The notes beneath the pieces are model-generated. The model was not told where the DNA came from. It saw only the letters and a list, made by a program, of their open reading frames with translations, and did not search any database. A stretch of 32,178 nt of DNA from the NCBI GenBank assembly GCA_003223255.1, contig QHYJ01000085.1:1-32178 (forward strand), in the 5' to 3' direction. Of the stretch, positions 1 through 32,178 are shown in pieces. The DNA comes from Acidobacteriota bacterium. GTDB lineage: Bacteria; Acidobacteriota; Terriglobia; Acidiferrales; UBA7541. The translations under genes were made by a program, and so were the position numbers. The stretch's first letter is position 1, and every line of letters starts with the position of its first letter.

Positions 1-276
1 TACGCGAACGAAGAACGCCTGGAAGGTCTTATCCAGCCGGCGGAGCACATCCTGGCAGCAGGAGAAGTTGGCCAGTCCGAGCAACCCTTCTTCCCGCATC
101 GGCTTCAACTGCTTGGCCGGGTCGTAGTAGTGGATGCTCTTGCGGCAAACTTTCCAAGCATCGCGCCGTTCATGAAGGGCGGCGTTGTAGAGCTCGCAAG
201 CCTCGTGGAGCTGGTTCTCGAGAAACCGAACCTGGGCTTGGTTGGGGTACAGGCGGTATTTGTAGGCGGCGCGCAT
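1..276 (-). CDS. tnpB: TnpB (IS200/IS605 OrfB) N-terminal part, runs off window edge
   Basis: The minus strand is open from an ATG at 276 to the window edge (92 codons, no stop). The start, MRAAYKYRLYPNQAQ, is the hallmark N-terminus of TnpB/IS1341-type proteins (YK.RLYP.Q), followed by a short helical segment ELYNAALHERRDAWK and a Y-Y-D motif, as in the helix-turn-helix/WED region of the family. TnpB is an RNA-guided DNA nuclease carried by IS200/IS605 elements; its guide (omega RNA) comes from the 3' end of the element, which lies outside this window. The RuvC catalytic residues are also outside, so activity cannot be judged. No tnpA is seen upstream, so this may be a tnpB-only (IS1341-like) element. 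Confidence 0.82.
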   Translation of the reverse strand, partial: MRAAYKYRLYPNQAQVRFLENQLHEACELYNAALHERRDAWKVCRKSIHYYDPAKQLKPMREEGLLGLANFSCCQDVLRRLDKTFQAFFVRV

Positions 277-352
277 AAGCAGGAGTATACAAAGAGCATA
301 GGCCTAAGGCAAACAAAAAGCGAAGACGAACGAATATGCGAAAGAAGGCCGC

Positions 353-383
353 ATTCCCCTGTCACCTAAAGGCGATAGTCCCC
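353..383 (-). mobile_element. Putative left-end hairpin of the tnpB element
   Basis: An imperfect palindrome lies about 75 bp upstream of the tnpB start. Read on the minus strand it has a GCCTTTAGG core flanked by GGGGA-type blocks, the same plan as the two hairpins of the IS605-type element at 3.1-3.4 kb. IS200/IS605 elements carry subterminal hairpins at both ends. The exact element boundary cannot be fixed because the target copy is not available. Confidence 0.35.
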
Positions 384-395
384 TGCGGACGAATC

Positions 396-455
396 TATGG
401 CGAGCCGGTCGAAGTCGACACCACCATCACGGTGAATTTCACATTGCTGCCGTAA
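396..455 (+). pseudogene. 3' remnant of a TonB-like (energy transducer) gene
   Basis: The frame ending at TAA 453-455 encodes YGEPVEVDTTITVNFTLLP. A sequence of the type DGKPVEV.TTITVNFTL is a common C-terminus of TonB-family proteins in Acidobacteria. Nothing recognisable precedes it, because the mobile element with tnpB lies directly to the left, so the element appears to have replaced or cut the 5' part. The call rests on a short motif and is tentative. Confidence 0.4.
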
Positions 456-512
456 GAAAGTGATCGTGACCGTCCCTTTCCCTGCCTTTATGCAAGTGGA
501 TTCCAAAGGATT

Positions 513-2034
513 TTGACCCTTGTGGTAGCCCTTCAAGTGCTGTCTCTATCGTACAGATTCACTATCGCGTCGCTACTTTCAAGTTGCGTCATCGCGGGCC
601 TTGGCATGACCCTGTTGGCTTACGTTCGACCCCAGGCGATCGAGCGGACCGGTCGACTGAATCTTCCACCCTGCGATGTGCCAGGCATCGCAGGTGGAGC
701 CAAATGCGGCACATACAATGTTTACGAAGATCGATCAGCCAAGACAGGCCGGAAGATCGGCCTGAATATCGTTGTGGCTCCTGCCCTCAGCGGAACGCCA
801 GCGCCAGATCCGGTGTTCTGGCTGGAGGGAGGGCCCGGCGGCTCGGCGACGGAAGCCGCGGGAATAGTGAGCCAGAAATATCTGCGGGATCTTCGAAACG
901 ACCGCGATCTAGTGTTTGTCGATGAGAGAGGTGCGGGCAAATCTAACCCACTGAAGTGTGACGATGTCGGAGAGACTCCAGCGAATCTCGATGCATACTT
1001 CGGCAAGCTGTTTCCACCAAATTTGATGCGTGCGTGCCTGGAGAAACTTGAGAAAACGGCGAACTTGAAACTCTACACGACGCCCATCGCGATGGATGAC
1101 CTGGACGATGTGCGCAGCGTGCTTGGGCTACAAGCAAATCAACCTCGCGGGAATATCGTACGGAACGCTTGCGGCGCACGTGTACATCCGGAAATATCCG
1201 GGCCGCGTGCGCTCTGCCTTCCTCGTTGGCATCGCCACTCCTGGATTTAAGCTGCCGCTTCCTTTTGCCAGAGCCGCACAACACGCGTTAGATCTTCTCT
1301 TTGAGGACTGCACTGCCGATCAGTCGTGCCACAACGCCTTTCCGAATCTGAAAGACGAGTTCTATGCGGTCCTCGCCCGTTTCGATCGCGGCCCCTTGAA
1401 CGTCAAGGTGATCGACCCCGCCACGAAACGGGAACGACTCGTTACCCTCGAACGCGAGAACTATGTTGAGCACGTGCGCGCGTTGTTGTATTCCACCTAT
1501 TCTGCGCACTTTTTGCCTTTCGTCGTTCATCAGGCGTTTCAGGGCGATTTTATCCTCTTTGGAACGATGGCTGTTCGTATCAATCTCGGCGGTCCGCAGA
1601 CTGCGCGTGGATTGTATTTCTCGGTCACCTGCGCAGAGGCCATCCCCTTCATTACGGAACGGGAGATTATCACCGAGACACGCGGAACGTTCCTGGGCGA
1701 TCGACGCGTGCGCGCCCACATTGCAGCATGCAAGGAATGGCCAGGAGGAAGCGTACCCAAAACTTTTACTGATCCCGTCAAATCCGACATCCCAGTCGTC
1801 ATGTTTTCTGGCGAAGCAGATGGGGCGACTCCACCGTGGATCGCAGAAGAGGCGGTGAAGTATTGGCCGAATGGGCGTCTAATCAAGGCTCCTCACACGG
1901 GCCACCAAATCGACACCTGCACGTGCGCGCTCCTGCAGACCTTTTTCAAGACAGCGTCAGCCAGCTCGCTAGATGCCTCGTGCACCGAGAAAGCCCATCG
2001 CCCGCGTTTCGCAACCGAATTACCACCGCCTTAA
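513..2034 (+). pseudogene. Secreted alpha/beta hydrolase (TAP-like, peptidase S33 type), frameshifted
   Basis: Two overlapping frames make one hydrolase of about 506 residues. The first (from 513) has a hydrophobic export segment, then FWLEGGPGGSA (oxyanion HGGPG-like loop) and DERGAGKS. The second (to 2034) has the nucleophile elbow AGISYGT, the Asp region SGEADGATPPW and the His region APHTGHQ, the full Ser-Asp-His order of TAP-like peptidases/prolyl aminopeptidase relatives. The frames join at LGYKQINLAG if one G is removed from GGG at 1125-1127, so a single inserted base breaks the gene. The start is uncertain: TTG 513 has little room for a ribosome site, and an in-frame ATG at 606 is an alternative. 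It is either a recent pseudogene or an assembly indel. Confidence 0.83.
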
Positions 2035-2127
2035 TCTCTGTGCCTCGGCAAGGGTGGGTGGCGAAGACACCCTTTTGGCGTTACCATGCGTCTCCAAGGA
2101 TCCGGGGCCAAAACGCGGAGGTAAGCC

Positions 2128-2619
2128 ATGAAGGGACGAATAGTCGCAGGTTTGTTTCTTTGCTCGCTTTTTATCGCCGTTGGGGGAGACGCGCAAAACC
2201 GCGATGTCCAGGACAAACCAGTTTGGGCGCTGGAGTTCATTCAAGTGACGCCGGAAAAGTTCGGGATGGCCATGGGGTACTTGGACGATAACTGGATGCG
2301 CGTCCGGGCTGAGGCTAAGAAAGAAGGCGCGGTTCTGGACTATCACCGCATCACAAACGCGGCGCTTGTGACTCCCGGTCACAAGCTTACCGACCTGAAG
2401 TCAGTAGTGTTGCTGACCGAGTACAAAAGCATGGACGATTTCTTGGGGAGTGAAAGGCTTTTTGATTCTATCCGTCAACGCCTGCTGAAAAGTACGCCTG
2501 GTTATTTCAACCTCCCGGGGGGACCGAGGCCGGAAGACCTCTATGAAACCTCGGGTACGCAAGTGTTCGTGGAAGAGCCGGATACGAGTGCAAGGCTCAA
2601 GTTTCTTGCCCAAAAGTAG
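2128..2619 (+). CDS. Small secreted protein, possible dimeric alpha/beta barrel fold
   Basis: 163 residues. The N-terminus MKGRIVAGLFLCSLFIAVGG is a signal peptide with probable cleavage before AQNRD. The mature part alternates strands and helices (WALEFIQVTPEKFG ... SVVLLTEYKSMDDF ... TQVFVEEP), a pattern resembling dimeric alpha/beta-barrel (NIPSNAP/EthD-like) proteins; this is an inference from pattern only and no catalytic residues are recognised. The ATG lies 8 bp after GGAGG-like GCGGAGGTAAGCC, a good ribosome site. A decayed relative of its second half occurs at 14765-15001, so this is a small family in the genome. Function unknown. Confidence 0.75.
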   Translation: MKGRIVAGLFLCSLFIAVGGDAQNRDVQDKPVWALEFIQVTPEKFGMAMGYLDDNWMRVRAEAKKEGAVLDYHRITNAALVTPGHKLTDLKSVVLLTEYKSMDDFLGSERLFDSIRQRLLKSTPGYFNLPGGPRPEDLYETSGTQVFVEEPDTSARLKFLAQK

Positions 2620-2836
2620 GAGTTGTGGTTCTTTGAGAACGATGGTGGGAACCATGGAAGAGAGTGGCCGCCGGCCCGGAGCGATAGAATTCGTCACTAT
2701 CTTCTGCATCCTTAATAGGTGTGCTCCCTGTCAATTTCTTTAGGTTTTTTTTCGACTCTTCAACCTTCAACTCTTTGGCTCAAACCGAAGAAGATTGTTT
2801 GTAAAAAAAATGCGAATTACAATAACGTAAGAAAAA

Positions 2837-3064
2837 ATGTTTAAAACGCTTAGGTACTACTGGCATGCTGCCCGGGGCTATCGATGGAAACCTTGGAAAA
2901 GTCCTTACCTGCATTGGCGGTTTGAGACGTTTCTCGGAAAAGAAGCGGCAGACATGACTGCGGGAAAGTTTTTTCACCTTGCCTGGAAATACCGCGAACA
3001 TATGGAGCGGTTTGTGGACTGGGCCGCGGAACGCCGCCGCATCCAGCGCCGGCGCCACGTCTGA
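2837..3064 (+). CDS. Small conserved-looking hypothetical protein, 75 aa
   Basis: The product is basic and very rich in aromatic residues (HAARGYRWKPWKSPYLHWRF), with a C-terminal helix ending RRRIQRRRHV. It has no membrane segment and no known domain that I recognise. The ATG at 2837 follows an A-rich stretch with GTAAGAAAA rather than a strong Shine-Dalgarno. The amphipathic helical C-terminus and strand bias support a real gene, but it is not identified. The upstream spacer 2620-2836 contains T-rich sequence with nothing else recognisable. Confidence 0.55.
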   Translation: MFKTLRYYWHAARGYRWKPWKSPYLHWRFETFLGKEAADMTAGKFFHLAWKYREHMERFVDWAAERRRIQRRRHV

Positions 3065-3117
3065 GAAGCGGGCGAGTGTTACTCGTGCGCCTTGAAAAGC
3101 TCGAGGAGAATGACGCT

Positions 3118-3368
3118 TACCACTTTGGGCCGTAAAGTCCCTGCCTTCAGGCATGGGGATATAAGGCCCTTGCTTTTTTGCATCCCATCGTTCTAAGCTG
3201 CTCTTCGCCGAGGGACGCTCGGTTTGAGCCTGTGGAGACGCAGTAAGACCTGGACGCAAGTCCAGCGCATGTGCCGGTGAAGCAGGAAACATCGTTGGAG
3301 ATATGCGGCATTTGTCGCATAGTAGCTCCGAAGAATCCCCCGCCGTTTAGGCGTGGGGAGTCGTCAAA
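3118..3368 (+). mobile_element. Solitary IS200/IS605-type element end or MITE, no ORF
   Basis: A roughly 250-bp block is bounded by two similar hairpins: 3138-3159 (CCCTGCC TTCA GGCATGGGGA) and 3337-3359 (CCCCCGCC GTTTA GGCGTGGGGA), followed by GTCGTCAAA, a typical right-end terminus of IS605/IS1341 elements. Between them is sequence characteristic of tnpB 3' ends, including a frame reading VPVKQET. There is no tnpA or tnpB. It is therefore a remnant or non-autonomous (MITE-like) derivative. The left hairpin shares the plan of the one near the tnpB fragment at 353-383, suggesting the same family. Confidence 0.58.
3190..3362 (+). ncRNA. Omega-RNA-like structured segment of the IS605-type remnant
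   Basis: Three consecutive hairpins are readable: CTGGAC/GTCCAG around a GCAA loop (3250-3265), ATGCG/CGCAT (3302-3320), and the terminal GCC..GGC hairpin (3337-3359). In TnpB elements the omega RNA covers the end of tnpB and the right end, and its guide is the DNA just beyond. Here the would-be guide starts at about 3369. Whether it is transcribed is unknown; this is inferred from structure and position. Confidence 0.35.
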
Positions 3369-3488
3369 CCTGTCCAAGAATCTTTTCTTCTTTGTCCCTT
3401 TTGACTTTCAACCTTCAACGTTTAACTGTCGACTGTGAACTTCTCGTACAGAGCCTCGGTCGCATCCTCCCGGAATTTGCTATGCAGG

Positions 3489-3494
3489 TATAAT
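3489..3494 (+). promoter_or_regulatory. Candidate -10 box for the radical SAM gene
   Basis: A perfect TATAAT lies 20 bp upstream of the ATG at 3515. No convincing -35 hexamer is seen 17 bp upstream. The transcript leader would be short and would contain the GGGAGGAGGG ribosome site. Confidence 0.3.
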
Positions 3495-3514
3495 GGGATT
3501 TGGGAGGAGGGTCC

Positions 3515-4627
3515 ATGGAAGAACTGAAGATCCTCCAGAAAACGCGGGAACTCCACGAAGCGCGCTGGTGGGAACCGGAAGCGAACGGCCGAGTTCACTG
3601 CTATCTTTGCCCGCGCCACTGCCACATTCATCCGGGCCAATCGGGATTCTGTTTTATCCGCACCAATCAAAACGGAAAGCTTTATAACCTGGGATACGGC
3701 TCGCCTGCGGCTTTGCAGATTGATCCCATCGAGAAAAAGCCGCTGAATCATTTTCTGCCCGGCACGCGCATCTTCAGCATGGGCACGGCGGGCTGCAACA
3801 TGGGCTGTTTTTTCTGCCAGAACTGGGACATTTCGAAATCGCGCTCGGACCAGGTGCGTTCGCAGGAAATTCCCCCGGAAGATGTGCCGCTGTTGGCCCT
3901 GAAATACAGCTGCGAGTCTCTGGCGTTCACGTACAACGAGCCGACCATCTGGGGCGAGTACGTGATCGACATCAGTAAAGAAGCGAAGAAATATGGTTTG
4001 AAGACGGTGATGGTGACGAATGGCTACGTCACTTACGACGCGTTCCACGACATTTACGATCACATCGACGCGGCCAACGTCGACCTGAAAGCATTCACGG
4101 AAAATTTCTACGGGAAAATCACGCTGACCCATCTCCAACCTGTACTCGAAACACTGGAATGGCTGAAGAAGGAAACCAACGTATGGTTCGAAATTACGAA
4201 TCTGATGATTCCGACGCTGAATGATGACCCGGTGGAAACGCGAAAGCTAGCGGAATGGATCTTGACGCATTTGGGGTCGGACGTGCCGCTGCACTTCACC
4301 GCGTTCCATCCGGATTTTAAGCTGCAGGACAAACCGCGGACGCCCGCGGCCACGCTGGATCGCGCGCGCCAGATCGCGATGGAAGTTGGCTTGCGCTACG
4401 TCTACGAAGGAAACATTTACAGCGAAGGCGCGAACACGTATTGCCCGAATTGCAAGGAATTGCTGGTGCGGCGGGCGTGGCACGACATTCTCGAATATCG
4501 CATTACAGATGGCGCTTGTTCGAAGTGCCGATTCCCGATTCCGGGTGTTTGGACCTGCGGGACAGCGGGAAAGCCGAAAAGCGGGGAGTCGACCGGCACA
4601 AAGAAATACACCCACCTGAATCTGTAG
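3515..4627 (+). CDS. amrS: AmmeMemoRadiSam-system radical SAM enzyme (AmrS-like)
   Basis: 370 residues. The radical SAM cluster motif is at residues 94-101 (CNMGCFFC, CX3CX2C) in GTAGCNMGCFFCQNW, preceded by an N-terminal Cys-rich segment CYLCPRHCHIHPGQ. FTYNEPTIWGEY and DLKAF follow, as in PflA-like/AmrS proteins. The C-terminus adds two CxxC pairs (CPNC, CSKC), a zinc-ribbon-like tail. The family is related to pyruvate formate-lyase activating enzymes and is usually linked with AmrA/AmrB (MEMO); neither partner is in this window, and its substrate is unknown. The start is set at ATG 3515 by the strong GGGAGGAGGG ribosome site. Its stop is 6 bp from the convergent CPBP gene. Confidence 0.9.
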   Translation: MEELKILQKTRELHEARWWEPEANGRVHCYLCPRHCHIHPGQSGFCFIRTNQNGKLYNLGYGSPAALQIDPIEKKPLNHFLPGTRIFSMGTAGCNMGCFFCQNWDISKSRSDQVRSQEIPPEDVPLLALKYSCESLAFTYNEPTIWGEYVIDISKEAKKYGLKTVMVTNGYVTYDAFHDIYDHIDAANVDLKAFTENFYGKITLTHLQPVLETLEWLKKETNVWFEITNLMIPTLNDDPVETRKLAEWILTHLGSDVPLHFTAFHPDFKLQDKPRTPAATLDRARQIAMEVGLRYVYEGNIYSEGANTYCPNCKELLVRRAWHDILEYRITDGACSKCRFPIPGVWTCGTAGKPKSGESTGTKKYTHLNL

Positions 4628-4633
4628 CGCCCT

Positions 4634-5293
4634 TTAGTGCAGATGGAAATTGTAGTAGCCGGGTCCGACGCGCATGCTGTGATGCCAAGCGATGGGGAAT
4701 GCTTTCCACGCCAAAGTGCCGAGAATCGTCTGCCAGATGGTAAGTGTCAGAATGTTTCGGTCCTTCCAGAACAACCAAGCCATCAAAGCTCCGCCAACAA
4801 AAGTGAGTGGCACGAGGACGGGGTTCGGCCAGTGGAGCAAAGCGAAGAACAAGCCCGAGATGAGAGAAGCACGGAGCGGGCTGTCCATCGCGGCGAGGAG
4901 TCGATTCGTGACAAGAGAATTCAGGGCGACTTGCTGCAACAAACAGAAGGACATATAGCCCAAGAAACGCTCGGGATTGAGAAGCTGATAGAACGCGTGC
5001 TGCACGCCGTCAAGAAGAAATCCCGTAACCAAAATCGCGAGCGCGCAAGGAATGAAGACCGCCGAAGCGCGTTTGGTGGCGCTCCAGAAATTGTCCACGC
5101 GCCAGCCAAGGGACTGCGGCGTGTCCTTGTTCAAAGCGAAGCTGGCAATCAGCCAAATGGGAAGCAGGATCCACGAGTAGGGGGAAGCATCTTGAAGCTG
5201 CCAAATGAACCACGCAACGAAGGCGGGGAAGGCGAAGGCCTCGATGAGAGGGAGGCGGCGCGAACTGGTAACAGCCATTGTCGAACTAATCAT
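4634..5293 (-). CDS. CPBP-type integral membrane protein lacking catalytic glutamates
   Basis: 219 residues with about six to eight hydrophobic segments. The C-terminal half follows the CPBP/CAAX-protease layout: SFCLLQQVALN (where EExxxR is expected, residues 120-125), FALLHWPNP (motif FxxxH, 150-154), then LTLTIWQTILG where a histidine is expected. So the FxxxH motif is kept, but the two glutamates are QQ and the last histidine is Gln. It is either a non-proteolytic member or a variant subfamily. Translation starts at ATG 5293 (overlapping the upstream stop in ATGATTAG) or ATG 5278, which suggests translational coupling to the gene before it. Last gene of a three-gene leftward operon. Confidence 0.75.
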   Translation of the reverse strand: MISSTMAVTSSRRLPLIEAFAFPAFVAWFIWQLQDASPYSWILLPIWLIASFALNKDTPQSLGWRVDNFWSATKRASAVFIPCALAILVTGFLLDGVQHAFYQLLNPERFLGYMSFCLLQQVALNSLVTNRLLAAMDSPLRASLISGLFFALLHWPNPVLVPLTFVGGALMAWLFWKDRNILTLTIWQTILGTLAWKAFPIAWHHSMRVGPGYYNFHLH

Positions 5294-5648
5294 ATAGTTT
5301 CTCTTCCCTAGAATGACTCAAATCGAGGAGTTGCAGGGCGCTCTCGAAGAGCTGGTCAATCTCCTCTTCGCTGACTTCGTGAGGAGCAAGAAAAGTGTGA
5401 AGGTCGAAGTCGGGGAATCCGCGATTCGTAACCCGCGCTGGGAGAAGCTCGCGCAAGCGGCGGGACTCGATGGCACCGAGCTGGCGAATCTCCTCGAAGA
5501 CGACTCGCCGCAGGGGATCCTGGAAGACGTTTGGGTCGAGCAAGCGGCAGATTTCGTCGCGAGTGCCACCTTTGATTAAGACTGAGCACAAGAAGCGCAA
5601 CATATTCCTTTCGAGCAGCGCTTGACTCGCAGGTTCGGAGTTCGTCAT
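5286..5648 (-). CDS. Small helical protein, weak DnaB-N/primase C-terminal resemblance
   Basis: 121 residues from ATG 5648. The product is acidic and helical. The segment MLRFLCSVLIKGG...LLDPNVFQDPLRRVVFEEI resembles the small helical bundle shared by the DnaB N-terminus and the DnaG C-terminus (pattern L..LL..P..F.DP..R.IFE.I). This is a weak pattern match and the function is not established. It starts 5 bp after the stop of the hydrolase and ends inside the start of the CPBP gene, so the three are co-transcribed. The frame is also open upstream of 5648, but that part overlaps the hydrolase. Confidence 0.58.
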   Translation of the reverse strand: MTNSEPASQALLERNMLRFLCSVLIKGGTRDEICRLLDPNVFQDPLRRVVFEEIRQLGAIESRRLRELLPARVTNRGFPDFDLHTFLAPHEVSEEEIDQLFESALQLLDLSHSREEKLYD

Positions 5649-5653
5649 AAAAA

Positions 5654-6471
5654 TCAATCTTGCTTCAGGGCTGCCGGGGCAATCTGTTGCCGGATAAGCG
5701 CTTCGACTCGAGACCAAACGGCGGGGTCGCGATCAATCTCGGTGTGAGTCTTCGCGAACGTCCGATCGTACCAAGGGTATTCGGGGCAATAAATCGGGTG
5801 TTCCTTGTAATCGAAGCGAAAATTTCCCAGGATTTGCGTCTTCGCCGGGTCCTCAGCGCGAATTCTGGCCCGGCCGTGAATCATGCCGTTCGGTTGATAG
5901 AAATTCACGGCGCGCGCAACGTTGGGCGGGATCTTGCTATCATCCACGCCAAACCGCCGGACGCTGTCCACCTGAACGGTAAGGAGAACGGGAATCCCCC
6001 GCTGGTTGAGTTCGCGCGCAAGCTGAACCATGGCCGAGCCACCCCTGCTATGGCCATAAAGAATAATGCGCACTTGGCGTTTTTCGTTGTCGGAGAGCAA
6101 ACCGGAGCGGTCCGCGCCCAATTGTGTGAGAATCGCGTGCACAGCTTTCTCCCGGCGGCGATTCTCGAACGTTTCGACGTATACGCCGCTGGGGAATTCG
6201 GCGCGAAGATGCTCGGCGAGCTTGACTTCGCTGCGGAGGGGGTCGTCGTGCTTGACGACGCCTCCGACAAAACCCAGGACGACGATGGGAGGCTTTGTGA
6301 GTTCGAGCGAAACAGGCGGGACGGACGGCCAGTCGTGGCGCGAATGACCGGACGAGAGCAGGCCGCGGTGCTGAACGCCAACAAGGCGAGCGGGAGAAGA
6401 GGGGCAGGGGAGCGCTGATAAACTGTGCGCCTAAAGCGCAAGAGAATCACTCTAATTGAGATGAGGTTCAT
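5654..6471 (-). pseudogene. Alpha/beta-hydrolase-like lipoprotein, frameshifted near its N-terminus
   Basis: The N-terminal frame starts at ATG 6471 (MNLISIRVILLRF...) and encodes a lipoprotein signal ending LLAFSTAAC (lipobox STAAC). The body continues in another frame: LTKPPIVVLGFVGG, then the nucleophile elbow YGHSRGGSAMVQLA, and ends at 5654. The body frame has no usable start codon before 6142, well inside the conserved part. The two frames meet at about 6315-6330 if one base is restored, giving ATTGRPSVPPVSLE. It is probably a periplasmic, membrane-anchored hydrolase of unknown substrate. It is divergent from ndh, whose start is only 30 bp away, so they share a short promoter region. 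Confidence 0.7.
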
Positions 6472-6500
6472 CGGAACGGCGTTGCGCTGAGGCCAGAAGA

Positions 6501-7829
6501 ATGGAGCCAAAACATAAAGTGGTCATTCTTGGCGGAGGGTTTGGCGGGCTGGCGGCCGCACAGAAAATGAAGCGGGTGCCCGTGGAAATTACGCTCATCG
6601 ACCGACGGAATTTTCATTTGTTTCAGCCGCTGTTGTACCAGGTGGCTACCGGATCGCTCTCTCCGGGGGAGATTGCGGCACCGCTGCGAAGCGTTTTGAG
6701 CCGGCAGAAAAATGCGCGCGTGCTGCTCGGCGAAGCTGTGGACGTTGACCCGGATGCAAAGCGTGTGATTCTGCGAGACGGCGATTCTTATCCTTATGAT
6801 TCGCTGGTCGTGGCCACCGGCTCGCAAACGTCGTATTACGGAAATGAGGATTGGCGAAAATGGGCGCCGAGTCTGAAATCTGTGGAGGAGGCCACGGCGA
6901 TTCGGCACAAGATTCTGTACGCGTTCGAACGCGCCGAGCGCGCGGCGACCGAGGAGGAAGCGCGTGTCTGGCTGACGTTTGTCATTGTGGGCGCAGGCGC
7001 TACCGGTCTGGAGCTTTCCGGGGCGCTTGCGGAAATTGCGCGCGAGACGCTGCGGCATGATTTTCGCAAGATTCGTCCGCAAGAAGCGCGCATCCTTTTG
7101 CTCGAGGGTGCGCCGCGCGTTCTGGGCGCCTACCCCGAGGATTTATCCGCCAAAGCGGAGAAGCTGCTGACGCGGCTGGGCGTGGAAGTAGTCAAGGGAG
7201 TGATGGTCACAAACATTGGTCCCGAAGGAGTGACCTTCAAGCGCGGGGATGCTACGGAGTTGCTGGCGGCGCGGACCGTGATTTGGGCTGGCGGCGTCAC
7301 AGCTCCGCCTTTCGGGGAACGACTTGCGCAGCGCACGAAAGCGGAGACGGACCGCAGCGGACGGATCAAAGTTGCGCCGGACCTGACGATTCCGAATTAT
7401 CCGGACATTTTTATCATTGGCGACCTGGCGCATGCAGGGGATGAAAAAGGGAAGCCCTTGCCGGGAGTTGCGCAGGTGGCCATGCAGGGCGGAGCGTATG
7501 CTGCGAAAACGATTCGCGCGCGCGTAGAAGGGAAGCAGCCTGTGCGGCCTTTTCATTACTTCAATAAAGGCGATATGGCGGTGATTGGGCGAGCCGCCGC
7601 GGTGGCCAATATTTTTGGCGTGCACCTTGCCGGATGGCCTGCGTGGCTCATCTGGCTTTTTGTCCATCTGATGTACATCGTGGAATTTCAAAGCCGGGTG
7701 CTGGTCTTCATTCAGTGGGGATTCGAATATCTGACGTTCAGCCGAGGCGCGCGACTGATTACCGGGACCGCGGCCACAGATTCGCTTGTCAAGCCGGAGA
7801 CGATGGGAAACACCGGTGACGGCCGCTAG
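6501..7829 (+). CDS. ndh: Type II NADH dehydrogenase (NDH-2)
   Basis: 442 residues. It transfers electrons from NADH to quinone without proton pumping, on the inner face of the cytoplasmic membrane. The FAD Rossmann motif GGGFGG is at 11-16, the typical NDH-2 segment FHLFQPLLYQVATG at about 38-51, the NADH-binding GAGATG at 164-169, the FAD ribityl motif IIGDLAH at about 305-311 and GVAQVAMQGG after it. The C-terminal WLIWLFVHLMYIVEFQSR segment is the amphipathic membrane anchor. Length is normal. ATG 6501 has AGAAG close upstream, a weak ribosome site. No other respiratory genes adjoin it. Confidence 0.93.
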   Translation: MEPKHKVVILGGGFGGLAAAQKMKRVPVEITLIDRRNFHLFQPLLYQVATGSLSPGEIAAPLRSVLSRQKNARVLLGEAVDVDPDAKRVILRDGDSYPYDSLVVATGSQTSYYGNEDWRKWAPSLKSVEEATAIRHKILYAFERAERAATEEEARVWLTFVIVGAGATGLELSGALAEIARETLRHDFRKIRPQEARILLLEGAPRVLGAYPEDLSAKAEKLLTRLGVEVVKGVMVTNIGPEGVTFKRGDATELLAARTVIWAGGVTAPPFGERLAQRTKAETDRSGRIKVAPDLTIPNYPDIFIIGDLAHAGDEKGKPLPGVAQVAMQGGAYAAKTIRARVEGKQPVRPFHYFNKGDMAVIGRAAAVANIFGVHLAGWPAWLIWLFVHLMYIVEFQSRVLVFIQWGFEYLTFSRGARLITGTAATDSLVKPETMGNTGDGR

Positions 7830-7926
7830 GCCAGTGGCGTTTCAAGCAGCCGTTTCTCATTTCCCGGAGCACGGCATTTTGTAGCTCCGGCTTCTAGCTA
7901 CCTCCCCTCTTGCTTTTCCCCCCAAC

Positions 7927-7945
7927 CGCCGCCAAGATGGCGGCG
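7927..7945 (+). repeat. REP-like hairpin 1 ending GGCGCTAC
   Basis: Stem CGCCGCC/GGCGGCG around AAGAT, followed by CTACAAAAT. It lies between ndh and the convergent receptor gene. A second hairpin with a different stem but the same trailing GGCGCTAC follows 60 bp on, the signature of a dispersed palindromic repeat family. Confidence 0.6.
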
Positions 7946-8005
7946 CTACAAAATCGTAGAAGATCTCGCTCGGGCCGTCGCAGCTTTAAACCGACTAAGA
8001 ATGTT

Positions 8006-8021
8006 CCGGGCCAAAGCCCGG
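8006..8021 (+). repeat. REP-like hairpin 2 ending GGCGCTAC
   Basis: Stem CCGGGC/GCCCGG around CAAA, followed by CGCTACGG. It shares the GGCGCTAC tail with the hairpin at 7927. Either could also act as a transcript end between the convergent genes. Confidence 0.55.
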
Positions 8022-8074
8022 CGCTACGGAGTTGCAGCGCGCACAGAGGTCACAGAGAAGAGGTTGGCAGCCGG

Positions 8075-11000
8075 CTAGAAGCTAAGCTTCATGCCCAATT
8101 GAATTTGGCGGGCGCCGGTGGTGAAGTCCGGCCGGAAAGTTTCCGAGGTGGAGTGGCCAAAGACGGTGGTGTCCGCAAGCAGATTGTCGGGCTGATTGAA
8201 CTGCACACGGTTGAAGAGGTTATAGAATTCAAAGCGCATATCGAGTTTGACGCGCTCGTGAATTCCCACCTGCTTGTCGAGAACGGCATCAGAGTTGTTA
8301 ATGCCGGGTCCGCGGAAATGATTGCGTCCCAGATTGCCGCCAGAGCCGAAGGCTGGAACCGAGAAAAGGGCAAGGGATGGACCCGTCTGCGTGCGTGGAT
8401 TGCTGCTCGGTGGAACGCTCGCGCCTGGATTCAAATCCGGGCGCGCGGCCAGGCCCGTGTGCTCGGTGTCAAAGTTTGTAAAAATGTCAAAGGGCAAGCC
8501 GCTCGAAAGCGTCGTAATTCCTGAAACTGTCCATCCCCCGACGAGCAGGCCAGCAGCCGTTCCGCGGGAGTGATTCTTTGCATGCCCAAAGGGAAGCTGC
8601 CAGGTGTAGTTCACTGTGAGGCGCTGCGTGACGTCAAACTCCGAATTGCCGCGCTCGGCGCGCAAGTGGAAGGAGTTTCTCGGATAGGGCGGGAAAAGAA
8701 TATTGTTGTCGATGGGGATAAGCGGATCGGCGCCGTCGTCAATGGCATGCGAATACGTGTAAGCACCTTGAAGAGAGAAGCCGCGCGAAAAGCGTTTCGT
8801 GAAGTTCAATTGCAGCGCGTGATAAATGGAATTGGCGATGCCCTTGAAGAATTCGGCTTGGAGAAAAGCATTGTTGTTGACGGCGTTGAAGGGAAGCACC
8901 GGCATTCCGGTTGCCGGGTTGATTTCATTTGCGCCAAGCCAGAGACTCGTGAATTGCAAGGCCGGAGAATCGGGCGGAAGGCCCAGCGCAATCAGTGCCG
9001 CGACGAGATTCGGCTGTGGCGGATTGCCATCGACTAAACGAAGAAGATGCGTGCCCTTGGAGCCCACATAGTCGGCTTCGAGGAGAAGGCTGGGATACGG
9101 CTCGATCTGAATGCCCGTGCTCCAGCTTTGCGAATACGGCGTGCGTAAGTGCGAATCAACGAGGAAGGGAAGAATAGGTGAAGGGCAAGTGAACAGGGGC
9201 TGTCGCGTCGGGCAACTGCCGGCGACTGGCGAATCCGGGAATGTGGCCAAAGGTGTTTGTGCGGAAAGGGTGCAGGACTGGAATCCTTGAGGCGTCCCCG
9301 CAAACAAGCCCTGGCAGACTTGAGTTTCGAGCATTTGGAATGGCGGGTCGCCACGCACCAGGCTGAGGAGTTGGCCGAAGACGCGATCATGATAGAGACC
9401 ATAGCCGGCACGAATGGAGGTTTTGCGGGTTCGGAAGGGATCCCACGCTACGGAGGCACGCGGTTCGATGTCTTTCCAGTCGTCCTGGTAGAGAGGAGTT
9501 CTTCCGGGACCTTCTCCCGCTTGTGTAAACGTGAAGGGGCCTTGCCCGTCGGGGGAAACCAACAGCGTCGACATGCGGTTTTGGACTTCGACAGGCACGC
9601 CAAAGAATTCGTAGCGGACGCCGTAACTGAAAGTCAGATTCGGAATAATTTTGTAAGAGTCCTGGGCGTAGAGAGCAAATTCGCGCTGCCGGAAGCCGCG
9701 TTCGTCCGTGGTTGTGCGTGTGCCGCTAGCATTAAAGAACTGCGCCTGTGTCAACAGGTCTACGCCACCAAAAAATTGCCAGACCAGATTCTGCAGGTTC
9801 ACGCACGCTTGCATCTGTTGCGGTGAGCAAGAGCTGGGCTCAAGGCCTGTGCCCGTGGTGGAAGGAATGCCAAAGCTGGAGAATACGCCGGAGTCGGTTA
9901 TAGTGCGCGAAGCGAAATTGTTCGAGCTGTTGGAATAGACGCCGCGATACTCGCCGCCTGTCTTGATCATGTGCCGTCCGAGTACTCTGGAAATGTTGTC
10001 GCTGGCCGTATACGTTCCGGCGTTGCGCGTCGAGCCGCTGGTGTCTCCAAGGAAGATGCAGCCAAAGCCGGCAAGACTGCCCGTAAGAGGGACGTCAAAA
10101 CCACGGCCTACGCCGTCCACAAACTGGCCGTTGTTCAGTCCGTCAAAGAGGCTCGTGCCCGTGCACGTTACTGGGAATTCCAATCGATTGTATGCCAAGT
10201 GCAACTCGTTGATAAGCCCTTGAGCGGCAGTAGAAGTCAGACGCGCGGTGAGGTTGTGATTGTGGTGCTGCGTGGAAACGCCACCGATGCCGGCGAGAAA
10301 ATCTTCATGCTGATAATTGGAGTCGGAATATTGGTTGAACGTGTAGCGGACCGACAGGATGGCTTGCGCAGAAAAGCTATGATCGATGCGTCCGGTAACA
10401 TTGTTGGCGTTCACTAAGGAATGGCTGGGGAAATGAAGGAGGCCGCGGGCGCCATCAATATAATCCGCGGGTTGAGGGTCCGGGTAGTTGGCAAAAATTG
10501 CCGCCATCGTTGCATCGGGTGACAGTCCCGTGGCGTTATTGGGAGAACTGGAACTTCTTACATCGACCGTGGAGCTTTGTCCCTGGCTGGTATATGTGAA
10601 GAGACCGCTCTTGAATTCTTTTGTGGGAACAATGCTGGTTTTCGAAAGCGTGGTGCTGAACCGCCAGATCTCCTCGTTCGCAAAAAAGAGAGTCCTGTTC
10701 TTCTGAATCGGTCCGCTCACGGAGTAGCCAACCTGATTTCGAACAAAGGGGTCCTGATTGCGGTCCTGCGCAAAAAAGTCTTTGGCGGAAAGCGCGGTGT
10801 AGCGCCCGAACCAGTAGATATCGGCGTGGAGATTGTTCGTGCCTTGCTTGGTAACGATGTCGATGATGGCGCCGTTGTTGCGGCCAAACTCCGGCAGGTA
10901 GCTGTTGGTGAGCACGCGGAATTCCTGCGTGACCTCCGGGTTCAGGCTGCTCAGGCCGTTCGGGAAGCCCCCCATATCAGGGTCGTTGTTGTCTGCGCCG

Positions 11001-11557
11001 TCGAGCATGAAATTGTTGCTGCGCTCGCGGGAACCGTTCACGGAAAAACCGCTGAAAAGCGTGTTCGACTGCGTGACGCCAGGGGACAACAGAACGAGAT
11101 GGTATGGATCGCGCAAAATCAGGGGCAGGTCTTCGATCTGGTGGCTGTCGACGAGATTTCCGATTTGCGCGTCGTTCAAGTCGATCGGAACGACGGATTC
11201 GCTGCCGACGCGGATGGTTTCCCGGACAGCGCTCAGCACCAGCTTGGCGTCCAATGTGAGGACTTGGTCCACACTCAGCGGAATTCGCGAATAGACGACG
11301 GCATTGAAACTGGCATGCTCGACGCGGATGTCATAGACGCCGGGATTCAGGTTCGTGATCCGGTAGACGCCGGATTCGTCGGTTTGAACCGTTCGCGCCT
11401 CGCCCGTGTCAACATTCTCCGCGGTAATTTTAGCGGCGGGCACGGCCGCGCCGGTACTGTCTGTGATTGTCCCCCCGATCGAAGCCGTCTGAGCGTGCAA
11501 ACAAAACGGCAGACTGAGGGTTACGAGCAAACCCACGAATACGGTCTTGCGTTTCAT
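8075..11557 (-). CDS. Oar-like TonB-dependent receptor with carboxypeptidase-regulatory-like domain
   Basis: 1160 residues. The signal peptide (1-22) ends FCLHAQ. Next is a carboxypeptidase-regulatory-like Ig domain (about 25-110: IGGTITDSTGAAVPAAKITA ... SGVYRITNLNPGVYDI), then a plug-like region (FSVNGSRERSNNFMLDGADN and FRVLTNSYLPEFGRNNG) and a long outer-membrane barrel ending MKLSF, with the terminal Phe used for outer-membrane insertion. The architecture and length match the expanded Oar/TonB-dependent family of Acidobacteria, thought to take up oligomeric substrates; the ligand here is not predictable. A GAGGGGG ribosome site precedes the ATG. The gene stands alone and converges with ndh. 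Confidence 0.93.
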   Translation of the reverse strand: MKRKTVFVGLLVTLSLPFCLHAQTASIGGTITDSTGAAVPAAKITAENVDTGEARTVQTDESGVYRITNLNPGVYDIRVEHASFNAVVYSRIPLSVDQVLTLDAKLVLSAVRETIRVGSESVVPIDLNDAQIGNLVDSHQIEDLPLILRDPYHLVLLSPGVTQSNTLFSGFSVNGSRERSNNFMLDGADNNDPDMGGFPNGLSSLNPEVTQEFRVLTNSYLPEFGRNNGAIIDIVTKQGTNNLHADIYWFGRYTALSAKDFFAQDRNQDPFVRNQVGYSVSGPIQKNRTLFFANEEIWRFSTTLSKTSIVPTKEFKSGLFTYTSQGQSSTVDVRSSSSPNNATGLSPDATMAAIFANYPDPQPADYIDGARGLLHFPSHSLVNANNVTGRIDHSFSAQAILSVRYTFNQYSDSNYQHEDFLAGIGGVSTQHHNHNLTARLTSTAAQGLINELHLAYNRLEFPVTCTGTSLFDGLNNGQFVDGVGRGFDVPLTGSLAGFGCIFLGDTSGSTRNAGTYTASDNISRVLGRHMIKTGGEYRGVYSNSSNNFASRTITDSGVFSSFGIPSTTGTGLEPSSCSPQQMQACVNLQNLVWQFFGGVDLLTQAQFFNASGTRTTTDERGFRQREFALYAQDSYKIIPNLTFSYGVRYEFFGVPVEVQNRMSTLLVSPDGQGPFTFTQAGEGPGRTPLYQDDWKDIEPRASVAWDPFRTRKTSIRAGYGLYHDRVFGQLLSLVRGDPPFQMLETQVCQGLFAGTPQGFQSCTLSAQTPLATFPDSPVAGSCPTRQPLFTCPSPILPFLVDSHLRTPYSQSWSTGIQIEPYPSLLLEADYVGSKGTHLLRLVDGNPPQPNLVAALIALGLPPDSPALQFTSLWLGANEINPATGMPVLPFNAVNNNAFLQAEFFKGIANSIYHALQLNFTKRFSRGFSLQGAYTYSHAIDDGADPLIPIDNNILFPPYPRNSFHLRAERGNSEFDVTQRLTVNYTWQLPFGHAKNHSRGTAAGLLVGGWTVSGITTLSSGLPFDIFTNFDTEHTGLAARPDLNPGASVPPSSNPRTQTGPSLALFSVPAFGSGGNLGRNHFRGPGINNSDAVLDKQVGIHERVKLDMRFEFYNLFNRVQFNQPDNLLADTTVFGHSTSETFRPDFTTGARQIQLGMKLSF

Positions 11558-11705
11558 AGCCGTAAGCCCCCTCGCGGTTTGATGCTAATTCAGATGTGCC
11601 GGGTTAGGGATTGTTTGCCTGGGCTATTCTCCCGAGAAAGCCGGGCCCGAGCAAGCGAGTTCCCCGCAACTGAGATCGATTCGAATAGATTTGACCTGCT
11701 GCGAA

Positions 11706-13415
11706 TCACAGCGCGGATTCAAATTCGCGGAAGCGCCGCTCGAGTTCCCATTGCTGCGCAGCTTTTTCGCTGGACTTCAAGAAAGCGGCGCAGGCTAGAG
11801 AAGGCTTGTCGCTCCCAAGAGAGTCTTTCGCGCAAGGGGGAGCGGCGCCCGTAAAAACATCCGGCGCGCGCCACAGGCTTTCGCCGGGCAGAAAACTGTG
11901 CTCCAAACCCGTGCGCACCATCTGCTTGAGGTGGCGGTAGCTGAGACCGTAGGTTTGCACCGCGCGAACATATTCGTGAGTCAAGTCGACGCGCGATACG
12001 CCTTCATCATCGGTGGAGAGGGCCACCGGAACGCCGAATTGGCGATAGAGGGGAAACGGATGATCTTTCCCACTGACGCCGAGGATCACCTCGTTGCTGG
12101 TGAGGCTGATTTCCACCATGACGTGATTGCGCGCCATCTCCTTCAATAATTCGTGAGGACGATCCTCGTACATCACGTCCACGCCGTGGCCGATGCGTTC
12201 GGCCTGGGCTTCCTCGACGGCGAGACGAATATGACAGCAGAGCCCTTCATAAGGAACAAGGTCTGGCGCTAACTCGCCCGCGTGCAGAGCCAAATGGATC
12301 TTCGGATAAATCTTGCGTAGAAAAGCAAGGATGCGCATGTGCAGCGCATAGTCAGACATGGCAATGTAGCTGTCCTCGGGCATGACGAAATTAATGCCCA
12401 CGAAGCGCGGGTCGGCTGCTGCGGTTTCAAAGCAGAGGAGCGTTTGCGCAAATACCTGCTGCTTGGAGAAACCGCGCAAGACCTGGCAAAGGTAGCGAAT
12501 CTCGACGCGGCAAGCTGGCGCGGCGTCAGCTTGTCCACAGTGTTCGCGCAGCCGTCGCAGAGTTTCTGCCTGGTTGATCTCGGCCCTTGCGGTCGCGACT
12601 TCGTCGCGCAAACCATGCGCCAGTAACGCATCGCGAAACCGCGCGAAATCGTCGCGCCAGCCAATCTCTTTTGCAATTGCTGCTGCATGATCGAATTCGG
12701 GCGTGTGCATCAGCTCGAGATACTGTTCATTCTGGGCGTCGGCCCGCGAGGCGACTTCGTCGAGCCACTCGCCGAAATGGCGGTGGTCGGTGCCGCCAAA
12801 CTTTTCGAAGGTTTGGAAGAAGTGATCGTGACCGGTCACGCCGGGAGAAGGAACGAAGCCGCGCATGGAAAAGGCATCGATCAGCGCGTCGTAAAGAGAT
12901 TGATCTTTGTAGGCGTCGGCTGCGGGAACCTTGCCGCTTCCGCAGCTTCCGTCTCCTGGCTTGGCGAAAGAAAGCGAAGTTACGTTGACGCAGAGTTGGT
13001 CTTCCGCCGCGGCGCGAATCCAGGATTCCGCGTAGACGGCGCCACTCAGATGATTGTGGAGGTCCGCGCCTTTGGGCATTTTCTTGAGCAGGTTGCGAAG
13101 TTGCAGCGGGTTCGAACGCGCTGCGTGGAGGTTGAGAGTGCCGCGGCGCTCTCCTTCGGTCTGCGGAGCCGCAGAATGCTGCACCTTGGTCTGAGCCGGT
13201 GTCCAAGGCGAGAAAAAGAGAAGAAGAACGGAAAGGCACCCGATTCTCAGTTGAGGAATAGAAGCTAGCTCATAAATCGTTCTGAACGACGAACCCTCGG
13301 GGGCTAAAGCGCATGATTTTAAATTGCTTTTCGGCACGGCTGCCCTTCGTGTCTCAGGATAAAAAGCCGTGCCCTGATGGTTGGCAGTTATGAGATGGGT
13401 TCTAGTGAGCAACAT
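11706..13415 (-). CDS. Exported adenosine-deaminase-family amidohydrolase
   Basis: The adenosine/AMP deaminase zinc motifs are all present: KGADLHNHLSG (about 116-125), LHAGEL (377-382), RIGHGVDV (407-414) and LSTDDEGVSR (466-475), with the ISLTSN segment between. A hydrophobic segment CLSVLLLFFSPWTPAQ (about 60-75) looks like a signal peptide, so the enzyme is probably periplasmic, like ADGF-type deaminases. The start is unclear: ATG 13415 is the last ATG before the signal segment, yet the first 55 residues run through a REP-like palindrome, so the real start may be a rare codon near 13250. It is divergent from a purine permease, suggesting purine-nucleoside salvage. Confidence 0.82.
   Translation of the reverse strand: MLLTRTHLITANHQGTAFYPETRRAAVPKSNLKSCALAPEGSSFRTIYELASIPQLRIGCLSVLLLFFSPWTPAQTKVQHSAAPQTEGERRGTLNLHAARSNPLQLRNLLKKMPKGADLHNHLSGAVYAESWIRAAAEDQLCVNVTSLSFAKPGDGSCGSGKVPAADAYKDQSLYDALIDAFSMRGFVPSPGVTGHDHFFQTFEKFGGTDHRHFGEWLDEVASRADAQNEQYLELMHTPEFDHAAAIAKEIGWRDDFARFRDALLAHGLRDEVATARAEINQAETLRRLREHCGQADAAPACRVEIRYLCQVLRGFSKQQVFAQTLLCFETAAADPRFVGINFVMPEDSYIAMSDYALHMRILAFLRKIYPKIHLALHAGELAPDLVPYEGLCCHIRLAVEEAQAERIGHGVDVMYEDRPHELLKEMARNHVMVEISLTSNEVILGVSGKDHPFPLYRQFGVPVALSTDDEGVSRVDLTHEYVRAVQTYGLSYRHLKQMVRTGLEHSFLPGESLWRAPDVFTGAAPPCAKDSLGSDKPSLACAAFLKSSEKAAQQWELERRFREFESAL
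13332..13373. repeat. Inverted repeat, REP-like
   Basis: CGGCACGGCT at 13332-13341 and AGCCGTGCC at 13365-13373 form a 9-bp arm hairpin with a 23-nt loop. It sits in the apparent intergenic space between the deaminase signal peptide and the permease. This kind of element argues that the deaminase coding region starts further downstream. Confidence 0.5.
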
Positions 13416-13514
13416 TGCTCTGCCTGTTGTAGTGCGTTGCGGGCTCTTCCATTTGTCTTCCTCTTGCTCTGATGTAAACTCGCGCCGCACAGCATATCAG
13501 GAGAAGGGGAGAGA

Positions 13515-14764
13515 TTGCGCTTGCTGGAACGCGTTTTTCGCCTGGAAGAAAACCAGAGCACGGTGCGCCGCGAATTGCTGGCGGGCCTCACGACATTCAT
13601 GACTATGGCTTACGTCGTCGTGGTGAACCCGCAAATCCTTTCGGAAAGCGGCATGCCGGTGGATGGCGTGCTTTTTGCCACTTGCATTTCTTCGGCGATG
13701 ACCACGCTGGTCATGGGGATTTATGCCAATTATCCCATCGCCCTCGCCCCCGGCATGTCTCTGAACGCCTACTTCACGTATTCCATCGTCCTGGGCCGCG
13801 GGGTGCCGTGGAAAACGGCGCTCGGAGTGGTGTTCTTCTCCGGAGTGCTTTTTCTCTTGCTCACGTTGAGCAAGATTCGCGAGCAAGTTGTCAACGCCAT
13901 TCCGGACTGCCTTAAGCATGGAACGGCTGCAGGCATAGGCCTGTTCATTGCGTTTATCGGCCTGCGGAACGCAAAGATGATTGTCGCCAATCCAGCCACC
14001 TATGTCGCGTTTGGAAAAGTTTCCGATCCCGAAGTTTTGCTGGCGGCTGCGGGGCTTGTGTTGATTTCTATTCTGATGGCGCGCAAATTCAGCAGCGCCA
14101 TTCTTCTTGGAATCGCTGTGATTACTCTCGCAGGCATTCCGCTTGGGCTCAGCCATTGGCCTTCCCATTTTTTCTCGCTGCCGCATCCTTCGGGCACCCT
14201 TCTGCAGCTGGATCTGCAAGGCGCGGCGAAGATCGGGCTCGGCGACCTCATCTTTGTGTTTTTCTTCGTGGACCTGTTTGACAACGCGGGAACGCTGGTG
14301 GGTGTTTGCGAAGGCGGCGGGTTTTTGCGCGATGGGAAACTTCCGCGAGCGAGCCGCGCGTTGGGTGTCCGACGCCATCGGCACGATGTTTGGCGCGCTC
14401 ACTGGGACTTCCACGGTCACGAGCTACATCGAAAGCGCTTCGGGAGTGGCGGCGGGGGCGCGCACCGGCCTCGGCAACATCCTAATCGCGGTGTTGTTTC
14501 TCATGGCTATGTTCTGCTCGCCGCTGGTCGCGGCGATTCCGACCTATGCGACGGCTCCCGCCCTGGTCCTGGTGGGAGTGCTGATGAGCGGCGCGGTTGC
14601 GCGCATCCGCTGGGACGACTTCAGTGAAGCCTTCCCGGCCTTTCTGACGCTGGTGGCCACGCCGCTGACCTTTAGCATTGCCACTGGCCTCAGCCTGGGG
14701 GTCTAGCGGGAGGCACCGCGAAGTCAGCCCGCTGATCTGGGTCCTCTCCATTCTGTTCTTGATG
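13515..14764 (+). pseudogene. AzgA/NCS2-type hypoxanthine-guanine permease, frameshifted and 3'-deleted
   Basis: TTG 13515 follows AGGAGAAGGGG. The product begins LLERVFRLEENQSTVRREL, then GLTTFMTMAYVVVVNPQIL, APGMSLNAYFTYS and VFFFVDLFDNAGTLVGV, all AzgA hallmarks (uptake of purine bases, inner membrane). The frame is lost at GGG 14363-14365; removing one G restores VSDAIGTMFGALTGTSTVTSYIES. A stop then follows GLSLGV (14706), where intact proteins continue. The remaining C-terminal piece, GRHREVSPLIWVLSILFL, is present out of frame at 14708-14761, so a short deletion also removed the last membrane region. Two independent lesions make this a true pseudogene. It pairs with the divergent deaminase. 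Confidence 0.85.
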
Positions 14765-15001
14765 GTTCCAAGACTGGCGAGCCAAACTCCATCGTGTTGC
14801 TAACGGAGCACAAGGACCTCACCGCGTACTCTGGGCGCGAGGTTATCTTTGCCTCGATACTCCAGCACCTGCCGGGCAGCACGCCCGGCCTGGCTCCGCG
14901 GAGGCAAGAAGAAACTCTATGAAACGGTGGAAACACGCGTATTCATGGAACAGCCGGCCGGACCCAACACCGCGCAGTGCAAGCTTATCGCCAAGCAGTA
15001 G
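14765..15001 (+). pseudogene. Decayed paralogue of the 2128-2619 secreted protein
   Basis: The frame from 14761 reads PNSIVLLTEHKDL...LPGSTPGL, and after a shift near 14915 it reads LYETVETRVFMEQP...CKLIAKQ with stop TAG 14999-15001. These match, in order, SVVLLTEYKSM, LLKSTPGY, LYETSGTQVFVEEP and KFLAQK of the intact gene at 2128. The N-terminal half and signal peptide are missing. It is fused directly to the broken permease end, so one deletion probably joined both. Confidence 0.68.
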
Positions 15002-15017
15002 GGCTTTGACCCTGCGA

Positions 15018-15075
15018 TTAGCGACTACCGGTCTCTCATCGCCGCGGCTCGCTCACTTTCTCGCCAGGCCACCGC
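15018..15075 (-). repeat. Copy 1 of a 58-bp imperfect direct repeat (tail of small gene family A)
   Basis: The segment around GCCGCGGCTCGCT matches 15537-15595 with scattered substitutions. At the second copy it forms the 3' end of the intact small gene 15555-15755, so this copy is a leftover 3' end of a lost gene of the same family. Confidence 0.6.
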
Positions 15076-15080
15076 AGGTA

Positions 15081-15289
15081 CTATCCGCCGGTCTTCCGGT
15101 TGGCCAACTTGTCGAGCTGAATGCTCTTCTCTTTAAAGACCCCAGTGCAACCACAGCCCGGTTGTGATACTCCTCGGTGTACCAGATGGGAGCGTACTCC
15201 TCCAGAAGGCTGAACAACTGCAGAAGAACTTCCCCTTCTCGTTCTGACTGGGTACGGAGGGCATTAGAGTTTTCACTCGGACTTTTCAT
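15081..15289 (-). pseudogene. Small gene family B protein, frameshifted (about 69 aa originally)
   Basis: From ATG 15289 the frame reads MKSPSENSN...LLQLFSLLEEYAPIWYTEEYHNRAVVALG. It then continues meaningfully only in the next frame: FKEKSIQLDKLANRKTGG, stop TAG at 15081-15083. Adding one base to the G run at 15140-15143 rejoins them. Without correction the frame runs on to 15053 through unrelated sequence. The LEEYAPIWYTEE segment is helical and looks conserved; I do not know a function. It alternates with family A genes (see 15555-15755). Confidence 0.55.
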
Positions 15290-15536
15290 GCTGCCCCGCA
15301 TTCTGTCCAGAACCTTGCTTCCTCTCAGGCCGCAATTTCGGCGTAGGCGGCCTAGGCCTAGGCCCGCCTTCGAAAGAGAGCTTTGATACTCCCCGAAACA
15401 TATACTAGCAGCACCTCGGTGTGCTTCCTTGCTGGGAAACAATGAACTCGTAAGGAGATTGTAAGTTTTGCGTCACGCGCGTGCCTTGACTCGCAAACTG
15501 CGACGTTATGACTGAATGAATCGTCGGCCCTCCCAG

Positions 15537-15595
15537 TTAGCGACCAACGGCCGCTCACCGCCGCGGCTCGCTGCCCTTCTCCGCAGGCCAACGCT
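15537..15595 (-). repeat. Copy 2 of the 58-bp direct repeat
   Basis: It overlaps the last codons and 3' flank of the small gene at 15555-15755. The partner copy is at 15018-15075. Confidence 0.6.
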
Positions 15596-15755
15596 GGTCG
15601 ATTCTCTCCAGGATGAACGCCGCCTCCTCGATCGCCTTGTCCACCCAGAGCTGCTTCGCCATCGTCGGCTTGCCCAGCTCCATCCAGTCCAGCAGTTTGC
15701 GCGCTGAGAGCAGAGTTGCCGCAAACAGAATGGCGTGCTTTCGCTGTTCGTCCAT
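15555..15755 (-). CDS. Small gene family A protein, 66 aa, helical
   Basis: It starts at ATG 15755, preceded by GGAGACACC (good ribosome site). The product MDEQRKHAILFAATLLSARK... then LWVDKAIEEAAFILERIDQRWP is a two-helix, soluble-looking peptide with no membrane segment or catalytic motif. The frame is open further upstream, but that part lacks conservation-like character. Similar small proteins seem common in Acidobacteria, but this is from memory and the role is unknown. A second copy of its 3' end at 15018-15075 shows it was once duplicated. Confidence 0.68.
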   Translation of the reverse strand: MDEQRKHAILFAATLLSARKLLDWMELGKPTMAKQLWVDKAIEEAAFILERIDQRWPAEKGSEPRR

Positions 15756-15946
15756 GGTGTCTCCATGTTTGATTTGTTGACGCCGGCAGAGGAGGGACCC
15801 CCATTCTACTCTTTTCTTACCCCGCTTGCCCTGAGCCTCGGAGGGGGCTTCGGGGGAGCAAGGCGAAGGGTTCTCCCCGCCGGGCACCATCACCAAAAAC
15901 ACTACGCCCGCTGGACAATACACCGCAGGCAGAACCAGCGTAGGTA

Positions 15947-15975
15947 CTAGCCGCCACTTTTCCAGTTGGGAACGC
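15947..15975 (-). pseudogene. 3' tail remnant of another family B gene
   Basis: The minus-strand frame ending at TAG 15947-15949 reads VPNWKSGG, comparable to LANRKTGG at the end of the gene at 15081. The following bases TACCT are shared too. Only the last codons and 3' flank survive, so this is a fragment of the array. Confidence 0.35.
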
Positions 15976-16083
15976 TATCGGAGTTCATGATAATTTTGTG
16001 GTGGTTCCGCCGCGTTCGGTGTTCGTTCTAACGTCTGTTGGCGTGGACCCTGGCCCCGCAGCGGCCCACAGCTTGGAGGTGCT

Positions 16084-18015
16084 ATGCGAGTCGTTTGCTC
16101 CTCGGCTCTGCTCCTCGCTTTTTGTGTTCTGTTCTTCTCGCCCAGTCTATGGGCGGCGCATGAGGATACGTGGCTAGAGGTCCGGTCGCCTAATTTCACG
16201 GTTATCAGTAATGCCGGCGAAAAAGAAGCTCGCAAAATAGCCGACCAGTTCGAGGAAATCCGTGAAGTCTTCCATAGCACTTTCGTGAAGATGCGCGTCG
16301 ATTTAGGCAAGCCGGTAATCGTCTTTGCCGTCAAGAACGAAGATTCCATGAAGTTGCTGCTCCCGGCGTTTTGGGAAGTGAAGGGCCACATGCATCCCGC
16401 GGGTGCGTACCAGCCAGCGGAAGAAAAGCATTTTGTAGTGGTGCGTACGAATATCGAAGGCCCGAATCCCTATGAGATCGTTTATCACGAGTATACTCAC
16501 GCCCTAATGAATATCAATTTTCGCGATTTGCCTGTCTGGCTCAACGAAGGTATCGCCGAGTACTTCGGCAACTCCATGATTCACGACAACTACGTCGAAA
16601 TCGGCAAGATCGCGCCTTACCACCTTCAAATCCTCCAGCAAAACAAGCTCATCCCCGTACCTGCACTCCTTCAGGCGGACCATTCTTCCCCGTATTACAA
16701 CGAGAACAACCGTGCCTCGGTGTTCTACGCCGAATCGTGGGCCATTGTGCACTACTTGCTGATGGATCCCGAGGCTCGCAAACGGAATCTGTTTCACGAC
16801 TTCCTCATCGCCTATGAGGCCAGCGGAAATTGTGTTGACGCTGCACAGAAGACCTTCGGAGATTTGCATAAATTTGCCCAGAGAATGGAAGCATACTCCC
16901 GCCAGACCTCCTTCTTTGTAGGGAACGTCAAAACTTCCATTCATGGCGGCGCAAAAAGCTATTCGAGCCGTGTTCTTCCGCCTGCCGAAGTCAACTCCCA
17001 AAAAGGAGAGCTTTACGTCTACACGCAACGGTTCGAGGAGGCTAAGTCCTCCCTAGATGCCGCCGTGCAGGCCGACCCCAATCTTCCCCTCGCCCATGAG
17101 GGCCTGGGCATGCTCGCCTATTACGAGAGAGACTTGGGCAACGCCGAGAAAGAATTTGCGCGCGCCGTGCAGCTCAACTCCGCCAGTTTTCTGGCTTATT
17201 TTTTTTCTGCGCGCGCCAAGGTGCGGGAAGGGGGTATAAACTCCGAAAATGGCCCTGCAGTCGTGGCCGATCTCGAAAAGGCCATCAGCCTGAATCCGCA
17301 GTTCGCGCCAGCCTACGCTACGCTCGCCACTTTCTACTCGATGAGCCCGGATACACGGGAGAAAGCCCTGGCGGCCGGACGGAAGGCCATTGAACTCGAG
17401 CCCGGTAACCTGAACCACGCCGTCTCGTATGGTTTTGTACTGCTGAGCATGGGCAAGACTGCGGACGCGAAAACTCTCGCTTCCCGGATCCAATCCGCCG
17501 CGCGAACTCCCGTGGAGCGCGCCCTTGCGCAAGAGTTTTCACAGGCCATTTCCATGCGGGAAACCTTCGGGGATCCGCGAGCTCCCTCTGTGCAGGTGCA
17601 GAGGAGGTCTCCCTATAAGGAACCTCCCTCGAAAACTATCGAGACCTCGCATGGCTCCGCGGACAAGCCTCCGGTCGAGGTGGAAGCGCCGCGGGCTTCA
17701 ACCCCGGCCGAGGGCTCCGAACCGCCTGACGAAATGAGCAGCCGTACTTACAGCCTGGAAGGAAGGATCACTGCGGTAAATTGCGCTAGCGGCGTTCCCG
17801 GGACCTTGGCTCTGAAGATCCAGTCCGTTCTGATGAACTTCCATTACTCAGATTTCTCAAAAGTCGAAGTGAGCAGCGGGGGCAATTCGTCGGGCGCCGC
17901 GTCTGCTGCTCTCCCCGCGTGCGCATCCTTGCAGGGCCGCCGGGCCAGAATCACGTTCCATCCCGCACCGAATAAGGACTACGATGGAGAACTGATCTCG
18001 GTTCAAGTCTTTTGA
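16084..18015 (+). CDS. Secreted gluzincin-type peptidase with TPR repeats
   Basis: 643 residues. Signal peptide 1-24. Zinc-peptidase signature YHEYTHALM (H135, E136, H139) with the third ligand in PVWLNEGIAEYFG (E155 or E159), the HExxH...E spacing of peptidase MA/DUF1570-like gluzincins. TPR-like repeats follow at about 305-480 (LPLAHEGLGMLAYYERDLGNAEKEF, split across helices; PAYATLATFYSM; NHAVSYGFVLLSMGK), then a low-complexity Pro/Ser/Glu linker (about 500-555) and a C-terminal beta-rich domain (SLEGRITAVNCASG ... LISVQVF). It is probably periplasmic or exported; the substrate is unknown. ATG 16084 follows GGAGGTGCT. No operon partner. Confidence 0.87.
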   Translation: MRVVCSSALLLAFCVLFFSPSLWAAHEDTWLEVRSPNFTVISNAGEKEARKIADQFEEIREVFHSTFVKMRVDLGKPVIVFAVKNEDSMKLLLPAFWEVKGHMHPAGAYQPAEEKHFVVVRTNIEGPNPYEIVYHEYTHALMNINFRDLPVWLNEGIAEYFGNSMIHDNYVEIGKIAPYHLQILQQNKLIPVPALLQADHSSPYYNENNRASVFYAESWAIVHYLLMDPEARKRNLFHDFLIAYEASGNCVDAAQKTFGDLHKFAQRMEAYSRQTSFFVGNVKTSIHGGAKSYSSRVLPPAEVNSQKGELYVYTQRFEEAKSSLDAAVQADPNLPLAHEGLGMLAYYERDLGNAEKEFARAVQLNSASFLAYFFSARAKVREGGINSENGPAVVADLEKAISLNPQFAPAYATLATFYSMSPDTREKALAAGRKAIELEPGNLNHAVSYGFVLLSMGKTADAKTLASRIQSAARTPVERALAQEFSQAISMRETFGDPRAPSVQVQRRSPYKEPPSKTIETSHGSADKPPVEVEAPRASTPAEGSEPPDEMSSRTYSLEGRITAVNCASGVPGTLALKIQSVLMNFHYSDFSKVEVSSGGNSSGAASAALPACASLQGRRARITFHPAPNKDYDGELISVQVF

Positions 18016-18572
18016 AGAAGGATTCAAGTTGCCCCCCCCCGTGGCCTTAAACCAAGATCATCTCCGTAATGAGGTCGTAGGCGGAAGGTTCCACGGTCAG
18101 TGTAGGTAAGCGAAGGTAACGGGATTGCCGGACAATTGGGCAGTATCCGTAGAAAAGAAGGCCACGCGCGAACTAACCAGCAACCGCAGGCACACTGACT
18201 CCGGTCAGGTCCTCGCGCAACGTCCCACGGTGTACGCTGCCTCAGTCCATCGGCGCAGCCTGCCTGCGGCAGGCAGGCTCCCCGCCGGCGCCGTCTTTCC
18301 GCTCGCACGTGCCCCGACACAAAACCGCGCCGCCCCCTGTCGCGCTCCGGCTCTCCCTCCGTCCGCGCCAATCCACTGGACACCGCACGCAAACCACAGA
18401 ATGGTTTCCTCACACCACACGGTACACACTCGGCCCGATTGGAGAGTTCCCCTCAACGGAAATACCAGCTTCATCGGATTGTGCGAACGGGGCCTCTGCG
18501 GTAACAGGAATTCGAAGACGTTCACCGATATGGGGTCCTTTGGACCCAGCCCGCCCCGAAAGTGGCTTGTAC
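18016..18572. other. Gene-free repeat-rich spacer
   Basis: It starts with a run of nine to ten C (from 18031). It contains a 23-nt perfect palindrome (18257-18279) and the first copy of a dispersed GC-rich repeat (18308-18350, GCCCCGACACAAAACCGCGC core) that recurs at 18945-18972 and 19180-19224. Open frames here are long only because of high GC and show no domain. Confidence 0.5.
18257..18279. repeat. Perfect 23-nt palindrome
   Basis: AGCCTGCCTGC and GCAGGCAGGCT flank a single central G. It resembles REP-type palindromes; it could form a strong hairpin in RNA. Confidence 0.7.
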
Positions 18573-18863
18573 ATGGACTCTGGGCGAAGGGAAAGGCGCA
18601 GTCGCAAGGAGTCGGAGGTGTTGCTCTCCACCGGGGAGCAGCCGGTTCTCTCGGAACTAGCTGCCACGGAAAACGCCAGCTCTTACGGCCTACGGGTCCG
18701 AACACAACAGCCTTGGATACCGGACACTCCGACGCTTGTCCGATCCCCGCAAGGTAGATGGGTGCGCGCGAGAGTTGTCTATTGCCAGGCATTCGACGCT
18801 CGGTCTTTTGCGATTGGATTGGAGTTTGCGACTCGGAGACGCACGCCACTAGTCCAGCAATAG
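18573..18863 (+). CDS. PilZ-like domain protein, 96 aa
   Basis: It begins MDSGRRERRSRKESEVLL; the R-R/K-x-x-R...start, the central ENASSYGLRVRT (D/NxSxxG-like) and the end ARVVYCQ...FAIGLEF follow the PilZ pattern RxxxR...(D/N)xSxxG plus the final beta strand. PilZ domains bind cyclic di-GMP, but here the second motif reads NASSYG rather than DxSxxG, so binding is uncertain. The frame is open back to 18309 through a dispersed repeat, so I use the ATG at 18573; its ribosome site is weak. It could be a fragment of a larger protein. Confidence 0.6.
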   Translation: MDSGRRERRSRKESEVLLSTGEQPVLSELAATENASSYGLRVRTQQPWIPDTPTLVRSPQGRWVRARVVYCQAFDARSFAIGLEFATRRRTPLVQQ

Positions 18864-19313
18864 CCTACTCCCCGCCTACTCCGGGGGCACCACGATAAAG
18901 ACGGCAAAGGTTGTCGAAATGAAGATGACCCTACGCTTCGGTCCCGCGCGCCCCACACAAACCGCGCCGCCCAGGGGCCCTACCCACGGGGATGCAGGAA
19001 TTCACCGGCTTGTGCTGAGCTCTACTTGCTGGTACGAGCGTAGCGTCCCCATGAAGTCGGAGATGATTACGATCACCGGGAGAGGTTCCTTTGGGGACTG
19101 CGGCACGGGCCAAAGAAACCTACCTCCTGCCCAGCCCACCCAGCCCTAGGCTAGTACCGAATTAAGAAGTAACACACCCGCGCCCCACAGAGACCGCGCC
19201 GCTCTCCCTTGCGCTCCGTTGCCCGAGAGTTATGGTGCGGGGTGGGGTGGCTTGAGCAGGCATTTTCCCCAGTTGGCGCCAGACCAGAGGAGCCGGATTT
19301 GTGCCCTTAAGCG
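18864..19313. other. Gene-free spacer with dispersed GC-rich repeats
   Basis: It contains repeat copies at 18945-18972 (CGCCCCACACAAACCGCGCC core) and 19180-19224 (CGCCCCACAGAGACCGCGCC core), related to the one at 18308-18350. No supported gene is seen on either strand. Confidence 0.5.
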
Positions 19314-21689
19314 TTATTTGGTGCTTGAGTGACCTGATCGATGTGCATTTTGGTTCGTCGTGCGCCAGCGACCGATCTTGGCCACGAAGGCATCGGAATC
19401 CGGCTCGCCTCCGTGACCGGTCGCAATGGGATTGACAAGAGGAAAGTTGCCGGCAAAGGTGAATCCCGTGATGTAGGCTTCACCAAACGAATCTACGGCG
19501 ATGCCCCGCCCCTGGTTTTCATCGGTGCCGCCGAGGCACGTGGAATAAAGAAGGGTGTTACCCGTAGCATTTAAGTTCGAGACAAAAACATCCGGCCCGG
19601 AAGCGCCAGCGCAGGACTTGAGGGAGTGCATAGTGGGGAAGTCCCCCGAGGAGGTAGTTCCTAAAACGTACGCGTTGCCGAAGGAATCCACAGCGATGCC
19701 GTAGCCGATGTCGTAATCGCTTCCGCCGAGATAGGTGGAATAAACTAGCGCGCTGCCCGCGGCATTGAGCTTAGAGACAAAAGCATCATAGTAGCCGCCA
19801 AAGGTACTCTGAGAGGCCCCGCTGGTGGTGGGAAAGTTGGTGAAGATGGTTTGTCCGGTGACGTAAGCGTTGGCGGAGGAATCCACGGCAATGGCATAGC
19901 CTTGGTCTCCTCCGTTTCCCAAATACGTGGAGTAAACGAGACCGGTGCCGGCGGCGTCGAGTTTGGTCACAAACACGCCACCCGCGCTGGTGCTATCGAA
20001 GGCCCCATTGGTGGTGGGAAAGTCGGAGGAAAGCGTAGCGCCTGTGACGTAGGCGCTGCCAGACAGGTCCACGGCGACACTATTGCCTTGGTCTTCGGCA
20101 CTACCTCCGAGATAAGTGGAGTAAACCAGTCTGGTGCCATCCGCGCTGAATTCGGTGACAAAAGCATCGCTGTTGCAGCCACAGGTTGTCTGGAAAGCTC
20201 CGGTAGTTGTGGGGAAGTCGAGCGATTGGGTTAAGCCAGTCACATAGGCGTTTCCGGAAGTGTCGACCGCGATCGCATTGCCGTGGTCGTTGCTGCTGCC
20301 ACCCAGATAGGTCGAGTAAACCAGAGCGCCGCCGTCGGGGCTGAATTTTGCTACAAAAGCATTCGGACCAACCGTAGAGGCGAGATGGGGCTGGACGGCG
20401 TTCGCGGTTGGGAAGTCCGGCGAATCCGTCGTTCCCGTGACATAGGCGCTACCGGAAGAATCCACCGACACGCCTGAGGCCACGTCATCGTAGCTGCCAC
20501 CCAGGTAGGTTGAATAAACCACAGCGTTGCCAGCAGGGTTGATTTTCATCACAAAGACGTCTTCATACCCTCCACCCAACGCCGGCTGGCGGGCGTTGGC
20601 GGTGGGGAAGTCGGCGGAGTGTGTAGCACCGGACACATAAGCGTTCCCCGAGGAATCTACGGCAATGCTGTTAGCCCAATCGGCGCCGCTACCGCCAAGG
20701 TAGGTCGAATAGACCAGTACGGGGTCGATGATCAGAGGCTTGGTCTTGTCATAGCTAGGAATGTCGAATCCTATGCAGTTATTGGCGACCACAAACTTTG
20801 CCTTCTGAATAACGATTGGTGAATTGGCCGAGCCACTGTTCGGAACGCCGGGCTGATACACACGCGGTTTAAGAAGGCGAACCTCGCCGAAGGCCAGCCC
20901 AACCACTAGGTCGCCATTTCTGTCCATGCCAATTTTCGAATTTGGATTCTCGATTTCCAAGCCGATGGTCTTCGGATTGGCCCCAGGGCCAACCACAAAG
21001 TCGTATTCGAACTGCCGCTGATGGCCGTAATAGACGAGATCAATCCCGGGATAGACGCCTTCGTATTTCACCTTGGCATAGGTCGGCACGTTCGTGCGCC
21101 ACTTCTTCGGGTCCTTACCGCTGAAGTAGTTCGACTTGCCCGGCAGTTCGTCGAGCCCCTTGACCTTTACGGCCCGATTCGCGCCCACCAATCTCATGCG
21201 CAAGACTTCGGGAGCCTGGGACTCGGAGCTAGGGGTTTGCGACCGAGGTTCGCGCGGCGCAAAGTTATTGTCTAACTCTGCGGCCTGTAGATGGAAAAGA
21301 TCCAGCGCACGAGACCCGAGGGAAACGTTCACGTTGCTTCTTCTGCCCTTCGACTTTTGCGCTGCATCGTTGGCATTGCGCAGGGTCAGAACGGCTTCGT
21401 CGCCTCTAAGCAACAGGTTGTATCCGCTGCCTCGCGAGAGAAACTTCACACTTGGATCCATCTGGCCCAGGTTAGCTTCAAAGCTCAGGGGCAGCTTGCC
21501 ATAGCTTTCAAGGAATGCTTGGTTCGCCGGGCTTTGCCGATTCGCCTGATGAAAGCCGTGTCGCTGAGCTTGGATTGGAATTGGTCGTGTCGCTTCCCCT
21601 CCTGACAGGATGAGTACGGACAGGGTAGACAACAGGAATATGGGAACGACAAGCTTCCAAAAGTGATGCGGCGATGCACACCTCAACAT
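19314..21689 (-). CDS. Secreted SBBP-repeat (beta-propeller-type) protein
   Basis: 791 residues. After an N-terminal membrane/signal segment (about 12-30) comes the usual N-terminal domain of this group (LSFEANLGQMDPSVKFLSRG ... YEGVYPGIDLVYYG). From about 330 there are seven repeats of roughly 60 residues, each with the pattern VYSTYLGGS..D.....AVDSSGNAYVTG.T.S.DFPT, as in SBBP-repeat proteins thought to form a beta-propeller on the cell surface. The protein ends soon after the seventh repeat, without an Ig-like or anchoring tail. ATG 21689 follows AAGGGGGATCCT. The function is unknown, likely extracellular binding or structure. Confidence 0.9.
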   Translation of the reverse strand: MLRCASPHHFWKLVVPIFLLSTLSVLILSGGEATRPIPIQAQRHGFHQANRQSPANQAFLESYGKLPLSFEANLGQMDPSVKFLSRGSGYNLLLRGDEAVLTLRNANDAAQKSKGRRSNVNVSLGSRALDLFHLQAAELDNNFAPREPRSQTPSSESQAPEVLRMRLVGANRAVKVKGLDELPGKSNYFSGKDPKKWRTNVPTYAKVKYEGVYPGIDLVYYGHQRQFEYDFVVGPGANPKTIGLEIENPNSKIGMDRNGDLVVGLAFGEVRLLKPRVYQPGVPNSGSANSPIVIQKAKFVVANNCIGFDIPSYDKTKPLIIDPVLVYSTYLGGSGADWANSIAVDSSGNAYVSGATHSADFPTANARQPALGGGYEDVFVMKINPAGNAVVYSTYLGGSYDDVASGVSVDSSGSAYVTGTTDSPDFPTANAVQPHLASTVGPNAFVAKFSPDGGALVYSTYLGGSSNDHGNAIAVDTSGNAYVTGLTQSLDFPTTTGAFQTTCGCNSDAFVTEFSADGTRLVYSTYLGGSAEDQGNSVAVDLSGSAYVTGATLSSDFPTTNGAFDSTSAGGVFVTKLDAAGTGLVYSTYLGNGGDQGYAIAVDSSANAYVTGQTIFTNFPTTSGASQSTFGGYYDAFVSKLNAAGSALVYSTYLGGSDYDIGYGIAVDSFGNAYVLGTTSSGDFPTMHSLKSCAGASGPDVFVSNLNATGNTLLYSTCLGGTDENQGRGIAVDSFGEAYITGFTFAGNFPLVNPIATGHGGEPDSDAFVAKIGRWRTTNQNAHRSGHSSTK

Positions 21690-22021
21690 AGGATCCCCCT
21701 TGATCAGAACCCGCAGTTAGCGATTTTTTTGTTATGGTCTGGTGAAACGAACAGAAGGAACGGGGATGGGCGTGTGGAGCGCTTCGCCAGCCTGCTGAAG
21801 CGTAGAGACGTCAGGCGCGAAGGTCAATCGGGTATAAGCTGGACATAGTAAGCGGGGAACTCTGTAGAAAATCTATAGGGGAAAGGATTTCACACAGCAG
21901 AGCCTACGTCTTACACAAGGAGTGACCCTCGAGAAGCCTATTTGGACGCTGCGTATTACGAAACCGCGCGCCATGGAACACACCAGATAAGTTGCCACGC
22001 GGTGCGCCACGACTCAGAAGT
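21690..22021. other. Gene-free spacer
   Basis: It should hold the promoter of the SBBP gene (leftward). No gene, repeat or convincing promoter was recognised. Confidence 0.4.
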
Positions 22022-22323
22022 CTATTGAGTGGCTTCGATAGTGAGTCTCAGACCGATTGCCTTGGTGACGGCAACTAGCGTGGACAGACGGGGGTTGCCG
22101 TGAACGGACAAAGCGCGGTAAAGACTCTCACGTTCGATGCCTGCAGCCTTGGCAACTTTGGCGATGCCCTGAGCATGGGCTAGGTGGCGCAAGGCAATTA
22201 GCAGGACGCGGGCTCGTCCTCATCTTCCAAGGCAGCTCTGACGTACTCCGCAGCAAAATCTGGGTCTTTGCGGAGCCGACGAATGATGGCCTGGTCGTGT
22301 GAAATACTGGCTTTGCGTTTCAT
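22022..22323 (-). pseudogene. HigA-type (addiction-module) antitoxin, frameshifted
   Basis: From ATG 22323 the frame reads MKRKASISHDQAIIRRLRK...AAEYVRAALEDEDEP, then stops early at 22198. The other frame continues correctly: VLLIALRHLAHAQGIAKVAK, AAGIERESLYRALSVHGNPR, LSTLVAVTKAIGLRLTIEAT, stop TAG 22022-22024. This is the helix-turn-helix of the probable addiction-module antidote family (about 99 residues). One base is missing in the GC-rich stretch at 22207-22214. The ATG overlaps the toxin stop (ATGA), so the pair was translationally coupled, with the toxin first as in HigBA. Confidence 0.78.
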
Positions 22324-22676
22324 GAGATTCCGCTCCTTTCTTTGTAATCCTTGAGGTACTCCAACGCTCGTTCGATGTCTGAGGACTGCTTTCGTTTGTC
22401 GCCGCCACAGAGCAGCAACACACATTCTTTGCCAATCATCGCGTAATACACTGTAATACACTCGGTAGCCCTGTCCCCAATCAATCCGGAGCTCGTACAA
22501 TCCCAGGCGTAGAGATTTCAATCGCCAAAGTTCCCTGCGGCAAGCCGGTTGATTCGGATCGTAATCTTCGCCTGTGTGCGGGCATCCGCCAATTGCGTCA
22601 GCCAATCATCAAAGACATCTTCTCCGGCGCGGCTGACGTAGTGACGAATCTCGATCCCATTTTCTTCGATTGTAAC
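22320..22676 (-). pseudogene. HigB/RelE-type (Gp49-like) toxin, multiply broken
   Basis: Three frames together give a complete toxin: ENGIEIRHYVSRAGEDVFDD...INRLAAGNFGD, then LYELRIDWGQGYRVYY, then MIGKECVLLLCGGDKRKQSS...EYLKDYKERSGIS, stop at 22320-22322. The ELRID.G.GYRVYY and LLLCGGDK motifs identify the RelE/HigB ribosome-dependent mRNase family. Lesions: loss of one base at about 22519-22523; a 10-bp tandem duplication at 22443-22462; and no normal start codon (GTT at 22676, directly after an in-frame TAG). The toxin cannot be made as is. Confidence 0.78.
22443..22462. repeat. 10-bp tandem duplication inactivating the HigB-type toxin
   Basis: GTAATACACT occurs twice in a row. Removing one copy restores GYRVYYAMIGKECVLLLCGG in the toxin. 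A ten-base change shifts the frame. Confidence 0.9.
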
Positions 22677-22688
22677 CTATAAATTACA
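22671..22688. promoter_or_regulatory. Dyad at the toxin-antitoxin start, possible autoregulatory operator
   Basis: TGTAA and TTACA arms with an 8-bp A/T-rich spacer lie over the apparent start of the toxin. HigA-type antitoxins usually repress their own promoter at such dyads. The arms are short, so the call is weak. Confidence 0.3.
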
Positions 22689-22837
22689 CTGGAGCAGTCG
22701 CCTTCAGTAAGCGCGACGAGAGTCAGGGTCAGAGAGCTGCGGCAGCGCGGGCGAGCGGGCCTGCGTCCCTCTCCCGACCAGCACGCCAGCCGAAACGGGG
22801 TTGAGAGGCTATGCGCAAAATAAGGCTAACCCTCTGC

Positions 22838-25675
22838 TCAGATTCTGACGTTTTGGTGCGCTAAAGCTCGCAGGATAGCGTCCAGAATTTGATCGAGATA
22901 TTTGCCGACGTCTTCTGAGAGGAACCGGGGAACCCGATAACCGTTCTGCTGCAGCAAGGCATCCTTGCGACGATCTCGCCGGTAGGCTTCAGCGTCGCCC
23001 AGATGTTGTCTGCCGTCCAGTTCGATGGCGATGTGCGACGGCTCGCAAAGCAGATCAACTTCCATGCGGCCCCAGCCATCAAACGGAATTGGCAGCTGTG
23101 CGTTCAGGCGGAACCTCCCGGCCGTCTCGGCTAGCGTTTCCAACCGGCGGTAGAGAAATGCCTCGGTTGCACTGCGCGCTCGATCGGGACTATCGGCATT
23201 GGACGGCGGAATTACGGCAGCATGGACAAACAGTTTCGCCAGAGGAGAATCTACGCCATCGCGCACTAAGCGGCGCACGCTGGCAGCATATTGGCTTTTC
23301 CAGTCGGGATCGACGGGAAGTGGCACATCTGCGGGCCAGCCGGGCACCGCGCTTCCCGGAAGCTGAATCTTGTAGCCGATACTTTCATAGCGGCGACAGC
23401 GGCGGTCGAACATTCGCGCCAGCATCGGCACGTTGAGATCTGCGTAGTCGTAGACACGCACCTCCCGTTTGTTGTCAAAGAGGCGATGCAGCCGACCGAC
23501 ATACTGCGTGATCGTCCCGTGCCAAGAGACGGGCAGCGTCAGAAATAAGGTGTCGAGTCGGGCATCATCAAAGCCCTCCCCAACATACCGGCCGGTTGCC
23601 AAGAGCAGACGAGCCTCCTCCCTAGGAATCGCGGCCAAGCGCTCCTGAATTGCGTCAAGCTCCTTTTTGTGCATCCCTCCTCGGAGCACAATCAGGTTCT
23701 GCACCTCAGCGGTCAATTGCTTCGTCAGAGAGTCAAGATGCTCATTCCGTTCGGTCAACACCAGCGGCGACCGCCCCTCCCGAAGGGCATGGATGACGTC
23801 CTGACAGATAAGTCGATTGCGGTCCTCATCGGCAATTAGTTCTTCATAGAGGTTGTGGAATCGTACCCGCACATCAGGATCCGCCGGTCGCAGCGGGCGA
23901 AAATCAGTCGGGCGAACCACTACCTTATGCTCAAAGGGATGAGTTGCGACACCGTGCCGGACACTGACCCGATACCGGACGGGACCACACTCCATGAAGA
24001 TAATCGGATGCTGGCCATCCTTCCGGGTGACGGTCGCAGATAGGCCCGTCACAAACTTCGCTTTAGCTTGGCGGGCAACCTGCTCAAAGCTTTGGGCAGA
24101 AAGATGGTGGCACTCATCCACAATCAGATGGCCATAATTGCTCACGAGATCGTCAACGAGGCCGCTTCGAACCATGCTTTGTATGACTGCTACATCAAGC
24201 AATCCCGTTGCCTTTGTGCGGCCACCACCGATCCGGCCAACAGTGCGCTCTGGCATTCCGAGGAACGTGGAAAGGCGCTCGATCCATTGATGTTGCAACT
24301 GCCGACGATGTACCAATACGAGTGTATTCACCCCCCGTTGCGCAATCAGCCACGCGGCGACCACGGTTTTTCCGAAGGCGGTGGTGGCAGCCAACACTCC
24401 CGTTTCATGCGCGAGCATGGCATGCGCCGCAACGGTCTGCTCGGGACGCAGTTCACCTTGGAATGTCGCTTTCAGCGGCAGGCCGATGTTGCGCTCGTCC
24501 CGGATCATCGCTTTGATGTTCAGGTCCGATAAGGTTTGACGGACCTCATCCAGGCAGCCGCGCGGCAGGCCTATGTGCTTGGGGTGATCCTCGGCACAGG
24601 CAATAATCCGAGGCTTGTTGTAAGTCGGAAGCCGCATGGCCTGCAATTTGTAAAACTCAGGATTTTGGAACGCCGCCAACCGGATCAGCCGATTGCGGAG
24701 AGCAGGCGGCAACGCATCTTTAGGAATGTATATTTGATTGCCGAGGATGAGTTCCAAGCTCTCCGGCAGAGGGCCGGCGATTGAAGCGTTTGTCCGACTC
24801 CGTGACGCCGGTCTCTTCCAAGGCGTATCTTCATCTTCTTCACTCGCGGGCGCCAAACGTACGCCAATTATCTGGCCCTTTACGTCACCGTGCCGGACCA
24901 TTTCCTCCACTTCTTGCCGGTTGATTTTGCGGATCGCGGACAAGAACTGCCATTGGTCGGGATGCGGAGCGAATCGCTCGTCCAGGAAAACGCTGTTACC
25001 TGATTCTCGGAACCGCTTCTGGAGAGGTAACGCGATCAGGTTGCCGAAGCCGCCCTCCGGTAGTGTGTCTTGATTCGGAAAGAGCCGATCGTAGGAATCC
25101 AGGCCGATTTCGGGGCGGCGTTCCATGGTCTTCGTCAGGATGTAAGTACCCAGCTTGCGCGCCAATGCGGCGGGAACGGCTTCATTGAAAAAGAGCCAAA
25201 CATGCCCGCCGTTGCCTGAGCGGGACCGCTCCAGGGCGGCTGGGACGTTCATTTCGCGGCATGTTTCCAAGAACGCGCCTGTATCTTCCTGCCAGGTTGC
25301 TTTGTCAAAATCGGCGGCCAGGAAGAAACAAGTTTCGTCCCGAAGCATCGGGTAGACGCCCATTACGAATTCCCGACCGTTGTCGTCATGGCCGCAAAGA
25401 TGCCATCGAATTACTTCGTCGGTTATGGCAAGAAAACGTTGGTGCGGACATTCGGAGCATTTGATTCTCGGTTTCTCGCAAATTCCCCGGACCCACTCAT
25501 TGCCGCAAGCTGGCGAGTAACCAGCCCTACCTGTCTGACGGCTCTCGAAGCGTTGCGGATAAACATCCTCTCGTCCCCGAAACAGAGAGCGGAACAGAGC
25601 AATTTTGGCGTGGGCGGGTGAACGTTGATTCACGCCAACCTGCTCGAAGATAGGCAAACTAACAGGTGTAGCCAC
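22838..25675 (-). CDS. TOTE-type primase-helicase with C-terminal DUF559-like nuclease
   Basis: 945 residues in one chain. An N-terminal segment with a Cys cluster (C57, C66, C73, C76) precedes an archaeo-eukaryotic primase domain: AADFDK (acidic DFD 122-124) and SGNGGHVWLFF (153-163). A superfamily 2 helicase follows: Walker A-like ATTAFGKT (430-437, Ala-Phe instead of Gly-x-Gly), VDECHH (519-524), GLSATVTRKDG (544-554), then GRYVGEGFDDARLD and QYVGRLHR. The last ~110 residues (MEVDLLCE...AIELDGRQH...YRRDRRKDALLQQNGYRV) form a DUF559/Vsr-like restriction-endonuclease fold. The TOTE primase family belongs to predicted anti-mobile-element conflict systems. GTG 25675 is the start; no strong ribosome site. 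It is flanked by toxin-antitoxin pairs. Appears intact. Confidence 0.88.
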   Translation of the reverse strand: MATPVSLPIFEQVGVNQRSPAHAKIALFRSLFRGREDVYPQRFESRQTGRAGYSPACGNEWVRGICEKPRIKCSECPHQRFLAITDEVIRWHLCGHDDNGREFVMGVYPMLRDETCFFLAADFDKATWQEDTGAFLETCREMNVPAALERSRSGNGGHVWLFFNEAVPAALARKLGTYILTKTMERRPEIGLDSYDRLFPNQDTLPEGGFGNLIALPLQKRFRESGNSVFLDERFAPHPDQWQFLSAIRKINRQEVEEMVRHGDVKGQIIGVRLAPASEEDEDTPWKRPASRSRTNASIAGPLPESLELILGNQIYIPKDALPPALRNRLIRLAAFQNPEFYKLQAMRLPTYNKPRIIACAEDHPKHIGLPRGCLDEVRQTLSDLNIKAMIRDERNIGLPLKATFQGELRPEQTVAAHAMLAHETGVLAATTAFGKTVVAAWLIAQRGVNTLVLVHRRQLQHQWIERLSTFLGMPERTVGRIGGGRTKATGLLDVAVIQSMVRSGLVDDLVSNYGHLIVDECHHLSAQSFEQVARQAKAKFVTGLSATVTRKDGQHPIIFMECGPVRYRVSVRHGVATHPFEHKVVVRPTDFRPLRPADPDVRVRFHNLYEELIADEDRNRLICQDVIHALREGRSPLVLTERNEHLDSLTKQLTAEVQNLIVLRGGMHKKELDAIQERLAAIPREEARLLLATGRYVGEGFDDARLDTLFLTLPVSWHGTITQYVGRLHRLFDNKREVRVYDYADLNVPMLARMFDRRCRRYESIGYKIQLPGSAVPGWPADVPLPVDPDWKSQYAASVRRLVRDGVDSPLAKLFVHAAVIPPSNADSPDRARSATEAFLYRRLETLAETAGRFRLNAQLPIPFDGWGRMEVDLLCEPSHIAIELDGRQHLGDAEAYRRDRRKDALLQQNGYRVPRFLSEDVGKYLDQILDAILRALAHQNVRI

Positions 25676-26013
25676 GACCGTATTCTACACTCCGCATCCC
25701 AGCAACGCTCCAAGCATCCTCGAACCGGCCAGGTGCTAAGCTGACCAGATTGTGGTTGGTTCGGCCTTGTTCCTCGGCCCGATCGGAGGACGAGGGTTCC
25801 GGCAGATCTTGCCGCGGTCGAGTCTTTTCTCTGCCCATTTCTGGCCCACGGTCGGCCTTCACAGCCTCATTGTCGACCAAGGCCCAGTATGAAACTCAGG
25901 GAACCGTATGGGCTCTTCGCGGTCTTGCGGCAGTCCGCGTTTGCTAATGCCGGTTACACGGTGCAGAACCTATGCGGCGCCTCTCGAAACGCGCCGCCTT
26001 GCCATACCCCACG
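25676..26013. other. Spacer upstream of the TOTE gene and brnTA
   Basis: It must hold the TOTE promoter (leftward) and part of the brnTA promoter (rightward). A 73-codon minus-strand frame (25659-25880, TTG start) reads like plausible protein (VKADRGPEMGREKTRP) but overlaps the TOTE start and matches nothing I know, so it is not called as a gene. Confidence 0.35.
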
Positions 26014-26034
26014 TATCTAGATATTATCTAGATA
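26014..26034. promoter_or_regulatory. Twin palindromic operator at the brnTA start
   Basis: TATCTAGATA, a perfect 10-bp palindrome, occurs twice with one base between (26014-26023 and 26025-26034) and runs into the BrnT ATG at 26034. Tandem, 11-bp-phased palindromes are typical binding sites of ribbon-helix-helix antitoxins such as BrnA, which autorepress their operon. The intervening TATTAT could be part of a -10 box. Confidence 0.62.
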
Positions 26035-26419
26035 TGGTGCGGTTCGATTGGACGAACGGAAGAACAAAAGCAATCGGATCAAGCACGGAATTTGGTTTGA
26101 AGAGGCCCAGAGCGTTTTTAGCGATCCGCATGGACGCCTATTTTATGATCCGGAGCACTCCGAGGATCGGTTCATTCTACTTGGTCTGAGTTCAGCGGCA
26201 AGAACGCTTGTCGCAGTTCACTGTTACAAGGAAAACGATTCCGTGGTCAGGATTATTTCTGCCCGTAAGGCGACTCTTGCTTATCCGGTTGATTCAGCAA
26301 ACCCCCCTATCTTGCACGAAGCTCGAACAGACTGCCTGACAGCTAGTGCCTGGCTGAAGCAACCGGATAAGCAGAAGGCGACTAGAAAGGAGGTGCGCTT
26401 CTATGAGGAAGGAATATGA
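26034..26419 (+). pseudogene. brnT: BrnT-type toxin, frameshifted and carrying a 99-bp insertion
   Basis: Starts MVRFDW; the next frame continues DERKNKSNRIKHGIWFEEAQ, then VFSDPHGRLFYDPEHSEDRF, RIISARKA and, after an insert, KATRKEVRFYEEGI. These are the BrnT hallmarks (KHGI.FEEA..VF.DP, IISARKAT). BrnT is a RelE-fold ribonuclease toxin neutralised by BrnA. Two lesions: one G lost at about 26050-26052, and a miniature element (26276-26374 plus a 9-bp duplication) that adds 36 in-frame residues before the last conserved segment. The 3' end overlaps brnA by 17 bp. Confidence 0.83.
26276..26374. mobile_element. MITE inside brnT, 99 bp with 9-bp target duplication
   Basis: The element is flanked by AAGGCGACT direct repeats (26267-26275 and 26375-26383). 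Its ends are inverted repeats: TGCTTATCCGGTTGATTCAG at the left and, read on the other strand, TGCTTATCCGGTTGCTTCAG at the right (one difference, then C shared by both). It carries no gene. Removing the element and one duplicate restores RIISARKATRKEV, the normal BrnT sequence, which proves insertion. Nine-base duplications fit several DDE transposase families; the mobilising IS is not in this window. Confidence 0.8.
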
Positions 26420-26618
26420 TTTCTCCAAATTGAAGGAGCTGAAGAGCCCGTACGCAAGAAAGAAAAAGGCGGTGGGCATTAACTTGAGTCCGGAAGTCGT
26501 GGACTACTTCAAACGACTGGCGGAAGAGACTGGACTGCCTTACCAGAAACTGATTGATTTGTATCTGCTGGACTGCGCGAGAAGACGCAAGAGGCTGACA
26601 ATGAAGTGGGTTGCATAG
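26403..26618 (+). CDS. brnA: BrnA-type antitoxin
   Basis: 71 residues: MRKEYDFSKLKELKSPYARK, then VGINLSPEVVDYFKRLAEET and GLPYQKLIDLYLLDCARRRK. The linker followed by a strand and two helices is the BrnA ribbon-helix-helix layout (V.I.L....V.YFK.LA.ETG.PYQ.LI..YL). BrnA binds BrnT and represses the operon at palindromic sites. A strong ribosome site AAAGGAGG lies at 26386-26393, inside the toxin gene. The gene is intact although its toxin is broken, so it is an orphan antitoxin that may still act as a repressor or protect against related toxins. Confidence 0.88.
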   Translation: MRKEYDFSKLKELKSPYARKKKAVGINLSPEVVDYFKRLAEETGLPYQKLIDLYLLDCARRRKRLTMKWVA

Positions 26619-26766
26619 CGGCGACGAGTTACTTCGGCGCCGTCCTCGCACGAATCGAGTGGGAGGACATTGGTTTGATTAAGCGGTGACGTGCTGCGGC
26701 TGATGCCGATGGCGAGAGGATTGCAACCGCATCGGGAGAAGCAATAGGCCATCAGGCCATCATGAG

Positions 26767-27072
26767 GTGGATGTTCGGGCCAGCACGTCAATTGACGTAA
26801 CGACGGAATTGGTTGCGGGCGAGGTACGATCGAAGGAGTGGCGGAGAAGAATGGGAAGCCAGTGGCGGGAGTGGTGCCGGGAACATACACGATTGTTGCT
26901 TGGAAGACGCGTGGGGGTTCGAATGGTTGAAGGCAGGGGTGCTGGCGCGGTACGTGCAGCACGGTCAGAAAGTGATTGTTGGGGATAAAATGAAAGGGAC
27001 AGTGCATTTGCCGGACGCGGTGGAAGTGGCAGGGGCGAGCGCATTGCCAGCATGGCACAAGCTCCCTTTTAG
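26767..27072 (+). pseudogene. C-terminal remnant of a carboxypeptidase-regulatory-like domain protein
   Basis: Three pieces in different frames line up: SIDVTTELVAGEV (from 26767), VAEKNGKPVAGVVPGTYTIV (about 26838-26902) and EDAWGFEWLKAGVLARYVQH then GQKVIVGDKMKGTVHLPDAV, stop TAG 27070-27072. PGTYTIVAWED...YVQHGQKVIVGD is a familiar C-terminus of Acidobacteria proteins with carboxypeptidase-regulatory-like domains. One G is lost at 26902-26904, another shift lies near 26830, and an internal piece between KPVAGV and VPGT seems deleted. Not functional. Confidence 0.6.
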
Positions 27073-27442
27073 GCACACCCTGGCGACAAGTATCTCAAGC
27101 CAAACCATGTCTAGGAGCGACGGGGAGATTTACACCTTGGAAAATGGAATCGTACTTCCATAGCCATCGCCGATCCGCCATACTCTGCGGAGAACTCCGC
27201 TTTGTGGCGCTGTGACCAAACTCCTCGTGCCTGTGTCAAAAAACGTCGCGCACACAAAGGTCGATCTGAATTCTTCGCTTCCGTCTCGCAGCAGCTTTTG
27301 ATGACTCACACGGAATTATATTATTGGTAGGGACAGGTGACTCTTCATCGATTTTGCATACGGCTCCGGAATTGTGCCGAGTGGTACGCCCTGTCCGCTT
27401 TGCTTAAACTTAAATAGGTCACGGCCAAGAAGAAGCAAATTC

Positions 27443-27521
27443 TGGTGCCGGGGGCCCGGTTTGCACCATTCGCGCCAGCGAATTCTCATTGCCAGTGGCA
27501 GCATGACACGCATTTTGGCTT
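27443..27521 (-). repeat. 79-bp direct repeat, copy 1
   Basis: It matches 30494-30572 at about 70 of 79 positions, no gaps, beginning TGGTGCCGGGGGCCCGG and ending TTTTGGCTT. On the minus strand both copies encode the same kind of peptide (ENS.ARMVQTGPPAP), so the repeat may be part of a duplicated coding segment. Confidence 0.85.
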
Positions 27522-27642
27522 TAACGGCACAGATCCCAGCCTGGGTCTCTGCTGTGACAGAGTGACATTCGCCGGAACTCAGAGTTTGGAATAAACAGAG
27601 AGATCCGAAAGCGCGACTATGACTGGAAATTTCATACTAGCT

Positions 27643-27670
27643 TAAGGTCTAAGGTCTAAGGTCTAAGGTC
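27643..27670. repeat. 7-bp tandem repeat, four copies
   Basis: TAAGGTC is repeated four times exactly. It lies in a gene-poor stretch; nothing indicates a coding role. Confidence 0.9.
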
Positions 27671-27934
27671 ATAGCTATGGTTTTGGCTCGTTGGGGCAAC
27701 CGATGGATGGACCAGCTTGGGGTGTTCGTGGGGTGGCGGAAGCGGGCGGCGAGGTCCGGAGCCAGCCGCGACGCGCCAAAATTTTCGCAGCGCGGCGCAA
27801 TCACGTGGCCAGACCTCCGAAAGCCTTGCCAATGAAGAAAAAGGCTTGACAACAGAGCAATGCCGACGAGAATAGACGCGTAGAAGGTCAAGCAAGAAGA
27901 GCGAGACGAAGTACCTCCCCCCTATCACATCTTT

Positions 27935-28213
27935 TTGGGGAACGAGATTTCCATGCTGGCCACGTCGGTGCCTGCGCTTATGAACTTCGCGGGCGCAAAC
28001 GGGCTTCATCCCTCGCCGCTCGGATTAATCTGGTCGTTTGCCGCTGGCGGAAAGATCTTCGTCTATCAATCCGGCGTGATGGTAACGGGCTACTCCTATG
28101 GCTACTTCGAAGCGCGAGACATGTTGAGAGTCGGCATCTGTTTAACGATTCTCGAGGCTTTGTTACTGTTGGTGGTCGTCCCGTTTTATTGGCCGCTCAT
28201 TGGGATTCGATGA
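27935..28213 (+). pseudogene. C-terminal fragment of an SLC13/DASS-type permease
   Basis: The frame encodes MLATSVPALMNFAGANGL, GLIWSFAAGGKIFVYQSGVM and VGICLTILEALLLLVVVPFY followed by WPLIGI, ending with a natural stop. The layout (loop with small and polar residues, then a long membrane helix and a short tail) is that of the last two or three segments of divalent-anion/sodium symporters. The first three quarters of the protein are absent, and upstream DNA is unrelated. It ends 66 bp before ubiX, so the promoter of ubiX may have been lost or replaced when the upstream DNA changed. Confidence 0.6.
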
Positions 28214-28279
28214 TCCGCAGCTGGGGCGCCGTCAAACCGGCGCCGGCCGCTATCCGTGGATTTGCGGGACAATGGCATC

Positions 28280-28909
28280 ATGGAAAAGAGCCGCTCCAAG
28301 CTAATTGTTGGAATCAGTGGTGCTACAGGTGCGATTCTTGGCGTGCGCCTCTTGCAGACCCTCCAGCATTCGAACGTGGACACGCACTTGGTGTTCAGCA
28401 ATTGGGGCGCGCGGACGCTCATCCACGAGACCGCCTACACTGTGGAGCAAGTCCAGCAAATGGCTACCTGCCACTACGCCGCGCAGGATCAAGGCGCCGT
28501 CATCTCCAGCGGCTCCTTCGTGACCGATGGCATGGTGGTGTGCCCTTGCAGCGTGAGGTCGCTCGCGGCCATAGCCCACGGCCATGGGGACTCGCTGATC
28601 CATCGCGCCGCCGATGTGGTGCTCAAAGAGCGCCGTAAATTGTTGCTCGTCGTTCGCGAGGCTCCGCTGAGCGACATTCACCTCGAAAATATGCTGAAGC
28701 TTTCGCGCATGGGTGCCGTGATTTTCCCGCCCGTGCCCGCTTTTTATACGCACCCGCAGTCAATCGATGACCTCATCGATCAGACTATTCTGCGCATCCT
28801 GGATCAATTTGGAGTTCATCTCTCTTCGCCAAAGCGGTGGAACGGCCGCATGTCAACAACCGGGGCCGAACCTGAAGGCCAGCGGCATTCTGGGAAGCGC
28901 AAGCGCTAG
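28280..28909 (+). CDS. ubiX: UbiX flavin prenyltransferase
   Basis: 209 residues from ATG 28280. It makes prenylated FMN, the cofactor of UbiD-type decarboxylases, from FMN and dimethylallyl phosphate. Visible motifs: VGISGATGAILG (FMN phosphate site), PCSVRSLAAIAHG (the usual CSMKTLA.IA.G), ERRKLLLVVREAPLS and FPPVPAFYTHPQ. The first 8 codons of a longer GTG-initiated frame (28256) are possible, but ATG 28280 begins exactly at the conserved part. No ubiD is present in the window, so its client must be elsewhere. Length is normal; the C-terminus carries a short unconserved tail. Confidence 0.93.
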   Translation: MEKSRSKLIVGISGATGAILGVRLLQTLQHSNVDTHLVFSNWGARTLIHETAYTVEQVQQMATCHYAAQDQGAVISSGSFVTDGMVVCPCSVRSLAAIAHGHGDSLIHRAADVVLKERRKLLLVVREAPLSDIHLENMLKLSRMGAVIFPPVPAFYTHPQSIDDLIDQTILRILDQFGVHLSSPKRWNGRMSTTGAEPEGQRHSGKRKR

Positions 28910-29029
28910 CGTCGTTTGCGCAGAGCCCACGTTGTAAAGAAGAGAGTCACGCGCTCGAATTCGAGCCCGGATCCACTTCCTCGCCGCGGCGCCTACGTAC
29001 TGGCCATGTGGTGTCCGGTGTTCAGGAGG

Positions 29030-29354
29030 CATGACTCTTATTCGGGCTTTCGTACGGAACTTGAGAACCTGTTCGGTGATGCTAAGGGAAAAGGCACAAG
29101 CGGAGGACCCGCGAGGCTGAATGTACCGATGCGCCGACCAGGCTCGGACTGCTCCATAGTAGTGATGAAACGGAGTAATGTCCGTGGAGCGAAGGGAGCA
29201 GGTCACCCAAGCCGGGATCGAGTCAACTAGAAACAGGAAGAACTCACCGTCCTGGCGGAAGGCGGTAACTTTCACTGGGTGGCACGAGCCGTGTGACCGG
29301 AGACGGTCAAGCACGGATCTGTGAGGGCCTCGGGGTGAAATTCCCCGGGGCTAC
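29030..29354 (+). mobile_element. Group II intron relic without maturase (domains V and VI kept)
   Basis: 29286-29319 folds as intron domain V: lower stem GAGCCGTG/CACGGATC, a two-base bulge, upper stem GACCG/CGGTC and a GAGA tetraloop. 29327-29351 folds as domain VI (GCCTCGGGG/CCCCGGGGC). Upstream, 29030-29215 has sequence typical of the region before bacterial intron ORFs (GGTGATGCTAAGGG, TAGTGATGAA, GTGGAGCGAAGGGAGCAGG). No reverse-transcriptase frame remains between. The 5' boundary is approximate. The G of the AGC triad faces A (29117 offset: position 29317) rather than the usual pyrimidine, so catalysis is doubtful. Confidence 0.68.
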
Positions 29355-29500
29355 TCGGCGCGTCAGGTCAACTGGCGTCCCTACCGCGACCGCTGGAATT
29401 CAGTTTCCCGACTGACACAAAAGTGACTTTCTGCTACGCCTTGACCTAGAACGCGCAAAGCGAGTGACCAGGAGCAAGTCATTGCCGCCCTGATTCTCGC

Positions 29501-29546
29501 TTGACAAGCCAGCGATTGGGCGCGATTCTACGTCTAGTCAGACTAG
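29501..29546 (+). promoter_or_regulatory. Candidate promoter and operator of the Phd/VapC pair
   Basis: A consensus -35 box TTGACA is at 29501-29506; a weak -10 (GATTCT, 29524-29529) follows at 17 bp. Just downstream CTAGTC-A-GACTAG (29534-29546) is a perfect inverted repeat 20 bp before the antitoxin ATG, well placed for autorepression by the antitoxin. Confidence 0.5.
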
Positions 29547-29565
29547 TTAGTATGACGGAGAAAAT

Positions 29566-29895
29566 ATGCCCAAGACTTCCAATAAACATACTCAAGGAGT
29601 TGGAGTCCGGAAGACACGCAGCCTGAAGCCTGCCGAACCTTCCTGGCAGATTCAAACGGCAAAAGCCCGGTTTAGTGAGGTATTTCGGCGGGCTCGGACC
29701 GAAGGCCCCCAACTCATTACGCGGCAAGGCAAGGAAGGTGTGGTGATGATTTCTGACGAGCAATACGAACAGCTTGTCGGCAAGTCTCATCAGCCGAAGA
29801 GTATTGTGCAGTTCTTCCGAGAGTCACCGCTTGTCGGAGTCGATCTGAACTTGGAGCGCGAGAAGGATGAGGGGCGGCGAGAAATCGAACTATGA
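29566..29895 (+). CDS. Phd/YefM-type antitoxin
   Basis: 109 residues. After a basic N-terminal extension of about 27 residues, WQIQTAKARFSEVFRRARTE, then GPQLITRQGKEGVVMISDEQ and YEQL follow the Phd/YefM fold (W....AK..FS.....A...GPQ.ITR.G...VV.IS...Y). The acidic C-terminus (VDLNLEREKDEG) is the part that usually wraps the toxin. GGAG sits 9 bp upstream of the ATG. The stop overlaps the toxin start by 4 bp (ATGA), indicating coupling. Intact; partner of the PIN toxin. Confidence 0.87.
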   Translation: MPKTSNKHTQGVGVRKTRSLKPAEPSWQIQTAKARFSEVFRRARTEGPQLITRQGKEGVVMISDEQYEQLVGKSHQPKSIVQFFRESPLVGVDLNLEREKDEGRREIEL

Positions 29896-30317
29896 GTGGA
29901 TATTTGCTGGACACAAACTGCATCTCCGAGCTTGTGCGCCTCAAGCCCGAGCCGAGCGTGATAGCCTGGATGCAGGCTACAGAGGAGACCTTGCTCTACC
30001 TAAGCGTTCTGACTCTTGGAGAGATTCGAAGGGGGTTGGCAGGACTACCTCAGGGCAAGCGGCAAACACATCTGGAAACATGGCTGGAGATAGAATTGCG
30101 GGCTCGTTTTGCCGGCAGAATTCTGCCGATCGATGTCCTGGTCGCGGATAGGTGGGGCCTACTGGCAGCCAGCGCAAAAAGAGAGGGGAAAACGCTGTCG
30201 ACGATCGACGGCCTGCTAGCGGCGACCGCGCTTCACCACAATTTGACGGTCGTCTCGCGCAACGTCAGCGACTTTGCAACCACGCGAGTGCAAGTGTTGA
30301 ACCCATGGAAAGCATAA
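29892..30317 (+). CDS. vapC: VapC/FitB-type PIN-domain toxin
   Basis: 141 residues with all PIN acidic residues: D7 (YLLDTN), E44 (TLGEIRRG), D106 (STIDGLLAATA) and D127 (SRNVSDF). PIN toxins are Mg-dependent endoribonucleases acting on tRNA or rRNA; the target here is unknown. E13 in CISELVR and the LPIDVLVADRWG segment are typical of the FitB-like branch paired with Phd-type antitoxins. It is the only complete toxin-antitoxin pair in the island. Downstream, an antisense frame of unknown status overlaps its 3' end. Confidence 0.92.
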   Translation: MSGYLLDTNCISELVRLKPEPSVIAWMQATEETLLYLSVLTLGEIRRGLAGLPQGKRQTHLETWLEIELRARFAGRILPIDVLVADRWGLLAASAKREGKTLSTIDGLLAATALHHNLTVVSRNVSDFATTRVQVLNPWKA

Positions 30318-30616
30318 TGACTCGGTCTGGATTGGCTTAGAAGACGCGGCGCAGAAACGATGGCGCGAAGTCTATCGAGGTCCTTATCGCGCAGCACTGC
30401 GGTGCATTCACGCTCGAACCCGTCACGCAGGCTGGGAAAACCACGTATCTTGCTCACGGCAAAGTAGATTTCTTCGAGAATGGCGCGAACGGGTGGTGCC
30501 GGGGGCCCGGTTTGCACCATTCGCGCCACGGAATTCTCGCTGCCGGTGGCAGCCTGACGCACGTTTTGGCTTCCAGACCGGGTGCTTCGATTCTGCCACT
30601 GCATGATCCGCATCAC
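30233..30616 (-). CDS. Hypothetical protein of uncertain status, overlaps vapC end
   Basis: 127 codons. The first part (ENSVARMVQTGPPAPPVRAI then LEEIYFAVSKIRGF and ECTAVLRDKDLDRLRAIV) looks protein-like, and the first half lies in the 79-bp repeat whose other copy (27443-27521) encodes almost the same peptide in the same frame with no gap between them. The C-terminal part runs antisense through vapC and is probably not genuine, so the real gene may end near 30330 or be truncated. No family recognised. Confidence 0.3.
   Translation of the reverse strand: MMRIMQWQNRSTRSGSQNVRQAATGSENSVARMVQTGPPAPPVRAILEEIYFAVSKIRGFPSLRDGFERECTAVLRDKDLDRLRAIVSAPRLLSQSRPSHYAFHGFNTCTRVVAKSLTLRETTVKLW
30494..30572 (-). 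repeat. 79-bp direct repeat, copy 2
   Basis: The partner of 27443-27521. The two copies bracket the SLC13 fragment, ubiX, the intron relic and the Phd/VapC pair. Confidence 0.85.
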
Positions 30617-30967
30617 GTCGAACCGTGACCGTGGTCACTGACTTCGCGATGCAAGCAGACGTAAGAAGGACGCGTAGAAGGACACTGAGTGCCGAGGGAA
30701 CGGGCCGTTGAGGCTGCCGGGAACGGTGAAAAACGGCAAAACCTGCGGCTGTGCCGAGCGGCAAGTATCGTGGCCGGACCAAGGCTAGACCTGGCAGAGC
30801 CAGTGCCCTTCGATCAAAGGCAGCGGTGAGGCCCGAAGTCCAAGTGAAGCGCCAATGGGTTCGACGCAGCGGCCCTTCAGGCCGGGAAAATGCTTCGCCG
30901 CCCGCCGCTGCCTTCGAATGGTGAAAGGACGCCTCTGGTGAGGCGGCATTCAATCGAGGAGGATGTC
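30617..30967. other. Upstream region of hsp20
   Basis: No gene is seen. CGCCTC/GAGGCG around TGGT (30930-30945) forms a hairpin just before the AGGAGG ribosome site. No CIRCE element (TTAGCACTC-type repeat) was found. Confidence 0.4.
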
Positions 30968-31465
30968 ATGAGAAATCTGTATACCAATGAAAGGTTGTTC
31001 GAGGATTTGTTTGGTTTTCGACGCGAGTTCGACGAGATGTTCCATCGCATTCTGACCGGGAAGCCCTGGAGTCTTGAGCTGCCGGAGTTCAAGAAGACCT
31101 TCAACATTACTCCCGCGGTGGAAGCGTATGTGGACAAAGAAGCCAAGAAATATGTTTGCCGCGTGACGCTGCCGGGAATTGAGCCGAAGGAACTGCAGAT
31201 CCATGCCCAGGCGAACGTGCTGACGATTCGCGGGGAGAGGAAGCTCACTCACACCACGAAAGAGATCGAGCTCATGGAAGGGGAGATCGTCTATGGCGTC
31301 TTCGAGAGGACTCTCGAGCTGCCAGAGGGTGTGAACGTCGAGAAGCTGACTGCCGAGTATGTGAATGGCGTGTTGGAGATCACGGCACCTGTTGCCGCAG
31401 CGGCCTTGCCGCGTAAGATTGAAATTAAGACGACGGCACCATTCGCCAAGCAAATCGCTGCATAA
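30968..31465 (+). CDS. hsp20: Hsp20/alpha-crystallin small heat-shock protein
   Basis: 165 residues from ATG 30968 (AGGAGG ribosome site 7 bp upstream). A holdase chaperone that binds unfolding proteins as an oligomer. The N-terminal arm contains FGFRREFDEMFHRIL. The alpha-crystallin domain (about 50-145) shows PAVEAYVDKEAKKYVCRVTL, LPGIEPKELQIHAQANVLTI, GVFERTLELPEGVN and the AEYVNGVLEITAP consensus (A...NGVL). The C-terminal RKIEIK carries the I-x-I motif for oligomer assembly. A single gene. Confidence 0.94.
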   Translation: MRNLYTNERLFEDLFGFRREFDEMFHRILTGKPWSLELPEFKKTFNITPAVEAYVDKEAKKYVCRVTLPGIEPKELQIHAQANVLTIRGERKLTHTTKEIELMEGEIVYGVFERTLELPEGVNVEKLTAEYVNGVLEITAPVAAAALPRKIEIKTTAPFAKQIAA

Positions 31466-31480
31466 GCGGCGGGCAACGCA

Positions 31481-31517
31481 AACGGCCCGGAGCTGCAACG
31501 GTTCCAGGCCGTTTTCT
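31481..31517 (+). terminator. Possible terminator after hsp20
   Basis: AACGGCC (31481-31487) pairs with GGCCGTT (31507-31513), followed by TTCT. The 19-nt loop is long and the T run short, so it is a weak candidate. Confidence 0.35.
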
Positions 31518-31916
31518 ATTTGGCGCGAGCGCTGCCCCGCACTTTTGGAACTAGACACTAGGGCGCAACGCGGCGGCATGCTTGGGTTCCGATCTCTCTC
31601 AGGAGCAGATCGAACCGCGAGTGAAGATTTCGGCGCGAAAGCCCACCTGGTGTCGACCTCCATCTTTTCAACAGGTAGGCTGGAATGCTCTCGCTGTTGA
31701 GTGACCAGCGTCACGCAGGGGAGTGAGCCCCATCACAGCCAAATGGAAGGCCAAGGATGTAGTTGTAAGAGTGTGGAAGCGGCCCGGAGAAGCATCCGGG
31801 AGCTAGCTCTCTGAATAATCTTTTGCTTGTAATCGGATTCTCGCGGGTCGCTGAAATGGCGCTGTTTCAGGCTCAGACCCCGGTCCTCCTGGAGCTGGCG
31901 CTGGAAAGGAGCGACT
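31518..31916. other. Gene-free spacer
   Basis: No supported gene, repeat or structured element was seen on either strand; longer open frames are shadows without domain character. Confidence 0.35.
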
Positions 31917-31997
31917 ATGAAATACATCCTCATTACGACGATGATGGTGGCCGCCGTTCTCGTCGTGGTAGGGCTCCGTCTCGCTCTGCCAACTTAA
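31917..31997 (+). CDS. 26-residue single-pass membrane peptide
   Basis: ATG 31917 follows GGAAAGGAGCGACT (good Shine-Dalgarno). The product MKYILITTMMVAAVLVVVGL, ending RLALPT, is one membrane helix with a positively charged start and a short tail. It is too short for family assignment; similar tiny membrane peptides exist next to stress genes in bacteria. The remaining 180 bases to the window edge show no further gene. Confidence 0.45.
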   Translation: MKYILITTMMVAAVLVVVGLRLALPT

Positions 31998-32178
31998 CTT
32001 ATCTAAGGTTTCGAGGAAAGAGGCTTGTCTCATGTCCGGAAACGCACCAGCCTGCGGCAGTACGCGTCGCAGCGGGAAAGGCGGCCCTTGAGGCAACAAT
32101 TGGGAACGAGCAACTGAGGTTGAGTGAATGCTCGCGATGGCCTGAAAAGGAAGCCTGTGGGCAAGAGTGTTTGGCGCA

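Follow-up and report, generated by a model that had tools for sequence, protein, structure and literature searches.

A single-chain primase-helicase-nuclease from an Acidobacteriota bacterium, a putative stand-alone system against mobile elements

The window, by which we mean the whole 32,178-nucleotide stretch of Acidobacteriota DNA analysed here, carries a gene, one open frame throughout, that encodes a protein of 945 residues in which a primase, a helicase and a nuclease are joined. A preliminary description had placed this gene correctly but omitted that it lies on the minus strand, where it runs from a GTG start at 25675 to a stop codon at 22838-22840 (Table 1). The gene is present in one copy in its own genome. 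A TAGAAT hexamer was found 6 nt before the GTG at the same position in the window and in L007, L008, L009 and L085, so the mRNA may possibly be leaderless; a sigma-70 consensus scan found no full promoter.

Table 1. Features of the gene and of its immediate surroundings in the window
Feature	Position	Strand	Basis
Whole primase-helicase-nuclease gene	22838-25675	-	Single ORF; one match in own genome; dN/dS
AEP prim-pol domain, residues 24-258, D122/D124, S153-G-x-G-x-H158	24902-25606	-	Pfam PF22548, CAPP structure, conservation
Residues 305-400, aligned to N-terminal part of archaeal XPB	24476-24763	-	Model against 6p4f_C
SF2 helicase, XPB/RadD-like, residues 408-770 (Walker A TTAFGKT, DECH, SAT)	23366-24454	-	Pfam ResIII, XPB profiles, motifs
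DUF559 nuclease, residues 833-938	22862-23179	-	Pfam, 3hrl, conserved acidic residues
Short 5' stretch common to the window and a relative	25676-25743	-	TAGAAT at 25682-25687
BrnT toxin, intact	26048-26419	+	Pfam PF04365, E=5e-23
BrnA/CopG-like antitoxin	26403-26618	+	CopG E=2e-5, BrnA antitoxin E=1.6e-4, both below curated cut-off
HigB-like gene, frameshifted	22323-22676	-	Reading frames; L132 homologues
HigA-like gene, frameshifted	22025-22326	-	Reading frames; L132 homologues

Pfam analysis of the translated protein gave three matches, all exceeding their curated cut-offs: AEP-TOTE (PF22548) at residues 24-258 (E=2e-100), ResIII at 408-550 (E=1.4e-18) and DUF559 (PF04480) at 833-938 (E=4.8e-11, 42.9 bits against a cut-off of 20.6). 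This confirmed the earlier assignment of the three activities to one chain, with the N-terminus in the AEP family and the C-terminus in DUF559. The first domain has the catalytic fold, DxD and SxGxGxH motifs of the AEP/prim-pol superfamily (CAPP_A-like). The helicase region, XPB-like overall from about residue 305 to 770, has the Walker A, DExH and SAT motifs and the two-RecA core of the SF2 XPB/RadD-like proteins, and the nuclease adds an E...ExD...ExD core to its profile match. We take DUF559 to be a nuclease of the PD-(D/E)xK/Vsr type, similar to the very-short-patch endonucleases.

Solved relatives found by sequence were a CAPP prim-pol, XPB and, for the C-terminus, the endonuclease-like 3hrl (E=0.0078 for the window protein by itself and 2.8e-8 for the family profile). 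The best structures for the helicase region were XPB, several of them bound to the Bax1 endonuclease, and RadD was also matched. An AlphaFold2 model of the full protein had a mean pLDDT of 82.3 and a pTM of 0.66; the DUF559 domain modelled singly was poor (pLDDT 50.8). Residues 22-266 of the model superposed on CAPP 7nqd_A (Z 24.3, rmsd 2.0, 196 residues), and residues 278-773 on 7egb_6, presumably the XPB of a transcription complex (Z 27.5, rmsd 3.6, 410 residues). Residues 305-765 aligned with archaeal XPB 6p4f_C, beginning at the start of the latter (Z 24.6, rmsd 3.9, 392 residues); the counterpart of residues 305-400 there is, we assume, the damage-recognition domain.

Conservation was assessed in an 87-row alignment of the nuclease-bearing clade, made up of the window protein and 86 of L007-L093, with gaps excluded from the counts. 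L025 was left out as too broken, split loci were represented by their longest piece, and the rows include the repeat records L014/L088, L012/L090 and L080/L093. The motifs quoted in the preliminary description proved real and almost invariant: primase D122 and D124 were kept in 82/82 rows and G154 and H158 in 82/83, helicase G435, K436 and T437 in 87/87 and D520-E521-C522-H523 in 86/86. In the nuclease, E838 and D874 were kept in 82/83 rows, and E872, E885, D887, R899, D901, R902, K904 and D905 in 83/83. The Walker A motif had been called unusual, but TTAFGKT is the norm in this clade. Residues C57, C66, C73 and C76 of the prim-pol domain were invariant, which suggests a predicted metal site. 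Comparison with three relatives gave dN/dS values of 0.10-0.13 across the gene, with purifying selection in each of the three domains. An artefact or chance motifs were ruled out by the profile matches, motif conservation and dN/dS.

Toxin-antitoxin pairs had been described on both sides of the gene. The upstream BrnT/BrnA-like pair is intact, but the downstream HigBA-like pair is frameshifted in both genes (their L132 homologues were assigned to Gp49 and to the dnstrm_HI1420 antitoxin), and 4 kb beyond it comes a Phd/PIN pair. Other nearby genes encode a beta-propeller protein, a flavoprotein and an HSP20. In the genus-mate G428 the propeller, HigBA-like, BrnT and BrnA genes of the window are present and the primase-helicase-nuclease gene is absent; HigB is truncated there, which suggests a deletion in G428 more than a clean insertion into the window.

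No recurring partner gene was found among the homologues, the largest neighbour family occurring in 8 of 116 clustered loci (nuclease-bearing and nuclease-less, 76 of them with at least 1 kb on both sides). The earlier suggestion of a possible one-gene system was thereby upheld, and the survey found no steady housekeeping context. From the 368 neighbour ORFs selected, called with a simple longest-ORF caller, PADLOC covered 289 and Pfam 150, the PADLOC set stopping short of a last batch of 78 ORFs and of the very long ORF L040:12828-18785. PADLOC gave 258 models in 150 ORFs and 152 in 139, compared with 135 in 129 control ORFs, where several models may fall on one protein and the control (129 of the 219 ORFs called in 20 stretches of seven Acidobacteriota genomes) is a rough match for neighbours from many phyla. 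Enrichment of defence genes near the gene relative to the control is thus not clear, and of the defence-like island proposed earlier the one intact flanking toxin-antitoxin pair stands. Pfam families among 150 neighbour ORFs included phage integrase (4), Recombinase (PF07508; 3) and DUF4143 (3), none of which reaches 3 in the 129-ORF control, for which the 25 families listed have 2 or 3 members each and other two-member families are possible. AAA_21 had two members in each set.

The family name AEP-TOTE is that of a Pfam domain family and is no proof of a TOTE system. Such systems are set out as TPR, OB, TBP and Effector in the available part of PMC12458937. That the protein is the effector of a TOTE conflict system is highly improbable: its AEP domain does match the family named after these systems, and a DUF559 nuclease in cis could serve as the effector domain, but the gene stands single, with no recurring partner. 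TBP (PF00352), of which divergent forms could escape the search, was found in 0/31 carrier genomes, the control being positive in 4/14 control genomes, those of archaea. No TPR-OB partner was recognised beside the gene among the window ORFs scanned, nor at other loci among the 25 families listed; the TPR protein of the window (16084-18015) matched TPR and peptidase-MA/DUF1570 with no OB domain. Filing the gene as a TOTE system, as the preliminary description had done, was dismissed on the TBP result and the lack of a recognised TPR-OB neighbour.

CRISPR-associated prim-pols are the studied case for primases in predicted conflict systems (PMC8211822, in the part available). The PADLOC CRISPR-associated PrimPol model matched the window protein (E=1.1e-92), and the NCBIfam CAPP type A1 model scored 75 bits, below its cut-off of 200. 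The third, helicase-containing type of CAPP_A and its non-CRISPR relatives likewise have a homologous prim-pol followed by a helicase, whereas the window chain adds a C-terminal DUF559 that is unmentioned for the CAPP_A type in section 6 of that source (Zabrady et al., 2021). A scan for exact 21-mers in at least three copies at a spacing of 45-90 found no CRISPR-like array in the window and 115 loci (116 scanned, 1.36 Mb) and detected a synthetic control; CRISPR association was set aside on this array evidence. A check for cas1/cas2 in the operon covered 10 window proteins, whose hits contained no Cas model besides a CARF-deaminase one and the PrimPol model matched by the gene itself; the other loci were covered through the 25 models listed.

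Relatives are scattered patchily across unrelated soil and water bacteria, amid differing neighbours. The three-domain chain is widespread: 66 of the 80 best loci encode it in full. Among 28 sampled genomes of the window's genus, four carry the nuclease form (one a fragment at a contig edge) and four others a nuclease-less form, and a fixed housekeeping gene was set aside on this patchiness. The same distribution bears on the main rival to the reading favoured below, a one-chain enzyme of DNA repair or damage tolerance, in which XPB-like recognition and unwinding, DUF559 nicking and prim-pol resynthesis or repriming would be combined, in the manner of archaeal XPB and its partner nuclease Bax1, and spread horizontally. 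XPB-like helicases and prim-pols are classic components of repair and replication too, and the XPB, Bax1-bound and RadD structural matches, together with the kinship assumed for DUF559, point the same way. Mutants of a prim-pol from a Thermus mobile element had unstable plasmids and fragmented genomes, although all also lacked addAB (PMC9751324, in the part available). A core repair gene would not be expected to occur in so few genomes of the genus, to exchange its tail or to go without a stable neighbourhood, and we consider a repair enzyme rather unlikely.

The tails are carried on one shared core: one clade bears DUF559, a pair bears PLD and L115 bears NOV_C, the L115 tail having no PDB match by sequence. 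On the tree the tail labels need two changes when the contig-end-cut L016, L076 and L085 and the shortened L084 are assigned DUF559 by kinship, and three when the first three are omitted and L084 is scored as tail-less. Nuclease-less relatives are located on plasmids and transposons; in 6 of 9 plasmid cases inspected recombinases or transposition genes adjoin, three tyrosine recombinases in 5 of the 9, and a TniB-TniQ operon houses one. The DUF559 tail had no match in 72,556 plasmids and 50,697 phages, collections that may be poor in these phyla. The sole relative found in viral contigs has no nuclease, and a phage-borne gene was set aside, as coverage of 80% of the protein was reached in 0/50,697 phage records. 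A distant blastn of the gene DNA found no match in E. coli genomes.

Flanks of close copies (genes at least 80% identical) were compared after removal of five near-identical repeat records. From the 27 pairs left, 14 were excluded (7 nuclease-less or PLD, 7 with less than 300 bp of flank). Similarity stopped within 68 bp upstream in 13/13 usable pairs and within 172 bp downstream in 11/13, and a control stretch of the window genome kept its collinearity with G452 for about 12 kb. The edges vary between pairs in this comparison, which considered edges only and by which fixed transposon ends were looked for. Similarity ending just beyond the ORF would suit a mobile-element gene, whose primase-helicase would aid replication or integration of the element and whose nuclease form would be a selfish gene moving by its own endonuclease. 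The recombinases and TniB-TniQ operon beside nuclease-less relatives agree with this, as does the account of non-CRISPR prim-pols, mostly with a helicase, as typical of mobile elements (PMC8211822, available part). The gene is single-copy, however, its similarity edges differ from pair to pair, the DUF559 tail is missing from the plasmid and phage collections, and recombinases are inconstant neighbours of the nuclease-bearing form, so that a mobile-element gene seems distinctly unlikely.

We favor, at about an even chance, a putative stand-alone, single-gene anti-mobile-element system, on the basis of the three domains with conserved active sites, purifying selection, patchiness, flank loss, lack of a partner and three kinds of tail. 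It is supported by G428, which has the window's neighbours without the gene, by the collinear control stretch in G452, and by the recombinases near plasmid relatives and the integrase, Recombinase and DUF4143 families among neighbour ORFs. It is weakened by the unclear PADLOC enrichment, by the decay of one flanking toxin-antitoxin pair, and by the truncated HigB of G428, which points to deletion there; loss of shared flanks is also expected of any frequently transferred gene, and near-identical repeat records have their flanks in common. The XPB-like motor would load onto abnormal invader DNA (single-stranded regions, forks or ends in a phage that is replicating or a plasmid that is entering the cell), perhaps aided by the primase domain with its invariant cysteines, and would then translocate and unwind. 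The DUF559 nuclease could cleave the DNA so exposed, and the prim-pol could prime or fill in the single strand, giving a double-stranded substrate for cutting or ruining replication of the invader. Everything said here of the substrate, of which step follows which and of a role in defence is inferred.

More tentatively, it is possible, though on balance doubtful, that nucleases (DUF559 for the large clade, and for others PLD and NOV_C) were welded onto a mobile-element primase-helicase, giving a chromosomal class of one-gene immune proteins in which a single polypeptide recognises, unwinds, primes and cuts invader DNA. If so, the elements' own replication helper became a weapon against them. 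The family unites primase, motor and nuclease in a protein of 945 residues that has no recurring partner; with versions lacking the nuclease that occur naturally on mobile elements, and with the alternative tails, each part could be tested through simple mutants and domain swaps.

Among the best-ranked literature matches listed, none stood out as describing a primase-helicase-DUF559 chain. Archaeal XPB-Bax1 likewise couples an XPB-like motor, including its N-terminal domain, to a nuclease, but as two proteins, whereas the window system is one chain with an added primase; the Bax1 nuclease is of a different kind from DUF559. The anti-mobile-element reading gains support from DdmD of the DdmDE plasmid-elimination system, which attacks plasmids and which, by domain layout, also has an SF2 helicase and a C-terminal PD-(D/E)xK-superfamily nuclease in one chain; it acts together with an Argonaute, and the available part of PMC12409362 mentions no primase domain, whereas the window chain has a primase and no recurring partner. 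ARMADA, a tested defence system, is multi-gene and without mention of a primase in the available part of PMC12458937, in contrast to the single gene described here, but its YprA helicases carry a C-terminal Vsr nuclease fusion resembling the helicase-nuclease of the window protein.

The preliminary description had read the gene as a primase, helicase and nuclease fused in one chain, and Pfam confirmed this with matches to AEP-TOTE, ResIII/DEAD and DUF559. The frame occupies 22838-25675 as originally placed, on the minus strand, and runs for 945 codons from a GTG. The CRISPR-associated PrimPol model of PADLOC also matched the protein (E = 1.1e-92), and the NCBIfam model for type A1 CRISPR-associated prim-pol (CAPP) gave 75 bits, below its cut-off of 200. 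Sequence comparison with solved structures pointed to the Marinitoga prim-pol, the XPB/RadD helicases and, for the DUF559 tail, 3hrl. An AlphaFold2 model (built on 57 proteins from the window and the loci; mean pLDDT 82.3, pTM 0.66) superposed on the CAPP structure 7nqd_A (Z 24.3, 196 residues, rmsd 2.0) and, from residue 305 onward, on 6p4f_C, the XPB chain of an archaeal XPB-Bax1-fork complex (Z 24.6, 392 residues, rmsd 3.9). As this second superposition starts at residue 305, the region linking primase and helicase looks like the N-terminal domain of XPB in the model. A single-domain model of the nuclease tail was poor, and the tail is assigned from its sequence.

The window gene is intact and under selection, with dN/dS of 0.129, 0.132 and 0.104 against the relatives at L007, L009 and L008, respectively, and of 0.08-0.21 when AEP, helicase and nuclease are each considered alone. 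Across 87 rows of the nuclease-bearing clade (the window and 86 of the relative-bearing loci L007-L093), residues in the active sites of primase, helicase and nuclease were almost invariant. The cysteines C57, C66, C73 and C76, identical in all 57 aligned proteins, may form a metal site.

A scan of genome contigs yielded at least 576 relatives, encoded in 576 of 588 stretches. The best 80 loci were kept, and in 66 of them a single frame matched the window protein from at or before residue 40 to at or beyond residue 930; 7 were split over frames and 7 more were short, several of these at contig ends. Record titles name Acidobacteria, Planctomycetes, Verrucomicrobia, Proteobacteria (including Legionellaceae), Riflebacteria and others, although individual labels may be wrong because nearly all carriers are metagenome bins. 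In a sample of 396 genomes drawn evenly over phyla, 94 matched at E ≤ 1e-10, many of them with general helicases only. The 29 best matches fetched from this sample (L087-L115, the window's own excluded) carried DUF559 (7), PLD (2) or NOV_C (1) tails, or stopped no more than about 36 residues past the helicase (19). The PLD tail stands in place of DUF559 at L112 and L114, in two Acidobacteriota genomes (G250 and G113); Pfam was run on L114 only, to which L112 is 85% identical in DNA. NOV_C (PF13020, E = 1e-19), a third tail type, directly follows the helicase of the same core at L115, in a copy split over two frames.

In a FastTree phylogeny of the primase-helicase part (112 rows, L115 outside it), a single branch (support 99) separated the DUF559 form (86 rows) from the rest; the two PLD rows counted as one change. 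Four DUF559 labels were assigned by kinship; tail labels required 2 changes, or 3 if three kinship labels were dropped and the shortened L084 was counted as tail-less. Phylum labels required 13 changes against a minimum of 8 among labelled rows (42 of 112 were unlabelled), which fits horizontal transfer without proving it.

The nuclease-bearing form is a variant of a known core, since Zabrady et al. (PMC8211822, section 6) describe prim-pol-helicase proteins as the commonest non-CRISPR CAPP architecture, typically in mobile elements. No description of the three-part chain was found among top-ranked openly licensed papers. With tblastn, 56 plasmid records covered at least 80% of the window protein; none of the 40 matches listed extended past residue 789, and the C-terminal 175 residues had no match at E ≤ 1e-5 among 72,556 plasmids and 50,697 phages. 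Five of nine inspected plasmid copies adjoin three tyrosine recombinases, an arrangement that we take to resemble recombinase-in-trio elements. In another, the gene follows TniB and TniQ in what seems to be a transposition operon that includes it; the remaining three plasmids, one unannotated, had neither arrangement. A division between a chromosomal nuclease form and a nuclease-less form on elements is suggestive only, because the collections may contain few elements from these phyla.

Coordinates of features in the window and at related loci
Feature	Location	Position	Remark
AEP-TOTE (primase)	window protein	residues 24-258	Pfam
ResIII/DEAD (helicase)	window protein	residues 408-551	Pfam
DUF559 (nuclease)	window protein	residues 833-938	Pfam
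SBBP beta-propeller protein	window	19314-21689	791 aa, DUF7948 domain
Second toxin-antitoxin pair	window	29566-30317	Phd/YefM-like and PIN
TAGAAT	window	25682-25687	6 nt upstream of GTG
TniB, TniQ, then primase-helicase gene	L153 (Sphingobium yanoikuyae pTB1)	1832-7310	4-bp overlaps
Three tyrosine recombinases beside gene	L003, L004, L005, L154, L156 (alphaproteobacterial plasmids)		nuclease-less
Duplicated segment	L009	6010-7055/12950-14035 and 9349-9928/15304-15889	
Primase-helicase copy with NOV_C tail	L115 (genome G259, contig C17)	~105804-108352	minus strand
NOV_C	L115 (G259:C17)	105804-106091	PF13020

A neighbourhood survey agreed with the earlier suggestion of a possible one-gene system: no partner recurred, the biggest cluster (AAA_14-DUF4143) being found at 8 of 116 clustered loci (76 with at least 1 kb on each side), and neighbour families recur little. 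Of the toxin-antitoxin pairs described on both sides of the gene, BrnT/BrnA stood, but the HigBA-like pair proved to be frameshifted; a Phd/PIN pair, a beta-propeller protein, a flavoprotein and HSP20 also lie nearby. The propeller gene has homologous loci in G428, a genome of the same genus, and in the genome of L007. Among 150 neighbour ORFs from 33 loci (window, L007-L038), the Pfam families with more than one hit included phage integrase (4), Recombinase (3), DUF4143 (3), and AbiEii, AbiEi, Schlafen AlbA_2 and AAA_21 (2 each). In 129 control ORFs, two hydrolase families alone reached 3 among the families listed, with AAA_21 at 2, and further two-member families may exist beyond these. PADLOC did not clearly separate neighbours from controls, and the proposed defence-like island has partial support.

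Within the genus sample, 8 of 28 genomes (the window's own included) had a match: four with the nuclease form (window, a 97% relative, a 90% relative and a contig-start fragment) and four with the nuclease-less form. G428 has the propeller, HigBA-like, BrnT and BrnA genes ordered as in the window, without the primase gene. Its joint (window 22586/25994) falls within HigB-like sequence; this points to the gene having been lost from G428 and not cleanly gained by the window. In the genome of L007, a fragment of the HigB-like gene comes after the propeller gene, with no primase gene there; the primase copy lies on a different contig. The window shares 21992-25695 with L007 at 93.6%, the outer flanks differing, and 22773-25743 with L009, plus one 79-bp stretch elsewhere. 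A segment is duplicated at L009, and the primase gene sits between the two, preceded by a truncated frame that appears PIN-like by eye.

Near-identical repeat records (L062, L081, L088, L090, L093), which share flanks with their twins, were dropped, leaving 27 pairs with genes at least 80% identical; 14 were excluded (7 nuclease-less or PLD, 7 in which a flank was shorter than 300 bp). In the 13 usable pairs, which share members and are hence not independent, similarity stopped within 68 bp upstream in all and within 172 bp downstream in 11, the exceptions being L007-window (786 bp) and L035-L038 (at least 1500 bp). By comparison, a control 12-kb stretch of the window's genome was collinear in G452 and kept, with rearrangement, in G460.

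Three features, namely the patchy distribution, tails that are exchanged and the absence of any recurring partner, favor a self-sufficient anti-element role for the window protein, to which we give about an even chance, over a role in DNA repair, which is unlikely, a selfish or element-helper role, which is less probable still, and a TOTE effector, which we consider very improbable. TOTE stands for TPR, OB, TBP and Effector (PMC12458937), and the initial label of TOTE-type was abandoned, with no TBP found in the window's genome or in the 30 other carrier genomes searched (0/31). No CRISPR array-like repeat was found in the 116 loci scanned. Helicases with nuclease tails are a recurring defense design, as in DdmD (PMC12409362) and ARMADA YprA with Vsr (PMC12458937). 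In archaea, XPB and Bax1 likewise form a helicase-nuclease pair. Having a prim-pol as its first domain, the window protein could work on single strands or forks of DNA, where it would load, unwind, prime or fill, and cut.

The TAGAAT upstream of the GTG start is kept in L007, L008, L009 and L085, and the mRNA of the window gene is possibly leaderless.
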